From Bacillus gobiensis (GTDB lineage: Bacteria; Bacillota; Bacilli; Bacillales; Bacillaceae): a stretch of DNA of 64,000 nt. Location: contig NZ_CP012600.1 of assembly GCF_001278705.1 (NCBI RefSeq), positions 2,791,917 to 2,855,916 on the forward strand, given 5' to 3'. This document shows, piece by piece, positions 1 through 64,000 of the stretch (the stretch's first letter is position 1; each line of letters begins with the position of its first letter). The notes beneath the pieces were generated by a model. It saw nothing but the letters and a program-made list of their open reading frames with translations, ran no database searches and was not told where the DNA came from. The position numbers and the translations under genes are program-made.

Positions 1-16
1 TCATCCTTTCATAGTT

Positions 17-358
17 AAAGTACACCTTTCATTATTAAAAACAAGCCTATCAGTAGAGTACAAGCATGGCAGATTATAAAAAATGCAGCTTTAGAGGTTG
101 GCCTTACAAACATTGGTACACATTCGCTCCGTAAAACGTTTGGTTATCACCAATACAAGAAAGGAACAAGCATTGCGATTCTTATGGAATTATTCAATCA
201 CAGCAGTGAAAAGGTGACATTACGATATATAGGAATTACACAAGATGAAAAAGATCAAGCTGTCATATCTCTTGATTTATAAATGTAAACAACATGCCCA
301 ACAAATTATTTTGAGCAGACTTTATTGAGACTTGCATCATTCATAAAAGTACACCTTT
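17..358. repeat. Direct repeat AAAGTACACCTTT flanking the integrase fragment
   Basis: AAAGTACACCTTT occurs at 17-29 and again at 346-358, each preceded by a TCAT-rich stretch and followed by an A-rich one. The two copies bracket the recombinase fragment. They could be attachment-site or insertion remnants; the sequence alone does not decide. Confidence 0.4.
19..282 (+). pseudogene. Tyrosine recombinase (integrase), C-terminal fragment
   Basis: The reading frame is open from base 19 to the stop at 280-282 and is closed upstream by a TAA at 16-18. It encodes the end of a phage-integrase-type tyrosine recombinase: the H-x-L-R box (THSLRKTFGYH), then LFNHSS, then LRYIGI, which carries the likely nucleophilic tyrosine. 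The N-terminal half is missing, either cut by the stop codon or outside the window. A 13-bp sequence just inside the left edge is repeated at 346-358, so this may be the scar of an excised or decayed element. The family call is firm; activity is unlikely. Confidence 0.7.
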
Positions 359-465
359 ACAAACAAAAAAGCCCATGTCTAAAAGATTGGGCTTCTTTAC
401 TCCTTATAACTTTGATTATGTTAAGTTCATTTTGTCTCAAAATCATCTCGATATATATACAAAAG

Positions 466-663
466 TTAAGAAATATTCTTCAATTCCTCTGTTAGTCGCA
501 GGAATTCTTCTTTGTTTCGATTCTGTAATGACTGGTCAATCTCTTTTCGGATTTGCTCTTTTCGGAAATCACGAAGGGCTTTGTTTAACACCATTTCAGC
601 CAATTCAGAATTCATGCCGTTTACTTCAGGTTGTGGTGATGTATTAAGCAAATTCCTTTTCAT
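466..663 (-). CDS. IDEAL-domain small protein
   Basis: A 65-residue protein whose C-terminal half matches the short IDEAL domain found in several Bacillaceae proteins. It shows LAEMVLNKALRDFRKEQI, then EIDQSLQNRNKEEFLRL. The domain is predicted helical and is thought to mediate protein-protein contacts; no catalytic role is known. The start ATG has AAGGAG eight to nine bases upstream, which supports this frame over the overlapping plus-strand frame. It stands alone between two mobile-element remnants, so its partner cannot be inferred from context. Confidence 0.65.
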   Translation of the reverse strand: MKRNLLNTSPQPEVNGMNSELAEMVLNKALRDFRKEQIRKEIDQSLQNRNKEEFLRLTEELKNIS

Positions 664-733
664 AGGAAATCAACTCCTTGACCTTTTTTCTATTATACTA
701 ACGGTTTTCAGATTATTCAAATATTTCGTCCGG

Positions 734-820
734 TATTCTATAAAGGAGATAGTCTCAGCAACTGGAATATCTCAAGGTTCCTTATATAGAGCAGTCAACA
801 GAAGAAAGCTTGAAGAATAA
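734..820 (+). pseudogene. Serine resolvase/invertase C-terminal HTH fragment
   Basis: About 28 codons ending at 820 encode IKEIVSATGISQGSLYRAV, which matches the helix-turn-helix tail of serine resolvases and invertases (the T-G-I-S-x-x-S-L-Y-R pattern). No catalytic domain is present upstream in this frame. It is a remnant of a resolvase gene, separate from the resolvase tail fused to the sugar transporter at 7.1 kb. Confidence 0.5.
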
Positions 821-883
821 AAAAATAGGCGTGTTTTATTATTTCTTCAATTTTACTTTGCGGTCTACAGCAGGAACCCTGTC

Positions 884-1204
884 ACTAAGCCAAATTGGAA
901 AAACAATTATGAACTAATGGCGCAGATTGCAAAACAATAAAATCTTGCTGTAGATTCAGCAAGATTTTATAAACATCGTTTCGAAGATTACATACCATCT
1001 GTTGGTGAAGGAAGAAAAAAACGAAATAGATCCGAGACATTCAAGGTATTGCGGATCATTGGGATTTATCGTAACCTAACTGCAACTTCAAATCGGACTC
1101 AAACAAATGGATGCAACTATGCATATTATCGTTGATCAAAAAGAAGAGATTGCGGAAACATATTGCTGACGTAGAAAATAGACAGCCGAAATACAAATCT
1201 GTCA
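884..1204 (+). pseudogene. Degraded HTH regulator (MerR-like, coiled-coil tail)
   Basis: The plus strand reads NLAVDSARFYKHRFEDYIPS, then VGEGRKKRNRSETFKVLR directly after an in-frame stop at 938-940. This resembles the DNA-binding start of plasmid or phage MerR-like regulators that carry a glutamine-rich coiled coil. A second frame then gives QLQLQIGLKQMDATMHIIVD, consistent with that coiled coil after a frameshift. With at least one stop and one frame change, no functional protein can be made. Confidence 0.5.
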
Positions 1205-1206
1205 CA

Positions 1207-1569
1207 TTAAAGAATAATCGGTTGAAACCCTTTCTTAATATAACCAGCAAAATCTAAATGTTTACCGCTTTCTGCCTCCGGACCAGCGAAGCCAACTCCA
1301 TTCTTTACTTCTTCCTTAACATCAAAGAATCCAGAACAAGCCTGGCAACCCCCTTTAATGATTCCAAGTTTCATAACGTCTTTAAATACTGGATGAAACA
1401 TATGATCCGTTTTTTCAAACTCACCTACCCAAGTCGTTCCAGCACCATCGAATACAATCTCAACTTCATACCCAGCATGATGTAGCTCTTGGCCATATAA
1501 TAAACCGTGTAATGCCTTACCTGCATCCTGTGCTCCTGCTTGAATGATAATAACAAATTTGTTTGCCAT
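1207..1569 (-). CDS. DsrE-family protein
   Basis: A 120-residue protein of the DsrE/DsrF-like family of small sulfur-relay or redox proteins. It opens MANKFVIIIQAG, has LHGLLYGQELHHAGYEVEIV, and contains a Cys pair in GGCQACSGFF near residue 70, a likely redox or persulfide site. The start at 1569 is chosen because GGAGG lies nine bases upstream; an ATG 45 bases further out has no such site. It lies downstream of the PPOx-like gene on the same strand, so it may be the last gene of that unit. Substrate unknown. Confidence 0.75.
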   Translation of the reverse strand: MANKFVIIIQAGAQDAGKALHGLLYGQELHHAGYEVEIVFDGAGTTWVGEFEKTDHMFHPVFKDVMKLGIIKGGCQACSGFFDVKEEVKNGVGFAGPEAESGKHLDFAGYIKKGFQPIIL

Positions 1570-1630
1570 CACAATTTCCTCCAATTTTATTCCCATAATG
1601 GGATATTTGCTCATAGTAGAATGTAAAAAT

Positions 1631-2533
1631 TTATTTTGGATTAAATGGGGAGAGCTCTAAAAGCTCTGCCGTATAGCTTAAAACGTTGTTGCTTTCTATA
1701 ACGTTATCAATCTCGAGAAATACCATCCTCTCAGCTCCTGGAAAATCTATTGAGGCACCTTCTTCCCATAGAACCTTCGCTCTGCCTGTCATCTGCATCG
1801 TCTTCCGAGTTTTAAAATCGATAAAGATCAGACCGACATGAGCATTGACCTCTATATTCCCCAACGTATTAAACATGTTGTTCCCAAAATAATCAGGGAA
1901 AAACAGACTGTTTTCGTTCAATACCTTAACAAAGCCAGGATTTCCTCCGCGATGGGACGCGTCCAGTTCTTTTTCGTTATTCGTGCTTGCAATAAAAAAA
2001 GCATCTGAGGTTTCGATCCATTGCATTTGGTCAACATTGAGCTGATTCGTCAAGAATGTAGTAACAACAGGCTTTTCGTTATTCATATTCGATTGAAATG
2101 AACGGGTCGTAATATACTTTGGGCAATTTCCGTACACTTGTTCAGAGCAAATGACAAGCTTATCATGATCAAATGTAGCTTTCCCATTTACTCTCAGACG
2201 ACGTCGATTTGAAAAGTCCATGAATAGAGCTCCTATATGGCCATTGTCATAGACGTTCTTCAACAAAGGATCTTCAGGAGGAGTATACCCTGCAATCACT
2301 AATTTTCTTTCATCCTCCAAATCGACAAATCCAGGTTCTCCATGAATGATGGACGCCCAAACACGACCACTGCTGTCAATGGAAGCTAAAAAAACAATGG
2401 GTTGTTGTTGCAAGAAACCTAGTGCCGTTTTCGGAACAAAGTTTTTGTACATCTTGTTAGCGAAATCATCAGGCAGCCTAACGCCAGCTCGTTTCTGAGC
2501 TTTCAACTCTCCACAATGAAACCCCATCTCCAT
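1631..2533 (-). CDS. PPOx-type (pyridoxamine 5'-phosphate oxidase-like) flavoprotein
   Basis: About 300 residues with the split-barrel FMN-binding fold of the pyridoxamine-phosphate-oxidase-like superfamily. Cues are FLASIDSSGRVWASIIHG near the N-terminus and a second, related half (HRGGNPGFVKVLNENSLFFP and GLIFIDFKTRKTMQMTGRA). The two similar halves suggest an internally duplicated barrel. I start at ATG 2533, eleven bases after AGGAGG; a GTG at 2545 overlaps the Shine-Dalgarno. It sits between the HPP membrane protein and the DsrE protein, all on one strand, suggesting a redox- or nitrogen-oxide-related unit. The substrate cannot be told. Confidence 0.7.
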   Translation of the reverse strand: MEMGFHCGELKAQKRAGVRLPDDFANKMYKNFVPKTALGFLQQQPIVFLASIDSSGRVWASIIHGEPGFVDLEDERKLVIAGYTPPEDPLLKNVYDNGHIGALFMDFSNRRRLRVNGKATFDHDKLVICSEQVYGNCPKYITTRSFQSNMNNEKPVVTTFLTNQLNVDQMQWIETSDAFFIASTNNEKELDASHRGGNPGFVKVLNENSLFFPDYFGNNMFNTLGNIEVNAHVGLIFIDFKTRKTMQMTGRAKVLWEEGASIDFPGAERMVFLEIDNVIESNNVLSYTAELLELSPFNPK

Positions 2534-2571
2534 GCACGTTTTCACCTCCTTTCATCTGCGATGTAAAGCGC

Positions 2572-3126
2572 TTAGTACCAAAACGTAGGATATTTCCGTT
2601 CTTTATGAAGATTATTTATTATTAGAGCGATGACAACGGTTGCAAGAGCTCCAAATAAAGAAGGAAACCATAAAAAACTCCACTGACTTTTTGAGAGGAT
2701 AACAACTAAAGGATCTGCTCCTGCAGGAGGGTGGGTCGTTTTCGTTATGACCATCAAAGCTATCGCTAGACCGACAGCTAATGCCACTGCCCATAAAGAA
2801 TCACCGATGGTTGAAAGGATGATCAGCCCAACGAGAGTTGAAATCATATGTCCCCCGATGATGTTTCTCGGCTGGGAAAACGGAACATTCCAAGCGCTAA
2901 AGGCTAAGACACAACTTGCCCCGAAAGGAGCCATGATCCAAGTGTTACCGGAGAACTTTGATAACGCCATAAGAACGAATATGGTTAGAAAACCCCCAAG
3001 AAACCCCATGACCGCATTTTCAGGTAAAGCTTTCATTGGCGTTCTTTCTTTCGTTTTCATCTTTGACAGATATCTCGAAAAAAAGGATCCACGCGATTTG
3101 ATTACTTTCGTCTGATCTTCATTCAC
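2572..3126 (-). CDS. HPP family integral membrane protein
   Basis: About 184 residues with four to five hydrophobic segments and the diagnostic HPPAGADP motif near residue 135. Some plastid and cyanobacterial HPP proteins transport nitrite; the bacterial role is mostly untested. The start is uncertain: GTG at 3126 gives proper spacing from AGAGAGG, while GTG at 3135 overlaps it. It is transcribed divergently from the GntR regulator, across a region with four copies of an 8-bp repeat, so it is probably the regulator's first target. Confidence 0.75.
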   Translation of the reverse strand: MNEDQTKVIKSRGSFFSRYLSKMKTKERTPMKALPENAVMGFLGGFLTIFVLMALSKFSGNTWIMAPFGASCVLAFSAWNVPFSQPRNIIGGHMISTLVGLIILSTIGDSLWAVALAVGLAIALMVITKTTHPPAGADPLVVILSKSQWSFLWFPSLFGALATVVIALIINNLHKERKYPTFWY

Positions 3127-3147
3127 ATTATCCACCTCTCTTTAAAT

Positions 3148-3171
3148 ACATAGTTACATAGTTACATAGTT
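3148..3171. promoter_or_regulatory. Tandem 8-bp operator-like repeat (ACATAGTT x3)
   Basis: ACATAGTT is repeated three times without gaps at 3148-3155, 3156-3163 and 3164-3171. A fourth copy lies at 3259-3266, just before the GntR ribosome binding site. The 8-bp phase and position between divergent genes suggest an operator for the adjacent regulator. Confidence 0.45.
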
Positions 3172-3292
3172 ATATATGTTTTTAATAATACTCTTCAGTC
3201 TACTGTAATGTCAACAGAAACACACTTAAATTACCTTCAAGTCTTGAGATAAGTTAATACATAGTTTATTATGAATATAAGGAGGTATGAAA

Positions 3293-4246
3293 ATGAGAAC
3301 GTATAATACCTTAAGTCTGATCGTCGATTCAGAGTTACCTATTCCGATTAACATCCAACTAAAAGAACAAATTAAATTTTTAATTAAAATGGAATATGTA
3401 CTTCCCGGAGATTATCTACCCACCGTAAACCAGTTAGCTGACCAACTAACGATTAACCGAAATACAATTAACTGGGTTTATACTCAGCTCAAAGAAGAGG
3501 GCTTCCTTTTAATGCAAAAAGGCCGGAGGACACAAATTAGGGATTCACAACAAGTGAGAAGCTTAGTTCAGAAGAAAGACTTAGATGACATCGTTAAAAC
3601 ATCGATCGAGACCGCGATTGAGAAAGGGTTTACGTTCGATGAGTTCGTGGCCTCCACATTTATGCATCATCACTTCTTTATAGAAAATCCCCATTCAGCT
3701 CGTTTCTTATTTATCGAATGTAAAGAGCATGATCATATTTTTTATTCAGAAGAAATAAAGAAGCATACAGGGGCTCATATCACAGAACTCTTCATCGAAG
3801 ATATGAGAGATATCGAGGAGGATGTTCTTGATGTTAAGGAGATCAACGGGATCATCACCACTTTAAACCACGCAGATGAGGTTAAAGCCCATTTTAGTAG
3901 AATCAACCTACCGATTTATACGATCGGCGCAACATTATCACCAATTGATCTGATGAATATCGCGAAATTAAAGGAAGGAACAAAAGTTGCGTTTATCTGT
4001 CTTGGAGATAAAGGTGGAGAGTGGATGGCAAATAGGGTGGAAGAAGCAGGTATTCAACATATTGTGAGTATTGCAGGGGGGATTTCCGAAAAGAGGAACC
4101 TAGGGGAAATCATTCATTCAGTTGATTATATCTATGCTTCAGAGGCTGTTTATGAAAAGCTAAATCATCTCGCTCCGGAAAAGACAAGTTTACTGCCTTT
4201 AAAACTAGAAAAAACAAGTGAACGAATTCTAGAAAATCTAAAATAA
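3293..4246 (+). CDS. GntR-family transcriptional regulator with large C-terminal domain
   Basis: A 317-residue regulator. Residues 15-80 form a winged helix of the GntR type (PIPINIQLKEQIKFLIKMEY, GDYLPTVNQLADQLTINRNT, then YTQLKEEGFLLM). The remaining 200 or so residues form an alpha/beta sensor-like region with no signature I can name. The start is the second ATG, seven bases after GGAGGT; the first ATG touches that site. It is divergent from the HPP/PPOx/DsrE genes and probably controls them through the ACATAGTT repeats. Its ligand is unknown. Confidence 0.8.
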   Translation: MRTYNTLSLIVDSELPIPINIQLKEQIKFLIKMEYVLPGDYLPTVNQLADQLTINRNTINWVYTQLKEEGFLLMQKGRRTQIRDSQQVRSLVQKKDLDDIVKTSIETAIEKGFTFDEFVASTFMHHHFFIENPHSARFLFIECKEHDHIFYSEEIKKHTGAHITELFIEDMRDIEEDVLDVKEINGIITTLNHADEVKAHFSRINLPIYTIGATLSPIDLMNIAKLKEGTKVAFICLGDKGGEWMANRVEEAGIQHIVSIAGGISEKRNLGEIIHSVDYIYASEAVYEKLNHLAPEKTSLLPLKLEKTSERILENLK

Positions 4247-4407
4247 TGACCTTATAAGGTGGATTTAAAAACTAAAACCTATTGAGATGAAATCAACTCA
4301 TGATCATTTCATTTTTTCTAATGAAGTGAAAGTGAGCTTTTTTTTGGATGTTGATGGTATGGTCTTAAAAATAAATATAAAAAGAACAGGATCAAAAGAA
4401 CCTTCCT

Positions 4408-4423
4408 AAGTCATCAATGACTT
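4408..4423. repeat. Perfect 16-bp palindrome upstream of MerR-type promoter
   Basis: AAGTCAT and ATGACTT form a perfect inverted repeat around a 2-bp centre at 4408-4423. It lies about 80 bp upstream of the promoter at 4499. It could be an operator; no T-run follows, so it is not a terminator. Confidence 0.3.
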
Positions 4424-4498
4424 AAATACATGGATTTCCAGTGTTTTCCATCTTTACAATATGATCACGAGTGTTCCTTTTTTTTAAAAAACATACTC

Positions 4499-4530
4499 TT
4501 GACTTTCCAGTACAGTAGAGGGTTTATACT
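4499..4530 (+). promoter_or_regulatory. MerR-type promoter with long spacer
   Basis: A -35 TTGACT (4499-4504) and a -10 TATACT (4525-4530) are separated by 20 bp, longer than the usual 17. Over-long spacers of 19-20 bp with a dyad in the spacer are typical of promoters activated by MerR-family proteins. The spacer here holds an imperfect dyad (CTTTCCAGT / AGTAGAGGG). Confidence 0.45.
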
Positions 4531-4564
4531 TCAGAAGAACTGTATAAGGAAGGGAGAAAAAAAC

Positions 4565-4630
4565 ATGTTTAAGATTAGGGGTTTCGCCAACATTTCGGAA
4601 ATTTTGTACGCTAAGCAAATTCAAACATAA
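4565..4630 (+). CDS. Small ORF, 21 residues, in its own transcription unit
   Basis: A 21-codon ORF starting MFKIRGFANI, preceded by AAGGAAGGGAG at good spacing. It sits between a MerR-type promoter and a hairpin terminator that begins at its stop codon. It may be a genuine small peptide, or a scar left when a larger MerR-controlled gene was deleted. No homologue is recognised. Confidence 0.4.
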   Translation: MFKIRGFANISEILYAKQIQT

Positions 4631-4671
4631 AAAAGTCGAATTCCCTGTACGTTAAGGAACCGACTTTTTTA
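4629..4671 (+). terminator. Hairpin terminator after the 21-codon ORF
   Basis: AAAGTCG and CGACTTT, extended by TTCC and GGAA with a bulge, form a stem around a loop of about 10 bases. A T-run follows on the plus strand and an A-run precedes it, so it may act in both directions. Confidence 0.6.
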
Positions 4672-4759
4672 TTTGACTTCTTCAAGTAAAGCACCCTATA
4701 GTTTACGTATAATTCTTCACAAACTTTAGTTTTATACGTGATCAACAAATATTGATTCA

Positions 4760-4966
4760 TCATTTTACTTTTGCTACACCAATTGCAAAATGACTCCAAA
4801 GTATATTCTTAATTAATCCAGCTTGTGTTTCTTCACAATTTACAATTAAGATTACTTCCGAATGTTTGCCTTTTAGAACTCTTTTATTTTTCTTTTCAAC
4901 CAATTCCATGACAAGCCGAATAGCAAAGCCAAGAACAAACCCAACAAATGCTCCTATCAGAACCCT
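4760..4966 (-). pseudogene. C-terminal fragment of a membrane-anchored protein
   Basis: The minus strand encodes about 68 residues with coding character: a glycine-rich hydrophobic segment (GAFVGFVLGFAIRLVMELVE), a basic linker KKNKRVLKGKH, then an alpha/beta tail ending IGVAKVK. The frame is closed upstream by a stop at 4967-4969 and has no credible start codon or ribosome binding site. The N-terminus therefore seems lost. The hydrophobic part resembles the glycine-zipper segments of small stress proteins, but I do not assign a family. Confidence 0.4.
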
Positions 4967-5078
4967 TTAATAAGTAGTGAGTGCTTCTTATTCAAGTTGA
5001 AAGCACCTTAAAAAACAGCGACTATAAACAGTTTTTCTTCCTATTACACCTGCCTAAAGATAACTGGCCAAGTTTAAA

Positions 5079-5420
5079 TCAGCGACTGACATTCGTTAAA
5101 TTACTTCCCCATTCTCCGTTTGGGGTTAAATAACTTATTATTCTATCCTCAAGCAGATCACCAAGAACTTCTTCATATTTTTTTCGATAAGGCTTTGGCA
5201 ATTCTTCCTGTAACCAACTGTCTTTTGTACCTTGCCAGATTTCATAAATTACAAGATCATCTGGTTTTTCAATATCATCACTTATAATAGCATTTATAAA
5301 GGTAGGTTCGTTTGACATCACTTCAACAAGTGAATAAAGTGATTTTCGAAAAGCTTCTTTTTTGCCTGCTTTAACTTTGAAACGAATGTTTAAAACAACT
5401 TGATTGGCATAGCTAGTCAT
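5079..5420 (-). CDS. Antibiotic-biosynthesis-monooxygenase (ABM) domain protein
   Basis: A 113-residue single-domain protein of the dimeric alpha/beta-barrel ABM type. Cues are VVLNIRFKVKAGKKEAFRKS, then PTFINAIISDD, then LVIYEIWQGTKDSW. Family members include cofactor-free monooxygenases and heme-degrading enzymes, and many are uncharacterised. ATG at 5420 is preferred to a TTG 12 bases upstream, although GAGGGG lies about 12 bases away. The upstream 320 bp hold three TTGATCA boxes and no gene. Confidence 0.7.
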   Translation of the reverse strand: MTSYANQVVLNIRFKVKAGKKEAFRKSLYSLVEVMSNEPTFINAIISDDIEKPDDLVIYEIWQGTKDSWLQEELPKPYRKKYEEVLGDLLEDRIISYLTPNGEWGSNLTNVSR

Positions 5421-5745
5421 AGTAATATGCAACCCCTCAAAAAGTTTATTTAAGAATATTCCCGTTAAACCTATTTCCTAGTGTAATAGAATGCGCTTCC
5501 TTATTCCACAAAAGTGCCTATTTGTTCCAGAATATGCGCCCCGTTTTAAAATAAAGTTTGATCAAAAATAGCTTACAAACCCATATTTCATAACCAATAA
5601 AAAGAATCCATTTTGAAAAAAGATTGATCAAAATAGATTCCTCTCCAATAGATTTCAATTTTATTTTTATAATAAAGATTGATCATTGTTGTAGTATATT
5701 CTTCAACTACTGCACCTTATAACGGAAGATTCGAAAAAAAAATAT
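5421..5745. promoter_or_regulatory. Intergenic region with three TTGATCA boxes
   Basis: No gene is seen here. TTGATCA, containing the palindrome TGATCA, occurs at 5558-5564, 5624-5630 and 5679-5685. Each copy is preceded by AAAGA or AAAGT, giving AAAG(A/T)TTGATCA. Copies are 55-66 bp apart and all in the same orientation. They lie upstream of the ABM gene and downstream of the MFS gene, and could be operators for an unknown regulator. Confidence 0.35.
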
Positions 5746-6870
5746 CTAATTTGTCTTGGGTTTAAATACTAAGGTTACATAACCAATTATAGAAGCCCCA
5801 ATAAAAAGAGTATAATATCCTGATATATCAGCTACTACCCCTGAGAAAATAGTCCCTATTGCTTGCCCAAGTGCAAGTATTAAGAACGGTACACCTAATC
5901 CGAATGATGGATTAGTCTTAAATACGGAAATCCCCCATACTATTAAGACCCCTGTCATGAAAATATAAGAGCTTCCAAAAAGAACTGGTGACAGGAACCA
6001 TGTTATATTATTATCTGGGAAAATTCCTAGGATTAGGGACGTAGTTGAAAGTGCTAATACAGAAATCCTGTACGCACTCATTAAACCAAACTTATCTATA
6101 AATGCACCAGCAGTTCCTCCTAGTAAACCTGCTAGTCCAATAATTACCCAAAACCACTCTCTTAGGTGTGTGGGGACATTATCTAAATTTAACATAAAGT
6201 CCCTTGAGAATGTCCAGTAGGCGGAGCAGGATATTCCTATAAGTAAAGAGGCAATAATTAGTTGAATAGAGTGTCTCCATTCCTTTTTAGAGAAGCCAAC
6301 CATCACCTTCTTTTCTGAAGCCTGCTGCTTTGGAAGTACTTTATAATTAACAACAAGTACAAAAATAGCAATGACCATAAATATCAAATACGTTTCTCTC
6401 CAACTATTAGCCATAAGGATAGCAATTGCCCCGGTAAAAGCTGTTCCAATACTTGTACCGGAATTTATCCATGAATTAGCCTGATTTTGTAATCTTGTTT
6501 CTACTTTAGTGCTAACAATATTAGCGTATGGTGGGGATGATAATCCTGTACTTAGCCCTGCCAGGAATATACCTAAACCTAGCACTACCGAATTAGGAGA
6601 AATGGAGATTATACCTAAACCAATAATGGATGATAATCCAGCTACCACAAGAATAGATCTTGGAGTGAACTTATTAGAACACGCCATTGCAAATATGATT
6701 GCTATACAATAAGCAATATATGATAAAGACGAGATTAAGCCACTAGTGGATTGATCCATATTCATTGTTTCGTTAATATATGGAAGCATTAGACCATAAC
6801 TAAACCGAGATAAACCATACGTCACGGCAATCATAGGCAAGCCTACTGCTATCAATTTTTTTGCATTCAT
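5746..6870 (-). CDS. MFS transporter, YbfB/YjiJ-like
   Basis: A 374-residue major facilitator with about 12 hydrophobic helices, beginning MNAKKLIAVGLPMIAVTYGL and containing YGLMLPYINETMNMDQS. This N-terminal pattern is that of the YbfB/YjiJ branch of uncharacterised MFS exporters. The start at 6870 has AAAGGTG nine bases upstream. The frame stays open for another 65 codons upstream, to an ATG right after the transporter-resolvase fusion gene; that extension is not transporter-like and is probably a separate remnant. Substrate unknown. Confidence 0.8.
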   Translation of the reverse strand: MNAKKLIAVGLPMIAVTYGLSRFSYGLMLPYINETMNMDQSTSGLISSLSYIAYCIAIIFAMACSNKFTPRSILVVAGLSSIIGLGIISISPNSVVLGLGIFLAGLSTGLSSPPYANIVSTKVETRLQNQANSWINSGTSIGTAFTGAIAILMANSWRETYLIFMVIAIFVLVVNYKVLPKQQASEKKVMVGFSKKEWRHSIQLIIASLLIGISCSAYWTFSRDFMLNLDNVPTHLREWFWVIIGLAGLLGGTAGAFIDKFGLMSAYRISVLALSTTSLILGIFPDNNITWFLSPVLFGSSYIFMTGVLIVWGISVFKTNPSFGLGVPFLILALGQAIGTIFSGVVADISGYYTLFIGASIIGYVTLVFKPKTN

Positions 6871-7065
6871 AAAGTTCACACCTTTATATATATAACGTTC
6901 ATTATAAAAATTATTTAAAAAATATATAGGAGAAAATCTTAAAGTTTTTAAGACCACTATTCTCTCCCTATATTCTATAAAATTACATAATTTGGAAAAA
7001 TGAATACTTTTCGCTAAATCCATTGCAGTATCTTTTACCTTATCTAACTCAAGTATTTGAGCCAT
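6871..7065 (-). other. 65-codon open stretch, possible gene remnant
   Basis: In frame with the MFS gene below, an ATG at 7065 opens a 65-codon stretch starting MAQILELDKVKDTAMDLAKS that is hydrophilic and helical at first. It begins only five bases after the stop of the fusion gene. A weak CAGGG precedes it. It may be the start of a gene whose rest was deleted. No family is recognised. Confidence 0.25.
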
Positions 7066-7070
7066 CGATT

Positions 7071-7295
7071 TTATACCCTGTTATTATGCATTTTACGATA
7101 TAAAGTCATTCGAGAAATACCAGCCTTCTCAGCAGCATCTGTACGACTCAACCCTTGATCTATAAGATACAAGGCATACTTAACCTTTTCTTCATCGGTT
7201 TTCGGTCTTCCTGGATACTTTCCTCGCTTCCTTGCAGCCAGAATCCCTTCTTTCGTCCGTTCAGAAGTTAAGTCTCTCTCAAATTGAGCAATACC
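7071..7295 (-). mobile_element. Resolvase tail forming the transporter's C-terminus
   Basis: The last 74 codons of the transporter gene match the end of a Tn3-type resolvase or DNA invertase, from the FERDL helix to the HTH. The junction is at about 7295. No inverted repeat or target duplication was found by eye at the joint. Confidence 0.65.
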
Positions 7296-8642
7296 GGCAA
7301 AGGCTGTCCCGCTCTTCTCTCGCAGCGTCTCTTCGATTTCTTCGAGGCTCTTCCCTTTCGTTTCCGGCACTTTAAAGTATACAAAAAGGCAAGCAAGGAC
7401 TCCGATTACAGCGTAGGCCAGGAATAAGTAGCTGACTCCCATCGCTTGTAACAAAACGGGGAAGGTCAGCGTGACAATCAGGTTGCCCGAATGGAGAAAT
7501 AATGTTGATAAACCCGTTCCGATCCCTCTCACGTGGCGAGGGAAGATCTCTGGAAGAATGACCCAAACGACCGGCCCCCAGGTTACAGCAAAAATAACGA
7601 TAAACAGTCCCAGACAGATAACGGTTGTCCAAGCAGCAGCAACGCTCGATGCAAAAAACAGATTAACAAAGGAAAGCACTGTCAGGCTAAGTACCATACC
7701 GATATTCCCAAACATGAGCAACCGCTTTCTACCAACTTTATCTATTACACGAATAGCTACCAGAGACATGAGTACATTGACAGTTCCGATTCCAATCGTA
7801 CCTAGCAAAGCAGCTGAGTTACCAAGGCCAACGTTAGTAAATGTTGTCGGTGCATAATAAATAATCGTGTTTGTCCCAATAAACTGCTGTAAAAAGGCGA
7901 GGCCAAGACCGGCAATTAACGCGGGACGCACCCAAGGGTGAAATAGCTCTTTTAATCCGCCCTTATCTTCTTTTTCAGTCTCCATAATATCTTTAATTTC
8001 CTCGTCAACAGAGCTTTCACTTCTGATACGCCCAAGTATTGATTTCGCCTTACCTTCCTGGTTATTCATTAACAGCCACCTTGGGCTTTCAGGCATGAAA
8101 GCCATTCCAACTAAGAGTATTACTGAAGGTACAACGGCAAGTCCAAGCATCCAGCGCCAACCTTCTGATTCGGAAAACCCGTAGTTGACGATATAAGAAA
8201 GCAAAATTCCAATCGTGATCATTAGCTGATTTAATGAAGTCAGTGACCCTCGTTTTTCCTGAGGAGCAAGCTCAGACAGATATAGAGGAACCATTGTGGT
8301 GGAACAGCCTACAGCAAGGCCGAGCACGATCCGCGCAAGTACCATAACCGCCGTATTAGGTGCTATAGCTGTGCCCAATGCCCCAATAATAAACAGAAAA
8401 GCAGCGCCTATGATCGATTTTTTTCTGCCAAACTGGTCTGTCAGTTTTCCTGCAAATCCGGCACCGAAGATTGCACCTATTAATATTGCGCTTACAACAA
8501 GTCCTTCAGTAAACGCATTCAAACCCAAGTCTTCTTTTATAAACAAGATCGCACCGGAAACAACTCCGGTATCATATCCGTAAAGCATTCCCCCGAGCGC
8601 CCCAAAAAAGTAAAGCAGCGCATTTGACTTCTGATTTTTCAC
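7071..8642 (-). CDS. Sugar-porter MFS transporter fused to a serine-resolvase C-terminus
   Basis: Residues 1 to about 445 form a complete 12-helix sugar porter of the GLUT/XylE family (related to B. subtilis YwtG/CsbC): GGMLYGYDTGVVSGAI, the RFGRKK-like loop QFGRKK, PESPRWLL, QQFIGTN, and the family end signature VPETKGKSLEEIE. From about residue 450 the same frame continues with the tail of a serine recombinase: FERDLTSERTKEGILAARKR, GRPKTDEEK and the helix-turn-helix AEKAGISRMTLYRKM. The recombinase catalytic domain is absent. The likely origin is insertion or deletion by a transposon carrying a resolvase. GTG start with GAGGGAGG upstream. The transporter core looks intact. Confidence 0.85.
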   Translation of the reverse strand: MKNQKSNALLYFFGALGGMLYGYDTGVVSGAILFIKEDLGLNAFTEGLVVSAILIGAIFGAGFAGKLTDQFGRKKSIIGAAFLFIIGALGTAIAPNTAVMVLARIVLGLAVGCSTTMVPLYLSELAPQEKRGSLTSLNQLMITIGILLSYIVNYGFSESEGWRWMLGLAVVPSVILLVGMAFMPESPRWLLMNNQEGKAKSILGRIRSESSVDEEIKDIMETEKEDKGGLKELFHPWVRPALIAGLGLAFLQQFIGTNTIIYYAPTTFTNVGLGNSAALLGTIGIGTVNVLMSLVAIRVIDKVGRKRLLMFGNIGMVLSLTVLSFVNLFFASSVAAAWTTVICLGLFIVIFAVTWGPVVWVILPEIFPRHVRGIGTGLSTLFLHSGNLIVTLTFPVLLQAMGVSYLFLAYAVIGVLACLFVYFKVPETKGKSLEEIEETLREKSGTAFAGIAQFERDLTSERTKEGILAARKRGKYPGRPKTDEEKVKYALYLIDQGLSRTDAAEKAGISRMTLYRKMHNNRV

Positions 8643-8846
8643 CCGTATTTCCTCCCTCTTTCCAAATTAAAAAGCTTATAACATAAATTCCACCTTTACA
8701 TACAATTCAAACTTTCCAATTGATAGTATAGTAAAATAAAATTTTGATTAATCCTACGTGCTTCATATTGACTAAACGCAAAAGCAATGTCACATTAGTA
8801 CATGGAACGAATTTGAACATTTGAAGAGAGTCTGGAGGGTACATAT

Positions 8847-9701
8847 ATGAAACTAATAGCAATTGATTTGGATGGAACGTTGCTGAATGCGCAAAGCGTG
8901 ATATCTGAGGAAAACAAGAGAGCGATAAAAAAGGCTTTGGATTCAGATTGTATAGTGGCTATCAGTACAGGTAGGGCTACCTTTGACGTAAAGTCACTGC
9001 TTGGTGATCTGGATATTCCGATCATTGCAGCAAATGGCGGAACTGTCCATGACTTTCAATACGAGCCTCTAAGCCATCTCACATTGGATAAAACAGTCGC
9101 CGCAGAAGTTGCGGACTATCTTACCAATGAAAATATTTATTTTGAAGTTTATACGGAGGATGCCCTTCTATCCCCTTTTGACGGAGAAGAAAAGCTGAAG
9201 GCTGAGCTTGATATTGTACAGTCGGCAAATCCGGACGAGGATTATGAAACCCTTTGGCAAGGAGCGCTCACTCAGTTTAAGCAATTTGGCATTAAGCCTG
9301 TGCCAGACATTCATGAGATTTTCAGAAGTAATGAAAACGTCTATAAGCTGTTATGCTTTTCCTTCGATAGTGAGAAATTGCTGAAAGCAAGAACAATTCT
9401 TGAGGAAAATTCAGCACTCAGCATCACTTCATCAGGCAAACACATTCTCGAGATTTTGCCAAAAGAATCCGGAAAAGGGAGAGCAGTCAAGCTGATAGCG
9501 GAAAAATATCAAATTCCGAAAGAAAATATTTATGCAATTGGAGACAGTCCGAATGACATTTCCATGTTTAAGGAAGCGGACAATCGAATTGCCATGGCCA
9601 ATGCCATGGACGAATTAAAAGAAATGAGCACCTATGTGACAAAAAGCAATGTCGAAAATGGTGTAGCCTACTTTATTGAAAACGTTTTGCTAAAAAAGTA
9701 A
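8847..9701 (+). CDS. Cof-type HAD-IIB phosphatase
   Basis: A 284-residue haloacid-dehalogenase-superfamily phosphatase of the Cof/IIB class. Motif I is DLDGTLLN at residues 7-14, motif II ISTGRA near 42, the conserved lysine lies around residue 210, and motif IV is GDSPNDISMF near 231. These enzymes hydrolyse sugar phosphates, flavin precursors or cofactor phosphates in the cytoplasm; the cap domain sets specificity and cannot be read here. GGAGGG precedes the start. It is divergent from the sugar transporter and 34 bp upstream of the exporter gene. Confidence 0.85.
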   Translation: MKLIAIDLDGTLLNAQSVISEENKRAIKKALDSDCIVAISTGRATFDVKSLLGDLDIPIIAANGGTVHDFQYEPLSHLTLDKTVAAEVADYLTNENIYFEVYTEDALLSPFDGEEKLKAELDIVQSANPDEDYETLWQGALTQFKQFGIKPVPDIHEIFRSNENVYKLLCFSFDSEKLLKARTILEENSALSITSSGKHILEILPKESGKGRAVKLIAEKYQIPKENIYAIGDSPNDISMFKEADNRIAMANAMDELKEMSTYVTKSNVENGVAYFIENVLLKK

Positions 9702-9735
9702 AAAATTTATCGTTGGCTAAGAAAGAAGGATAACG

Positions 9736-10668
9736 GTGAAAAAGTCAACTATCTATATCGTCTTGTTTTTCATAATGATGATCTGGGGATTTAATGTAAC
9801 AGCCTTGAAGCTTCTGGTAGCTGAATTTTCTCCTGTGACCATAACGTCCTTTCGTATACTGACAGCAAGCATCGTCGTGATGGCTGTTTTATTTTCACTG
9901 AAAAAAGTTCGCTGGCTGACAAAAAAAGAAACGGGCTACGTGCTTGCAGGAAGTCTTTTGAACGTGGTTGCCCACCATTATTTTTTGTCGGTTGGGATGA
10001 AGTTTACTTCAGTATCAAATGGGGGTCTGATTCTCGGTTTAGGACCCATATTAACCTCCATAATGGCGATTATTTTTCTTAAAAATAAGATTTCGCTGCT
10101 CAAGGGACTCGGAATCATTTCAGGGTTTTCAGGTGTCTTTTTTATTATTGCGGAAGGTAGCGGAGTGACTAGCGTTTCCTTCGGGGACGTGTATGTTTTT
10201 CTTTCGATCTCCTCACAAGCGCTAAGCTTTATACTGATTAAAAAAGCAGCGAAAACGCTCGATCCTAGATTGATGACAGGATATATGTTGTTATTTGGCT
10301 CAGTTATCCTTTTTTTCATCAGTTTAGTGACAGAACCTGGCGGGTTAACAACATTAAGCAAAGGCTCATGGTTGGGCTGGCTTGTTTTTTTAGGCTCTGC
10401 CGTTTTCGCCACAGCGATCGGACATATGGCCTATAACAGTGCTCTCGGAAAAATCGGGGCACCAGAAGCAGCGATTTTCTTAAACTTAAATCCATTTTTC
10501 GCCCTCATTGGGGCTGTGCTTTTTGTAGGGGAAAAGATTCTTTTGACACAAATCATCGGGTTTGCCTTTATATTAGCTGGAGTCTTCCTCGGTTCGGGCG
10601 CATTCGAAGAAAAATATAAGCTGTCCAAACACAAGCGAATGGCAAGTGGAGTAAAAAGCGGTCAGTGA
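9736..10668 (+). CDS. EamA/DMT-family transporter
   Basis: A 310-residue drug/metabolite transporter with ten predicted helices in two EamA repeats. It opens with IMMIWGFNVTALKLLV, and a second repeat starts near residue 150 (FGDVYVFLSISSQALSFILI). GTG start after AAGAAGGATAAC. It follows the HAD gene closely and both may be one transcript, ended by the hairpin overlapping its stop codon. Substrate unknown. Confidence 0.8.
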   Translation: MKKSTIYIVLFFIMMIWGFNVTALKLLVAEFSPVTITSFRILTASIVVMAVLFSLKKVRWLTKKETGYVLAGSLLNVVAHHYFLSVGMKFTSVSNGGLILGLGPILTSIMAIIFLKNKISLLKGLGIISGFSGVFFIIAEGSGVTSVSFGDVYVFLSISSQALSFILIKKAAKTLDPRLMTGYMLLFGSVILFFISLVTEPGGLTTLSKGSWLGWLVFLGSAVFATAIGHMAYNSALGKIGAPEAAIFLNLNPFFALIGAVLFVGEKILLTQIIGFAFILAGVFLGSGAFEEKYKLSKHKRMASGVKSGQ

Positions 10669-10684
10669 TTCTGATCGTTTTTTA
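10657..10684 (+). terminator. Terminator after the DMT transporter
   Basis: CGGTCAG and CTGATCG pair around TGATT and are followed by TTTTTT. The hairpin overlaps the transporter stop codon and also abuts the end of the convergent gene. Confidence 0.6.
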
Positions 10685-10990
10685 TTTGGAATTCTCCAGC
10701 GAGGCAGCATCGATTTTCCCAAGAGCTTCTTCCGTTTCTTTGAAGGAACTCGCGGTTTGGTGAAGCAGGGTTTCAATAGTTATTGTCGTATTCATAAAAT
10801 CGTTAAGTGCTTCAATCACATGTACAAGATCCTTTGACGCTTTATGCTCTTCGATTGCAGGAAATAAGCTGGTAAGCTGATCTACTTTATGGCGAAGACG
10901 TTGATAATCTGCTTCAACCGACATCCTTCTGGCGAATAATTCCTGTTGAAGGCTTTCTAGTTTTTCCGGATGTAACTTAACGACATTCAT
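10682..10990 (-). CDS. YwqI-like type VII secretion partner (TIGR04197/DUF5344 type)
   Basis: A 102-residue, almost wholly helical protein starting MNVVKLHPEKLESLQQEL. In length, composition and position it matches the YwqI-like family encoded beside LXG toxins. Family members are small helical proteins that bind the LXG domain and help deliver the toxin to the type VII (Yuk/Ess) machine. CTGGAGG lies eight bases before the start. It follows the YwqH-like gene by 18 bp, but no LXG toxin gene follows: a convergent transporter ends 13 bp away. The pair therefore looks orphaned. Confidence 0.65.
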   Translation of the reverse strand: MNVVKLHPEKLESLQQELFARRMSVEADYQRLRHKVDQLTSLFPAIEEHKASKDLVHVIEALNDFMNTTITIETLLHQTASSFKETEEALGKIDAASLENSK

Positions 10991-11008
10991 TGATAACCCT
11001 CCAGACGA

Positions 11009-11344
11009 TTAAAGGTATTTTCTGGCATTACCCATCAACTGATCATAATAATCATTTAATTCTTTCCGAACGTCCGTTAAAGAATAATCAGCTTCATCAC
11101 CTAATCGGTCGAATCCCTTAATGATTTCGTACAGCTGCTCCCTTAAGATTATAAATTCTTCCTTTGCTTTCCCGCTCCAGTCCAAATCTGAAGCGTCCAA
11201 CAACTTGTAAGCTGCCATAAGGTCCTGAAACAGCATAGAGATTTCCGATCTGATGACGAGCTGGGACTGGTAGATAATATCTTCTTGGTTCGCAAGCTCA
11301 TTAGCTTCAGAAACATACTGTTGATAACCTTCCCTGTTTGTCAT
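11009..11344 (-). CDS. YwqH-like (DUF5082) type VII secretion partner
   Basis: A 111-residue helical protein (MTNREGYQQYVSEANELANQ at the start, DLDWSGKAKEEFIILREQLY in the middle). The W-x-G turn (DWSGKA) between two long helices is the WXG100-like signature seen in YwqH-type LXG partners. AAGGAG lies nine bases upstream. It is the first gene of a two-gene unit with the YwqI-like protein. In complete loci these two precede an LXG-domain toxin and its immunity gene; here neither is present. Confidence 0.65.
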   Translation of the reverse strand: MTNREGYQQYVSEANELANQEDIIYQSQLVIRSEISMLFQDLMAAYKLLDASDLDWSGKAKEEFIILREQLYEIIKGFDRLGDEADYSLTDVRKELNDYYDQLMGNARKYL

Positions 11345-11539
11345 CCTTCTTTTCTCCTTATTAAATGAGTCGTATGTCCTTATTTTACATAATTTTAAGT
11401 TTAATTGCTTGTTTTTAGATTGGAAATAGGAAAAAAATACTCTTTTCTCCTTTAGAAGGTTTTTTTAATTAAATAAAGCAAAAAATTCCGGAGAATTAAG
11501 TGAGAATCTTCATTCTGGAGGAAAATTGATCTTTCACAC

Positions 11540-11563
11540 AAAAAAGACAGGTGTACCCCTGTC
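11540..11563 (-). terminator. Terminator after the 123-residue hypothetical protein
   Basis: GACAGG and CCTGTC pair around a 6-base loop and are followed, on the minus strand, by TTTTTT. Confidence 0.6.
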
Positions 11564-11573
11564 CTTCTGTATT

Positions 11574-11945
11574 CTATTCAACTTCAACAGTTAAAACCGC
11601 TTTTGTATATTGACTTGATGTAATGTATTCATCACTTTCTTCTCCTGGTATACCGCATGTTTCAAGAAGTTGTTGAAAAGCTCTTACTCCGCTTCCATCA
11701 TAACCACTCGTTAATCCACCAATAACTTTTACATTATAATAATCACTGAGAATAAAAGTCTCATAGAAAAGGGAAACTTTATCGCGATTTTGAATAATCT
11801 TTTTCGGTTTCATAAGTTGTAATGCAGCTTCTGCCATCATATAACTCATATCTGGAGAAGCAAAAGATATAGTTACTTCAGGGTTATAATCTAAATCAAA
11901 ATAATCTTCATTTTTGTGAACTTCCTTAATAAATATATATGCCAA
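11574..11945 (-). CDS. Hypothetical protein, possible immunity factor
   Basis: About 123 acidic residues, starting AYIFIKEVHKNEDYF and ending YTKAVLTVEVE. I recognise no family. The predicted fold is mixed alpha/beta with no signal peptide or membrane segment. The TTG start at 11945 is provisional: AGGAGG lies 14 bases away, slightly far, and AAAAGG eight bases away. A strong terminator follows. Its place two hundred bases from the orphan YwqH/YwqI pair, with its size and acidity, would fit an immunity protein; that is inference from context only. Confidence 0.5.
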   Translation of the reverse strand: MAYIFIKEVHKNEDYFDLDYNPEVTISFASPDMSYMMAEAALQLMKPKKIIQNRDKVSLFYETFILSDYYNVKVIGGLTSGYDGSGVRAFQQLLETCGIPGEESDEYITSSQYTKAVLTVEVE

Positions 11946-11982
11946 TTGGTTGCCTTTTCCTCCTAAGTGTCACACGACTCTT

Positions 11983-12085
11983 TCAATAGCCGCCAGACAT
12001 GTCAGCAATCGAAATCACCTGTACTAGCTTGAGACCTGGTGAATTTTCCATTACCAGCATGTCTGCCTCGTTTAATTGTCTCGAA
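11983..12085 (-). pseudogene. C-terminal gene remnant, unrecognised
   Basis: The minus strand reads about 33 residues with coding character, including NEADMLVMENSPGLKLVQVI, and ends DMSGGY at a stop at 11983. No start or ribosome binding site is found and the frame becomes AT-rich upstream. It looks like the surviving end of a deleted gene. Family not recognised. Confidence 0.25.
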
Positions 12086-12151
12086 AAATAAAAAGTTATT
12101 ATAATAAGATGGTATTAGTTCTATTGATAAAGTGATAGACTTCACAATCTC

Positions 12152-13516
12152 TTACATCATAAAATACTGGAATCTTGAACCAATATCAAGAACTGATATG
12201 TTGGCGGTTACTCCGGAATCAGGAAAGTTCTTATTCGTGATAACCAGCTTTCCTGATTCAATGGAAAACGTTGGTCCGTAATACATTGCGGCGTTGTGAT
12301 TTTGGTGAAGTGATAGATTAGTGACTGTCCCTTTATCATCTCCCACATTTCGATATACGAGCAGCGTATACGCATAATTATAATTAGCTGCCTGTAAGTA
12401 GACAGATACGATGGAGGATACTCCGTTTGTAACGGATATTGTAGGGTTCGCGCCTGTCATTAATTGGAATGCGTTCTGGTATCTTTTTCTTTGGACATTG
12501 ATAGTTCGGTCAGGATTGATTTGCACTCTATCACATAAGACCAGGTTTCCGAGCTGTGATTGATCGTCAAGCGCCGATACGGAACCAATCAAATAGACAG
12601 GACTATCATTTTTAGATACCATTTCCACTTTATACCCGGAATCGCCGTGATCAAAACTCTCAATCGAAATCGTTCCGTAGAAGGTTGCGGGTTCATTACC
12701 TTCGTTTTTAATAATTGGAGTTTCGCCTCTTGTCCAAATGTTGAATTCCAATGGGGCGTTAAACGGGATACAGTCCTTTCCGATTTTGATTTTAGGTTCT
12801 GTTTCGCCAGCGCCTTGATTAATCGTGCAGCTTTTGATGCCTGTGCCGTGAAAGCTTTCCACATTATTTGATTGCTTATATTCGACAGCTGTTTTGCAAG
12901 AGGCTCTGAAGTCACAGTAGGATGCAATGCAGCCTTCGGTGAATTCTTGTAAAATCCCATTATGGAACATGATACCCACCTGATTTAACTCGAATTGGCA
13001 AAAATCGACACGAAACCCGTTGACTCCGGCCACTTCGATTCCGATTGAATTCTCATTTCCGCGAAAACCAACGCCAAACAGCATTCCGCCAGTCATCATT
13101 CCCCAGCCGCCATGTACTTTGATTGCCGGTTTTCCAGCTGGAAGGTTTTCGCCGCTAATCACGGTGCGGCGGAATCCTTTTCCGAAGATAAGAGGCTTTT
13201 TATCGCCGCTGTCTATCAGAATTGTATCTGAGATCACATAAGCATTGTTTTCGTTGAGGTGAATAGGAACCCATCCTGAATATTCTGATGCTTTAATCAA
13301 TCGTCGAAGTCTTTTCGTATCATCTGCTTCCCCATCTTTCCGGGGAAAATCCGAACTCTTTACGCCGTCAATATTCGAATAGGCCTGGGCCGTTTCGGTT
13401 TCGAACATTCCGGGAATCCCCATTGTACCTGCCGACAGTGCCAGTGCACCTATGCCTGCTCCCCCAGCTTTTAAGAAGTCACGTCTGTTGTATTGCTTAC
13501 TCTTTTGATTAGTCAT
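12152..13516 (-). CDS. Tat-exported beta-helix-like protein, paralogue 3
   Basis: A 454-residue protein with a twin-arginine signal: YNRRDFLKAGG near residue 9, a hydrophobic stretch, then an A-x-A-like cleavage region near TETAQA. The mature part starts with SSDFPRKDGEADDTKRLRRL, a pattern common at the start of pectate-lyase-superfamily right-handed beta-helix proteins, followed by glycine- and asparagine-rich repeats. By eye it is about 85-90% identical over its whole length to the protein at 54455-55819, and less so to that at 52994-54322. AGGAGG precedes ATG 13516; earlier in-frame starts lack one. Enzyme activity is not evident; binding or hydrolysis of a polysaccharide is a guess. Confidence 0.75.
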   Translation of the reverse strand: MTNQKSKQYNRRDFLKAGGAGIGALALSAGTMGIPGMFETETAQAYSNIDGVKSSDFPRKDGEADDTKRLRRLIKASEYSGWVPIHLNENNAYVISDTILIDSGDKKPLIFGKGFRRTVISGENLPAGKPAIKVHGGWGMMTGGMLFGVGFRGNENSIGIEVAGVNGFRVDFCQFELNQVGIMFHNGILQEFTEGCIASYCDFRASCKTAVEYKQSNNVESFHGTGIKSCTINQGAGETEPKIKIGKDCIPFNAPLEFNIWTRGETPIIKNEGNEPATFYGTISIESFDHGDSGYKVEMVSKNDSPVYLIGSVSALDDQSQLGNLVLCDRVQINPDRTINVQRKRYQNAFQLMTGANPTISVTNGVSSIVSVYLQAANYNYAYTLLVYRNVGDDKGTVTNLSLHQNHNAAMYYGPTFSIESGKLVITNKNFPDSGVTANISVLDIGSRFQYFMM

Positions 13517-13743
13517 AATAAAGCCTCCTAGTGTGATAATTGAATGATATTGAGCAATTCCATTTACGCGTCTTGTGCTTTGATTCGGTTCTAATGACCC
13601 TATTATTTTTTTCGGCAAATACAATATAATGTACAAAATAAATATAAATTTTTTATGCCATTTAATATAGTATTTTTTCCCATGTTTATCATGTCAGCAC
13701 AAAAGGGATTCAACACACATTATTTTGTATAAGGGGTTTTAAT

Positions 13744-14304
13744 ATGTTCCATCATCGCCTCGGTCCAACGGTATTAAGCTATCGAAAGAAAAATGGTATG
13801 ACAATTCGTGAATTCGCCGATTATGCAGGAATCAGCACTTCGCTTATCAGCCAAATTGAAAGAGGGCAGGCAAATCCCTCGTTAAGCGTATTGGAACTGA
13901 TTGCGAAAGCATTAAAAGTTCCGCTCTTTTCTCTCTTTATCAATGATTTCGATACGGATTCTCTCATTTTGAGAAAACAAGACCGCAAGAAAGTGTATCG
14001 AGAAAATAGTGACCATATTGTTTACGATGTGTTAACGCCGGATTTTATGAAGGCACATATTGAACTCTTAATGATGGATTTAAATGCACACGCAAGTACG
14101 ACGGAAGATTACTATTCTCACGACGATCAAGAAGAAATCGCTGTCGTCATGAAAGGTCAAGCGTATGTTGAAATGGAAGGAATTGAATATTTTTTAGACG
14201 AGGGAGATGTCGTACGCATTCCGCCAAATGTTAAACACCGATTTTTGAACAAAAGTGATCAACCGAATCATGTTTTGTTCGTACTTATTCCATCTTTATT
14301 TTAA
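13744..14304 (+). CDS. XRE-family regulator with cupin domain
   Basis: A 186-residue regulator. Residues 5-65 form a lambda-repressor-like helix-turn-helix (REFADYAGISTSLISQIERG, NPSLSVLELIAKAL). Residues 105-180 form a cupin barrel with DDQEEIAVVMKGQAYVEM and GDVVRIPPNVKHRF. This architecture (as in PuuR/SinR-like sugar and amine regulators) senses a small ligand in the cupin. It is divergent from the Tat beta-helix gene and 76 bp ahead of the ribokinase gene, so it may control either. Confidence 0.85.
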   Translation: MFHHRLGPTVLSYRKKNGMTIREFADYAGISTSLISQIERGQANPSLSVLELIAKALKVPLFSLFINDFDTDSLILRKQDRKKVYRENSDHIVYDVLTPDFMKAHIELLMMDLNAHASTTEDYYSHDDQEEIAVVMKGQAYVEMEGIEYFLDEGDVVRIPPNVKHRFLNKSDQPNHVLFVLIPSLF

Positions 14305-14380
14305 AGTAGTAATGTAATAAGAATATAGATTGCCAATCTCTTTATTGTAGTGATAATCTTGGATAAAAAAGGTGAGTTAT

Positions 14381-15265
14381 ATGACAACAATTTGCGTGAT
14401 CGGCAGTGTGTCAATGGATTTGGTTGTTACTACTGATATCAGGCCTGTTGTTGGCGAAACAGTCTTGGGGAACTCTTTTCAAACGGTTCCAGGAGGAAAA
14501 GGAGCCAATCAGGCAGTAGCGGCAAGCAGACTCGGCGCAGACGTCTTTATACTTGGCATAACAGGAAATGATAGTTACGGAGAAAGCATTTTAAAAAACT
14601 TAGAGAATAACGGTGTCCACACTGATTATATGGAGAAGGCAGATAACACAAAAAGCGGGACTGCACATATCATTCTCTCAGAGGGCGATAACAGTATTAT
14701 TGTCGTCAAAGGAGCAAATGACCATGTTACTCCGGATTATGTACTCGGAGCGACGGAAATCCTGAAAAAAGCCGACATCGTACTCATCCAGCAGGAAATA
14801 CCTGAAGAAACGGTTCAATATACAATTGATCATTGTGAGAAGCTGAAGATACCTGTCCTGTTGAATCCTGCACCCGCACGACAGGTTGCGGAGGAAATCA
14901 TTGAGAAAGCAACCTATCTTACCCCAAATGAATACGAAGCATCTGTTTTACTAAACGGTCGTACCGAAGAGGAAGCACTGAAAGCGTATCCAAATAAATT
15001 GTTGATTACGAAAGGAAAAAACGGGGTTCGCTACCATAATGGCATCGAAGAAAAACAGTTTCCGTCGTTTCCCGTTAAAGCTGTTGATTCAACGGGAGCG
15101 GGAGACACCTTCAACGCAGCACTTGCCATTGCGCTGGCTGAAAAAATGAAGATGGAAGATGCTCTTCTTTTTGCAAATCGAGCCGCCTCTTTATCCGTCT
15201 TGAAATTTGGCGCTCAAGGCGGCATGCCGACACGCGCTGAAGTTGACAGTGCACTGCGGCAATAA
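14381..15265 (+). CDS. rbsK: Ribokinase (PfkB family)
   Basis: A 294-residue PfkB-family sugar kinase that phosphorylates ribose to ribose 5-phosphate. Signature 1 is GGKGANQAVAASRLG near residue 39; signature 2 is the anion-hole and base motif DSTGAGDTFNAAL near residue 235, with the catalytic Asp in GAGD. The start ATG is eight bases after AAAGG; a GTG nine bases earlier overlaps that site. No ribose transporter is adjacent. The upstream XRE-cupin regulator is in the same direction. A perfect hairpin terminator follows. Confidence 0.85.
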   Translation: MTTICVIGSVSMDLVVTTDIRPVVGETVLGNSFQTVPGGKGANQAVAASRLGADVFILGITGNDSYGESILKNLENNGVHTDYMEKADNTKSGTAHIILSEGDNSIIVVKGANDHVTPDYVLGATEILKKADIVLIQQEIPEETVQYTIDHCEKLKIPVLLNPAPARQVAEEIIEKATYLTPNEYEASVLLNGRTEEEALKAYPNKLLITKGKNGVRYHNGIEEKQFPSFPVKAVDSTGAGDTFNAALAIALAEKMKMEDALLFANRAASLSVLKFGAQGGMPTRAEVDSALRQ

Positions 15266-15272
15266 TCTAATT

Positions 15273-15299
15273 AGAGTACCTGTGTACTCTCTTTTTTTT
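15273..15299 (+). terminator. Terminator after ribokinase
   Basis: AGAGTAC and GTACTCT pair perfectly around CTGT, followed by eight Ts. Confidence 0.8.
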
Positions 15300-15354
15300 A
15301 TAAATTTAGAAAAAGGTATTACATAAAACTAAGCAATAGCCACGACCAATAAGA

Positions 15355-16293
15355 CTAGTGAGGTGCTGCTTCCATCATAACTCCTAATTCATTTTCCATA
15401 CGTTGCTTAAACTCTTTTGGCGAACATGCATTATACTTTCTAAACAATTTATAGAACTGAGCCATATTAGAGATACCCACATCATAACCCACATTTGTAA
15501 TACTTAGATCACTGGTCATTAATAGACGTTCGGCTTTTTTTATTCGCTGATAGTTAACATAATCAATAAAGGATGTACCCATTATTTTCTTAAAATATTT
15601 TATGAAATAGTGATAGCTTAAGCCTAGCAATGAACAAGCCTCTTCCACAGTAATCTTATCCTCTAAGTTTTTGTCTATATATTCAAGAACTGGTTGCAAT
15701 CTATTTAAACCAGCTTCTTCTGTGTAGCTCAAAATATTATGTGTGTCGTTTCTTAAAAGCAAGAGCAGTATTTGTTTAATGACAGAACTAATAGCAATTT
15801 CATAGCCTCTCATTTGTATTTGTGATTCTTTAAAAATTTCCATAATTAAAGTATGTATTTCACCTTTTACAAATTGATTTTCTTCAAAGATATAGTTTAA
15901 TTCATCTAAAGGATTGGTCAGTTCAGAGAAACAATATAGATAAGGCATTGTACTTTGGTCAAAATGTTTTCTTAAGTCAATTTGGAACACAACGTAACGT
16001 AAATTATCCGAAAGAGGCTTAGAACGATGTGGTTGAGATGCACCTAAAACCATAACATCACCTTGTCCCATACAGACATATTTATTTTTAGTCTGTACAC
16101 CTAATTTCCCCTCAACAACAGCAATAAATTCTACTTCTTTATGATAATGCCAAGGGTGGCTCTCTATTGAGGTGAAATCATTTTTTTTAATATTGATTTC
16201 CCATATTTTCAGAAAAAGCAATGGATTTTGGTAAATAACTTCCTCGTTATGTGCTTCTAAATTATTGAGATCATTGTTATGTGTTGAAGACAT
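15355..16293 (-). CDS. AraC-family regulator with N-terminal cupin
   Basis: A 312-residue regulator. The N-terminal half is a cupin sugar sensor (HPWHYHKEVEFIAVVEGKLG, then GQGDVMVLGASQPHRS). The C-terminal 100 residues carry two helix-turn-helix units: EEACSLLGLSYHYFIKYFKK and the conserved second unit ending FYKLFRKYNACSPKEFKQ. It is divergent from the ThuA/oxidoreductase/isomerase operon, with about 200 bp between, and is the likely activator of that operon. Confidence 0.85.
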   Translation of the reverse strand: MSSTHNNDLNNLEAHNEEVIYQNPLLFLKIWEINIKKNDFTSIESHPWHYHKEVEFIAVVEGKLGVQTKNKYVCMGQGDVMVLGASQPHRSKPLSDNLRYVVFQIDLRKHFDQSTMPYLYCFSELTNPLDELNYIFEENQFVKGEIHTLIMEIFKESQIQMRGYEIAISSVIKQILLLLLRNDTHNILSYTEEAGLNRLQPVLEYIDKNLEDKITVEEACSLLGLSYHYFIKYFKKIMGTSFIDYVNYQRIKKAERLLMTSDLSITNVGYDVGISNMAQFYKLFRKYNACSPKEFKQRMENELGVMMEAAPH

Positions 16294-16490
16294 ATTTCAC
16301 TCCTCCTGATTAGAATATAACACTTTTAAAAATATAAGAAACTATATTTCGGCTTATTTTTTCTTTCAATTTTTAAGCTAATGAAAGCGGATGACACATT
16401 TGAATAGAAAGACAGCAAAATTAAGCATATCCTTCGTTGTCCATATTTTTTATACTAATTACTGAAAAATCTAGAAGGAGGCTTGTTAAT

Positions 16491-17216
16491 TTGGTAAATG
16501 TTACAGTATGGAATGAAAATCGACACGAACAAAAAAATCCAGTCGTAAGTGAAATTTACCCTGCAGGAATACATGGGGCCATTGCTTCTTTTTTAGAAGA
16601 AGGAGGGTTTCGCACTCAAACCGCAACATTAGACGAAGAAGAACATGGACTCACAGATGATGTATTGAATCAAACAGATGTATTAGTATGGTGGGGACAT
16701 TTAGCACACGATGAAGTAGCAGATGAAGTAGTCGAAAAAGTAAAACAGCGTGTATTAGATGGTATGGGACTAATTGTGCTGCATTCCGGTCATTTTTCGA
16801 AAATATTCAAAACATTGTTGGGTACAAGCTGTGATTTAAAATGGCGTGAAGCGGATGAAAAAGAACGTTTATGGGTAGTAGAACCAAGTCATCCGATTGC
16901 AGAAGGAATCCCAGAGTTTATTGAGCTCGATCGTGAAGAAATGTATGGGGAGCATTTTGATATTCCGGCTCCGGATGAGCTAATATTTACAAGCTGGTTT
17001 GAAGGAGGAGAAATTTTCAGAAGCGGCTGCACATTTAAACGCGGAAACGGGAAAATCTTCTATTTTAGACCAGGACATGAAACTTATCCAACGTACCATA
17101 ATAAAGATATCCAACGTGTAATCATAAATGCCATTCAATGGGCAAAACCGTTAGAAAGAAAACGCCCTGTCTATGGGAATGCACAACCACTTGAACAAAT
17201 CACCGTAAAAAATTAA
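16491..17216 (+). CDS. ThuA-like protein (trehalose-utilisation family)
   Basis: About 241 residues of the ThuA family, a glutamine-amidotransferase-like flavodoxin fold: [14 protein letters not shown], then [13 protein letters not shown], then [11 protein letters not shown]. The TTG at 16491 is the start because AAGGAGG lies nine bases upstream and no ATG has one. ThuA acts with ThuB-type oxidoreductases in catabolism of trehalose and other disaccharides through 3-keto sugars in rhizobia; here the same pairing occurs with the next gene. Exact substrate unknown. Confidence 0.75.
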
Positions 17217-17244
17217 ATCATATGAAATTAAGGGGATAGAAATT

Positions 17245-18315
17245 ATGGCAAAAGTAAAAGTAGGGGTCATTGGCTGTGGAAGCATCGCGCAAAATCGCCA
17301 TTTACCAGAATATAAAATGAATGAAAATGTTGAATTAGTAGCTGTTTGTGACGTGAATGAAGAACGAGTAAATAGTGTAGCACAGCAATATGGCGTAAAT
17401 GCATACACAAATTATGAAGAACTTTTAACAAGCGGTACTGTTGATGCAGTCAGTGTGTGCACACCAAACTATCTGCATGCGCTGATTTCGATTGCAGCTT
17501 TAAACGCAGGCATTCATGTATTATGTGAAAAACCAATGGCTACATCAGAAGAAGAAGCACAAGCAATGATCGAAGCAGCAAAAACAAACGGCAAAAAACT
17601 AATGATCGGCCATAATCAACGCTTTGTTTCTTCCCATCAAAAAGCCCGCCAGCTGATTGAAGATGGAGAAATCGGAAAAGTCTATTGCTTCCGTACAGCT
17701 TTTGGTCACGGTGGACCTGAACAATGGAGTGTAGACGGAAAAGAAAGCTGGTTCTTTAAAAAAGAAGAAGCATTTATTGGTGCGATGGGAGACTTAGGCG
17801 TGCACAAATCGGATTTGCTTCGTTATTTATTGGGAGAGGAAATTGTTGAGGTTGGTGCATTTGTTGAAACCAACGCTAAAGATTTCGCTGCTGTTGATGA
17901 TAATGCAGTATGTATTTTGAAAACTGAGAGCGGTATCATTGGAACGCTGGCAGCAAGCTGGGCTTATAAAGGTAATGAAGATAACTCGACCATTATATAC
18001 GGAGAGAAAGCCATTCTTCGTCTAGAAGAACACCCCGTTTATTCACTAGTTGTTCAGTACGCTACAGGAGAAGTTGTCAATTATGAATTAGGAAAAATTC
18101 AGTCGAATGATGAAGGCGGACAAAGCAATTCTCACGTGATTGAACAATTTGTACACAGTATTGTTACAGATGAAGAGCCAGCTGTCACTGGTGAAGAAGG
18201 ATTAAAATCTCTTGCTGTTATTTTAGCTGCTTTAAAATCAAGTCAGACGAAGCAATTTACCTGTGTGCATGAGGAACAGCCGGCAGAAGGCATATTACAG
18301 CATATAAATAGCTAA
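17245..18315 (+). CDS. Gfo/Idh/MocA-family sugar oxidoreductase
   Basis: A 356-residue NAD(P)-dependent dehydrogenase. The Rossmann nucleotide motif is GVIGCGSIAQNRH at residues 8-20, and the family core HVLCEKPMATSEEEA contains the catalytic Lys of E-K-P. The second domain (residues 130-320) carries GDLGVHKSDLLRYLLG. It follows the ThuA gene by 28 bp. ThuB, the ThuA partner, belongs to this family, so oxidation of a disaccharide or a polyol is likely. Specificity cannot be read. Confidence 0.85.
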   Translation: MAKVKVGVIGCGSIAQNRHLPEYKMNENVELVAVCDVNEERVNSVAQQYGVNAYTNYEELLTSGTVDAVSVCTPNYLHALISIAALNAGIHVLCEKPMATSEEEAQAMIEAAKTNGKKLMIGHNQRFVSSHQKARQLIEDGEIGKVYCFRTAFGHGGPEQWSVDGKESWFFKKEEAFIGAMGDLGVHKSDLLRYLLGEEIVEVGAFVETNAKDFAAVDDNAVCILKTESGIIGTLAASWAYKGNEDNSTIIYGEKAILRLEEHPVYSLVVQYATGEVVNYELGKIQSNDEGGQSNSHVIEQFVHSIVTDEEPAVTGEEGLKSLAVILAALKSSQTKQFTCVHEEQPAEGILQHINS

Positions 18316-18566
18316 GTTCGATGTTAAATTCGCCGTTACAGGGTATCTTTCACTCCATTTAAAAGATATCTTTAAAGTAGTAGAAGCAGTTTGTATACCG
18401 AATAAACTTTCGTAATGAATTTTGAAATATTTTGTGCTACCAATATCGAAGGCGTTTTCCCAATTAAACTGTATACTAAAATGAACAGCACCCCGCCAAG
18501 GAGATGCTAAAGTTAGTGGCAGCACTTCACGTCTCGCAATTATAGATAAAACTGGGGGAAAATAAA

Positions 18567-19535
18567 ATGAAGCTTGGGGTATTTACGGTTTTATTTGCAA
18601 ATCTTACATTTGAAGAGATGTTAGATAAAGTAAAAGCAGAAGGTCTTCATGCGGTTGAAATCGGTACGGGCGGCTATCCAGGAAATCATCACTGCCCATT
18701 AGATGAATTGCTTGAAGATGCAGGAAAAAGAGGAGATTATCTAAAAGAAGTAGAAGACCGAGGGCTAGTAATTAGCGCATTTAGCTGCCATGGCAATCCA
18801 ATCTCACCAGACGAAGGCTTTGCAAAAGAGTCTGATGATACGCTTCGTAAAACAATTAAATTAGCATCATTATTAAACGTTCCAATTGTTAACTGTTTTT
18901 CTGGAACAGCAGGAGATCAAGAAGGTGCTAAATATCCAAACTGGCCAGTGACTCCTTGGCCAAATGAATACGGAGATGTATTAAATTGGCAGTGGGAAAA
19001 TAAGCTCATTCCATATTGGAAAGAGCTCGGGGAATATGCAGAAAAACACAATGTGAAAATCGGGTTGGAATTGCACGGCGGATTTTTAGTACATACACCG
19101 TATACATTATTAAAGCTTCGCGAAAAAACCAGTAAAGCAATTGGTGCTAACTTGGACCCAAGTCATTTATGGTGGCAAGGTATCGATCCTGTAGGAGCAA
19201 TAAAAATTTTAGCGAAAGAAAATGCTATTCATCATTTCCACGCAAAAGACACATACTTGGATCAAGATAATATCAATATGTATGGTCTGACTGATATGCA
19301 GCCGTATGGAGAAGTACAAACGCGTGCTTGGACGTTTAGATCCGTTGGTTGCGGCCACGATGTAAAAGAGTGGTCAGATATGATGAGTGCACTTCGTACG
19401 TACGGATATGATTATGTCGTAAGCATTGAACATGAAGATCCAATCATGTCGATTGAAGAAGGATTTAAACGAGCTGTTTCGAACTTACAAAGTGTATTAA
19501 TAGAAGAAACACCTTCACAAATGTGGTGGGCATAG
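18567..19535 (+). CDS. Sugar phosphate isomerase/epimerase (TIM-barrel AP endonuclease 2 family)
   Basis: A 322-residue xylose-isomerase-like TIM barrel. Metal-ligand motifs include VKIGLELHGGFLVH, ANLDPSHLWWQG, HFHAKDTYLD and YVVSIEHEDP, giving the E-D-H-E set typical of the family. It is third in the ThuA/dehydrogenase operon, 251 bp downstream, with GGGGGA before its ATG. The intervening 251 bp hold no gene I can support. Expected role: isomerising a keto-sugar made by the dehydrogenase. Confidence 0.85.
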   Translation: MKLGVFTVLFANLTFEEMLDKVKAEGLHAVEIGTGGYPGNHHCPLDELLEDAGKRGDYLKEVEDRGLVISAFSCHGNPISPDEGFAKESDDTLRKTIKLASLLNVPIVNCFSGTAGDQEGAKYPNWPVTPWPNEYGDVLNWQWENKLIPYWKELGEYAEKHNVKIGLELHGGFLVHTPYTLLKLREKTSKAIGANLDPSHLWWQGIDPVGAIKILAKENAIHHFHAKDTYLDQDNINMYGLTDMQPYGEVQTRAWTFRSVGCGHDVKEWSDMMSALRTYGYDYVVSIEHEDPIMSIEEGFKRAVSNLQSVLIEETPSQMWWA

Positions 19536-19714
19536 GGATAAGGGGAATTTTGATACTTGTCTTATAGGGAATAATATCAGACATTTTCTATATTACCAGG
19601 AGCTTTGGCTTCGACATAATTAATAAAAATGCTGGCGGACAACCTCTTACCTGCCCGAAATTTCCCGGGAAAAGTTAGCGAAATTTTGTGGAATAAAGAG
19701 AAACAGAGATTCAA

Positions 19715-19751
19715 AAAAGCACTGATGTACTCATTTGGCATCAGTGCTTTT
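19715..19751. terminator. Bidirectional terminator between isomerase and permease
   Basis: AAAAGCACTGATG and CATCAGTGCTTTT form a perfect 13-bp stem around an 11-base loop, with A- and T-runs on each side. It serves the two convergent genes. Confidence 0.85.
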
Positions 19752-19756
19752 ATCAC

Positions 19757-21157
19757 TTAGTATTCGTTCAACTTCGAATGCTTTCTCCCATATAAAAAGT
19801 AAACAATCAATCCAATTACCAACCAAATTAAGAAACGGATGAAGGTGACTGATCCGAGATTATAAATCAGAAATACGCAAAACACGACAGCAAGAGCTGG
19901 AATAACCGGGACTGCCGGACACCTGAATGCTCTTGGAAGATCCGGGCGGGTATATCTTAACACGATCACAGCAATGCTTATTAAGACAAATGCAGACAGC
20001 GTACCAATGTTCACAAGACTCGCCAATTCGTCAAGCGGAACAAATCCGCCAAGTAATGCAGCTGTGATTCCAAAAAACCAAGTAGAAATATACGGGGTTC
20101 CATGCTTAGGATGTACTTTTGATAGTATAGAAGGAACCAATCCATCGCGAGACATCGCAAACATGACTCTCGTTTGCCCATAAAGCATGACGAGCATAAC
20201 CGTTGTCATTCCAAGAATAGCGCCAATATCAATAATAGCTGCTGCCCAGTTCTGGCCGGCCACCTCAAGCACACTCGATACAGGATTCGTTACCCCTTCG
20301 AATTGAGCAAACGGTACAACTCCTGTCATAATCCCAGTTACTACGACATATAACAATGTACAGATCAGCAACGACAAAACAATTCCGCGCGGGAGGTTTT
20401 TCTTCGGGTTTTTTGTTTCTTCTGCAGCAGAAGCAACTGCATCAAATCCGATGAAAGCAAAGAACACAATTGCCGCTGCTGCAAATACCCCATTAAAGCC
20501 AAACGGCAAAAATGGTGTCCAATTATCAGGCTTGACGTACGTAAAAGCCATTACAACAAAAAATAAGACAACGGCTACTTTCACAATAACCATAATGTTG
20601 TTCACACGTTTCGATGCTTTAACACCTACGTATAATAATATTGTAATCAGCATGACGATTAAAAAAGCAGGAAGGTTAAAATACGTAGTCGCACCTTTCA
20701 CCGCCCCAGGTGCAGCAGTTAATCCAACGGGGAGCTCCAACCCGATTCCTTTTAAGAAGGATTGAAAATACCCAGACCATCCGACTGAAACAGAACTTAC
20801 TGCAAGCAAATATTCAAGAATTAAGTCCCATCCGATAATAAAAGCCAACAGCTCTCCCATTGTTGCATATGTATACGTATAGGCTGAACCGGATATAGGT
20901 ACGGTCGAAGCAAATTCAGCATACGCCAACGCCGCGAATAAACAAGCCAATCCAGCAATAATAAATGATACGATTAGTCCTGGTCCTGCTGTGGTCGCAC
21001 CGGTACCGGTCAACACAAAAATTCCGGTCCCTATAATAGCGCCTATCCCGAGCATCGTCAGATCAAAAGTCCCTAGTTCTTTTTTCAGGGTATTTCCTTT
21101 TGACACAGATGCAAGCATGTCCTCAATCCCTTTTTTTCTAAACAAACTGCCTCTCAT
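19757..21157 (-). CDS. APC-family amino-acid permease (YfnA/CAT-like)
   Basis: A 466-residue permease with about 12 helices. The first helix carries the APC substrate motif GIGAIIGTGIFVLTG; FIGFDAVASAAEETKNPKKN is the classic cytoplasmic loop of cationic-amino-acid-transporter-like APC proteins such as B. subtilis YfnA. The ATG at 21157 is eight bases after AGGAG; a GTG nine bases earlier overlaps it. It stands alone between a bidirectional terminator and the first rap gene. Substrate probably an amino acid or related compound. Confidence 0.85.
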   Translation of the reverse strand: MRGSLFRKKGIEDMLASVSKGNTLKKELGTFDLTMLGIGAIIGTGIFVLTGTGATTAGPGLIVSFIIAGLACLFAALAYAEFASTVPISGSAYTYTYATMGELLAFIIGWDLILEYLLAVSSVSVGWSGYFQSFLKGIGLELPVGLTAAPGAVKGATTYFNLPAFLIVMLITILLYVGVKASKRVNNIMVIVKVAVVLFFVVMAFTYVKPDNWTPFLPFGFNGVFAAAAIVFFAFIGFDAVASAAEETKNPKKNLPRGIVLSLLICTLLYVVVTGIMTGVVPFAQFEGVTNPVSSVLEVAGQNWAAAIIDIGAILGMTTVMLVMLYGQTRVMFAMSRDGLVPSILSKVHPKHGTPYISTWFFGITAALLGGFVPLDELASLVNIGTLSAFVLISIAVIVLRYTRPDLPRAFRCPAVPVIPALAVVFCVFLIYNLGSVTFIRFLIWLVIGLIVYFLYGRKHSKLNEY

Positions 21158-21465
21158 CAATTTCACTCCTAATAGTAATTGTATGATTTTTCAGAATAGA
21201 ACAATAGTTATTTCAATATTATAACGATTGTTTCTCAAAAAGAAAACAGAAATTTATTACTCAAGCACATCTGGAAAAATCCTCTACTTTCCAGATATGT
21301 TTATTCCATGTATACTATTTTTAATATTTATGCTCGGAAATTCAGAGGATTCCATATCTTCTTTCTTTTTTCACTTGATCATAATCAGCTTTTTCTATCC
21401 GCATAATTAAAATTTTCATGGTAGTATTATACATAGAAGATGACGGAAAGGATTGAAGACGCAAG

Positions 21466-22584
21466 ATGATAAAACGATCAGCCGAAAGTGTCGCTACCAT
21501 GCTAAATGAATGGTACAGCTACATCCGCAAAAATAAGGTCGAAGAAGCCGAGATTTTAAAGAATGAGATTTTCTCCATTTTAGATGAGATGGAAGAAAAT
21601 CAAGACGTGCTTCTTTATTATTCTTTGCTGGACTTCCGTCATCAAATTATGTTGAGCTATTTAAAACCTGAGTCAGCCGGAGATGTAAACAATCGGCTGA
21701 AGCAGCTTGAAGATAAAAAAGACGAGCTAACCGGATTGCTGGATTACTATTTTTATCTTTTTAAAGGGATGTATCACCTGAAACAACGGGATTATTTAAC
21801 TGCAATCGGCTGTTATAAAAATGCGGAAACCAAGCTAAAAGAAGTAAAAGACGAAATTGAACGAGCGGAATTCCATCTCAAAATTGCCGAAGCTTACTAT
21901 TACATGCAGCAAACTCCTTTTTCAATGAACTACGCCATGCAAGCTCTTGAAATCTTCAAACAATATGATCTTTATACCATCAAAAGAGTCCAATGCCGAT
22001 TTATTATTGGAGGGAATCTGATCGATGTGCTGAATTATGACAAAGCGAAGGAATTCTTTCGCGAAGCCCTATTGGAGACAAAAAGCCTCAAAGAAAAAGA
22101 TCTTCATTTGCAGGCAACGGCTTATTTTAATTTGGGCCTTTGCAGTTTTTATGAAAATGATTACGAGAACGCATTAGAGAATTATTTATTTGCAGCAGAT
22201 ATTTACGAAGAACAAACCTCATTTTTTCTGCCAAAGGTGTTTCTCAATTTAATGCGGGTCCGAATCAAACAAAATCAGTTTAAGGAAGCTGAAAATCTGT
22301 ACGAAAAAGGGATAGACTATGCCATTCGCCTAAAGGACGAGGAATGCCACGCTAAGTTTATGCTTTTTAAGGCGACTTATCTTCAATACGATGAGCAATT
22401 AATTATAGAATCTTTTCAATACTTCGAATCGAAAAATTTATTTTCAGATTTAGAGGAATTGTCACTTGATGTAGCCAATTACTACACTGAAAATCAAAAT
22501 TTCGACAAAGCAAATTCTTACTACCGAAAAGCAATCTTCGCCAGACAACAAATTCAAAAAGGAGAATGTCATTATGAGATTTAA
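21466..22584 (+). CDS. Rap response-regulator aspartate phosphatase 1
   Basis: A 372-residue Rap protein: an N-terminal three-helix bundle (MLNEWYSYIRKNKVEEAEIL and the core YYSLLDFRHQIMLSYL), then about six tetratricopeptide repeats from residue 90 to the end. Rap proteins dephosphorylate Spo0F or block ComA/DegU and are inhibited by a re-imported Phr peptide. The gene ends inside the start of a phr gene (11-bp overlap), the standard translational coupling. The last helix RQQIQKGECHYEI is shared with the second Rap at 31 kb. Target cannot be told from sequence. Confidence 0.9.
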   Translation: MIKRSAESVATMLNEWYSYIRKNKVEEAEILKNEIFSILDEMEENQDVLLYYSLLDFRHQIMLSYLKPESAGDVNNRLKQLEDKKDELTGLLDYYFYLFKGMYHLKQRDYLTAIGCYKNAETKLKEVKDEIERAEFHLKIAEAYYYMQQTPFSMNYAMQALEIFKQYDLYTIKRVQCRFIIGGNLIDVLNYDKAKEFFREALLETKSLKEKDLHLQATAYFNLGLCSFYENDYENALENYLFAADIYEEQTSFFLPKVFLNLMRVRIKQNQFKEAENLYEKGIDYAIRLKDEECHAKFMLFKATYLQYDEQLIIESFQYFESKNLFSDLEELSLDVANYYTENQNFDKANSYYRKAIFARQQIQKGECHYEI

Positions 22585-22699
22585 AACAAAAAGGCTTGTT
22601 CTAATCTTCATAATTGCTTTAATCCCGTTCACTCTGCATATTGAACAAGGCAGCCAGCTGTTTGAACGGGTGATCACGTATTCCTTTGATAAAAATTAA
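22574..22699 (+). CDS. Phr pre-peptide 1
   Basis: A 41-codon gene overlapping the end of rap 1, with AAAGGAGAATG upstream. It encodes a basic start (MRFKTKRLVLIFIIALIP), one hydrophobic export helix, then a polar tail. The tail contains FERVITYSFDKN; the pentapeptide ERVIT resembles mature Phr signals such as ERGMT (PhrC) and ERPVG (PhrK). It would need cleavage on both sides, as for other Phr peptides with a C-terminal extension. The alternative is the last five or six residues. Confidence 0.75.
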   Translation: MRFKTKRLVLIFIIALIPFTLHIEQGSQLFERVITYSFDKN

Positions 22700-22723
22700 G
22701 TCTCTAGCAAAAGTAAGATTTTT

Positions 22724-22791
22724 TAAAGATCCCTGTTGATTGAAGAACCGCTTTGGAAAAGCTTATCTTCAATCGCAAGGGATCTTTTTTT
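22724..22791 (+). terminator. Long hairpin terminator after rap-phr 1
   Basis: AAAGATCCCT and AGGGATCTTT, continued by TTGATTGAAGA and TCTTCAATCG with a bulge, form a stem of about 20 bp. A run of seven Ts follows. Confidence 0.8.
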
Positions 22792-22916
22792 GCGCGCTTT
22801 ATTTCTGGTGTTTCTGGGGATGAGGGAATTTGTCGCATGATCTGCAAGAAAATTAATTAATATACCTGGGATATTCGATTTGTTTCGAATATAGAAGAAA
22901 TCTGTTCTCGAATATA

Positions 22917-23334
22917 CGTGATTTTCTGGATTTATGAACGATCTGGAACTCGTTATGCGCGATTTTCTGGGTTTATGAGTGATCTGAACCCGTTTTGCGC
23001 GATTTTCTGAGTTTATGCGCGATTCGACTCGCATTTTGCGCGATCTTCTGGGTTTATGCACGATCTTCACCCGTTTCGCGCGATTTTCTGAGTTTATGCG
23101 TGTTTCGACTCGCGTTTTGCGCGATTTTTTGAGTTTATGAGCGATCTTCACCCGTTATGCGCGATCCTTTCAGTTTATGAGCGATTCGACACGCATTTTG
23201 CGCGTTTTTCTAGGTTTATGCGCGATTCGACTCGCGTTTTGCGCGATCTTCTGAGTTTATGAGCGATCTTCACCCGTTATGCGCGATCTTCTGAGTTTAT
23301 GAGCGATTCGACTCTCGTTTTGCGCGATCTTCTA
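22917..23334. repeat. Tandem array of 40-41 bp units (about ten copies)
   Basis: Ten diverged copies of a 40- or 41-bp unit lie head to tail, most starting GCGCGAT(T/C)TTCTGAGTTT. The second half of the unit mostly alternates between a TCGACTCGC form and a TTCACCCG form, so the higher-order period is about 81 bp. The units are open on the minus strand and give a lysine/arginine-rich repeat, but there is no convincing start or ribosome binding site, so I do not call a gene. Confidence 0.8.
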
Positions 23335-23364
23335 ATTTTTTTCGCTCTGCAGTTCACTAATTAA

Positions 23365-24328
23365 TCACTCATAAAATTCTAATGGTAGTGTATACTTTCG
23401 GCTTTTCAAGTTCCCTGTATATTGTAGATTTAATGCTGTCAGCAGTCTCGTTACGATTGATCGAGAATCCACCTGCAAAAATTCTCTTGCCTGCTGGTTC
23501 GTTATGGTTGGTCCTATTAGATAGGCGTAATCCTTCAAAGTCTCGATGTGGGCATGTTTGTCATAGTCCATGCAAGCTGGGCAGTACCAGCCTTTTTTGC
23601 TTTTTTCCAATGGTAGAAACGAACATTTTGGGCAGTGGACTCCTGTCTTTATTTCTTTTTCATTAATTTGAAAGGTTTTCAAAATGTCCGGATTTGATGG
23701 TGTGTGCTGTTTGATTAAAAGTCGGGACATTTTCTTAAGATCCTTTATCTGTAGTATTTCTTTCTGATATTTTTGTTCCAGCTGTTCGATTTTATCGAGA
23801 AGAGCTGCCGCGTGAATGACTTTTTGCATACTGCCCCCGACTTCCGATTTTATGATGGTCGAGGGATGGCTGATTACGATTAAAGGAAGTATCGGCATTG
23901 CGGGAAATTGGTTTTCTGCGACCCATGATTGAAGGTGCTTCTGCTGTCGTTTCGCCTGCAGCAATGGATCTGGAAATGCCTGTTCCTTTCCGTCATAGGT
24001 GCGGATCAGCTGGTTGAAGGATCGATCAAAGTAAAGCGTACCGGAGATGTTTTTCACTTCAAGATGGATCAGGAAACGAGTTGTTAAAATCAGAGTATCC
24101 AATTGAAAGAAATGATTTCGTTGAATTCTAACATCGTGGAGAATATAATAATTCTTCTTCGGCAGCTGGGAGAAATAATAATCGAGCGACTGCTCCGCGA
24201 AATCCTGCCAAACGTTTGGATCGCTCTTCTGCCAATGCAGGTTGCTTGGAATGCTTTGAATCAATTCTTCTTTTAATAGCTTCAATTTTTTTAAGATGCA
24301 GCGGTACTTTTCTTTCTTTTACTATCAA
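23365..24328 (-). pseudogene. NERD-domain nuclease-related protein, frameshifted
   Basis: Two overlapping frames together make one NERD (nuclease-related) protein. The first, from TTG 24328 (AAAGGAG eight bases upstream), gives IVKERKVPLHLKKIEAIKRR and KRLAGFRG, the usual N-terminus. The second continues EQSLDYYFSQLPKKNYYILH, the NERD core LDTLILTTRFLIHLEVKN, and a C-terminal zinc-ribbon (CPKCSF ... CPAC). The frames join at about 24190-24200 and fit a loss of two bases or a gain of one. Either the gene is dead, or this is an assembly error. NERD proteins are of unknown function, possibly in DNA processing. Confidence 0.65.
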
Positions 24329-24478
24329 TGCGAACTCTCCTTTCTTCCTCTGTTCATTCGACATTCCTTTGCTTTTCCCCTTTCTTTTTTTAGGTCTAAA
24401 GTAACAAATTACCATTAAGTTAATAGACCTATTAACCGAAATATAGAATAGAGAAAACAATTACAGTGAGGTAACGAA

Positions 24479-24943
24479 ATGGTTGAAATTCATCAAAATA
24501 TGGCCATGCTCGCAGTATTATCAGACAACCATAAATACCGGTACTATTACGAGAAAACATGGAATAAATACAGACCTTGTGCTTGCGTCATTTTGCTGCA
24601 TCCGAGCCTCGATGATGTCTTAAAAAGCGATAAAACCGTCACGAGCTTGACGAATTATTTTATCGATCAGCATTATGACAAATTTATCGTCGTTAATTTG
24701 TTCGCCTATATGACTTCTGATTCAAGCGAGCTAAAGAAAAGCGAGCAGAGCTACGAACAAGTAAATCGATCCTATTTCGAGAAAGCATGCGCCGGATCCG
24801 ATATGATTTTTATCGGCTGGGGCAGCGATACGAAGAAATTTGTCTCTGCAAAAAGAGACGCTGAAGAAATCCTTCGTCCCCTACAAAAGCAAGCTGAAAT
24901 GCTTCGTAGACGACCGGGGGAAGTTTCCGCGCCATCCACGTGA
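24479..24943 (+). CDS. DUF1643 family protein
   Basis: A 154-residue protein of the DUF1643 type: YRYYYEKTWNKYRPCACVIL, LHPSLDDVLKSDKTV, then FIVVNLFAYMTSDSSEL and IFIGWGSDTKKF. The fold is alpha/beta and no catalytic role is established. GTGAGGTAAC precedes the ATG. It is divergent from the broken NERD gene and precedes a YciI-like gene. Members are often found near mobile or defence genes, but nothing here shows a link. Confidence 0.75.
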   Translation: MVEIHQNMAMLAVLSDNHKYRYYYEKTWNKYRPCACVILLHPSLDDVLKSDKTVTSLTNYFIDQHYDKFIVVNLFAYMTSDSSELKKSEQSYEQVNRSYFEKACAGSDMIFIGWGSDTKKFVSAKRDAEEILRPLQKQAEMLRRRPGEVSAPST

Positions 24944-25045
24944 TCTGAACGAAAGGTGGAGTATAGAAGAATATCATTTCTTTTATATTTAAGATTACTG
25001 CTGTTTGACGTATACTAGAGTCAGAAAATTGAGAGGAGTTTTAAA

Positions 25046-25300
25046 ATGAACTATTATGCGGCGATTCTTTTTATGGAAAAACCGGAATTAAATCAGACCT
25101 ACAGAGCTGATCATCTAGAATACTTGCAAAAGCTAAGTGATGAAGGAAAGGTTTTCAAAAAAGGGGCATTTGCCGATGGAGCAGGCGGCATGGTGATTTA
25201 CCAGGCAGAGTCACTTGAGGAAGCAAAAGAATTGGCGGAAGCCGACCCTTACATAACCAAAGGAGTCAGACGGCTGGAGCTTCATGAGTGGAGGATATAA
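25046..25300 (+). CDS. YciI-like protein
   Basis: An 84-residue ferredoxin-like single-domain protein of the YciI family. It has YYAAILFMEKPELNQTYRAD, with the conserved HLEYLQKLSDEGKVFKKGAF (His/Asp pair) and ADPYITKGVRRLELHEW. The family is thought to be enzymatic or a small-molecule binder. GAGAGGAG precedes the ATG. A strong terminator ends the unit. Confidence 0.85.
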   Translation: MNYYAAILFMEKPELNQTYRADHLEYLQKLSDEGKVFKKGAFADGAGGMVIYQAESLEEAKELAEADPYITKGVRRLELHEWRI

Positions 25301-25307
25301 ATAAGTA

Positions 25308-25333
25308 ACCCGCCATTTTGGCGGGTCTATTTT
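25308..25333. terminator. Terminator after the YciI-like gene
   Basis: ACCCGCC and GGCGGGT pair around ATTTT, followed by a T-rich tract. It overlaps the end of the convergent DinB gene by a few bases. Confidence 0.8.
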
Positions 25334-25842
25334 AAATAGCGTTCTTGGATGATTTGACGATGGTGGAGCTCGTGGCCGGCTACGATATATACAAGGGCAC
25401 GGACAGTAACCTCAAAGTTGCTTGCGATACCGCCCCGCAGCCAAGCTTCTTCAGTGAAACTCTCCAGTAATTGCAATGTAGATTGTCGGACAGAATGTAA
25501 ATTGTCAAGAAGATCTTGCACCGGCTGTTCATCAAATACAGCGTTGGAAACATATCCATCAATATCATATCCAGGAAGTGAAGCAGTCTCGCCGCGGCCA
25601 AAGGTGAGAAGCCGGTATCCCATCACACGCTCGGTGTCTGCAATATGGCCAAGAACTTCTTTCAAGCTCCATTTTTCAGGTGAGTATCGAAATTGCCCCT
25701 CTGCTTCAGTCAAATCTTGTAACAAGCGAATCGTTTCTTTCATTTGGTCGTCTAATATTTGCAAGATATCCCCATCCGGTACTAAGCTTATGTATTTTTC
25801 ATAGTACTCATTATATTCACTGATTTCTGGACGTTTCATCAT
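25327..25842 (-). CDS. DinB-family protein
   Basis: A 171-residue four-helix-bundle protein of the DinB/YfiT superfamily (possible metal-dependent thiol transferase or hydrolase). The three likely metal-binding histidines are in LKEVLGHIADTERVMGYRLL and AGHELHHRQIIQERYL (the H-x-x-x-H pair). GGAGAGG precedes the start. It ends against the YciI terminator and lies 26 bp downstream of the dehydrogenase gene, so both may be co-transcribed. Confidence 0.85.
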   Translation of the reverse strand: MMKRPEISEYNEYYEKYISLVPDGDILQILDDQMKETIRLLQDLTEAEGQFRYSPEKWSLKEVLGHIADTERVMGYRLLTFGRGETASLPGYDIDGYVSNAVFDEQPVQDLLDNLHSVRQSTLQLLESFTEEAWLRGGIASNFEVTVRALVYIVAGHELHHRQIIQERYLK

Positions 25843-25868
25843 TTTTTTTGCCGCCTCTCCATTGTGAT

Positions 25869-26816
25869 TTAATATCCTGAATTCCGGTCCACAATCCCTG
25901 CAAGCTCTTCCTCATTTATATATCTCTTTAGATTTTCAAGAAAAAAATGTCCGACCCTCGACGGAGTGCTTATTCCTGAAAGATGAGGCGTGACATAAAC
26001 ATTCGGCATTTCCCAAAGCGGACTTTCTTCTGAAAGCGGTTCATGCTCAAACACATCCAATACGGCGCCGCGCAGATGTCCTGACTTCAACACATCGATC
26101 AGATCATCTTCGGCCACCACTTGCCCTCTTCCGACATTGACTAGATAAGCGGAAGGCTTCATCGCTAAAAGAATATCTCGATTGACAACGTGATAAGTAT
26201 TTTCTGTAAAAGGAAGCACTAAAACAAGATAATCAAGCTCTTTGACAAACTCACGCCACTCATCCGGATGAAAATGCTTGTCAACAAACTGTGCTTGCTT
26301 ACCGCTAACGCTTAAACCGTGAATCTTCATATCAAAAGCGCGTGCTTTCCTGATCATTTCCCCGCCTATCGAACCTAAGCCGGCAATTCCAATCGTTTTT
26401 CCTGATAAAAGCTCTGGTTCAAACGGAGCCCATTTTTTCTCCTTTTGAGCCGATTGGATGGCTGTGATGCGTTGATTGAAATGGAGAAAATAACTAAACA
26501 CGTATTCGGCAATCGGCACGCCGAATTGATCGACAATCCGTGTAAGCTGTGATTGCTTTGAAACATGTGGTGAACTGACCAAATCATCAACACCTGCTCC
26601 CAGCGATTGAATCCATTTTATAGAGTCTGTTTCCGAAAGCAAATGCAAAGGAAACTTCCAGCATAGTAATATCTCTGTATCTGCTATGATCTCTTTTACT
26701 TCTGCCGGACTCGATGCAGAAAAAACATTGGTATACCCTTGTTTTCTGATCATATTCTCATAGTCTTTTGCTTGATTCGGGCTGTAAACGACAATTTTTG
26801 GCTGTCTTGTCTTCAT
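25869..26816 (-). CDS. D-2-hydroxyacid dehydrogenase
   Basis: A 315-residue NAD-dependent D-isomer 2-hydroxyacid dehydrogenase (GhrA-like, glyoxylate/hydroxypyruvate class). The nucleotide motif is GIAGLGSIGGEMIRKA. Catalytic residues are the Arg of VNVGRGQVVAEDDLI, the Glu of DVFEHEPLSEESPLW, and the His of VTPHLSG. ATG 26816 is eight bases after AAAGGGGGG; a GTG nine bases earlier overlaps it. Divergent from the haloacid-dehalogenase gene. Confidence 0.85.
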   Translation of the reverse strand: MKTRQPKIVVYSPNQAKDYENMIRKQGYTNVFSASSPAEVKEIIADTEILLCWKFPLHLLSETDSIKWIQSLGAGVDDLVSSPHVSKQSQLTRIVDQFGVPIAEYVFSYFLHFNQRITAIQSAQKEKKWAPFEPELLSGKTIGIAGLGSIGGEMIRKARAFDMKIHGLSVSGKQAQFVDKHFHPDEWREFVKELDYLVLVLPFTENTYHVVNRDILLAMKPSAYLVNVGRGQVVAEDDLIDVLKSGHLRGAVLDVFEHEPLSEESPLWEMPNVYVTPHLSGISTPSRVGHFFLENLKRYINEEELAGIVDRNSGY

Positions 26817-26929
26817 TTGCTGCACCCCCCTTTCTATGATACATATTAAATTATGATAAAACCATCTTGAATCTAGTAAAAATAATACTTGTACAGACCT
26901 TTAGAATATGAAAAAAGGGAGGAATGAAT

Positions 26930-27613
26930 ATGCCAGCGCCAAAAGCAATTACGTTTGATTGTTTCGGTACACTGATTGATTGGGAAAGTGAAGTTCAAAG
27001 GTGTTTTACAGATATTCTTGAAAAGCACAACGTTTTTGATGTCGATATTATCGCACTGCAACGACGGTGGGAAGCAATTCAATTCGAGTACATTCAAGAA
27101 CAGTACCGCCCCTATAAAGAAGTCCTGAAAAACACGCTGCAGATGACCTTTCAAGAGAATAATCTGCCATTTAACGAGGATGATGCTGCCCGATTTTCTG
27201 AATCAATGGGAACATGGCAGCTCTTCGAGGATACGAAAGACGCCTTGCTGGAATTAAAGAAATACACAAAAATCGCACTCATTACAAATACTGATGATGC
27301 GATTATCCAAGAAACTGTAAAACAACTCGGTGTTGAATTTGACGAAATCATCACCGCCGAGCAAGCGGGAGCCTATAAACCGAGTCATAAAGGATTTCAT
27401 CTTGCCCTCGAACGTTTAGGCCTGGAAAAATCAGAAATTCTTCATACCGGATTTGGCTTCAAATATGATGTTGTGCCAGCCACAGAACTAGGGATCGAGT
27501 CTTGCTGGGTAAACCGCTATGGCGAGGTCCGGCCGGCGGATGTCGAAGAAACATATCTGGTCGGCGACATGAAAACCTTTGCTTTACTGATCAAAGGGAT
27601 GGCAGCGGAGTAA
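26930..27613 (+). CDS. HAD hydrolase, haloacid dehalogenase type II-like
   Basis: A 227-residue HAD-superfamily hydrolase resembling L-2-haloacid dehalogenases and related phosphatases. The nucleophile Asp is in ITFDCFGTLIDWESE; ALITNTDDAII carries motif II; GAYKPSHKGFHLAL has the catalytic lysine; GFGFKYDVVPATELG is motif IV. The start is the second ATG, seven bases after GGGAGG. Whether it dehalogenates or dephosphorylates cannot be read. A terminator follows. Confidence 0.8.
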   Translation: MPAPKAITFDCFGTLIDWESEVQRCFTDILEKHNVFDVDIIALQRRWEAIQFEYIQEQYRPYKEVLKNTLQMTFQENNLPFNEDDAARFSESMGTWQLFEDTKDALLELKKYTKIALITNTDDAIIQETVKQLGVEFDEIITAEQAGAYKPSHKGFHLALERLGLEKSEILHTGFGFKYDVVPATELGIESCWVNRYGEVRPADVEETYLVGDMKTFALLIKGMAAE

Positions 27614-27621
27614 TGCAATTT

Positions 27622-27659
27622 TAAGAGGTTGACTCCTCACTGAGCCAACCTCTTTTTTC
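27622..27659 (+). terminator. Terminator after the HAD hydrolase
   Basis: AGAGGTTG and CAACCTCT pair around a short loop containing CTC and GAG, followed by six Ts. Confidence 0.75.
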
Positions 27660-27711
27660 TGCCCATCCTGGCAATATATCCGACCTTTAACGCGATTTAT
27701 CTTCCCTACAG

Positions 27712-28458
27712 CTAAATTTCCGATGAAGTATTCGAATCTAGCAGCTCTAGTTTCTTCAATTTTTTTCGGTAGATAAATGCAGATAAACTGATACTAATCT
27801 CATAAAGAAAGATAAGTGGTATTAAAACAAGAATGTCAGAAATGAAGTCTGGCGGTGTCAAGAAAACTGATGCGACTGCAATGAGAAAATAAGAAATTTT
27901 TCTCGTTTTCCTTAACGTATTCGGATTCAAAATTCCGATCGAGGTTAAAAAAAGAATCACAACCGGCAGTTCAAATAAAACGCCAAATGGGACAGTTAAG
28001 TTAAGCATAAAGCTAAAGTACTTTTCCGACGTGTAAAATGGCTGAAATTCATTTCCTGCCAACGTTTGCATAAAGGAAAGACAAGTGGGAAACACAAAGA
28101 AATAGCCAAATGAAATTCCGGAAATAAAAAGGAAAAACAAAGCAGGTATTAATACAAAGGTCGCCTTTTTTTCATGTTCTTTAAGAGCAGGTAAAACAAA
28201 CCGCCAAATATGAAAAGCAGCTACAGGAATCGTAAAAGCAATCGAGCTTACAGCTGATAGCTTAAAATATATCCATAAAACATCTCCAGGACCAAGTAAA
28301 GCAAGTTTAAATTCCAAGTCCTTAACCAGATAATTATAAATTTGCTCGACAAATAAAAAAGATAACGCAAGAAAACCTAAAAAGCAGCCAAGGACATAAA
28401 TCAGTCTTTTTCTTAATTCTGCCAAATGCTCGGTTAATTCAATTTCCTGATCATTCAT
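27712..28458 (-). CDS. tatC: Sec-independent (Tat) translocase subunit TatC
   Basis: A 248-residue polytopic protein with six helices, the receptor for twin-arginine signal peptides. It opens with the conserved ELTEHLAELRKRLIYVL, has FHIWRFVLPALKEHEKK, and the periplasmic and fifth-helix region PFGVLFELPVVI and FLTPPDFISD. ATG 28458 follows GAGG at eight bases; a GTG overlapping that site is rejected. It is the only tatC in the window and lies directly downstream of tatA, separated by a terminator-like hairpin. Confidence 0.95.
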   Translation of the reverse strand: MNDQEIELTEHLAELRKRLIYVLGCFLGFLALSFLFVEQIYNYLVKDLEFKLALLGPGDVLWIYFKLSAVSSIAFTIPVAAFHIWRFVLPALKEHEKKATFVLIPALFFLFISGISFGYFFVFPTCLSFMQTLAGNEFQPFYTSEKYFSFMLNLTVPFGVLFELPVVILFLTSIGILNPNTLRKTRKISYFLIAVASVFLTPPDFISDILVLIPLIFLYEISISLSAFIYRKKLKKLELLDSNTSSEI

Positions 28459-28483
28459 TTTTTTCACCTCATAAGAAACAAAA

Positions 28484-28504
28484 AGAGATTAGCATCTAAT
28501 CTCT
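28484..28504 (-). terminator. Hairpin between tatA and tatC
   Basis: AGAGATTAG and CTAATCTCT pair perfectly (9 bp) around a 3-base loop; on the minus strand TTTTTG follows. As TatA is needed in large excess over TatC, a leaky terminator here would lower tatC expression. Confidence 0.7.
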
Positions 28505-28519
28505 TCTTCTCGATTGACA

Positions 28520-28696
28520 TTAAGAATTTTTATCCTCTTTTTTCGAATCTGACGAGACTAAATCTTTGGTGGCATTCTTAAATTCTTTTAGAGTATTACC
28601 GAAAGCGCGTCCGATTTCCGGCAATTTTGACGGTCCAAAAATAATAAGCGCAATAACTAATATAAGAATCAGTCCAGGGATTCCAACATTTGGCAT
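28520..28696 (-). CDS. tatA: Twin-arginine translocase pore subunit TatA
   Basis: A 58-residue TatA: one N-terminal membrane helix ([20 protein letters not shown], with the conserved F-G-P-x-K-L-P hinge), then an amphipathic helix ([18 protein letters not shown]) and a charged tail. TatA oligomers form the transient pore for folded proteins. AAGGAG lies nine bases before ATG 28696. It is upstream of tatC and downstream of a lysin and a small Tat-signal protein on the same strand, so all four may form one unit. Confidence 0.93.
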
Positions 28697-28839
28697 ATCT
28701 AATCACTCCTTCTAAGCTTTTTTGCGTTAACTATTTCGTGAGTTCCAAGAAATTATAGCATACTAAGAATGGAATCACCTCAAACAATCGAATTATTTTT
28801 TTGACATACTTTGACTTTATATGCTTCATTTTTCACGTA

Positions 28840-30189
28840 TTATGCAAAAAGCCTTTGCCATGTACTAGGACCTGGATATCCATCAGCGTCACTGCCTGTC
28901 CATCCTTGCGCACGTTGAAAAGCCGCACATGCTTGACGGTCAGAGTCGCTCCATTTCGGACCTGCACCAACAGAATAATATTGTTGGTAGCCTTTTTTAA
29001 TTAACTGTTTCCCCATTGCTGTAACGTATTCATTGTTTGAACCGGGACCGAAGAAATGGCTGCCTGGAAATACAGACACGTTTGGCGAGCTGCCTACGAT
29101 ATCAAACAGCCGCTGCCAAGTAGACGGACCAGGATACCCATCAGCATCACTGCCTGTCCATCCTTGTGCCTCTTGAAACTCTTTGCAGTTCAGCCTGTCA
29201 GCTTCTCCCCATGTCGGACCAGGCCCAACGGAATAATGTCGGCCGAATCCGACTTTTACTAATTGTACGCCCAACGCAGTCACGTATTGATTCGAAGCAC
29301 CTGATTGAAAATATTGAGTCCCTGGAAATGCCGGCGGCCAGCTGGTATCATCTCCACTTCCGCCGCTGCCATAGTAGATAGAAGTAAGGCGTTCCCAAGT
29401 AGTAGGTCCGGGAATTCCGTCAGCACTACTGCCGCTCCACCCTTGAGCCCTTTGGAAAGCTGCACAGGCGCTGCGATCGCTTTCTGTAAAACGAGGTCCT
29501 GCTCCAACTTGATAGTAGCTGCCATAACCGGCTTTTATCAGCATCTTGCCTAACAGAGTGACATAGTTGTTGTTCGCTCCAATATAAAAATACCTTGATC
29601 CCGGGAAGCTAACTGGAACTTCCCCTCCCCCGCTGTTACCGTATGGAGGCGGAACAGGTTTAACTTTTGGCGGAGAAGTGGTGCCTTCATATTCTTCATA
29701 GTAAACCAGCGCAAATCCAACTATTTTCGAATCTGACAGATTGCGATATCGGCGAAACACACCTTGATAGTCTTCTCCTCTAGAGGGAAGGTACGTATTT
29801 CCTTCAATCGTTACCACTGTTTTCTCCTCTAGATTCAAGCGTTCTACGATACCAATATGAGAGTCACCGCTGAAAAAGATCAGACTGCCTGTTGCACGTA
29901 AAGGATTGTTTTGAATGACATCTAGAAAAGTTGACTTAGAAAAATATTCTCCATAATACTCATGAAACCATCGATGTTCCCGGACAGCTGCGCTATGCGC
30001 GAAAAGCGGCCGCCCTCCATTATAAACGCTTTTAATTCCTGATTGGGCAACACACCAGCTGACAAAAATTGCACACCATGGCTCATTATTTAGACCAAAC
30101 CAAGTTCCAAACTTCGTATTATTATTTGATCCTTCTACGTAACCAATTTGGGATGCAGCTGTACTGATCAAATCTACTCGAAGAGACAT
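28840..30189 (-). CDS. CHAP-type peptidoglycan hydrolase with three C-terminal wall-binding repeats
   Basis: A 449-residue modular lysin. Residues 1-165 form an amidase/endopeptidase of the CHAP/NlpC type with Cys39 (NEPWCAIFVSWC) and His111 (SGDSHIGIVE). A proline-rich linker (residues 172-183) leads to three repeats at about 195-268, 288-362 and 374-449. Each runs from FPG through the YVTLLGKMLIKAGYG-like core to AFQRAQGW and GPTTW. Such repeats are common in actinobacterial and actinophage lysins and unusual here. It has no signal peptide. The upstream neighbour is a Tat-signal protein and the downstream neighbours are tatA-tatC. Strong AAAGGAGG. Confidence 0.8.
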   Translation of the reverse strand: MSLRVDLISTAASQIGYVEGSNNNTKFGTWFGLNNEPWCAIFVSWCVAQSGIKSVYNGGRPLFAHSAAVREHRWFHEYYGEYFSKSTFLDVIQNNPLRATGSLIFFSGDSHIGIVERLNLEEKTVVTIEGNTYLPSRGEDYQGVFRRYRNLSDSKIVGFALVYYEEYEGTTSPPKVKPVPPPYGNSGGGEVPVSFPGSRYFYIGANNNYVTLLGKMLIKAGYGSYYQVGAGPRFTESDRSACAAFQRAQGWSGSSADGIPGPTTWERLTSIYYGSGGSGDDTSWPPAFPGTQYFQSGASNQYVTALGVQLVKVGFGRHYSVGPGPTWGEADRLNCKEFQEAQGWTGSDADGYPGPSTWQRLFDIVGSSPNVSVFPGSHFFGPGSNNEYVTAMGKQLIKKGYQQYYSVGAGPKWSDSDRQACAAFQRAQGWTGSDADGYPGPSTWQRLFA

Positions 30190-30210
30190 TTTTTAAACCT
30201 CCTTTGTGAT

Positions 30211-30471
30211 TTACATATTTCGTTTGTATATTTCTTCAACGTCAATTAGCAGAACATTCGGATCCTGCGGAAGCTCCTTCTCTATTTCTGAGACGGCATC
30301 TCCCCATGTTCCAGGATCGTTCGGCAATTCCGTCGGATCACTATCCGGCGGTGTTTGTGGATCGGTAATTTCTGCAAAGGCTTTAATCGGCAAGTTGACA
30401 GCGGCAACGGTTGCTATACCAGCTCCTAAATATCCTAAAAATTTACGTCTGCTTAACTTTTTTTCCGGCAT
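30211..30471 (-). CDS. Small Tat-signal protein
   Basis: An 86-residue protein with a twin-arginine signal (LSRRKFLGYLGAGIATVAAV, cleavage near AFAEI) and a short acidic mature part, rich in Asp and Pro, ending EEIYKRNM. I recognise no domain. AAGGAGG precedes the ATG. It is the first of four minus-strand genes (this, the lysin, tatA, tatC). Since the lysin lacks its own signal, this protein could be its Tat carrier or a wall-exposed partner; that is inference. Confidence 0.7.
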   Translation of the reverse strand: MPEKKLSRRKFLGYLGAGIATVAAVNLPIKAFAEITDPQTPPDSDPTELPNDPGTWGDAVSEIEKELPQDPNVLLIDVEEIYKRNM

Positions 30472-31078
30472 GAAAGTAAACCCTCCTTATTTCTGAAAAG
30501 TGTAAATAAACAGGAAATAAATTTTGCAACTTCAATATTCTCGCAATTTCTCCCTTATTTTAACTATATAAAATTAATATAAATATTAACATTTATATGG
30601 TCAATGCTCATTTTTAAAATGAACAATAAGCACTAAAAACAAAAACCGACCGCTTGCGGATACTTGAACTGTCCGTAAATATCGTGTACATTCACTAAAA
30701 TAGAGAGCTCTACAAAATCCTTTTATGAAACACCTTTTGCAATTAAAGTGGGAATTTTATTAGAAAGAGATTTAAGTACCAAAAACTGTGCAACTCCGCT
30801 TCGTGAAAAAGACCTTTTTGTTCTTACTTTTTGCAACTAAAGAAAGGTATATTGTATAGCTTCATCCGTGTTAAAATTTCTTTTTTATCACTTTTTCTAG
30901 AGAGTTTTAACTAATCTTCTATAAAATATCAATCAAAATACATAGGTTGTTACATAATGTTACAAAAACATTTCTATTATTGCGCCATGCCGAAATAAAT
31001 ATTGCGGTATTTTTTCGATCTTTACATTAATTAGTAATGATAATATATTAATTATAGAGATTTACTAGGGGGTCTTTT
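30472..31078. other. 607-bp AT-rich intergenic region upstream of rap 2
   Basis: No gene is supported on either strand. A CCGC-TT-GCGG palindrome lies at 30650-30659, and TTGCGG at 31002-31007 could be a half ComA box about 75 bp before the rap start. The short motif TTTTGCAA(T/C)TAAAG occurs twice, near 30735 and 30827. Rap genes are often ComA-controlled, but a full TTGCGG-N4-CCGCAA box is not seen. Confidence 0.35.
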
Positions 31079-32209
31079 GTGGGTCAAGTCATTTCTTCTT
31101 CAAAAGTCGGCATTAAAATTTATGAATGGTACAGGATGATCCGTCAATTTAGTGTGCCAGATGCGGAGATTTTAAAAACGGAAGTTGAGCAGGAAATAAG
31201 TGAATTGGAGAACGAACAAGAAGTATTGATGTACTATCAGCTTATGGCTTTCCGTCACCAGCTAATGTTAGATTACATAGAACCAACAAATAAGTACGGC
31301 GACCGGCCGACTACATTTGAGCTTTTAGAGAAAATAGAAACCTCACAGAAAAAACTATCAGGCATCCTCCAGTTTTATTCCTTCTTTTTCCGTGGTATGT
31401 ATGAATATGAAAAAAAAGAATATGTTGAAGCGATTGGATATTACTTAAAGGCAGAAAAACAGCTACCATTTGTAACTGATGAAATTGAGAAAGCTGAATT
31501 TCATTATAAAGTTGGAGAGTCTTTTTATATGATGAAACAAACGCATGTATCCATGCATCACATTTTACAAGCTTTAAAAATATTTGATAAAATCGAGCTT
31601 TATAAAATTCGTAAAATTCAGTGTTTGTTTATGATTGCAGGTAATTATGATGATCTAAAATATTTTGAAAAGTCTCGTCCCCATTTAAAAAATGCTTTAA
31701 AGCTTTCTCAAGAACTAGAAAATGACAAGCTAATCTGCTCAACTTTATATAATACTGCTAATAACTATTCAAGAGAAAGAGACTATGTAAAGGCTATTGA
31801 ATTTTTTAACAAAGCGGCTAAATTAAGTAGGTCACATAAACCGGATATTCATTCACGTATCTTGTTTGGCTTAAGTTGGGCATTTTTAAAAACCAGCGAA
31901 ATTGAGAAAGGAAAAACAATAATTCAAGAAGGATTGGAGGATTTAGAGCAAAATCCTGATTATCTACTTGAACTGTTATATGAATTTTTAAATTCCTTAT
32001 ATATTGAAACAGCTAAACCGGAGAAAATATATGAGATTTTTAGTACACTAGAAGAAAAGAAACTTTTCGCTTATATTGAAGAATGTGCATATAGTTCGGC
32101 AATTTTATTCGAAAGTCAAAATGATTACGAAAGCTCCACAAGATTTCTTCTCAAAATGGTAGAGGCACAAAGACAAATTCAAAGAGGAGAATGTATCTAT
32201 GATTACTAA
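31079..32209 (+). CDS. Rap response-regulator aspartate phosphatase 2
   Basis: A 376-residue Rap protein with the same layout as Rap 1: a three-helix N-terminal bundle (YEWYRMIRQFSVPDAEIL, YYQLMAFRHQLMLDYI), then TPR repeats to the end (RQIQRGECIYDY). GTG start seven bases after AGGGGG. Identity to Rap 1 is moderate by eye, so it is an older paralogue, not a recent copy. It overlaps its phr gene by 11 bp. Its A+T content is higher than that of Rap 1 and of most neighbours. Target unknown. Confidence 0.9.
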   Translation: MGQVISSSKVGIKIYEWYRMIRQFSVPDAEILKTEVEQEISELENEQEVLMYYQLMAFRHQLMLDYIEPTNKYGDRPTTFELLEKIETSQKKLSGILQFYSFFFRGMYEYEKKEYVEAIGYYLKAEKQLPFVTDEIEKAEFHYKVGESFYMMKQTHVSMHHILQALKIFDKIELYKIRKIQCLFMIAGNYDDLKYFEKSRPHLKNALKLSQELENDKLICSTLYNTANNYSRERDYVKAIEFFNKAAKLSRSHKPDIHSRILFGLSWAFLKTSEIEKGKTIIQEGLEDLEQNPDYLLELLYEFLNSLYIETAKPEKIYEIFSTLEEKKLFAYIEECAYSSAILFESQNDYESSTRFLLKMVEAQRQIQRGECIYDY

Positions 32210-32342
32210 AAAGAGAATTATAATACTCACTTTAGCTATTACAATAATCGTCGGTACCATTATCGCCTATTCGCACCAGTCTGAATTAGCAACAGACAGA
32301 AATATTGGTGCACTAGAAAAAAACAATTCTTATGCAGAATGA
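32199..32342 (+). CDS. Phr pre-peptide 2
   Basis: A 47-codon gene overlapping the end of rap 2, with AGAGGAG upstream. A basic start (MITKKRIIILTLAITIIVGT) and one export helix are followed by a tail containing ATDRNIGALEKN. TDRNIG closely resembles the PhrH signal TDRNTT, so this hexapeptide or DRNIG is the likely mature signal. The extension after it would be removed during maturation. Confidence 0.78.
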   Translation: MITKKRIIILTLAITIIVGTIIAYSHQSELATDRNIGALEKNNSYAE

Positions 32343-32349
32343 TTATTAA

Positions 32350-32387
32350 AATCCATTCACTTAATTTAGCTGTTAAGTGAATGGATT
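32350..32387 (+). terminator. Terminator after rap-phr 2
   Basis: AATCCATTCACTTAA and TTAAGTGAATGGATT form a perfect 15-bp stem around an 8-base loop. The following T-tract is short (ACTTTG). Confidence 0.7.
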
Positions 32388-32484
32388 ACTTTGTATTTCA
32401 ACCTTTATCTATCTACCAATTTCCCCTCCGAAAAAACCAATATTTATTTTTAAAGAAACAAAAATTCACACTCTTCCACACCCC

Positions 32485-33309
32485 TCACAACCGAACCGCT
32501 CGCCTTTCCCTTTCGACAAAATAAACCATTTCTTTAAAACCGATTTGCTTCAGCTTTTTCTTTACTTCGTCAAAGTCGTCGGCGATTCGCGTAGCGACAT
32601 GGGAGTCCGAACCGAATGTAATGTCGACTCCGTAGAAATTCGCTCGTTCCAAAAGCTCATCAGATGGATACCAGCCGCCGCAATATTTCATTTTTCCGGA
32701 TGTATTGACCTCGATTGCTACATTGTTCTCACCAATCACCTGCAGCGTTTCGTCCACCAAGTTGGTTGGAATAACAGAAAACTCTGGATAATAGCCTTTC
32801 ATAGCATCTATGTGTCCCAAAATTTGAAAGGATCCGCTCCGGGCAGAGGCCTGAATTAACCTGTAATACTCTTCCTTTGTTCTGATTTGTTCTTCTTCGT
32901 TTACGCCTTCCCAACGATCTTTTTGAAAAATATTGATTTCATTTACATAGTGGACAGATCCAATTACATAATCGAACGGATATTTTTCGATCTGCTCTGC
33001 ATAAAACTTGTGATGCTCAGGAAAAAAATCACTCTCCATTCCCAGCAGGACATGGATTTTGTCTCTGTACTTCTCCTTCAGCTCGAGAACCTCTTGAACG
33101 TAGCTTTGAAATTCACTGATTGGCATTGTAATTCCGGGAAAGAGATGGTCGTCTTCACTGTAGAAGTGCGGCGAATGATCAGAAATCCCAATATAATGAA
33201 GCCCTTTATCAATCGCCGATTCGATGTAATCAGAAATCGTTCCTTCTGCATGTCCACACCTATCATGATGAGTATGTAAATCGAACTTGACTTGCTCCTG
33301 TGGTGCCAT
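32485..33309 (-). CDS. hisJ: PHP-domain histidinol-phosphatase
   Basis: A 274-residue PHP-family phosphoesterase of the HisJ/HisK type, which removes phosphate from histidinol phosphate in histidine synthesis. Metal-ligand motifs are FDLHTHHDRCGHAEG at residues 9-23, YIGISDHSPHF, GMESDFFPEH, FDYVIGSVHYV, ILGHIDAM, IEVNTSG and ITFGSDSHV. AAGGAGG precedes the ATG. No other histidine gene is nearby, which is normal for this gene in Bacillus. The exact substrate is inferred from family. Confidence 0.8.
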   Translation of the reverse strand: MAPQEQVKFDLHTHHDRCGHAEGTISDYIESAIDKGLHYIGISDHSPHFYSEDDHLFPGITMPISEFQSYVQEVLELKEKYRDKIHVLLGMESDFFPEHHKFYAEQIEKYPFDYVIGSVHYVNEINIFQKDRWEGVNEEEQIRTKEEYYRLIQASARSGSFQILGHIDAMKGYYPEFSVIPTNLVDETLQVIGENNVAIEVNTSGKMKYCGGWYPSDELLERANFYGVDITFGSDSHVATRIADDFDEVKKKLKQIGFKEMVYFVERERRAVRL

Positions 33310-33441
33310 TTCAACTTTCCTCCTTGTGGATCTATATATATTAAGTATAAACTTTATTTAACTTTATGACGAAAAATTATTTCAAAATGATGTAAAAGAC
33401 CTCAATTGATACCTGTATAAGTGTGGCCTAAGTTAGAAAAA

Positions 33442-33918
33442 TTATAAGAAATGTTTAAGTCCTTGGATTATATCAATATCCGTAGAATCTATTTTCACAT
33501 AAGATGAATCATAAACTTGTGCGATCAGACCTCCTTTATTAAATAAAAACTCATCAAATTCATTAATATTCCGATATTCTTTCAGAAAATACTCTCTTGT
33601 CATTTTTTTATCTTTTATTCCAAAAATAAATAACTCTAATATATATTCGTTGTTAAAAATAGCTTTGTCTAATGGCTCAATTACAATAATTTTTTTAGAA
33701 AAAAATTTATTTAGCGGAATGAAATCCTGGTTTTTTTGTCTGTTCTTTTGATTCGTTATATAATAGATATACAGAGTATATTTAGTAGATAAATATAAAA
33801 ATACCTTCTTTATCGTTTTGCTAATAACATCGTACTCTCTTTTTTCCTTATTGTATTTATCGTTCGTGGAAATGATTAAAGAATATTTTTCTTGAATCGT
33901 ATAAAATTCATCAACCAA
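33442..33918 (-). CDS. Hypothetical protein in an immunity-like gene cluster
   Basis: A 158-residue lysine- and tyrosine-rich protein with no recognised domain, signal or membrane helix. Its end KIDSTDIDIIQGLKHFL suggests a mixed alpha/beta fold. The TTG start is supported by GGAGG seven bases upstream. It begins 17 bp after the stop of the frameshifted DUF695-like gene and is the last of three same-strand genes whose first is SMI1/KNR4-like. Unknown proteins in such series are often immunity factors; this is a context guess. Confidence 0.5.
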   Translation of the reverse strand: MVDEFYTIQEKYSLIISTNDKYNKEKREYDVISKTIKKVFLYLSTKYTLYIYYITNQKNRQKNQDFIPLNKFFSKKIIVIEPLDKAIFNNEYILELFIFGIKDKKMTREYFLKEYRNINEFDEFLFNKGGLIAQVYDSSYVKIDSTDIDIIQGLKHFL

Positions 33919-33935
33919 ATAACCACCTCCATTTT

Positions 33936-34528
33936 TTACAACGCATCAACCACAGCAGGTAATTCTTTAATAGGTACTGCACCTTGTTCCCCTTGATACG
34001 ATCTAAATTCGATTTCACCAATTTTTACGCCAACATCATACTCTCCGACGAGATTGTCGAGCAAAATAAAAGCCGCGTCTATGAAATCTTCATTCTCTTC
34101 TGTAAAACCTTTCATGTAAATGATCACATTAACAAGATTATTATGTTGATCGTTTTTATAAGTAAAAAACATATCATCAATGTTTAGTTCGATATCATTA
34201 AATTGAATTTCATCTTCATTTCCTCGTTGCCTGAAAGCGATAATATTAAAATTTTTTAATTCAGGGCAGCTTCCACTAACCGAATGACATCCGGAAAGGC
34301 TGCAACGATGCCATCAGCACTGATGATAAATTCTCTTTTTCCGCTATCAAGCTCTGCGCTAAATTCAAATACCAAATCAGGATTAATCTTTGATAATTGA
34401 GAGTGAAGCTTATTAAATAAGGATTCATAGCGGCTTTCCTTTAGCTGAAAATAATCCTCGGAATTCTTCTCAAACCAGTTCCAAAAATCTTTCTCACTAT
34501 AGCTTTTCTTGAATAAATTTTTTATCAT
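33936..34528 (-). pseudogene. DUF695-like protein, single-base frameshift
   Basis: Two frames join to one protein. The first, from ATG 34528 (GAAGGA upstream), gives FWNWFEKNSEDYFQLKESRY and FPDVIRLVEAA and stops at 34256. The second continues PELKNFNIIAFRQRGNEDEI and VNVIIYMKGFTEENEDFIDA to a stop at 33936. The joint is at the GGG at 34264-34266: one extra G/C would restore a single frame. The whole looks like the DUF695-type proteins found with SMI1-like immunity genes. It is either a fresh pseudogene or a base-calling error in a short homopolymer. Confidence 0.6.
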
Positions 34529-34532
34529 GTTT

Positions 34533-34955
34533 TTATCCTTCCTCGGCTTCCGATTCCAATTTAACAAATTCTATTAAATTAGGTGCGTATTCCTCAATTT
34601 CATTTGTCTCGTGATCCCATAGATAAATCTTTTCACTCATTTTTCCATTAATGACTTGAAAGCATAGTTTATCTCCATTGCCGTCATCCCCGATTGCAAT
34701 CAGATCTTCGGGCATATTTTCATCTCTTACTTCTAGATTTTGCCTTACAATATCATCCCAGCTCTTCCTGAGATGATTTGGATCTTTAATAGGAAAGAGA
34801 ATCCATTCACCTATTTCAGCTTGATTAACTAATTTATAAAATTCTTTATAAACTTCGGGAAAAACAGCTCCTAATTTTTCTTCTGCAGACTTAATGTCCT
34901 CATCTGTAACCCCTGGTTTGCCTGTTTGAATGAAAACTAAAATATCGTTCTTCAT
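34533..34955 (-). CDS. SMI1/KNR4-family (immunity-type) protein
   Basis: A 140-residue SMI1/KNR4-fold protein: GVTDEDIKSAEEKLGAVFPE, YKEFYKLVNQAEIGEWILFP, then DLIAIGDDGNGDKLCFQV and IYLWDHETNEIEEYA. Bacterial members are often immunity proteins that neutralise polymorphic toxins; others are of unknown role. AGGAGG lies five bases before the ATG. It is first of three minus-strand genes; no toxin is found upstream or downstream, so the cluster appears orphaned. Confidence 0.8.
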   Translation of the reverse strand: MKNDILVFIQTGKPGVTDEDIKSAEEKLGAVFPEVYKEFYKLVNQAEIGEWILFPIKDPNHLRKSWDDIVRQNLEVRDENMPEDLIAIGDDGNGDKLCFQVINGKMSEKIYLWDHETNEIEEYAPNLIEFVKLESEAEEG

Positions 34956-35115
34956 GAAATCCTCCTTTTCACATATAGTTTCATGACAAATAGGGTGTAA
35001 AAAAGTATCACATTACCTAAATTCTCTACTTTACTATTCCATTTTAATTGTTCGAACCCTTTTTTCTGATAAAATGTTACTAATAAACTTAATAATAGTT
35101 GACAGGGAGGATATT

Positions 35116-35190
35116 ATGTTTTTACTCAACGTTAAATGGAAATTGACACTATTATTATTTCTTTTTATCACTATCATTCATTTCAAATGA
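35116..35190 (+). CDS. 24-residue hydrophobic small protein
   Basis: A 24-codon ORF starting MFLLNVKWKLTLLLFLFITI: two lysines, then one membrane-spanning stretch, then HFK. CAGGGAGG lies at good distance before the ATG, and a -10-like GATAAAAT lies about 50 bp upstream. Its end overlaps the end of the convergent membrane-protein gene by 8 bp. It could be a small membrane protein or a toxin-like peptide. No homologue is recognised. Confidence 0.4.
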   Translation: MFLLNVKWKLTLLLFLFITIIHFK

Positions 35191-35521
35191 AAACCAGCAG
35201 AAAACTAACAACTGCAACACTACAAGCCTTATAACCTATTAACGGTTTTTCCGTTTTACTTAAAAGAAGTTGGAACAAAGAATGAATGCCTGAACTAACT
35301 AAAAACGCTTGGACGAAATATTCAGATCCAAATTGCTGACCACGAAAAACAAATTGAAAAAATAACGAAGCACCAGTCAGATAAAACCATCCATTGCCGT
35401 TTAATAGTTCCTCAGTTGAAGGAATTAAATCACGTTTGTCAGACAGCTCTCTTTTTAAAGCGATAAAACCATGAACAAGAACGGATAAACCCAATATTAA
35501 AAGAATAATTGCATGAAACAT
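35183..35521 (-). CDS. Small integral membrane protein
   Basis: About 112 residues with four hydrophobic segments (FHAIILLILGLSVLVHGFIA at the start, a pair around residues 45-75, and CSVAVVSFLLVFI at the end). The ATG at 35521 is seven bases after GGAGG. No family is recognised with certainty. It overlaps, tail to tail, a 24-codon hydrophobic ORF on the other strand. Confidence 0.55.
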   Translation of the reverse strand: MFHAIILLILGLSVLVHGFIALKRELSDKRDLIPSTEELLNGNGWFYLTGASLFFQFVFRGQQFGSEYFVQAFLVSSGIHSLFQLLLSKTEKPLIGYKACSVAVVSFLLVFI

Positions 35522-35634
35522 TTTTTCCTCCATTTTGAGTAGATGTCGATGACTTTCTATTTTCCATTATCATCTCATAGAAATCCCCATCCTTGACCTA
35601 GCCATATTATAAATGAAGATTAGGAGTGAGAGAG

Positions 35635-36198
35635 ATGGCAGAGCGAACGATCACACTACAAGTACGGCTTGAGCCTTGGGCAGAAAAAGATCTGGCCCTT
35701 CTGCATCGAATGAATGCACCTGAAATATTAGAACACATTGGAGATCCGGAGACCGAGGAGCAGATTCTCGCGCGTCACAAGCGCTATGTCAAAATCGGCG
35801 GGACAGGGAGAGGCCGTATGTTCAGCATCATTCTGCTCCCTGAGCTTGAAGCTGTTGGAGTCACCGGATACTGGGAACGCATTCGGGAGGAAGAGGCCGT
35901 GTACGAGATCACCTGGGGTGTTCTGCCGCAGTTCCAGGGCAGAGGTATTGCGACCGCGGCTGTAGAAGAGACTATCGCAATCGCCTGTGCGGAGCAAAAG
36001 CACAGGAAGATTCACGCGTTCCCGTCCGTCAATAACCGCTCGTCGAATGCGATTTGCCGGAAGCTTGGCTTCTCGTTCATCTGCGAATACGAAATGGAAT
36101 ACCCGCCGGGAAGCTTCATGCGGTACAACGACTGGTGCCTGGATTTAAGAAAGAAAAAATTGTCATCCGTATATAAAAACAGTGTAATTCACATTTGA
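35635..36198 (+). CDS. GNAT-family N-acetyltransferase (high GC)
   Basis: A 187-residue RimJ/RimL-like acetyltransferase: EAVYEITWGVLPQFQGRGIA is the acetyl-CoA loop (Q-x-x-G-x-A), with AVEETIAIACAEQ and SVNNRSSNAICRKLGF following. ATG 35635 is eight bases after AGGAG. A sampled line (35881-35940) has 37 G+C in 60 bases, far above the one-third typical next door, which suggests acquisition from a GC-richer source. The last dozen codons run into the terminator and look like an added tail. Confidence 0.8.
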   Translation: MAERTITLQVRLEPWAEKDLALLHRMNAPEILEHIGDPETEEQILARHKRYVKIGGTGRGRMFSIILLPELEAVGVTGYWERIREEEAVYEITWGVLPQFQGRGIATAAVEETIAIACAEQKHRKIHAFPSVNNRSSNAICRKLGFSFICEYEMEYPPGSFMRYNDWCLDLRKKKLSSVYKNSVIHI

Positions 36199-36213
36199 AT
36201 TTACACTGTTTTT
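36174..36213. terminator. Terminator overlapping the end of the GNAT gene
   Basis: AACAGTGTAA and TTACACTGTT pair around a loop containing CACATTTG, flanked by A- and T-runs on both sides. The GNAT stop codon lies inside it. Confidence 0.7.
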
Positions 36214-36226
36214 GCTGTTCATCTCC

Positions 36227-38053
36227 CTAATCCAACCGATGAATCATAGTGTCACTCTTTATATTTGTTATTTTATATACTCCTTCGATCCTGTCAGTCG
36301 ATACGAATTGGGAAAAATATTGATTAAAGTTAGGATCTGAATCCAATACGACGATATGGCTGGATTTCTTGATTAAATCGTTTAGAGCTTTTCTTTCCTT
36401 TTCAGTAGAGCTGCTTGTTACAATACTATACTTATTAGAAAGCTGTTCGTACATCAGAAGGTATTTCAGATAACCTCTATCTTTTTTACTCCGAGGGCTA
36501 TAATAAATCACATGAGAAATTTTAGAATGACTTCCTCTAACCTTGCTAAAATCATTTTTCACTTGCAGTCTAAGTGATGATTCAACATCCGGCCTTGTTG
36601 TTACTGCAGCAAGGTTGTCTTGAAAAGGAAGTACAAACAAAACCGCGAGAACCAATGCGGCGAATGCGTTTATCGTTTTATTTTTAGATAGCTTAGAGAA
36701 CTCATACGAGATAAAAGTCATGAATAAGCCGGCTATGTAAATGACAATCGACGAATTATATCTGTTAAACCCGGCTAGTTTACTCGCTTCCCCTTCTGGC
36801 ATTAAAAACAGATACATGAAATAGAGCCCGAACAGATAAAAGACATAGGTCAAGTTCCCAAATAAGAAAAGATAGAACAATCGCTTCGATTTTTCTCTTT
36901 TCCACAAATAAACGATGAATGCCATGGCTACAAGCAATGCATTTAAAAGCAATAAGCTTTTAAAAAGAGGCGAATTGAAATTTGCTGCAGCATCAATTAA
37001 AGATGGCGCAAGGGTTTCCTTAAACTCCTCCGACTTCTCATTGTTGTTGACCTTGTCAATGTTTACAGCGAATTTATTGCTTGAATATGAAGCCTCGGGA
37101 TACGCTTTTTGAGTATACTTCAGCCACAAGAAATTTGATCCCAAAGGAACTAAAATCATAAATACCATAGCATAAACGAGTATCTTACTGTGTGTCATTT
37201 TAGGTTTTTTGCCTTTTATGTAATGTACATAAATCAACCACACAATTAAAACGATATTAATGATCAAAAAGAATTTTCCGCTGTCTTTTATCAGAGTGAG
37301 TAAAATCATCAAAGGTGTATTAATGATCATGCTCTTTTTCCAATCGGCTCTGTAATAATAGGCAATGATTGATATCGATAAAGCGGTAAAACCTAGCAGC
37401 GTATCGACCAATAAGTTATAAAGGTTATTTTTTATGACTGCTATCAATACGGTACTTAGAACGATGCTCAGTAATAGATGGCTGATTTTTTTCCATTTAC
37501 AGAAGACAGACAGCACCGCTATATTAGCAGCAATTAATATCCCCTGCGCCATTAATGCATGGCTCTCTGTATAGCCGATAATCTTACCGATAAAGTAAAT
37601 AAAAACGGCACTTCCCGGCGGATAATTACGAAAAGAAATCATTGTCGTTCCGTCCGGCAATCCGTTGATTCTGAACATTTCTTTCACGATAAGTCCCCAA
37701 TGGCTGAAATTATCATAATGAATTAAGATCAAGCCTTTTAATAAAAGTACAATTGCAACTGAAAAAAGGACAAAAACAAGCGAAGACGGAACCAGCAGAT
37801 TTTTTATGCTGTACTTTTTCTTCACCAGTAAATAAATACACAGTACAAAGAGCAATATGCCGGCATAAAAAATCAAGCTCACCATCAGCGGCATTATATT
37901 TAATAGACCAGCAGCGAAAACCAGGCAGGTAATCGAAGAAAAAAGAAATAAAGGGATGAATGCCGCGTTGATTTTTAGTTTTTTATGGATAAACATCCCC
38001 CAGCCTGCCAATGACACGACTAAGAAAACAAACGATATGAGCGAACTATTCAT
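36227..38053 (-). CDS. Large polytopic membrane protein, GT-C glycosyltransferase-like
   Basis: A 608-residue protein with about 12 membrane helices and an extracytoplasmic C-terminal domain of about 130 residues. A loop after helix 4 carries HYDNFSHWGLIVKEMF and RNYPPGSAVFIYFIGKIIGY. Acidic residues in the first outer loop and this layout are typical of GT-C transferases that move a sugar from a polyprenyl carrier onto a surface polymer. It overlaps the GT2-GtrA gene by 8 bp. Together they would give all three parts of a surface glycosylation system (carrier charging, flipping, transfer). The polymer is unknown; teichoic acid is plausible. Confidence 0.6.
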   Translation of the reverse strand: MNSSLISFVFLVVSLAGWGMFIHKKLKINAAFIPLFLFSSITCLVFAAGLLNIMPLMVSLIFYAGILLFVLCIYLLVKKKYSIKNLLVPSSLVFVLFSVAIVLLLKGLILIHYDNFSHWGLIVKEMFRINGLPDGTTMISFRNYPPGSAVFIYFIGKIIGYTESHALMAQGILIAANIAVLSVFCKWKKISHLLLSIVLSTVLIAVIKNNLYNLLVDTLLGFTALSISIIAYYYRADWKKSMIINTPLMILLTLIKDSGKFFLIINIVLIVWLIYVHYIKGKKPKMTHSKILVYAMVFMILVPLGSNFLWLKYTQKAYPEASYSSNKFAVNIDKVNNNEKSEEFKETLAPSLIDAAANFNSPLFKSLLLLNALLVAMAFIVYLWKREKSKRLFYLFLFGNLTYVFYLFGLYFMYLFLMPEGEASKLAGFNRYNSSIVIYIAGLFMTFISYEFSKLSKNKTINAFAALVLAVLFVLPFQDNLAAVTTRPDVESSLRLQVKNDFSKVRGSHSKISHVIYYSPRSKKDRGYLKYLLMYEQLSNKYSIVTSSSTEKERKALNDLIKKSSHIVVLDSDPNFNQYFSQFVSTDRIEGVYKITNIKSDTMIHRLD

Positions 38054-39128
38054 TTGTGATCAAACCATCATTTTTTCTAACTTTTTTAAATACCCATTCT
38101 CTCTGGATATAGAAGCTGATAATAAACAGAAATGTGTCAACAGCAATTTTGATGGCGACTTCCCCTTGTCCGATTAACAGATATAAGAGATAGACCCCTA
38201 GTGCGGATATGCACATCTGACATACGCTTAATGTATAGTATTTAACTAATGTATTCTTTGATTTACTATGAAAAACGAGATTTCTATTGACCATATAATT
38301 AAACAGCGAGGATAGGACTCTGGCTCCGATTGTGGCGCCTATGATGTAATACGTAGGAAGAATTCCTTGTAAAAGTACTAAAAGGATAGAAAAGAACAAA
38401 ATATCCAGGCCAAAAGATAAGAGGGATGAAGAAATGTATTTAAAGAAAACGGAATAGATTTTGATCGAATCTGCGATCGGATTGAAATGAGACGATTTAT
38501 TTTCCTCTAAATAGATGGTCTCAATTTCAACTTCTTCTATGGAAATATTGTTCGCCTTGCACTCAAGCAGCATGTTCATTTCATATTCGAACCGTTCGCC
38601 TTTCACATTCATCAGCTTTTTTAAGAAGGAATAGGAAATTCCTCTTAAGCCAGTTTGCGTGTCCGAAACATGAACGCCACTCGCAAAACGAAACACCTTT
38701 TCAGTGACTTTATTTCCGAATCTGCTTCTAAAAGGAATATTTTCTGCAGAAAAATTTCTGACGCCCAAAACTAAACTGTCATGGGTATTTGCTAGTTTCT
38801 GAGCAACCCTTTTAATGTCTTTGATTGAATGCTGTCCATCAGCATCTACTGTGACCAGCTTCGTCAGTTCTTTGTATGTATTCAATAGATAGTTAAAGCC
38901 TGTTTTTAAAGCACGTCCCTTGCCCAAATTGACTGCATGATTTACGATTTCACATTCTTTAAACGAAGATACGGAGTCAAAAATTCTTTCACATTCCATC
39001 TTGCTGCCATCATTGATGATAAGAATATGTTTGAAGTTTTCCTTGATTAAACCTTCAACAAGGAACGTCAATTTCTCATCAGGATTATAGGCAGGAATTA
39101 AAATCGCGATGCTAGTAAAATCAGCCAT
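38046..39128 (-). CDS. GT2 polyprenyl-phosphate glycosyltransferase fused to a GtrA flippase domain
   Basis: A 360-residue fusion. Residues 1-230 form a dolichol-phosphate-mannose-synthase-like GT2 domain (IAILIPAYNPDEKLT, IINDGSKMECE, the metal-binding VTVDADGQHSIKD, and FRSRFGNKVTEKVFRFASG). From about 245 there are four helices of the GtrA/GtcA type ending FYIQREWVFKK. The first domain would charge a polyprenyl phosphate with a sugar and the second would flip it. ATG 39128 is six bases after AAAGGGG. It is translationally coupled to the GT-C-like gene. Confidence 0.8.
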   Translation of the reverse strand: MADFTSIAILIPAYNPDEKLTFLVEGLIKENFKHILIINDGSKMECERIFDSVSSFKECEIVNHAVNLGKGRALKTGFNYLLNTYKELTKLVTVDADGQHSIKDIKRVAQKLANTHDSLVLGVRNFSAENIPFRSRFGNKVTEKVFRFASGVHVSDTQTGLRGISYSFLKKLMNVKGERFEYEMNMLLECKANNISIEEVEIETIYLEENKSSHFNPIADSIKIYSVFFKYISSSLLSFGLDILFFSILLVLLQGILPTYYIIGATIGARVLSSLFNYMVNRNLVFHSKSKNTLVKYYTLSVCQMCISALGVYLLYLLIGQGEVAIKIAVDTFLFIISFYIQREWVFKKVRKNDGLITNE

Positions 39129-39473
39129 TATGTACCCCTTTATTAAATAAATTGAATACCCTTTCAATCCTAACAAGCAAAAAAGATTTAGTCAATTTTC
39201 AGGTGGAGTTTTTTCAGTCTAAAGACTTGTATCATCTTCCAACTCACTATTCGACTAGCCTTTATGCCCTGTAATACTTTTAATTTATTCCAATTTCATG
39301 TCAAGAAAAGACTAGCTCACTTACTAGTCTCGATGAAGTATATTACCTATTTTACGGTGTATTAAGTTCTAATGGACTTTTTTGCTTTCGGCGATAAACA
39401 GCCCTGGATAAACACCTCAGTTCACAAAAGGAAGATGCAAGCAAAAGAAGCTGCTCACATCTTTCTCGATTTT
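39129..39473. other. 345-bp intergenic region between tatA and the glycosyltransferase
   Basis: No gene is seen. Apart from the hairpin at 39303-39330 the stretch is AT-rich without recognisable repeats. It must hold the promoter of the glycosylation unit. Confidence 0.4.
39303..39330 (-). terminator. Possible terminator downstream of tatA (39.5 kb)
   Basis: AGACTAG and CTAGTCT form a perfect 7-bp stem around an 8-base loop; on the minus strand TTTTCTTG follows. It is 140 bp beyond the tatA stop. Confidence 0.45.
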
Positions 39474-39677
39474 TCATTTCGTTTCTTTCGCCTTATTGAT
39501 TTTCGGCTTATTTTCCTCAGCCTCTTCACCTGACACCAAATCTTGAGTTGATTTTTTGAACTCTCTTAATGTTGATCCTACTGCACGTCCGAGTTCCGGC
39601 AATTTTGACGGGCCGAAAATGACTAATGCAATAACGAGAATCAGAAATAAACCGGGAATCCCTATATTTTGCAGCAT
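39474..39677 (-). CDS. tatA: Twin-arginine translocase subunit TatA, second copy
   Basis: A 67-residue TatA: membrane helix [20 protein letters not shown], the amphipathic helix [18 protein letters not shown], and a charged tail. It differs from the TatA at 28.6 kb in the tail. It lies 13 bp downstream of a Tat-exported phosphoesterase, the same order as phoD-tatAd in B. subtilis, but no tatC follows. It must share the tatC at 27.7 kb or one elsewhere. Confidence 0.93.
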
Positions 39678-39690
39678 GAATCCTACCTCC

Positions 39691-40893
39691 TTATTTATTT
39701 ACTTTTTCTTCCTCTAACGGCGCCGGATCCATACTTTGATCGTTAGCAGTTAAGTCTATTCCATAATCCTTAGCGAAAACCATATGGGTATCTACTAAAA
39801 CTTCTTCCGTATTTTCATCTAAATTAAAAACTCTGGCACCGCGCAATCGATTTCTTTCTGCATCAGGAAGGCCATATGTACCAAACCCTACGCTGCCTGC
39901 ATAGCCTAGCATAATTCCATAATAATTCCCTGCGTACGTGTTGATATGGTCATGTCCGCAAAATACGCCTTTCACATCGCCTCTCTCCAACATAGCCGAA
40001 AACATGCCGCTGTTGATCGGACCCGGGCATTCGTCTTCATTTCTTTCGCCTACGATATTATGCTTTTTTACGGCATTGGCATGGTTTTCTTCTGTTCTCT
40101 CGTCCACACTGGCAAACCACATATAGCGATGCTCCCAAAGCGGAATATGAATAAAAACGAGTGAAGGAACCTTGTGCTTCCATTGCTTCTCAAGCTTCTT
40201 GGAAGTCTCATAATACCATTTTACCTGGTTAAAACGGAGCCAATCCCACTTCGGATAGCCATTAAAGTCCTGGCCGGCAATCATTTTCGGCGCATACCTT
40301 CCGCTGTCCATCAGCCAAAGATTGAAAGCCGCGCGATTGCCTTTGGAATTCTTTATAAGAAGATTCATATTGCCAGTTCCGGTAAGGTTCTTCTCTCCAG
40401 GCTTATTCATATTGTATTTGTAGGATCGATACACCTTAAGCATATCTTCCTCATCTAAACCGCTCTTTGGAGTAGAATCTTCATCATGATTTCCGAAGGT
40501 TACAGCCCATTTAATCTTCCGTTTTTCCATAGGCTGAACAACATTATTCATCGCTTGCTTCATCTCAGTAGCTGAATCACAGCCTGCCTCAATGATGTCA
40601 CCATTAAGCACAACAAAATCCGGCTTTTCTGAATCGAGCACTTTTTCCATCAATTCAATCGTCCGGCGATCAGTACGTTCATCATCCTGTGAATCATTAA
40701 ACTGTACGACTTTGAACTTCCCATTGCGATTAAATTGAAGCTTCACATCATCGTGTTCTTTGGCTTCAGCCGTATTAGAGTTGAATAAGTCAGTAGGAAG
40801 ACCAGTAGATGCAAGTGTTAACGCAAGCGTGCTCATCCCGCCAATTTTAATAAAATCGCGTCTGTTTAATCCTTTTTGAGAATTATCATTCAT
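39691..40893 (-). CDS. Tat-exported metallophosphoesterase
   Basis: A 400-residue calcineurin-like phosphoesterase with a twin-arginine signal ([20 protein letters not shown], cleavage near NTAEAK). Metal-site motifs are FNDSQDDER (variant of D-x-H), [32 protein letters not shown] and [11 protein letters not shown], as in Dcr2/Cpp1-type purple-acid-like enzymes. It probably acts on phosphomono- or diesters outside the cell. AAGGAGG precedes the ATG. One TTAACA hexamer at 40966-40971 could be part of a Pho box, but no clear repeat is seen. It precedes tatA. Confidence 0.85.
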
Positions 40894-41072
40894 AATAAAG
40901 CCTCCTTACCTTTTCATCATTAGCAGATGTACTACCTATAGAATAGCAAGTGAAGATTAGCTGAATGTTAATAGACTGCAAAACTTTGTTGAAAAAAACA
41001 AAAGTGGTTTTGAGGGAAACAAACTTTAGAGGATGTTTTGAAAAAAAATGGGTTGGGATCTAGTGGAACCTA

Positions 41073-41312
41073 TTATCTCTTCTTAAGTTGGTTTTGTACT
41101 TTTATTGCTGTGTTTTTAATCTCTTGTTCATTGATGTAGGTATTTGGAAAATTCATATGATCTTCTTCAATCCTTAGTATGATAGATTTTATTTTAAAGA
41201 AGCGATATGAAAAAATCATAGAAGAAAACGAAAGATAAATTATGAAAATCAAATCATACATATAATAAGGATTAAATTGAATATAACTCCTTGCAGCTGC
41301 TTCACTCCGCAC
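41073..41312 (-). CDS. Small putative membrane protein
   Basis: Up to 79 residues; the likely body begins near MYDLIFIIYLSFSSMIFSYR, one membrane helix, followed by a charged tail ending IKVQNQLKKR. The coding pattern is reasonable, but the start is unclear: AAGGAG lies far from the in-frame ATG. No family is recognised. It ends just before the phosphoesterase leader. Confidence 0.35.
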   Translation of the reverse strand: MRSEAAARSYIQFNPYYMYDLIFIIYLSFSSMIFSYRFFKIKSIILRIEEDHMNFPNTYINEQEIKNTAIKVQNQLKKR

Positions 41313-41360
41313 CTATATAGATTGGGCATGTAACAATGCAACCAAACCAAACCCTCCAAA

Positions 41361-41507
41361 TGTGCAATTATGCGCGGTATTTGTACAATTAATCCTCTTA
41401 TCGGTGCAATTATTGCGCCTAACCGTGCAATTCTCTCATGTATCTGTGCAATTATACACCGCAACCGTGCAATTCCTTCCCACATCTGTGCAATTACTTT
41501 CTTAACC
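41361..41507. repeat. Seven exact-length 21-bp tandem units
   Basis: Seven consecutive 21-bp units, each built on (T/C/G)GT(G/A)CAATT at its start: 41361, 41382, 41403, 41424, 41445, 41466, 41487. Units alternate in their first and last bases, so the higher-order period is 42 bp. The length is a multiple of three and both strands stay open, but there is no ribosome binding site. Role unknown. Confidence 0.8.
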
Positions 41508-41807
41508 ACTTACACCCCCGCCGCCACCCTTGCAAATTCACCACTACATCTACACAATCTTCGCCTAAAACCAGCAATCCCATAACCCACCACTTCCCAA
41601 GCAAAAAAAGAACGATTCGAAGTACACATCCCGCGCACTCCAAATCGTCCACTTCCTCTTCCTCAGCCACATACTCGAACAATTGAAATAACAATTTAAT
41701 TAATATCAACGTTTTTTATAGATTATGTCATGCATAATCCGCATTTTTATAAATTTTAAAAAAATTTCGATTAGCCGTTATACTTAAAATATTTTACCGT
41801 TATATGG

Positions 41808-43118
41808 TTATTTTTTAGTTTCCAGCTCAGATTCAATACGTGAGCTTTTTGAAGACTCACCCATACGCCAGTAAACAATAAAACTTATAGCAATACAGGC
41901 AGATACGTAAAAAAAGAATAGTGATTCAATTCCAATGCTTTTAAACCATAAGGCGATAAATTCGGCTGTGCCACCAAAAATGGCAACGGTAAGACCATAA
42001 GGGAGACCTACGCCAAGAGCACGAATTTCAGTTGGAAAGAGCTCAGCTTTTACAATTGCATTAATAGAAGTATAACCCGTTACAATGATAAGCCCAATCG
42101 TCATTAGAATAAAAGCAATAACAGGACTGGTCGTTTGTTTCATCATCAGGAATAAAGGTACTGTCAGCAATGTTCCTAAAATACCAAAACTAATTAATAA
42201 GGGGCGACGGCCAATTCGATCAGATAGCATACCAGCTATCGGTTGAAGTACAACAAATATTAGTAAAGCTATAAAGTTAATCCAAGTGACAACACCTTTA
42301 TCAAGTCCTACAGAATTCACCATAAACTTTTGTAAATATGTTGTGTAAGTGTAGAAAGCGACAGTTCCGCCAAGTGTTAGTCCTATAACTGTTAACACGG
42401 CTTTAGGGTGCTTCAGTAGAGCTTTTATAGTGCCGGCATTCTCCCGGGCTTTAGAATCCATCTTAGAAAATTGCTCTGATTCATCCATTGTGCGACGCAG
42501 CCATAGAACACTTAACGCCCCTAATGCTCCAATGACAAATGGAATACGCCATCCCCAAGAGGTCATATCTGCTTCGCTTAAGGTGGACTGTAGAATGATT
42601 TGGACTCCTAATGCTACCATCTGTCCAGCTACAAGAGTGACATATTGAAAGCTTGAATAGAAACCTCGACGACCGCTGCTAGCCATCTCTGAAAGATAAG
42701 TTGCTGAGGTCCCATACTCTCCCCCTAAAGATATTCCTTGAAGCAAACGTGCAAAAACTAAAATTATAGGAGATAGCAAACCAATAGAACTATAACTTGG
42801 GGTACAGGCAATAATTAAGGAACCACTAGCCATAATAGTAATAGAGAGTGACAGAGCAGAACGGCGGCCATAACGATCAGCAAAACGTCCCATCAGCAGA
42901 CTCCCTAATGGACGCATTAGAAAACCAACAGCAAAGATAGCTGCCGTGTTAAGCAGTTGGCTTGTCTGGTCTCCTTCAGGAAAAAACTGGGATGAAAAAT
43001 ATATGGCAAATGCAGAATATACATACCAGTCGTACCATTCAATTAGATTTCCAATTGAACCTTTGAAAATATTACTTGTAATGCGTTTAGTTTTTGTACT
43101 CTCAGAAGTGTGAGCCAT
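41808..43118 (-). CDS. MFS transporter, metabolite:H+ symporter (MHS) family
   Basis: A 436-residue major facilitator of the MHS branch (ProP, KgtP, ShiA type). It has GSIGNLIEWYDWYVYSAFAI at the start, GRFADRYGRRSALSLSI in the first loop, and LQGISLGGEYGTSATYLSEM in helix 4 to 5. Such proteins import dicarboxylates, betaine, proline or shikimate with protons. ATG 43118 is seven bases after GAGGA. It stands alone. Substrate unknown. Confidence 0.85.
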   Translation of the reverse strand: MAHTSESTKTKRITSNIFKGSIGNLIEWYDWYVYSAFAIYFSSQFFPEGDQTSQLLNTAAIFAVGFLMRPLGSLLMGRFADRYGRRSALSLSITIMASGSLIIACTPSYSSIGLLSPIILVFARLLQGISLGGEYGTSATYLSEMASSGRRGFYSSFQYVTLVAGQMVALGVQIILQSTLSEADMTSWGWRIPFVIGALGALSVLWLRRTMDESEQFSKMDSKARENAGTIKALLKHPKAVLTVIGLTLGGTVAFYTYTTYLQKFMVNSVGLDKGVVTWINFIALLIFVVLQPIAGMLSDRIGRRPLLISFGILGTLLTVPLFLMMKQTTSPVIAFILMTIGLIIVTGYTSINAIVKAELFPTEIRALGVGLPYGLTVAIFGGTAEFIALWFKSIGIESLFFFYVSACIAISFIVYWRMGESSKSSRIESELETKK

Positions 43119-43124
43119 AATCAA

Positions 43125-43681
43125 ATCCTCATTTCTTACAACAAATGGTTTTTATGTAAAATTTATAACCGGTTTTTTATCGTTTTATTTTAACTTTAAT
43201 AAAGCAAAAATTCAATCAGTGGGTATCATTTCCCGTAAATAGGTGTAAAAAGTTATTTGAAAAAATACTTTGTTAATACCTCATCACTTAACCCTTCTGC
43301 AAAAGACCCTCTGTTGTTTTCTATTTAAGCATCCAGTATAAAGAATTAGTCCACAAGGATTTTCTATATTAAACCTAATTAAAAACATAGGATCAAGAGG
43401 AGCAGGTTTATGATAATTTTAATCTTCACCCTTGGTGAAACTTGAACGGCTGATACTTCGTCTATTCCTCTTCGTATTTTCATGAGTTGATATTTTATGT
43501 ACAGACCATCTACTTCTACAAACAACACTCGAGGAGAAGATGCTGGCGGATAAGGGAGATTGATTCTTATAATGGTTTTACTTACATATGGATAGAAACA
43601 ACTGCCAAAGCAAATTCTATTTTTCCCGCCATGTATGCTATATATCCATCATTAGCTGCCGAAGCGTTCTTAATAATAAAA
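43125..43681. other. 557-bp region without a supported gene
   Basis: Only short open frames occur here on either strand and none has a ribosome binding site. The stretch holds the promoter of the MHS transporter at its left end and ends at the lipoprotein terminator. Confidence 0.4.
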
Positions 43682-43717
43682 AATAGGCCGCGATCGCAGT
43701 CACGATCACAGCCGCTT
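43682..43717 (-). terminator. Terminator after the lipoprotein gene
   Basis: On the minus strand GGCTGTGATCG and CGATCGCGGCC pair with one mismatch around TGACTG, followed by TATTTTTTATT. Confidence 0.7.
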
Positions 43718-43738
43718 CCACAAACAAATCCTACCCGC

Positions 43739-44248
43739 TTACTCAACCCCTTCAGCAAAATCTCCGTCCTTAAGCCGCAATTCGCCGCCTTCGTTGACGA
43801 GTATCAGGTTTGTGCCGTAGTTTTTTTCATCCGCCAGCTTCCATTGCATGGTTAGGTTCTTGACATAACCTTCGTTCTCATATTTGGATAAGTGGCGGGC
43901 GAGCTCGGCTGCGTGGCTTAGTACTGTACTTTGGGTCAAGACTCCGTTATAGGAGAGCTTAACCTCGACTGTAAATGCCGTGCTGTCGTTTTGCTGGTTT
44001 GCTTTGATGCTGTCTATTTTCGTGTCTTGATATTGATTGAGTATTTCCTTGCTCAATTGTTCGAGCTCGGATACGATCTTCGAAGCTTTTTCATCATTCG
44101 TCAGCTTTTCTGACTGTTTCGCGTCGCTGTCAGGAGCAGAATCTTCTGCCGAATTTTGCCGATTTTTATCTGATTGTTCTTCGTTTGCAGCACATCCCTG
44201 CACGAATAGCATCATCACCAGTGCAAAAGCACCTATTCCTCTTTTCAT
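43739..44248 (-). CDS. Lipoprotein of unknown function
   Basis: A 169-residue secreted lipoprotein: basic start, hydrophobic core and the lipobox FVQGC, giving a lipidated Cys19. Residues 20-55 are an acidic, Asn/Ser/Asp-rich linker. The rest is an alpha/beta domain (KIVSELEQLSKEILNQYQ, AFTVEVKLSYNGVLTQSTVL). GGGAGG precedes the ATG. No family is recognised. It is anchored on the outer face of the cytoplasmic membrane. Confidence 0.7.
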   Translation of the reverse strand: MKRGIGAFALVMMLFVQGCAANEEQSDKNRQNSAEDSAPDSDAKQSEKLTNDEKASKIVSELEQLSKEILNQYQDTKIDSIKANQQNDSTAFTVEVKLSYNGVLTQSTVLSHAAELARHLSKYENEGYVKNLTMQWKLADEKNYGTNLILVNEGGELRLKDGDFAEGVE

Positions 44249-44936
44249 AATTGCCTCCCATAATCATCGTTGCACTATTCATTGTAACAAATCTCTACAA
44301 AACACGCCGAATCGAGAATGATCCCCAAGAATTCCGCCGTCCTTATATCATCGCCACTGAAGCACCTAAAAAACCTCTCTAGCATGACATACTTCTTTCC
44401 TACTATGTAACCGCTTTATACCGAATGCTGTATCAGATTAACTAGGCTGTTGATTAAAATTTTTTTCTGCCTAAAAACTCTTGGTAAAAGCGGTTTTTAT
44501 TTTATTTTATTAACCTTCTATTCCCGCGTGTTCAAGTCAATCAGTACATAAGTGACTCGGCGGAAAGACCTACCAAACATTTCATAAATAATTCTAATTT
44601 TTACTTAAAATTGCTTCAATTCTTTGCTTTTTGTAACAATTGAAATAACAATTTAATAAATTTCAACGTTTTTTTATACATTTGACCCCTATATTCATAG
44701 ATGAATCATTACGCAAGGATCTAATGACCTATCCTATTCGACCCGCTTAATCCGCTGTGCCTAGCGGGTTAAGGCTATAATCCTATAATTAGAACAACTG
44801 ATTGACAACCCCTGAAAGCTGATGTAATCTGACCTCAACAGCAATTCGAAACCGAATATTATGTAGAACCGTGGGATGAAATGCCATTTTTTAGCAAACG
44901 ATCTCTTTGTATCTCTTTGTAAAGGAGGCTGAAATC
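44249..44936. promoter_or_regulatory. 688-bp leader region of the lasso cluster
   Basis: No gene is seen. From left to right it holds the second copy of the 42-bp repeat (44637), a hairpin TTAATCCGC/GCGGGTTAA (44747-44772), a promoter candidate with TTGACA (44802-44807), 17 bp, then TAATCT (44825-44830), and a tandem duplication of ATCTCTTTGT (44901-44920) just before the ribosome binding site. The -35 is perfect; the -10 is weak, suggesting an activator. Confidence 0.4.
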
Positions 44937-46172
44937 TTGATTGATAAAACCGGTAAGAATCTAGTATTTCTTCTCTGTGTTCCGAGAAGCGGCAGCTCTC
45001 TTTCTACTATTTTGCTGCAAAATCACAGTAAAGTGCTTGCAACCCAAGAAATGTGGTATTTAATGAGCCTCTATGATTTAAAGCGACCGGAAAATCGTCC
45101 GTACGGAGGGAAGAGAATTATCAGCCGTTTTTTTAATGGAATGGTGACTGATAATGCCTTTGTCGATTCAGCCCGAGCGTTTGCCCTTGAGACTTATAAC
45201 GGTCTGCTTCATTCAAGTAATGCAAGCCTGATCGTTGATAAATCCCCGCGGTATTACTACATTTTAGAATTCATTGACCGGCTTTTTCCAGAGTCTAAGA
45301 GAATCTGGCTGATCCGGAACCCCCTTAGTATTCTGGCTTCCTATAAAAAAGTAAACCAGAATAAGAAGGCGTTTTCACTGATCGAAGAACTTAGTAAACC
45401 TACGTTTAATATAAAAATAGTTGATTTAACGGTCGGATTTTTTCGCTATTATGATTATTTTTCAACTGATCACCCGCAGGCCTTTCGACTTTCCTATGAA
45501 CGGCTCGTCACCAATCCGAAATATGAGGTTGAAAAGCTATGTGAATTTTTGAACGTGTCCTACGAGGAAGGAATGGAGATATACGGAGACCAGCTGGACA
45601 GCTCTAAAGGGAGAATGTTTGCCAGCATGGGGGTCGGTGATCCAAATGTATATGAGCATTCGAAAGCTCACACAGATTCGATTGAAATCTGGAAGGACCT
45701 TTTAACGAAGGAAGAAATCGAAGCCTACTGCCGCCTGCTTGGTGCCAATGTATTTCGTGAATTGGGCTATGAAAAAGAGCTTCAGGAGGCTGAAAAGATC
45801 ACAGGCGCCCGCTTTGAACAAGATCCTGATCATGAGTTTATCCAAAAGGTAAGGAAGCAATTTTTGAATAATTCTGAAACTGAATGGGAAGAGGCATATC
45901 ATATGCAAGCAGTGCAGTCGGAAGATTTTTCAAATGTAACAACAAACGAAGAACATCCTTCCGATTCACGGCAGGAGCTTCTTAATGAAATCCAGCAGAT
46001 GAATATTACCATTAAAACACTAGAGCAAAGACTGGCAACGAACTTGACAGAAAAAACAAAGCTTATGCAGGAACTTCAATCAGTAAGAACTCGATTCAAT
46101 CGCTTTAAGTCGCTTATCCCTTTCAGTGGATTTTTGACAAACCTGGCCGAGCAAAGGGGTCAGAAAAAATGA
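44937..46172 (+). CDS. Sulfotransferase of the lasso-peptide cluster
   Basis: A 411-residue PAPS-dependent sulfotransferase. The 5'-phosphosulfate loop is CVPRSGSSLSTILLQNHSKV at residues 14-33; the 3'-phosphate region RLSYERLVTNPKYEVEKL lies near 184. The last 60 residues are a predicted coiled coil (LLNEIQQMNITIKTLEQRLA). The TTG at 44937 is the start, eight bases after AAAGGAGG. Its stop overlaps the cyclase start (ATGA), so it is translationally coupled to lasso synthesis and probably sulfates the peptide, perhaps on Ser, Thr or an attached sugar. It could alternatively act on a surface polymer. Confidence 0.8.
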   Translation: MIDKTGKNLVFLLCVPRSGSSLSTILLQNHSKVLATQEMWYLMSLYDLKRPENRPYGGKRIISRFFNGMVTDNAFVDSARAFALETYNGLLHSSNASLIVDKSPRYYYILEFIDRLFPESKRIWLIRNPLSILASYKKVNQNKKAFSLIEELSKPTFNIKIVDLTVGFFRYYDYFSTDHPQAFRLSYERLVTNPKYEVEKLCEFLNVSYEEGMEIYGDQLDSSKGRMFASMGVGDPNVYEHSKAHTDSIEIWKDLLTKEEIEAYCRLLGANVFRELGYEKELQEAEKITGARFEQDPDHEFIQKVRKQFLNNSETEWEEAYHMQAVQSEDFSNVTTNEEHPSDSRQELLNEIQQMNITIKTLEQRLATNLTEKTKLMQELQSVRTRFNRFKSLIPFSGFLTNLAEQRGQKK

Positions 46173-48139
46173 GTGCGATCCTGGGTCTCGTCCATTTTAA
46201 CCAAGAACCTGTCTCACCATTCCAAAGCTCTGAGTTCATGACCCGGCTTCTGCCATTCCCTGCCGATGTTACACAAACGTGGCACGATCATAACGTTTTT
46301 CTCGGCTGCCATGCCCAGTGGATTACACCTGAATCGATCGAGGAACGCTTGCCTTATCACGATGAGGAAAGAGAGCTAGTTATCACCTCTGACTCGATAT
46401 TGGATAACCGCGAGGAATTGTTTGAAAAGCTGCAGATAAAAGCTAGTGACCAGCCGCTTATTACAGACAGCAAGCTAATTTTGCTTGCTTACGCAAAATG
46501 GGGCGAGAATTCGCCTAAGCATCTGCTCGGAGATTTTGCGTACATCATCTGGGACATAAAAAAGAAGAAAATTTTCGGCGCGCGCGATATGCTCGGATGC
46601 CGGACGCTTCACTATTATAAAGATCTAAACCGTTTTGCCTTTTGTACCTTGATCGAGCCGCTCTTTTCTCTCGACTACATTCAAAGAGAATGGAACAAGG
46701 AATGGCTTGCAGAGTTTTTAGCCTTGTCAAGGATGTATGAATCAACTGACGTTCAATCTACGCTTTACAAGGACATCAGGCAGATCCCTCCTGCCCACAG
46801 CATGACTGTAACCACGGAGGGCCTTCAGTTGAAAAGATACGGAAGACTTGCGGATACAGAGCCTTTACGGCTGAAAGACCCGCGCGATTATGAAGAGGCT
46901 TTCCGGGATGTCTTTGGAGAAGCAGTACGAGCAAGAACAAGAACCTATAAAAATGTCGCTTCCCATTTAAGCGGCGGTCTGGACTCTGGTTCGGTTGCGA
47001 GCTTTGCTTCCAAGCACCTGAGAACAGAAGGAAAATCGCTGTACACCTACAGCTACATTCCGCCGGAGGATTTTGTTGATTGGACGCCGAAACGGTCGTT
47101 TGCTGACGAACGTCCCTACATTCGATCAACGGTCAACCATGTCGGAAATATTAAAGACCATTACCTTGATTTTAAAGGAAAAAGCCCCTTCTCCGAGGTA
47201 GACGTATGGCTTGATTTATTAGAAATGCCGTATAAATATTTTGAAGCAACGTTTTGGACGAGAGGGTGCTACGAACATGCCCAAGCCGATGGCGCGGGAA
47301 TTTTGCTCACAGGATCACGTGGCAATTATACGATTTCATGGGGGCCCGCCCTTGATTATTACGTCCAGCTATTGAAAAAAGGGAAATGGTATCAGCTGCA
47401 AAAAGAAATCAAGCATTTTTCTGAAATCAAAGGTATTGGCCGAAAACGAATCCTGTCCATCCTATTGAATCGAGCCGCAGAGTCCTTTAACTGGAAAAAG
47501 CAATCTGGCGAGGAGCTCTCGATTATTTCGCCGGAGCTTGCAAAACAAACGAATATTTATGAAAAAATTTCACAAAGAAACAGCTTTGCATTGAACGGGC
47601 CGAAGGATTCCATCGAGGCAAGAATGTACCAAATGGAGAGCCTTGAGATTCCATCAAAAAACGGCAATTTGGCAACAAAGCTTTCGTTAGCCTATGGCGT
47701 GTGGGAGCGCGATCCTACATGCGACCCGAGAGTCGTTCGATTTTGCTTGTCCGTACCATTTGAAGAATATGTTCAAAACGGCGTCGATCGCGCCCTCATC
47801 AGACGGGCAACGAAAGGATATTTGCCAGATAAGGTTCGATTAAATCATACATCAAGAGGCATACAGGCTTCGGATTGGATTCACCGGACTGCGCCTCATT
47901 GGGAAAGTTTTCTTAATGAACTGAATCATATGGTAAAAGATCCGGAAGCAGCTGAATACATCAGCATCCCTTTTATTCAAACGGTTCTTTCAAAACTGGA
48001 TAAAAACCCTCCGGTAGAAGAGGCATTTAATAAAGAAATCCGATTTGCGATGAGAAGCTTGATCTTCTATCGCTTTCTAAAACGATCCAGTAAAGGAGGT
48101 GATACATATGAAAAAGACTTGGAACGAGCCTACTCTTGA
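46169..48139 (+). CDS. Lasso peptide cyclase (asparagine-synthetase-like)
   Basis: A 656-residue homologue of asparagine synthetase B used to close the lasso ring by adenylating the side-chain carboxylate. The N-terminal amidotransferase-like domain has no Cys2, as expected when ammonia is not the donor. The ATP site is SGGLDSG at residues 268-274 (PP-loop motif). VRFCLSVPFEEYVQNGVDRA and LIRRATKGYLPDKVRLN are the C-terminal synthetase signatures. It overlaps the sulfotransferase by 4 bp upstream and the precursor gene by 32 bp downstream. Confidence 0.9.
   Translation: MSAILGLVHFNQEPVSPFQSSEFMTRLLPFPADVTQTWHDHNVFLGCHAQWITPESIEERLPYHDEERELVITSDSILDNREELFEKLQIKASDQPLITDSKLILLAYAKWGENSPKHLLGDFAYIIWDIKKKKIFGARDMLGCRTLHYYKDLNRFAFCTLIEPLFSLDYIQREWNKEWLAEFLALSRMYESTDVQSTLYKDIRQIPPAHSMTVTTEGLQLKRYGRLADTEPLRLKDPRDYEEAFRDVFGEAVRARTRTYKNVASHLSGGLDSGSVASFASKHLRTEGKSLYTYSYIPPEDFVDWTPKRSFADERPYIRSTVNHVGNIKDHYLDFKGKSPFSEVDVWLDLLEMPYKYFEATFWTRGCYEHAQADGAGILLTGSRGNYTISWGPALDYYVQLLKKGKWYQLQKEIKHFSEIKGIGRKRILSILLNRAAESFNWKKQSGEELSIISPELAKQTNIYEKISQRNSFALNGPKDSIEARMYQMESLEIPSKNGNLATKLSLAYGVWERDPTCDPRVVRFCLSVPFEEYVQNGVDRALIRRATKGYLPDKVRLNHTSRGIQASDWIHRTAPHWESFLNELNHMVKDPEAAEYISIPFIQTVLSKLDKNPPVEEAFNKEIRFAMRSLIFYRFLKRSSKGGDTYEKDLERAYS
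48091..48102 (+). promoter_or_regulatory. Extended ribosome binding site of the lasso precursor
   Basis: AAAGGAGGTGAT, six bases before the precursor ATG, is fully complementary to the standard 3' end of Bacillus 16S rRNA (ATCACCTCCTTT). It lies inside the cyclase coding sequence. It should give very high translation of the precursor. Confidence 0.8.
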
Positions 48140-48233
48140 AGTATTGAACATGAATCAAACAATGGCTGGTAAAGGTACTACTTGCATTGACATTGTCTCT
48201 GACGATGACTTAGACATCACCAACCCTAGCTAA
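48108..48233 (+). CDS. Lasso peptide precursor
   Basis: A 41-residue precursor. The leader (MKKTWNEPTLEVLNMNQTM, residues 1-19) has the Y/W-x-x-P-x-L recognition pattern bound by the RRE protein, and Thr18 at position -2 as lasso proteases require. The 22-residue core starts AGKGTTCID: nine residues, so an Ala1-Asp9 isopeptide ring is predicted. The tail is acidic (Asp13-15, Asp17), and the chain ends Asn-Pro-Ser. Ser22 is the expected phosphorylation site of the paeninodin-type kinase. Cys7 lies within the ring and has no partner in the core. The gene starts inside the cyclase gene. Confidence 0.92.
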   Translation: MKKTWNEPTLEVLNMNQTMAGKGTTCIDIVSDDDLDITNPS

Positions 48234-48257
48234 TCGGTAAGAAAAACTTTTACAATC

Positions 48258-48291
48258 AGCCCCTTATACTAAGAACGTATGGGGGCTTTTT
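48258..48291 (+). terminator. Attenuator-like hairpin between precursor and kinase
   Basis: AGCCCCTTATAC and GTATGGGGGCT pair (one bulge) around a 7-base loop, followed by TTTTT. Partial termination here would give much more precursor mRNA than mRNA for the downstream enzymes. Confidence 0.65.
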
Positions 48292-48314
48292 CAAGCATAG
48301 GGGTGAATGAAATA

Positions 48315-49241
48315 ATGATCGATAATCCTACTAAACCCTGTTATGAGGCGTTTGGTTTACGTATAAATAGTGATATCGCATTGCCGGAGCTTATGCAGGC
48401 AGCACCAGACAGCAAAATAGATGTCGAGATACGCTATAAGGATCTTTCACAAGAATGGAACTCCCATTCTCTTGGCCAAAAGCAGGTTGCGGTCGCAAAA
48501 AAAGGCTACTTTATATTCAAGGTGCCGGGGAACGCTATCTATCAAGTAATAGACGGAAAGCACATTTTCATTTCTCCATTGCCGGGATCAACAGAAGATA
48601 AAATCCGTTTGTACATTTTGGGTTCTTGTATGGGCGCGCTTCTTCTGCAGAACAGCATTCTTCCCTTACACGGGAGCGCCATTGTTCTGAACGGAAAAGC
48701 CTATGCGTTCGTAGGTGAGTCAGGCGCAGGAAAATCGACCCTCTCTTCCGTTTTTATGAAGAAGGGGTACAAGCTATTGAGTGATGATTTGATAGCTCTT
48801 TCCTTTAAAGAAGGTGTGCCGTATGTTATTCCCGCCTATCCTCAGCAAAAACTCTGGGAAAACAGCATTCTAGAATTCTCATTGAATACAGAGGACTATA
48901 AGCCTCTCGCTGATCGGGAAACAAAATATGCCATTCCTAGAGATGCCGAATTCTGTAAAGAGCTCACACCGCTTACAGGCATTTTCGAGCTTTCAGTCCA
49001 AACAGATAACGAGGATGTGATCCTTGAGCAAGTAAAGCCTTTGGAGAAAATCCAGCTGCTATTCCGGCATACGTTCCGCCAATTTCTTATCCAAAAATTT
49101 GATTTAGTGGAATGGCATTTCAATACATCCGCACAGATTGCGGGGCACACGGCAATCTATCATCTGAAGCGGCCGCAGCAAGGGTTTACCGCGCAGCTGC
49201 TTGCCGAACACGTTGTTGAAGAAATTTCAAGGGAGGTATAA
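48315..49241 (+). CDS. Lasso peptide C-terminal serine kinase (HPr-kinase-like)
   Basis: A 308-residue homologue of the C-terminal domain of HPr kinase, like PadeK and PsmK of the paeninodin and pseudomycoidin clusters, which phosphorylate the last serine of the precursor. His119 (LPLHGSAIVL) precedes the P-loop GESGAGKST at 134-142; LLSDDLIAL at 154-162 holds the acidic metal residues. ATG 48315 is used (AGGGGTG upstream); an ATG at 48279 falls inside the terminator hairpin and has no site. Followed after 3 bp by the RRE gene. Confidence 0.88.
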   Translation: MIDNPTKPCYEAFGLRINSDIALPELMQAAPDSKIDVEIRYKDLSQEWNSHSLGQKQVAVAKKGYFIFKVPGNAIYQVIDGKHIFISPLPGSTEDKIRLYILGSCMGALLLQNSILPLHGSAIVLNGKAYAFVGESGAGKSTLSSVFMKKGYKLLSDDLIALSFKEGVPYVIPAYPQQKLWENSILEFSLNTEDYKPLADRETKYAIPRDAEFCKELTPLTGIFELSVQTDNEDVILEQVKPLEKIQLLFRHTFRQFLIQKFDLVEWHFNTSAQIAGHTAIYHLKRPQQGFTAQLLAEHVVEEISREV

Positions 49242-49244
49242 CTC

Positions 49245-49547
49245 ATGGATAAAAAGATCACTCCTGATTCAGTGGTTGCGCAAAACGAAGGATATATCGC
49301 CAGCAATATGGATGGAGAAAAAGTAATGATGAGCATTAAAAACAGCAAGTATTATAATCTTGGAGAAATTGGCGGCGCGATCTGGGATGCTGCTGTCAGG
49401 CCGATCAAAGTCAGTGATTTGGTCACACACCTCCAGTCCGAATATGACGTCAACCGCGAGCAATGCGAAAGGCAGGTCATCGCCTTTTTGGAAAACCTGC
49501 AGAAGGAAGGCTTGATTCAGTCCGGCAAAGGATCAGAAGTGATGTAG
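49245..49547 (+). CDS. PqqD-like RiPP recognition element (lasso B1)
   Basis: A 100-residue stand-alone RRE of the PqqD family. It has the three-strand part (EGYIASNMDGEKVMMSI, KYYNLGEIGGAIWD) and the three-helix winged part (VSDLVTHLQSEYDVNREQCE, VIAFLENLQKEGLI). It binds the leader peptide of the precursor and presents it to the B2 protease. AGGGAGG precedes the ATG. Spacing of 3 bp from the kinase and 1 bp to B2 shows one operon. Confidence 0.9.
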   Translation: MDKKITPDSVVAQNEGYIASNMDGEKVMMSIKNSKYYNLGEIGGAIWDAAVRPIKVSDLVTHLQSEYDVNREQCERQVIAFLENLQKEGLIQSGKGSEVM

Positions 49548-49548
49548 C

Positions 49549-50028
49549 ATGGGAAAGCTAAAAAAATTTTTAGCTCTCAATCGCGCAAAAAAATTACTGC
49601 TCGTCGAAGCAGTTGTCGCATTGGCCAAGGGAAGAGTTATGGTTTGGCTCCCTTTTTCAAAGGTCGCGCCCTCACTTGGGTTTCATATGAAGGAAACCCC
49701 GCTCGCTGCGAATGCGGAGGAAGCAAGAAAAGTGAGACAGGTTGCCAGGGCGATCGCCTTGATGCACCGCCATACCCCTTGGCAGACCCACTGCTTGGCA
49801 AGAGCCTTTGCGGGCATGAATATGCTGCAGCGCCGAGGAATTGAAAGCACCCTTTACCTTGGGACTGGCAAGGATGAAAACGGAAAAATGATAGCCCACG
49901 CCTGGCTTAGGAGTGGAGATATTTACGTAACCGGTGACGATGTGATGGATCAGTTTACTGTGGTCGCAACCTATGCGAAAGCATGGAAGACTCAGGAAGA
50001 GGAGATTGTTCAACATGAAAAAGGATAA
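49549..50028 (+). CDS. Lasso leader peptidase (transglutaminase-like, B2)
   Basis: A 159-residue cysteine protease of the lasso B2 family (transglutaminase-like fold, PF13471). The catalytic Cys82 is in WQTHCLARAFAGM and His117 in MIAHAWLRSGDIYVTG, with the following Asp124 or Asp130 as the third residue. It cuts the precursor after residue 19 so that Ala1 is free to form the ring. It starts one base after the RRE gene stop, and its 3' end overlaps the nucleotidyltransferase start by 14 bp. Confidence 0.9.
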   Translation: MGKLKKFLALNRAKKLLLVEAVVALAKGRVMVWLPFSKVAPSLGFHMKETPLAANAEEARKVRQVARAIALMHRHTPWQTHCLARAFAGMNMLQRRGIESTLYLGTGKDENGKMIAHAWLRSGDIYVTGDDVMDQFTVVATYAKAWKTQEEEIVQHEKG

Positions 50029-51217
50029 GTATGCAATCGATGTCGATAGCTTTCCGAATGAGCTGCAGCTTTTGCTGTTGTTTTTAAAGCTGGACAATTT
50101 TCCGAAAGAAAATGAAAAAATGCTGGAAGAGCATCAGCATTTATTTGCTGCAGCTAACTGGGATCATTTTATCAAGCTTGCCGACCATCATCATCTTTAT
50201 CCTGTCCTTTACCATAAGCTAAAATCTGTAAAGGAAAAGTGGGTTCCTTCCATCGTCGTTCGCGCGCTGCAAATGAGATATCAAAACAATACGCTAAAAA
50301 TTCTCTACCTTTGCGGAGAAATGGACCGTGTCGCTAAAGCCTTTCATGAACACAACATCAGATCCCTGCATTTAAAAGGACCGATCCTTGCTCATGAATT
50401 GTATGGTGATATTTCGATGCGAAAATCTAAGGATTTAGACATTCTTGTGCCGAAGGAGGATCTGGAAAGAACAGAACAGATGCTTTTTGAGCTCGGCTAT
50501 GAAAAGGATGAGGCTAATACCGTACTGAACGAAGTGAAATGGCGGGAGCATCATTTTGAATATCACCATAAGGAACGGAAGACATCCGTTGAAATTCACT
50601 GGAGGCTATCCCCGTTTCCTGCAAAAGAGCCTTCGTTCGAAGATTTGTGGGCGCGGAAAAATGAGTCGAAGCTGACAAGCGTTCCAGTGTACTATCCGGG
50701 TGATAAGGATTTATTTTTATATCTCATATCCCACGGAGCTCGTCACGGATGGTTTCGTTTGAAATGGCTCTATGATATACATAGATGCGCCGATCAGATG
50801 CAAAGCCCGGACAAGCTGTTGAGAAAAAATGATTTTAAGAACATGATCCTCGTCGGGCAAGCCTTGATCTTGGCTCATCAGCTATTTCAAACGCCTTTAT
50901 CCGCGAATATGATGAAGCAGCTAAAATTAGGCTCTTATAAATTGGCCCATCAAGCACTGATTTATATTACGTCGATTCTTGTGTTAACTCCGCTTCCCGA
51001 GCATATTCGCACAAAGCATGAGCGGTATCTGTTTGCTTTGAATGGTACAATTTCGCAAAAGTATTTGGCCTTATTAATCGTATTGTTTTATCCAAGTCCA
51101 AGAGATGAAGCTCTCATTAAATTACCGAAATACTTGCACGGCTTGTACTTTGTGCTCCGTCCCTTTTTAGTCGTTGTACGAAAGCTAAGAAAAAATAAAG
51201 CTTTTGAGGGAGTGTAG
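50015..51217 (+). CDS. Nucleotidyltransferase-family tailoring enzyme of the lasso cluster
   Basis: A 400-residue protein of the NTP_transf_5 type (nucleotidyltransferase fold). Its core is IRSLHLKGPILAHELYGDIS followed by SKDLDILVP, where D-x-D binds metal, and then VEIHWRLSPFP. In the pseudomycoidin cluster a protein of this type (PsmN) is reported to modify the phosphorylated serine by attaching hexose; the same step is plausible here. ATG 50015 has AGGAAGAGGAG upstream; an earlier in-frame start at 49973 lacks one. It overlaps B2 and ends 3 bp before the exporter gene. Confidence 0.82.
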   Translation: MKKDKYAIDVDSFPNELQLLLLFLKLDNFPKENEKMLEEHQHLFAAANWDHFIKLADHHHLYPVLYHKLKSVKEKWVPSIVVRALQMRYQNNTLKILYLCGEMDRVAKAFHEHNIRSLHLKGPILAHELYGDISMRKSKDLDILVPKEDLERTEQMLFELGYEKDEANTVLNEVKWREHHFEYHHKERKTSVEIHWRLSPFPAKEPSFEDLWARKNESKLTSVPVYYPGDKDLFLYLISHGARHGWFRLKWLYDIHRCADQMQSPDKLLRKNDFKNMILVGQALILAHQLFQTPLSANMMKQLKLGSYKLAHQALIYITSILVLTPLPEHIRTKHERYLFALNGTISQKYLALLIVLFYPSPRDEALIKLPKYLHGLYFVLRPFLVVVRKLRKNKAFEGV

Positions 51218-51220
51218 ATA

Positions 51221-52969
51221 ATGAAGGAATTGTTTCATTTTGCTAAAAGCCTGCACTCTCACACAGGCAGCGTTCTTTATTTGAACCTGCTCGGTATGGT
51301 CGCCGTCGGCTTTTTAGAGGGAATCGGCATTTTATTAATCATTCCGATGCTGAGTCTGATCGGCGTCTTGGATGCAAATGGAACCATTTTTTCATGGGTG
51401 TCCGGCTTTTTCCCAGAGGAAGCATTAAACTTGCCAATCGTTTTAGGTTTGTTTCTCTTTATTATTATTGCAACTGGGTTGTTTCAGAGGCAGCAATCAA
51501 TATGGAATGCAAAAATCAAGCAAGGCTTCGTGCTCAATTTGCGCCTGCAAACCTATCGGGATCTCATCCAAGCCAATTGGGGATTTTTCTTAAAAAAAAG
51601 AAAATCCGAGTTGAGCAACCTGATGACGACCGAACTGGCCCGGGTCAGTTCTGGAACGAATCTATTTTTACAGCTGATCGCATCTGTCATTTTCACACTC
51701 ATTCAGTTAGCGATCGCCTTTTGGCTGTCATTTGAAATGACCGCCTTTGTTCTGTGCTCGTGCGCCATTCTTGCTCTTTTTTCAAGAAGGCTTGTAAAGA
51801 AGGCCAATCTGCTGGGAAAACGCACGACTCAATATGCCCATGAATACATGGGGCAATTGACAGATGATCTAAACGGGATCAAAGATATTAAAAGCAACCA
51901 GCTTGAAGAAAAGCAATTCAACCGATTTCGCGATCTTTGCCGGCGGTTGGAGAAAAATACGATACATTTTGCCGTGTTAAGCGCAAACTCTACGTTTCTG
52001 TACCGCATATCCGCAGGGGCCGTCATCGCCGCATTCGTCTTTCTGTCCGTTCAAGTTCTTAAGCTTCCGTCAGCAAGTATTCTATTAATCATCGTCATCT
52101 TTGCCAGACTATGGCCGCAGCTGGCCAAAATCCAGTCGAGTCTGGAAAATATGGGCTCTCTTCTGCCAGCGTTCCAAAGCATCATCGAACTGCAAAAGGA
52201 ATGCGCAGAGGCGAAGCAAAGCTTTCTTTTATCAAAGGGAAACCCGATTCATCTTACCCGTTCGATTGAATTCAGACATGTTGATTTCCGTTACAATCCT
52301 GCAATTGAAGAATACACGCTTCAGGATATCAACGTAACTATACCGGCCAACAAAATGACAGCGATCGCCGGTCAATCAGGTGCGGGAAAAAGCACGTTTA
52401 TCGATCTTTTAATGGGGCTGAACCAACCGGAAAAAGGCGAGATTCGAGTGGATGAGGAAGTAATGACGGAAGAAATGATGAGCCGGCTGAAGCCGTCAAT
52501 TAGCTATGTTCCGCAGGACCCATTTTTATTTAACGACACGATTCGGAACAATCTGCTTCTCGTTAAACCGGAGGCTGCAGAGGAAGAACTATGGGAGGCA
52601 TTGCGTGCCGCTTCCGCGAATTTTGTCGAAGCCCTGCCGGATCAACTGGACACACGTCTCGGAGACAGAGGTGTGCGGCTGTCAGGCGGAGAACGTCAGA
52701 GAATCGTTCTTGCCCGAGCACTACTTAGAAAACCGTCCCTATTGATTTTAGATGAAGCAACAAGCGCAATTGATACCGAGAATGAAAAAATCATATTAGA
52801 GTCCTTACATCGATTAAAAGAACAAGTGACTATTGTCGTCGTCGCTCATCGGCTGTCTGCAATTCAAGCAGCTGATCAGGTCATTGTCATTGAAAAAGGA
52901 AACATTCAAACAGCCAATACGAAAGCAAACGAGAACATTCATGCATTATTTACAGCTAAAAATCAATAA
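51221..52969 (+). CDS. Lasso peptide ABC exporter (lasso D)
   Basis: A 582-residue half-transporter: six membrane helices (residues 1-320), then an ATP-binding domain with Walker A GQSGAGKSTFIDLL, the Q-loop SYVPQDPFLFND, the signature RLSGGERQRIVLARA, Walker B LLILDEATSAID and the H-loop VVAHRLSAIQAAD. It exports the mature peptide and usually gives self-protection, as no other immunity gene is present. AGGGAG precedes the ATG. The 3' end (AAAAATCAATAA) was copied during duplication of the next gene. Confidence 0.92.
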   Translation: MKELFHFAKSLHSHTGSVLYLNLLGMVAVGFLEGIGILLIIPMLSLIGVLDANGTIFSWVSGFFPEEALNLPIVLGLFLFIIIATGLFQRQQSIWNAKIKQGFVLNLRLQTYRDLIQANWGFFLKKRKSELSNLMTTELARVSSGTNLFLQLIASVIFTLIQLAIAFWLSFEMTAFVLCSCAILALFSRRLVKKANLLGKRTTQYAHEYMGQLTDDLNGIKDIKSNQLEEKQFNRFRDLCRRLEKNTIHFAVLSANSTFLYRISAGAVIAAFVFLSVQVLKLPSASILLIIVIFARLWPQLAKIQSSLENMGSLLPAFQSIIELQKECAEAKQSFLLSKGNPIHLTRSIEFRHVDFRYNPAIEEYTLQDINVTIPANKMTAIAGQSGAGKSTFIDLLMGLNQPEKGEIRVDEEVMTEEMMSRLKPSISYVPQDPFLFNDTIRNNLLLVKPEAAEEELWEALRAASANFVEALPDQLDTRLGDRGVRLSGGERQRIVLARALLRKPSLLILDEATSAIDTENEKIILESLHRLKEQVTIVVVAHRLSAIQAADQVIVIEKGNIQTANTKANENIHALFTAKNQ

Positions 52970-54439
52970 ATCATCGTAGCAGGAGGCTTATTCATGAGTA
53001 ATCGATATAACAGACGCGGATTTTTAAAAGCAGGTGGAATTGGCGTAGGTGCACTGGCGGCTGGAACATTGGTATTCCCCGGCAAGTCAGAAGCTGCAAC
53101 CCAGGACGCTTCGAAAATAGAAGAGGTAAAGAGCTCTGATTTCCCCCGGAATGAAGGGGAAACCGATGATACGAAAAGACTTCAACGATTGATTGATGCC
53201 TCGGAAGCAGCAGGCTGGGCTCCTATTCATCTTAATGAAAACAATGCATATGTCATTACAGACACGATTCATATCAACAGCGGCGATACAAAGCCACTTA
53301 TTTCCGGAAAAGGCTTTCGCCGAACCGTGATTAACGGCGAAAAACTTCCCTCAGGTAAACCAGCGATAAAAGTCAGCGGCGGCTCGGGAGTGATGACTGG
53401 CGGAAGGCTGTACGGAATTGGATTTTACGGAAACTCGAATTCAATCGGAGTCGAAATTGCCGGGACAAACGGGTTTCGCATCGACTTTTGCCAGTTCGAG
53501 ATTAACCGGATTGGCATATTGTTTCATAATGAGAGATATAGCGAATTTACAGAGTATAACGTCGCATCTGACTGTGACTTTAGAGGCTCCTGCAATACAG
53601 CAATTGAGTACCGGCAATCAAACGGCGTTGAGAGCTTTCACGGTTCCGGCCTTAAAGGCTGCACGATTAATCAGGGTGCAGAGGAAACAGAGCCTAAAAT
53701 CCGAATCGGTGAAGGCTGTTTCCCATTTAACGCCCCATTGGATTTTAATATTTGGACAAGAAAGACAACACCGATTATTAAAAACGAAGGAAAAGAGCCT
53801 GCGACCTTCCACGGGAACATTTCCATCGAGAGCTTTGGTCAAGGCGATATCCAATATAAAACAGAATTGGTTTCCAAAAACGACAGACCGGTCTATTTTA
53901 TCGGAGCCGCATCAGCGCTTGACGACCAATCACAGCTCGGAAACTTAGTCTTGTGTGAAGGAGTACAAGTAAACCCTGACCGAACCGTCAGCGTTCAAAG
54001 AAAAAACGGCCTGCACGTGTTTGAGTTAACGACAGGCGCTAATCAAACAATTTCTATTCCAAGCGGAATATCTTCCATTATTACCGTATCCTTAAAAGCA
54101 GCAGATTACGAGTATTCCTATACGCTGCTTGCTCATCGCAATGATGGGGAAGATAAAGGCTCAGTCACTAACTTATCGCTTCACCAAAACCATAATGCCG
54201 CTATGTATTACGGCCCAACCTTTTCAGTAGAAACAGGGAAACTAGTCATTACGAATAACAACTTTCCTGCAGACGTTGTCAGTGCCTATGTTTCCGTTCT
54301 TGATATCGGAGCAATATTCTAACACTGCATATTAATTAATGTTGAGAAAACGCCAGCATAATTGATGTCAAACAGAAAATCATAGAGTCCTTAGAACAAG
54401 TCGTGAGAATATTTTACTTAAAATCAATAAATCATCGTA
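52959..54439. repeat. 20-bp direct repeat marking a tandem gene duplication
   Basis: AAAATCAATAAATCATCGTA is identical at 52959-52978 and 54420-54439, in each case just before a Tat beta-helix gene. The first copy includes the last codons and stop of the ABC exporter. The second copy therefore shows that the gene was duplicated together with a piece of the exporter end. Confidence 0.75.
52994..54322 (+). CDS. Tat-exported beta-helix-like protein, paralogue 1
   Basis: A 442-residue protein with a twin-arginine signal (YNRRGFLKAGGIGVGALAAG, cleavage near SEAATQ). The mature part begins SSDFPRNEGETDDTKRLQRL and continues with Gly- and Asn-rich turns (RLYGIGFYGNSNSIGVEIAG, FRIDFCQFEINRIGILF), as in pectate-lyase-superfamily beta-helices. 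AGGAGG lies seven bases before the ATG. It is 24 bp after the lasso exporter. It may belong to the lasso locus, for example as a surface receptor or a wall-polymer enzyme, but no catalytic set is evident. Confidence 0.75.
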   Translation: MSNRYNRRGFLKAGGIGVGALAAGTLVFPGKSEAATQDASKIEEVKSSDFPRNEGETDDTKRLQRLIDASEAAGWAPIHLNENNAYVITDTIHINSGDTKPLISGKGFRRTVINGEKLPSGKPAIKVSGGSGVMTGGRLYGIGFYGNSNSIGVEIAGTNGFRIDFCQFEINRIGILFHNERYSEFTEYNVASDCDFRGSCNTAIEYRQSNGVESFHGSGLKGCTINQGAEETEPKIRIGEGCFPFNAPLDFNIWTRKTTPIIKNEGKEPATFHGNISIESFGQGDIQYKTELVSKNDRPVYFIGAASALDDQSQLGNLVLCEGVQVNPDRTVSVQRKNGLHVFELTTGANQTISIPSGISSIITVSLKAADYEYSYTLLAHRNDGEDKGSVTNLSLHQNHNAAMYYGPTFSVETGKLVITNNNFPADVVSAYVSVLDIGAIF

Positions 54440-54454
54440 CTGGGAGGTACTTTT

Positions 54455-55819
54455 ATGACGAATCAAAAAGAAAATCGATACAACAGACGTGACTTCTTAA
54501 AAGCTGGAGGAGTAGGTGCAGGCGCACTGGCACTATCGGCGGGTGCAATGGGGATTCCCGGAATGTTCGAAACTGAAACGGCCCAAGCCTATTCGAATAT
54601 TGACGGCGTAAAGAGTTCGGATTTTCCTCGGAAAGATGGAGAAACCAATGACACGAAAAGACTTCAGCGATTGATTAATGCATCGGAAAATGAAGGCTGG
54701 ATTCCGATTCATCTTAATGAAAATAAACCGTATGTGATTTCAGATACAATTCTGATAGACAGCGGCGATAAAAAGCCTCTGATCTTCGGAAAAGGATTCC
54801 GCCGCACCGTGATTAACGGCGAAAACCTTCCTGCTGGTAAACCGGCAATCAAAGTACATGGCGGCTGGGGTATGATGACTGGTGGAATGCTGTTTGGCGT
54901 TGGTTTTCACGGAAACGAGAATTCAATCGGAATCGAAATTGCCGGAGTCAATGGGTTTCGTGTCGACTTTTGCCAATTTGAGCTGAACAAGGTGGGTATC
55001 TTGTTTCATAATGAGATCTTACAAGAATTCACGGAAGCATGTACCGCTTCACACTGCGACTTCAGAGGCTCCTGCAAAACAGCTGTCGAGTACAAGCAAT
55101 CAAACAACGTCGAGAGCTTTCACGGCACCGGAATTAGAAGCTGCACGATAAACCAAGGTGCAGAGGAAACAGAGCCTAAAATCAGGATTGGTGAAAACTG
55201 TATTCCGTTTAACGCCCCATTGGAATTCAACATTTGGACAAGAGGTCAAACACCGATTATTAAAAACGACGGGAATGAACCTGCCACCTTTTACGGAACG
55301 ATTTCGATCGAGAACTTTGATCACGGCGATTCCGGATATAAAGTGGAAATGGTATCTAAAAAAGACAGTCCTGTCTATTTGATTGGTGCCGTATCAGCGC
55401 TTGACGATCAATCACAGCTCGGAAACCTGGTCTTATGTGACAGAGTGCAAGTCAATCCTGACCGAACCATCAATGTCCAAACTAAAAAAAGCCAGCACTT
55501 ATTTCAATTAACGACTGGTGCCAATGAGACGATAGCCGTTACAAACGGAGTATCTTCCATTATCACCATCTACTTGCAAGCTGCTGACTACAACTATGCC
55601 TATACGCTGCTTGTATACAGAAATGTCGGAGATGATAAAGGGACAGTCACCAATTTAGCGAATCACAAAAATCACAACGCCGCAATGTATTACGGTCCAA
55701 CGTTTTCAGTGGAATCAGGAAAGCTGGTTATCACGAATAAGAACTTCCCTGAATCCGGTGTCACTGCCAAACTCTCAGTCCTTGATATCGGATCGAGATA
55801 CCAGTATTTTATGGTGTAA
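54455..55819 (+). CDS. Tat-exported beta-helix-like protein, paralogue 2
   Basis: A 454-residue protein with the same signal type (YNRRDFLKAGGVGAGALALS, cleavage near TETAQA) and the same beta-helix-like body. It is about 85-90% identical by eye to the gene at 12152-13516 and clearly less to its tandem neighbour. So it and the distant copy share a more recent ancestor than the two neighbours do, or were homogenised by gene conversion. TGGGAGG precedes the ATG. Confidence 0.75.
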   Translation: MTNQKENRYNRRDFLKAGGVGAGALALSAGAMGIPGMFETETAQAYSNIDGVKSSDFPRKDGETNDTKRLQRLINASENEGWIPIHLNENKPYVISDTILIDSGDKKPLIFGKGFRRTVINGENLPAGKPAIKVHGGWGMMTGGMLFGVGFHGNENSIGIEIAGVNGFRVDFCQFELNKVGILFHNEILQEFTEACTASHCDFRGSCKTAVEYKQSNNVESFHGTGIRSCTINQGAEETEPKIRIGENCIPFNAPLEFNIWTRGQTPIIKNDGNEPATFYGTISIENFDHGDSGYKVEMVSKKDSPVYLIGAVSALDDQSQLGNLVLCDRVQVNPDRTINVQTKKSQHLFQLTTGANETIAVTNGVSSIITIYLQAADYNYAYTLLVYRNVGDDKGTVTNLANHKNHNAAMYYGPTFSVESGKLVITNKNFPESGVTAKLSVLDIGSRYQYFMV

Positions 55820-55853
55820 TATGTGAAGAGGATCACTTTAATATGAAGCTTCA

Positions 55854-55887
55854 ATCAGCGGGGGCAAATCACTTCTCCCCCGCTGAT
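55854..55887 (+). terminator. Strong hairpin after the second beta-helix gene
   Basis: ATCAGCGGGGG and CCCCCGCTGAT form a perfect 11-bp stem around a 12-base loop. The T-tract is weak (CTTCCTCG), but stem strength suggests it ends the unit. Confidence 0.6.
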
Positions 55888-55963
55888 CTTCCTCGAAAAA
55901 AACATTTCCGGTTCTCCCCTATTTCAATGAGGATATTTGGTGAAGAAAAAAATTCGATGGGAT

Positions 55964-55998
55964 AAAAAATACTCCTTAAATGAGCCTCATTTAAGGAG
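55964..55998 (-). terminator. Terminator after the nuclease gene
   Basis: CTCCTTAAATGA and TCATTTAAGGAG pair perfectly (12 bp) around a 3-base loop; on the minus strand TATTTTTT follows. Confidence 0.8.
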
Positions 55999-56026
55999 CA
56001 GCAAAACACGATGTTCAGTCTTTTGA

Positions 56027-57115
56027 TTAATTGTTAGAAGCTGCCTTGGTCGGCGTAGAATCCATTGTGGAAGACCAGCTTCCTCCGTCCGGCAGACGTA
56101 CCCAGGATTTATCCGCAGAAGCAGAACCGTAGTGATACTGATCAATGACTGCCCCATTTGGAGTTTTTAAAGTCACGTCGTCGCCAGAGTTATTATAGTA
56201 GTTGCTTGGTTCCCATACAAAGTATCCTTTAGAAGGAATCGTCGTGCCGCTTGGAATCGTATAAGGCGCAGAACCAGCATCGACATAATCATCAAGAATA
56301 TATCCAGACAAATCAACAGCAGAATCGGTAGGATTATAAATTTCGACGAACTCTTTGCTATATTGAGTCCCGGATGCAGGAAGCACCTCATTGATTACCA
56401 GCTCATCAGAAATCTCTCCACCGCCTCCAGATGAACCTTCTTTTGTATATCCAGCAGAAAGAGCATCTGACTCATTAAAGAAGTACACGCGGTTCTCAAT
56501 CGGAATTTGTTGATAATCGCTAGGTACAACATACTTATTTGTATAGAAATCTCCTACATACTTATCTTGAGATTGTCCAGAGACACGATCACGAAATTCA
56601 AATGGCAGTTCCTGCATAGGATTAGACGGATCCCAAATTCCCCGGCCGTTTTGTTTCGCTTCCAAATAAGCCTGCTGGTACTCCTCAAAATGAAGCATAT
56701 TTGGCCAAATATAATAAGTCGCGGCATGCCCCTGACGAACCATCTCTTCATTTACATCTAAAGAGCCTTTATGAACGTGAGCAAGCAACCGGCCGTAAGC
56801 ATCGGTTTCCTCAGCATCAGTTTCGATCGTTACTTGAGTTCCAGAAGGAAGAAGTTGATTCAAATAATTTTTAGCTTCAGTACCCCATGGCTCTTGAGCT
56901 TCTCCTTGATAATTGGTTTCAGGAGTATCGATTGAAAGCATTCTTACTTTGTAAGTCCCATTGATAGTTTCATTAAGATAAACTGTGTCACCATCTACCA
57001 CCCTATCAATGGTAGCATTGTATGTAGCAGCAAATGAAGTGTTCGGAAACAGACCAAAAAACGCAATAAGAGTAACAACGACTGGCAAAGCGAAAGTCAA
57101 CAATCGTCTTTTCAT
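56027..57115 (-). CDS. Secreted staphylococcal-nuclease-like protein with lamin-tail domain
   Basis: A 362-residue exported nuclease. A Sec signal peptide ends near SFAAT (residues 1-30). Residues 34-170 are a thermonuclease domain: IDRVVDGDTVYL with Ca-binding Asp, Arg58 in VRMLSIDTPE, Glu80 in EPWGTEAK and Arg109 in AYGRLLAHV match the catalytic Arg-Glu-Arg set. From about 238 there is a lamin-tail (LTD) beta-sandwich (LVINEVLPASGTQYSKEFVE). It would degrade extracellular DNA or RNA. ATG 57115 gives better spacing from AAAGGAGG than the ATG three bases before. Confidence 0.85.
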   Translation of the reverse strand: MKRRLLTFALPVVVTLIAFFGLFPNTSFAATYNATIDRVVDGDTVYLNETINGTYKVRMLSIDTPETNYQGEAQEPWGTEAKNYLNQLLPSGTQVTIETDAEETDAYGRLLAHVHKGSLDVNEEMVRQGHAATYYIWPNMLHFEEYQQAYLEAKQNGRGIWDPSNPMQELPFEFRDRVSGQSQDKYVGDFYTNKYVVPSDYQQIPIENRVYFFNESDALSAGYTKEGSSGGGGEISDELVINEVLPASGTQYSKEFVEIYNPTDSAVDLSGYILDDYVDAGSAPYTIPSGTTIPSKGYFVWEPSNYYNNSGDDVTLKTPNGAVIDQYHYGSASADKSWVRLPDGGSWSSTMDSTPTKAASNN

Positions 57116-57118
57116 CAT

Positions 57119-57531
57119 AATCCTCCTTTACATTATTTAGCTCCTTTATTAGATCATACCATTGTTTTATTGATATAAATAATCGGTTAATAAAGTGTAA
57201 AGGCTGTTAGGAAGTGACTATGGTCGGGGGGAGTTTCGTTACGATCAATCTAGGTGCAGTTAAAAGGAACTAAATATTTTATTGCGTTTTTAACACTCCA
57301 TTGGAATGCAATGAAACATCTACTATTAAAAAAACGGCCATTATAAATACCTTTCTCATTTCCTATCTCAATTCCTTCACGCTGCGACTACTGTCCAATC
57401 CATTTCTTACAATTCTTATTCAATGATAGAGAAGCACAACATCAATAGATTCATACAATACAATAACGGTTGGAAAAAAGGACTATGTCAGACCTTCCAT
57501 ATCATGAGATCAATGAAGGAGGAATTAACAA
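57119..57531. other. 413-bp intergenic region with one copy of a 31-bp repeat
   Basis: No gene is supported. It contains CTATCTCAATTCCTTCACGC and eleven more repeat bases at 57363-57393, repeated at 63255-63285. Divergent promoters for the nuclease and the propeller gene must lie here. Confidence 0.4.
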
Positions 57532-58311
57532 ATGGCATTAGGAGATATTCTTCGCGAATTTCAAGCTCCCATCGAAGCCCGTGGTTTCGGCCGTGCTGTT
57601 GCTTTTGATGGTCAGTTTCTTTATCTCACAAGGGTTGGAGATAGAAATATCCACAGGGTGACCACTACAGGTACATTTGTATCATCCATCCCTACACGCA
57701 TTGATTACGGTGCTCTGAAATTTGACAGCACGGAAGGCGTTTTTTGGGCTGGTGGATTCGAAGGAACTTCTGACATAGATAAAATCTCCATATCAGGGGA
57801 TGAGGCGGCTGTCCTTGATACAATCAACTATAGTGACACAGTTCCACTTGACCCGGATGACAGATTTCCTGGATTCGTTAGTGGTATTACCGTTGATCCG
57901 GCTACTGATACGCTCTTCTTTAGCACGAATTTAGGGGGATCTGTATACAACATCCGTAAGGACGGTTCATTCATTAACAGTTTCCAAACACCTCCACAAG
58001 ATGGCTTCTCCAGTAGGGTTACTGGCGTTGAATCTGACGGAATAAACCTATGGCTTAATCTAGTCATAAATCTTGGAAATGAATTTAATGACGTTCGGGT
58101 TTATACTGTTCAGACGGATACAGCAGGCAATGAAACTTCCAATCGATTTCTTTCCGGTACCGGCTTCGAAGTCACCGAAGACTTGGAATTTGATAACATC
58201 ACATTTGCACCCCGGTGTGCGCTTTGGTCTAATGAGGGGTCTTTTGGTGGAACCGGTATCCGAGCCTTTGAGATACCGTCCCTGGACCGTATTCATTTCT
58301 TAGAGATTTGA
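57532..58311 (+). CDS. Beta-propeller-like (NHL/SMP-type) protein
   Basis: A 259-residue protein made of repeated four-strand units. Blade cues are RAVAFDGQFLYLTRVGDRNI, GALKFDSTEGVFWAGGFEGT, SGITVDPATDTLFFSTNLGG and VTGVESDGINLWLNLVINLG, spaced about 40-55 residues. No signal peptide or catalytic motif is seen. GAAGGAGG lies ten bases before the ATG. It is divergent from the nuclease and ends at a hairpin. Function unknown. Confidence 0.7.
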   Translation: MALGDILREFQAPIEARGFGRAVAFDGQFLYLTRVGDRNIHRVTTTGTFVSSIPTRIDYGALKFDSTEGVFWAGGFEGTSDIDKISISGDEAAVLDTINYSDTVPLDPDDRFPGFVSGITVDPATDTLFFSTNLGGSVYNIRKDGSFINSFQTPPQDGFSSRVTGVESDGINLWLNLVINLGNEFNDVRVYTVQTDTAGNETSNRFLSGTGFEVTEDLEFDNITFAPRCALWSNEGSFGGTGIRAFEIPSLDRIHFLEI

Positions 58312-58371
58312 GCCGTAGGTAAATTTATTCCACAATAATGTTTGAGTTTTTTACCGTTATGGACATAAAGC

Positions 58372-58398
58372 AGCCCCTCCAATTGGAAGGGTTTTTAA
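58372..58398 (+). terminator. Terminator after the propeller gene
   Basis: CCCCTCC and GGAAGGG pair with a mismatch around AATT, followed by TTTTTAATA. Confidence 0.55.
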
Positions 58399-58461
58399 TA
58401 TCATGATGTTAGACTCTCAGTTATATTTAAAAACAACACTATGATTCCATTGATTTATCTG

Positions 58462-58925
58462 CTATAACAATTCTTTTTTCATGGATACAATTCCATAACC
58501 CTTACCTGAATCTCGGCGGGAGAGGATGCGATAGCCTCGTTGCTCATACATCTGAACCAGCCATGGGTGATTATCAGCTGTTCCAAGTGAGACCGCCGGG
58601 CTTTTCAAAAGATCTCTCACTACACTCTCCTCGCACCACTTCCTCCTACTAAAGGATCAACGGCAAACCACCAGATATGAGGGACTCCAAATGGTCCCGG
58701 ATGGTCACCCCAAGGCATGCGCAAAGAGATGGTGCCCAGAACCTCTCCTTCTTCTGATTCTAAGATGAAACAAAGATTATCTTTAATATTTTTCTTAACA
58801 AAATCCAAATCTGCATATGCAGTATCAAATGTGATGCCGAGCTCTCGAATTGGCCTGTACGCTCTCTGTGTTAGATCTAACAGAATCTTTGCATCACTAA
58901 CTTCAGCCGATCGGAATTTTTCCAT
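58462..58925 (-). pseudogene. GNAT acetyltransferase, broken
   Basis: The N-terminal frame starts at ATG 58925: VSDAKILLDLTQRAYRPIRE, then GEVLGTISLRMPWGDHPGPF and HIWWFAVDPLVGGSG. It stops at 58620. A second frame then continues RDLLKSPAVSLGTADNHPWL and MYEQRGYRILSRRDSGKGYG to 58462. Between them about ten residues of the acetyl-CoA loop are missing and the frame changes. It is downstream of the sulfur-locus permease, where B. subtilis has the YtmI acetyltransferase of the same kind, so it is probably the damaged counterpart. Confidence 0.6.
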
Positions 58926-58987
58926 AGCAAGCTCTATCCTCCTTACGACCTTTTGTTATTGATTGATTTGTCTAATCCACCGATTAA

Positions 58988-59671
58988 TTAAACAGCTACT
59001 CCCTGTTCATAAGGCTTATCTAATCTTTTTTCATACAATGATTGAATGAAAGCAAACAATGCAGTAAGTCCCCAATAAATGATTGCAACAGCTAGATAGC
59101 TTTCAAAAAAATTATATGTTCCTGCTGCAGCAAGCTTTGCCTGGGCAAACATATCTGTTAATCCAATAGTAAATGCAAGTGAGGTTTCTTTAATAATCAT
59201 AATAAAGAAATTTCCGGTAGGAGGGATGGCTATTCGGGTTGCTTGTGGAAAGACTATCCTGCGAAGCCCCTGCCATTTCGTCATTCCTACAGAAAGTGCC
59301 GCCTCCATCTGCCCGCGTTCTACTGCTGATAATGCAGAACGAAAGACTTCTGAGAGATAAGCTGAGTTTCTTAAACTGAGAGCAATAATCACAGCTGTAA
59401 AACCATTAATAAAAGCGAATTGCGGAAACAGCTGCGGCAAACCAAAATAAAACAGAAAGATCTGCACTAGAGAAGGAGTTCCCCTAAAGTAAGAAATATA
59501 GACAAGTGTAATTTGATACAGCACAGGTATTTTGCTTTTAGTAATCAATCCAAGCAAAAGCCCTAATACAATAGCAAAAAAAGTAGATAACACAGCCATT
59601 ATTAATACCATAGGCACATACGGTATCAGAAGAGGAAACATCTCTATTAAATACTTAAAATCAAAATCCAT
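58988..59671 (-). CDS. Polar amino-acid ABC transporter permease
   Basis: A 227-residue permease of the HisM/GlnP family with about five helices. The conserved EAA loop is SAVERGQMEAALSVGMTKWQ and LRRIVFPQATRIAIPPTGNF. ATG 59671 is six bases after AAAGGAG; an earlier start overlaps the binding-protein gene. It resembles TcyL/TcyM, which take up cystine and S-modified cysteine. Its ATP-binding partner is not in this window. Confidence 0.85.
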   Translation of the reverse strand: MDFDFKYLIEMFPLLIPYVPMVLIMAVLSTFFAIVLGLLLGLITKSKIPVLYQITLVYISYFRGTPSLVQIFLFYFGLPQLFPQFAFINGFTAVIIALSLRNSAYLSEVFRSALSAVERGQMEAALSVGMTKWQGLRRIVFPQATRIAIPPTGNFFIMIIKETSLAFTIGLTDMFAQAKLAAAGTYNFFESYLAVAIIYWGLTALFAFIQSLYEKRLDKPYEQGVAV

Positions 59672-59685
59672 TCGTTTCTCCTTTC

Positions 59686-60516
59686 TCAATCAATGTCTAA
59701 GGGCTTCGTCACGTCCAGCTTAAACCATTTCTCTGAAAGCTTTTTCAATGTGCCGTCTTCTTTAAGCTCAGCCAGCTTTTCATCAAAAAGCTTCTGAAGC
59801 TCTTGATTATCTTTTTTAAAAGGAAAAGCGAACACAGTGGGTTCAAACGGATCCCCCGCATACTTTAAATCAAGTCCTGATTTTTCAATTTTTATAAGCC
59901 CGCTTGGATAGTCTACAAGGTTAGCATCCAAACGCTTGTTTACGATATCAAGAAAAATGCCGCCGCTATCCTCGTATGATTTCAGATCAAAATCAATGCC
60001 ATGTTTGTTCTTATAATCCTCTAAATATTTTTCCTTTGCGGTTCCCATCCCTTGTGCGATTATCTTTCCGTCTAAGTCCTCTAGTGATCGGATTTTATCA
60101 TCGTCACCGCGTACAACCAGCTGCCACGCTGAATAAACATATGGTTCCGTAAAGTTAAATTTCTTTTCCCTCTCGGGAGTGATCTCAGCCTGATTGGCTA
60201 TCGTATCAATTCGATTACTTTCGATTAAACCAAATAAACCACTGAAATCTGCAACTGTGTATTCAACCTTATAACCGCTTCGTTTTGCTATTTCATTAAT
60301 AACGTCTATGTCATAGCCAACCAACTTTTTATTATCATCATAATAGGAACTGGGAATCGTTTTTCCGCTTGTTCCAACCCGAATCACTTTATTACCCTCT
60401 GCTGCTTTTTCTTGCTTTCCTGCCAAGTTGGATTCCCCGCTTTGGCCGCATGCTGCAAGAATAAGAATAAAAATAAATAAAATTAATGTTATATGTATGA
60501 AATTTCGTTTTTTCAC
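59686..60516 (-). CDS. Amino-acid ABC transporter binding lipoprotein (TcyJ/TcyK-like)
   Basis: A 276-residue periplasmic-type binding protein, family 3. The lipobox LILAACGQ places the lipidated Cys at residue 23. Family signatures are VIRVGTSGKTIPSSYYDDNK, GYDIDVINEIAKRSGYKVEY, FSGLFGLIESNRIDTIANQ and SYEDSGGIFLDIVNKRLDAN. GTG start, AGGAG ten bases away. It is upstream of the permease and downstream of two flavin monooxygenases, so the likely substrate is an S-modified cysteine. Confidence 0.85.
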   Translation of the reverse strand: MKKRNFIHITLILFIFILILAACGQSGESNLAGKQEKAAEGNKVIRVGTSGKTIPSSYYDDNKKLVGYDIDVINEIAKRSGYKVEYTVADFSGLFGLIESNRIDTIANQAEITPEREKKFNFTEPYVYSAWQLVVRGDDDKIRSLEDLDGKIIAQGMGTAKEKYLEDYKNKHGIDFDLKSYEDSGGIFLDIVNKRLDANLVDYPSGLIKIEKSGLDLKYAGDPFEPTVFAFPFKKDNQELQKLFDEKLAELKEDGTLKKLSEKWFKLDVTKPLDID

Positions 60517-60550
60517 AGAGTATTCGCTCCTAAAGGTATGTTTTTATTGT

Positions 60551-61564
60551 TTATACTGTAGACTTTGATTTACTTTTTACTTCATCAGCCAACAGTTCAT
60601 AGGACCGCTGCCGCTTTTTACGATCCTGGATTTTTGTGACAATGATAAACTCATCCACTTGATACTTCTTTTTTAATTCATCAAGAGCTTCGTATACTGT
60701 TGAAGGTGAACCAGCGATTACCGTTTTTTCCTTCACTTCAATTTTTGCCAGTTTTTCAGACTGACGTACAAATTCTTCTGCTTTTTGTATGTCGTCCACG
60801 TTAATCTTTGTCCCATCTTCAAAAGTGATTTTTACATGCTGTTCCTTGCTTTTCAGCACTTTCGCTTCAGCATCTGTACTAGCCACAATGACAGACACCG
60901 CCAAAATAACATAAGCAGATTTCTCAGCACTGCGAAATTTATACGAAGAACGATATTGTTGAATTGCTGCCTCAAGCTCATCACTATCACTATTAATAAA
61001 TTGGGCAAATACATAAGGACTGCCAAATTCAGATGCGATTTTTGCACTTTTAAGACTTGTTCCTAATAAATAAAAATCAAGTGAATTTTCTGGTTCAGGA
61101 ATAGCTTTCAGCCCATAAAGATTATGTTCAGCAGGAACAGTGCCGTGTAGAAACTGCCTTAATTCCAGCAATTTTTCTTCAAGAGTTTTACCGCTGTTCC
61201 CCTGCTGCAGCGCCTCAGTAGAGAGAGGAAGACCACCAGGAGCACTGCCAATTCCAAGATCGACTCTTCCTGGTGCAAGAGCTTCTAGCACATGAAAGAC
61301 CTCTGCTACTTTATAAGGACTGTAATGCTGAAGCATAACCCCACCTGATCCAACTCTAATTTTGCTCGTATTAGCTAAAATGTAAGAGATCAAAACCTCT
61401 GGAGCTGATCCAACCACTTTCGGTGAATGATGATGCTCTGATACCCAGAAACGGTGATACCCCCATTTTTCTGCTTTTAGAGCCAGGTCAATCGTATGAA
61501 GAAAGGCATCCTTTGGCATCTCATCCTCGCTAATCGGAGTTTGGTCTAATATACTTAGTTTCAT
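60551..61564 (-). CDS. Luciferase-like flavin monooxygenase, YtmO-like
   Basis: A 337-residue bacterial-luciferase-like TIM-barrel enzyme. It starts MKLSILDQTPISEDEMPKDA and has GYHRFWVSEHHHSPKVVGSA and VDLGIGSAPGGLPLSTEAL, the pattern of the YtmO/YceB-type LLM proteins. It needs reduced FMN from a partner reductase. AAGGAAAG precedes the ATG. In the B. subtilis ytmI operon a relative acts with YtnJ in breaking down S-(2-succino)cysteine; the same pair occurs here. Confidence 0.8.
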   Translation of the reverse strand: MKLSILDQTPISEDEMPKDAFLHTIDLALKAEKWGYHRFWVSEHHHSPKVVGSAPEVLISYILANTSKIRVGSGGVMLQHYSPYKVAEVFHVLEALAPGRVDLGIGSAPGGLPLSTEALQQGNSGKTLEEKLLELRQFLHGTVPAEHNLYGLKAIPEPENSLDFYLLGTSLKSAKIASEFGSPYVFAQFINSDSDELEAAIQQYRSSYKFRSAEKSAYVILAVSVIVASTDAEAKVLKSKEQHVKITFEDGTKINVDDIQKAEEFVRQSEKLAKIEVKEKTVIAGSPSTVYEALDELKKKYQVDEFIIVTKIQDRKKRQRSYELLADEVKSKSKSTV

Positions 61565-61645
61565 GAATCTTTCCTTCTTTCAGTCATTTAATCTTATTAA
61601 ACTCATTAATATAGTAGGTTTAATGATAGCGATATATCCGTTCTA

Positions 61646-62992
61646 TCAACGATTATGTACTTTATCCTGCGCAGATACAAAACGATTCCGCGGGACATCC
61701 AGACCTAAATTTCCTCGTAGAGTAGTTGACTCATATTCTGTACGAAATAGGCCCCTCTTTTGTAAAATTGGAATGACTTTATCAACAAAATCATTAAGTC
61801 CTTCCGGCAGAATTTGATTACCGAGTACATAGCCATCTGCTGCTTCCGCTTCAAACCATTCCTGAATGGAGTCAGCTACCTGCTCAGCCGTACCAATAAA
61901 AACATTGTCATCCTTAGGTGTTGTAATTCTAAAGGCAAGCTCACGTAATGTTAGATTTTCGTTTTTTGCAATATGCTTAATCCGTTCTGTTGTTGCTTGG
62001 AATCCGTTGCGCCCTAAATCTCCAATGTCTGGGAAAGGCTCGTCAAGCGGGTGCTGCGTAAAATCATAATGATCAAAGTAACGCCCCAAATAATCCAGTG
62101 CAGCTTTTTCATCAACAAGCTCTGTCACTTGTTGATATTTTTCTATAGCTTCTGCTTCAGTTTCACCGACAAACGAAGTAATAGAAGGGAAAACAAACAG
62201 GTCATTTTTATCGCGGCCAGCTTTATCTGCCCGGTTTTTTACATCTTTATAGAATTTCTGTGCATCTTTTAGTGTCAAATGCCTGGTGAAAATCGCGTCT
62301 GCTTCACGAGCAGCAAATGACATCCCCGCTTCTGATGATCCTGCTTGAAAAATAAGCGGATGGCCTTGCGGGGATCGACCGATATTAAGCGGTCCTTCGA
62401 CAGAAAAAAACTCACCTTTATGATGTAAGTGATGCAGCTTTTCTGGATGAAAGAAGACGCCCGACTCTTTATCCCGGATAAAAGCATCATCCTCCCATGA
62501 ATCCCAAAGACCCCTTGTAACTTCTAAATATTCACTGGCAATTTTGTATCTCAAATCATGCTCAGGATGCAAACCTTTATTATAGTTAGCTGCGGATTTT
62601 TCAAGAGGTGAAGTCACCACATTCCATCCCGCACGCCCTCCGCTAATATGGTCTACTGACGCAAATTGTCTGGCAACTGTAAATGGTTCGCTATAGGTAG
62701 TAGACAAAGTAGCTACCACTCCAATATGCTCAGTCGCACTTGCCAATGCAGTTATTAGTGTAATTGGTTCAAAACGATTCAATAAATTAGGCCTGGTTTG
62801 CTCGGTTATGTAAAGGCCATCGGCTACGAATAGGAAATCTAGCTTTCCTTCTTCTGCTTTTTGGGCAAGTTTTCGATAGTGCCCAATATTAATGCTTCCA
62901 TCCGCCACTGCTTTAGGATGGCGCCAGGATGACATATTCCCTCCTGACCCATTTAACATTGTTCCAATTCTCAATTTACGCTTTAACGCCAC
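61646..62992 (-). CDS. FMN-dependent monooxygenase, YtnJ-like (NtaA/SnaA/DszA family)
   Basis: A 448-residue flavin monooxygenase of the NtaA/SnaA/DszA group. Cues are [69 protein letters not shown] and [20 protein letters not shown]. Relatives cleave carbon-sulfur or carbon-nitrogen bonds; YtnJ is the B. subtilis member needed for S-(2-succino)cysteine use. GTG start five bases after GGGGGA. It is the first gene of the minus-strand sulfur unit; the promoter is at 63057-63085. Confidence 0.85.
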
Positions 62993-63056
62993 AATAATCC
63001 CCCTTCATTCAGCTAACCGCTTTAATTCCTAGTTATCATATATGTTTTATTTGTCT

Positions 63057-63085
63057 ATCATACACTCGTCATAATTTCTAGTCAA
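63057..63085 (-). promoter_or_regulatory. Sigma-A-type promoter of the sulfur locus
   Basis: On the minus strand TTGACT (63080-63085), a 17-bp spacer, then TATGAT (63057-63062) make a near-consensus vegetative promoter. It lies 65 bp before the YtnJ-like GTG. CTAGGAATTA just downstream faintly recalls a CymR half-site; this is weak. Confidence 0.55.
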
Positions 63086-63293
63086 TTCTTTATTGAATAG
63101 ATATTTCTATCAATAAGATGAAAAATCCATTGTTATTTTTTTGAGTATTATGTATTATGAGTGCAACGCTAAGGATTAAAAAACGAGGTAACCTTATTTC
63201 GAGGTACTTCTGATCATACTTTTTTAAAAATGAATAACATTATCAATCGAGGTGCTATCTCCATTCCTTCACGCTGCGACTACTGCCTAATCT

Positions 63294-63419
63294 TTAGAGA
63301 CTTCCGTATTCTTCTTTAATTGCTTTATTAGTACAAAACTCATAGAATTTTTTAATTAACTCATCAATGTCTTGCTTTCTAACTATTTTTTTCAACCATT
63401 CTTCTGGAATTTCGTTCAT
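63294..63419 (-). CDS. Small protein, 41 residues
   Basis: A 41-codon gene starting MNEIPEEWLKKIVRKQDIDE and ending KEEYGSL; charged and helical. GGAGTG lies nine bases before the ATG. I recognise no family. It follows, on the same strand, the open frame that runs off the right edge, so it could be its immunity or antitoxin partner. That is inference only. Confidence 0.5.
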   Translation of the reverse strand: MNEIPEEWLKKIVRKQDIDELIKKFYEFCTNKAIKEEYGSL

Positions 63420-63596
63420 TTTAAAATACACTCCTGCAATGATCCAGTTATTGAAGCCACGGTGTCCGTATTTTATGATGATGATACCAAGTTACCTTTT
63501 ATTCTGGTTCACCAATATGAATATCTCTAAGTTGTTTTGCTGTAAATATATCCTTCGATGAAGAAGACAGAACTTTTTTACACAGATGTAATTTTA

Positions 63597-64000
63597 TTAT
63601 TTTATTTTAAATATAGATATTATATGTTGATCCGGTCTTACAAGTGCGAATATGTAGGCTTGTGATCCATTTCGATATTTAGAATTTTTATTTGGAATTA
63701 GCAAATCTTTATTAACCGGAAAAGCTATACCTTTATAAATATCAGCAAATAACCTTTTTTCCTCTTCAGGTTGATATCGACCAATAGAAATTAGTGAATG
63801 CTCCAGACCCATTTTTCTTAGGGGGTGAAAATCTGTTTCTTCTAAAATATAGGGAACCCTTTTGCCCGTTACCCATTTTCCAAACTTTTTCAAGGAAATG
63901 CTTCCTTCTGGCCTAATCTGATCAAATGAGTGATCAACAGGAAGTATTTGGCTAAGCAGTGCCTCCTTTTCCATCGCTTTCTTCCCAATGGCGGATAAAT
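63597..64000 (-). CDS. C-terminal part of a larger protein, runs off the right edge (possible toxin domain)
   Basis: The frame is open from the window edge through 134 codons to a stop at 63597, and an internal ATG at 63974 has no ribosome binding site, so the protein extends beyond 64,000. The visible part reads LSAIGKKAMEKEALLSQILP, then ISLKKFGKWVTGKRVPYILE, ending IISIFKIK. It is a basic, compact domain with no signal or membrane helix. Position and composition would fit the C-terminal domain of a polymorphic (LXG-type) toxin, but no signature is seen. Confidence 0.45.
   Translation of the reverse strand, partial: LSAIGKKAMEKEALLSQILPVDHSFDQIRPEGSISLKKFGKWVTGKRVPYILEETDFHPLRKMGLEHSLISIGRYQPEEEKRLFADIYKGIAFPVNKDLLIPNKNSKYRNGSQAYIFALVRPDQHIISIFKIK

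Follow-up and report, generated by a model that had tools for sequence, protein, structure and literature searches.

The window, a 64,000-nucleotide stretch of Bacillus gobiensis DNA, holds a paeninodin-family lasso peptide cluster that begins with a sulfotransferase gene, which raises the question of whether the peptide made here is sulfated and, if so, where. The preliminary description had proposed a tightly packed, partly overlapping lasso cluster with three tailoring enzymes. Eight genes, all intact and all on the + strand, occupy positions 44937–52969 in the order sulfotransferase (ST), cyclase, precursor, kinase, RRE, leader peptidase, nucleotidyltransferase (N) and exporter:

44921–44928, +: Shine-Dalgarno sequence of ST, AAAGGAGG, read from the sequence 8 nt upstream of the TTG start at 44937
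44937–46172, +: ST, PAPS-dependent type, 411 aa, TTG start (PF13469, 4.9e-24)
46169–48139, +: lasso cyclase (C), an asparagine-synthetase-like macrolactam synthase, 656 aa (PF00733, PF13537)
48108–48233, +: precursor peptide, 41 aa (NF033524, paeninodin family; 51.8 bits, cut-off 27)
48258–48292, +: terminator-like hairpin with T tract in the precursor/kinase gap (fold −14.8 kcal/mol, z −3.8 versus shuffles)
48315–49241, +: HPr-kinase-like serine kinase (K), start at 48315 probable, longest ORF from 48279 (weak PF07475, TIGR04352)
49245–49547, +: RRE, a PqqD-like leader-binding protein (B1) (NF033536; 130.7 bits, cut-off 80)
49549–50028, +: leader peptidase (B2), transglutaminase-like (NF033537, 100 bits, cut-off 33; PF13471)
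50015–51217, +: nucleotidyltransferase-like protein (N) (PF14907, 1.5e-59; 202.1 bits, cut-off 31.2)
51221–52969, +: ABC exporter (D) (PF00005, PF00664)

This inventory bears out the proposed cluster, with precursor, RRE, B2 and N all scoring above the cut-offs of their family models, and the 4-bp coupling noted earlier corresponds to an ATGA shared by the end of ST and the start of the cyclase at 46169. ST itself exceeds the PF13469 cut-off (86.2 bits versus 27). The best NCBIfam model for the cyclase is by far the lasso cyclase NF033535, but its 400.1 bits fall under the cut-off of 525, so it is the precursor and the remaining genes that justify the paeninodin-family label; in a tree, the cyclase groups among lasso cyclases. 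The kinase also scores below cut-off (PF07475, 22 bits versus 33.3; TIGR04352, 34.6 bits versus 200), and an alignment of 77 kinases shows at least 97% conservation of its residues H131, K152, D169 and D170 (numbered from 48279). Both the His-Lys-Asp-Asp motif of lasso kinases, as described in PMC9266682, and a C-terminal core Ser are present in the window cluster. Given the family-model scores and the recurring gene order (63 of the 78 ST loci that were fetched have ST-C-K-B1-B2-N-D), the identity of the cluster is far beyond chance. Two TAT-signal proteins downstream (52994 and 54455) were considered as further members and set aside: the first, used as query, had no relative in the 78 ST loci, and a PDB sequence search with the downstream TAT protein gave no match.

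The precursor consists of a leader, MKKTWNEPTLEVLNMNQTM, with Thr at its penultimate position, and a core, AGKGTTCIDIVSDDDLDITNPS, whose 22 residues agree with the length predicted earlier. The core spacing fits an Ala1-Asp9 ring, with Ser12, Asp15 and Asp17 beyond it and Ser22 at the C-terminus. From this gene set, we infer that the operon product would be a 22-residue lasso peptide with an Ala1-Asp9 ring and three modifications. B1 would bind the leader, B2 would cut it, and C would close and thread the ring; the roles of B1, B2 and C in leader binding, cleavage and ring closure are established for paeninodin. K would phosphorylate the C-terminal Ser, a kinase reaction established for paeninodin and pseudomycoidin, and N would add a sugar to that phosphate, as has been seen in vivo for pseudomycoidin. 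ST would move sulfate from PAPS onto the lasso peptide, the first choice of acceptor being the Ser12 hydroxyl, three residues past the ring Asp, and the second the phosphosugar, before D exports the finished peptide. The PAPS would come from an APS kinase, which is encoded beside the cluster in many relatives and by a single distant gene in the window genome. Calculated monoisotopic neutral masses are 2231.0264 for the lasso, 2310.9927 with phosphate, 2473.0455 with phosphate and hexose, and 2553.0023 with sulfate as well, 9.5 mDa below the 2553.0118 of a form with two phosphates and a hexose.

Sulfotransferase genes in lasso clusters are mentioned in papers of 2014, 2021 and 2024, and PMC8498205 and PMC11381294 credit the ST-bearing lasso cluster of Paenibacillus polymyxa CR1 and others to Zhu et al. 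2016. The possible novelty of the gene set raised in the preliminary description does not survive this record: the set is in print, the window cluster is a further case of it, and of 295 genomes sampled from the family to which the Paenibacillus and Cohnella loci belong, 74 carry ST (one of the 74 matches, G740, is a fragment). As described there, the CR1-type clusters have the same gene set, with ST at the cluster start, N between B2 and the exporter, and a kinase; they belong to another genus, and the window core differs in having Cys7 and no Tyr. Pseudomycoidin (psm, Bacillus pseudomycoides) carries a phosphorylated C-terminal Ser with one or two hexoses and, like the window, a kinase and a nucleotidyltransferase, but the passages on psm in PMC8498205 and PMC9266682 name no sulfotransferase. 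By place and annotation, N of the window is the putative counterpart of PsmN of pseudomycoidin. Paeninodin (pade, Paenibacillus dendritiformis) shares the NF033524 precursor, the Ala1-Asp9 spacing and the terminal-Ser kinase with the window; it differs in that the review lists N and ST as additional genes that certain other clusters carry. Our literature searches found neither a published test of a lasso-cluster sulfotransferase nor a sulfated lasso peptide, and such genes have been in print since 2014 with no role that these searches turned up. What is new here is computed: lasso context in 78 of 78 ST loci, the co-occurrence of ST and N, the APS kinase linkage and the Ser/Thr at core position 12.

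The PRSGSS and RNP-S-K stretches and E38 of ST are invariant in 24 relatives, R17, S20, R127 and S135 included; the two stretches correspond to the PAPS-binding motifs of such enzymes, and E38 aligns with the catalytic Glu of tyrosylprotein sulfotransferase. The nearest curated model is NoeE (NF052394; 4e-40, 137.6 bits, below the cut-off of 500), and the protein is 27% identical to NoeE of NGR234. NoeE is a sugar sulfotransferase that sulfates the fucose of Nod factors. Among solved structures, the ST sequence profile best matches the sulfotransferase domains of CurM and olefin synthase (6e-27 and 4e-24); these domains sulfate a beta-hydroxyl in preparation for elimination. The structure model, which is that of a homologue 98% identical to the window ST (P0001), aligns with tyrosylprotein and CurM/olefin-synthase sulfotransferases, best with the former, at large Foldseek rmsd and 11–24% identity to solved structures. 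Among the closest relatives of solved structure are sulfotransferases that act on peptides and on acyl chains. NoeE, the CurM/olefin-synthase domains and the tyrosylprotein sulfotransferases all have the sulfotransferase fold and PAPS motifs found in ST, from which the lasso enzyme differs by a C-terminal coiled coil of its own, predicted as a long helix.

Every one of the 78 ST relatives that were fetched sits in a lasso cluster: the run always includes a cyclase, which directly follows ST in 77. The closest fetched relatives of the window cluster are 47–61% identical, protein by protein, and ST was not found in the 36 other sampled species of the host genus. In a second set, 129 RRE places (of 167 listed and chosen) were read at full length; 11 with no cyclase in the same run were left out of the two-by-two counts. 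One further fetched locus, L150, fell below cut-off and was excluded. The two sets share genomes, and their counts are kept apart. Among the 118 cyclase-bearing clusters, 51 have ST and N, 32 have N alone, 35 have neither and none has ST alone.

APS kinase makes PAPS, the sulfate donor; 46 of 51 ST-positive clusters have its gene no more than 1 kb away, versus 0 of 67 ST-negative ones. Genome-wide, and with relatedness ignored, APS kinase is present in 74 of 74 ST-positive genomes versus 128 of 221 without ST (295 genomes); its start is no more than 13 kb from ST in 61 of the 70 evaluable ST-positive genomes (positions were not listed for 4 of the 74) and it is the sole match in 40 of those 61. 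In a rearranged relative (L303), APS kinase, ST, K, B1, B2, an N-exporter fusion, C and the precursor form one run on one strand. No APS kinase lies within 1 kb in 24 of the 78 ST loci, some of them incomplete, and some loci scored as lacking it may have one because tandem clusters extend past the fetched stretch. The window cluster has no adjacent copy either, the single copy of its genome lying far away (G000:C1:1003476). An APS kinase so often beside the relatives' clusters lends credence to the sulfation step and leaves it easy to test. Together with the locked gene order, the nearness of APS kinase to ST-positive and not ST-negative clusters supports the placing of ST in the pathway as the third tailoring enzyme, and stable PAPS-dependent sulfonation of the window's lasso product is, on this genomic evidence, probable.

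As to the acceptor, all 70 unique ST-positive cores have Ser or Thr at position 12, compared with 4 of 51 ST-negative cores; L238-type cores, which we take to be paeninodin's own, have Gln there. Precursor candidates were obtained for all but 15 of 208 loci (one of the 15, L096, is ST-positive), and 21 candidate strings without ring register were left out, among them about 8 real-looking ST-negative precursors and two spurious strings from an ST-positive locus. On the cyclase tree, position 12 changes 11 times between Thr and Ser, with a third residue never seen in 60 ST-positive rows. ST and the core signature, D9-x-x-[ST]12-x-x-D15-x-D17, change only 5 times each and share ancestry; three independent contrasts are available, too few for significance, two of which differ in both characters and in the same direction. 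Tree-based testing of ST against N had too little power as well. The signature is kept in three loci that lack ST (L251, L252 and L295), with no PF13469 protein in any of the three genomes, and the rearranged ST-positive L303 lacks both D15 and D17. The co-occurrence of ST and N, the APS kinase linkage and the position-12 contrast are all weakened because the loci are related.

Loop Ser12 may tentatively be named as the sulfation acceptor. The reading that we place first, with a probability of roughly 0.4, is that ST would O-sulfonate Ser/Thr12 of the loop, guided by the acidic signature, with PAPS from the linked APS kinase. If so, a widespread lasso group would carry a loop sulfate plus a phosphosugar tail, sulfate would be a further lasso peptide decoration, and an ST whose substrate is a small peptide bearing an acidic signature could serve as a tool enzyme. 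With the APS kinase linkage, the constant company of N and an invariant Ser/Thr12, the role of ST is open to a clear experiment in a laboratory Bacillus.

A doubtful but substantial alternative is that the acceptor of ST is the sugar that N attaches to the phosphorylated C-terminal Ser, so that the peptide would end in a sulfated phosphoglycosyl tail. Two observations favor a sugar acceptor: the distribution of ST falls within that of N, and NoeE is the closest curated model. Three ST-positive clusters have no N in the run; in two, which are complete, N lies at a distance of about 10 and 20 kb, and the third (L045) reaches a contig end. N is further tied to sugar nucleotides by genes of the UDP-glucose/GDP-mannose dehydrogenase family: 37 of 83 N-positive clusters have one no more than 4 kb away, versus 0 of 35 N-negative ones. 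The invariant Ser/Thr12 argues for the peptide, and the sulfate suggested earlier on a phosphorylated, glycosylated product may sit on either.

It is improbable that ST acts off-pathway, modifying a neighboring surface glycan or standing idle. Sugar-nucleotide and glycan genes do adjoin some ST-positive clusters, but the lasso cyclase is kept in every fetched ST locus, whereas the commonest flanking family besides APS kinase (49 loci) reaches only 34 of 78; moreover, the ST and cyclase genes of the window overlap, and no relative of any of the window's flanking ORFs occurs next to the 78 ST loci.

Sulfation of another core hydroxyl, such as Tyr/Thr19 beside acidic residues in the manner of tyrosylprotein sulfotransferases, is very improbable. 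The structural alignment and the residues at position 19 of the 67 unique ST- and N-positive cores (Tyr in 55, Thr in 8) speak for it, but the remaining 4 have Gly, Val or Trp, one of three ST-positive cores without N has Asp, and Tyr as a general acceptor was rejected on the 5 of 67 cores that have none, including the window's, where the acceptor of that enzyme class is absent. It is hardly credible that the Ser/Thr12 sulfate serves solely as a leaving group and that the final peptide carries dehydroalanine or dehydrobutyrine there, since the resemblance to CurM and olefin-synthase domains is met by no separate eliminating enzyme in the cluster.

Within the operon, the kinase more likely starts at 48315 than at the ATG at 48279, because AGGGGTG precedes 48315 while the ATG sits inside the hairpin. 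The hairpin itself (48258–48292) likely acts as an attenuator between the precursor and kinase genes.

The window carries eight consecutive forward-strand genes between 44937 and 52969 (open reading frames and sequence), and gene calls and family searches bear out their preliminary description as a lasso-peptide cluster. The window spans positions 2791917-2855916 of a 4.6 Mb genome that forms a single contig.

Genes of the cluster, identified by family search, and the hairpin within it
Forward strand: sulfotransferase (ST; PF13469)
Forward strand: lasso cyclase
Forward strand: precursor, paeninodin family
48258-48292, between precursor and kinase: hairpin followed by a T run (-14.8 kcal/mol, z -3.8)
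Forward strand: HPr-kinase-like kinase
Forward strand: PqqD-like RRE protein
Forward strand: B2 leader peptidase
Forward strand: nucleotidyltransferase-like protein (N; PF14907)
Forward strand: ABC exporter

The ST and cyclase genes share the ATGA at 46169-46172. The precursor divides into leader MKKTWNEPTLEVLNMNQTM and core AGKGTTCIDIVSDDDLDITNPS, with Thr as the penultimate leader residue and Ala1, Asp9 and a terminal Ser in the core. In an alignment of 77 kinases, the window kinase has the His-Lys-Asp-Asp residues described as catalytic in such kinases (PMC9266682). The hairpin probably raises the level of the precursor message relative to the rest, and because the ATG at 48279 sits within it, 48315 is the better kinase start.

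Lasso gene sets combining ST and N are already known in print. A 2014 anaerobe survey describes some lasso clusters with an HPr kinase and a sulfotransferase (PMC4289311); a 2021 review, citing Zhu 2016, describes some Firmicutes clusters with two putative extra genes, one for a sulfotransferase in first position and one for a nucleotidyltransferase placed after B2 and ahead of the exporter (PMC8498205); and a 2024 paper finds the pair in Paenibacillus sp. APC 4171 and also lists P. polymyxa CR1, for which it cites Zhu 2016 (PMC11381294). When produced in E. coli, pseudomycoidin is reported to carry 1 or 2 hexoses on its phosphorylated Ser, a modification requiring PsmK and PsmN (PMC8498205 and PMC9266682). 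Linear RiPPs share the kinase, NTP transferase and exporter types and often adjoin paeninodin-type clusters, and the main text describing them holds no word starting with "sulfo" (PMC13381572). Within the listings and partial texts covered, our literature search found neither an assay of a lasso-cluster sulfotransferase nor a sulfated lasso peptide. The window cluster turns this old, unanswered question into a directly testable one, and we put the probability that its ST sulfonates the lasso peptide using PAPS at about 0.75.

Among the best 120 of 170 matches to the window ST, named relatives come chiefly from Paenibacillus and Cohnella, and the closest proteins besides a near-copy are 88, 82 and 68% identical. 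Scanning a single genome from each species yielded 94 stretches and 84 relatives; the 80 best-scoring were retained, corresponding to 78 distinct loci. Every one of these has a lasso cyclase in the same gene run, immediately 3' of ST in 77, and N lies within the run in 75. Because ST occurs in 0/36 other sampled species of the window's genus and N gives only weak matches there (3/43), the cluster looks like an import into its lineage.

The commonest family flanking the 78 clusters is a protein of ~200 residues after the exporter (49 loci), assigned by sequence as APS kinase, the PAPS-making enzyme, since PF01583 matches at the same places. The preliminary description could not have seen this family because the window contains no APS kinase. 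At 54/78 ST loci the APS kinase gene is no more than 1 kb away from the cluster. We also assembled a set chosen only by the RRE (NF033536 scores over cut-off; 129 loci read out of 167 listed places selected for reading), and based the ST and N counts on the 118 whose gene run includes a cyclase; here APS kinase lies within 1 kb of 46/51 clusters with ST versus 0/67 without. Across 295 genomes of the family containing the ST loci (its coordinates agree with those of named Paenibacillus contigs, for example G625 C1:1910008 and L042), ST occurs in 74 (one a fragment), and APS kinase in 74/74 of these versus 128/221 ST-less genomes. The two genes start within 13 kb of each other in 61/70 evaluable ST genomes, and of the 46 ST genomes with just one APS kinase match, 40 have it at this near position; the p-values of this survey (1.7e-27 and 4e-15) are inflated by relatedness. 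Adjacency shows 8 changes across the 54 ST rows of the tree (some absences are cut stretches) and the gene occurs in both orientations (42 and 7), which speaks against mere shared synteny. The only APS kinase of the window genome is distant from the window but can still supply PAPS. In G764, the genome of loci L035 and L036, an APS kinase match located ~10 kb from an ST (C1:1519751-1520112) contains internal stop codons and resembles a degenerate copy.

Genome G720 carries a second, divergent ST in a different arrangement, identified with Pfam on contig C33 (L302 2819-11001 and L303): APS kinase, ST ~20 bases after it, kinase, RRE protein, B2, an N-exporter fusion, cyclase and precursor, forming a single run on one strand. 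By our split its core is HGAGGGFDGTTISAS, a very short one of 15 residues with Asp at position 8.

The leading candidate for the sulfate acceptor, though held tentatively, is loop Ser12. Precursors were split by a fixed rule, giving unique cores from 70 ST modules, 51 ST-less clusters and 9 tandem second modules. Ser or Thr occupies position 12 in 70/70, 4/51 and 0/9, respectively, and the ST cores also share Asp15 (70/70) and Asp17 (69/70), which with ring Asp9 form the signature D9-x-x-[ST]12-x-x-D15-x-D17. On the cyclase tree (60 ST rows), position 12 shows 11 Thr/Ser changes and no third residue, as a required hydroxyl would look; position 19 is mostly Tyr, also Thr, Gly, Asp, Val or Trp, and any other core hydroxyl is a very improbable acceptor. 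Two loci that the tree places among ST-less rows, L095 and L103 (on a long, unsure branch), nevertheless have both ST and signature. Against a required hydroxyl, independent gains are few, the signature persists in three ST-less loci, and the G720 core has a Thr three residues past the ring Asp but lacks the acidic signature. These three loci (L251, L252 and L295), the source of all four ST-less cores with Ser/Thr12, have four similar precursors each, and their genomes have no PF13469 protein. They are likely losses of ST, because they group with the ST locus L047, keep the ST-type core signature and alone among ST-less loci have an APS kinase within 4 kb (2.2-2.3 kb). The tandem clusters (L035, L037, L041, L055, L057, L059, L109 and relatives) have single ST, RRE, B2 and N genes, whereas cyclase and kinase are each present twice, as is the precursor where found; the signature is absent from the second core (GGPNGVxPDKNGKG...).

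Sulfation of the phosphosugar is a less probable alternative to Ser12. The 118 loci comprise 51 with ST and N, 32 with N alone, 35 with neither and 0 with ST alone. N is missing from the run at only three of the 78 ST loci: L045, which stops at a contig end, and L106 and L042, with a PF14907 gene ~10 kb and ~20 kb off. This pattern fits a sulfotransferase needing N's sugar and also fits ST arising among N-containing clusters and staying there; a quick cyclase tree of 136 rows requires 7 changes for ST and 11 for N, and independent contrasts are not significant. The native sugar may be a uronic acid, because 37/83 clusters with N, versus 0/35 without, have a UDP-glucose/GDP-mannose dehydrogenase-family gene no more than 4 kb away; in L106 (18437-21196), a sugar nucleotidyltransferase (PF00483), such a dehydrogenase-family gene and N stand in a row.

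Three related window proteins probably lie outside the lasso pathway, since no relatives stand beside any of the 78 ST loci:
52994-54322, forward strand: twin-arginine signal, good ribosome-binding site 24 bases past the exporter
54455-55819, forward strand: twin-arginine signal
12152-13636, reverse strand: related protein

The first two, 3' of the exporter, have no Pfam enzyme domain. Elsewhere, a protein of ~980 residues abuts ST upstream (L035, about 7041-9989; L074 and relatives), its family occurring in 16/78 loci; it matches PF02449 (beta-galactosidase family) weakly (31.4 bits, cut-off 21) and also a chitobiase C-terminal domain.
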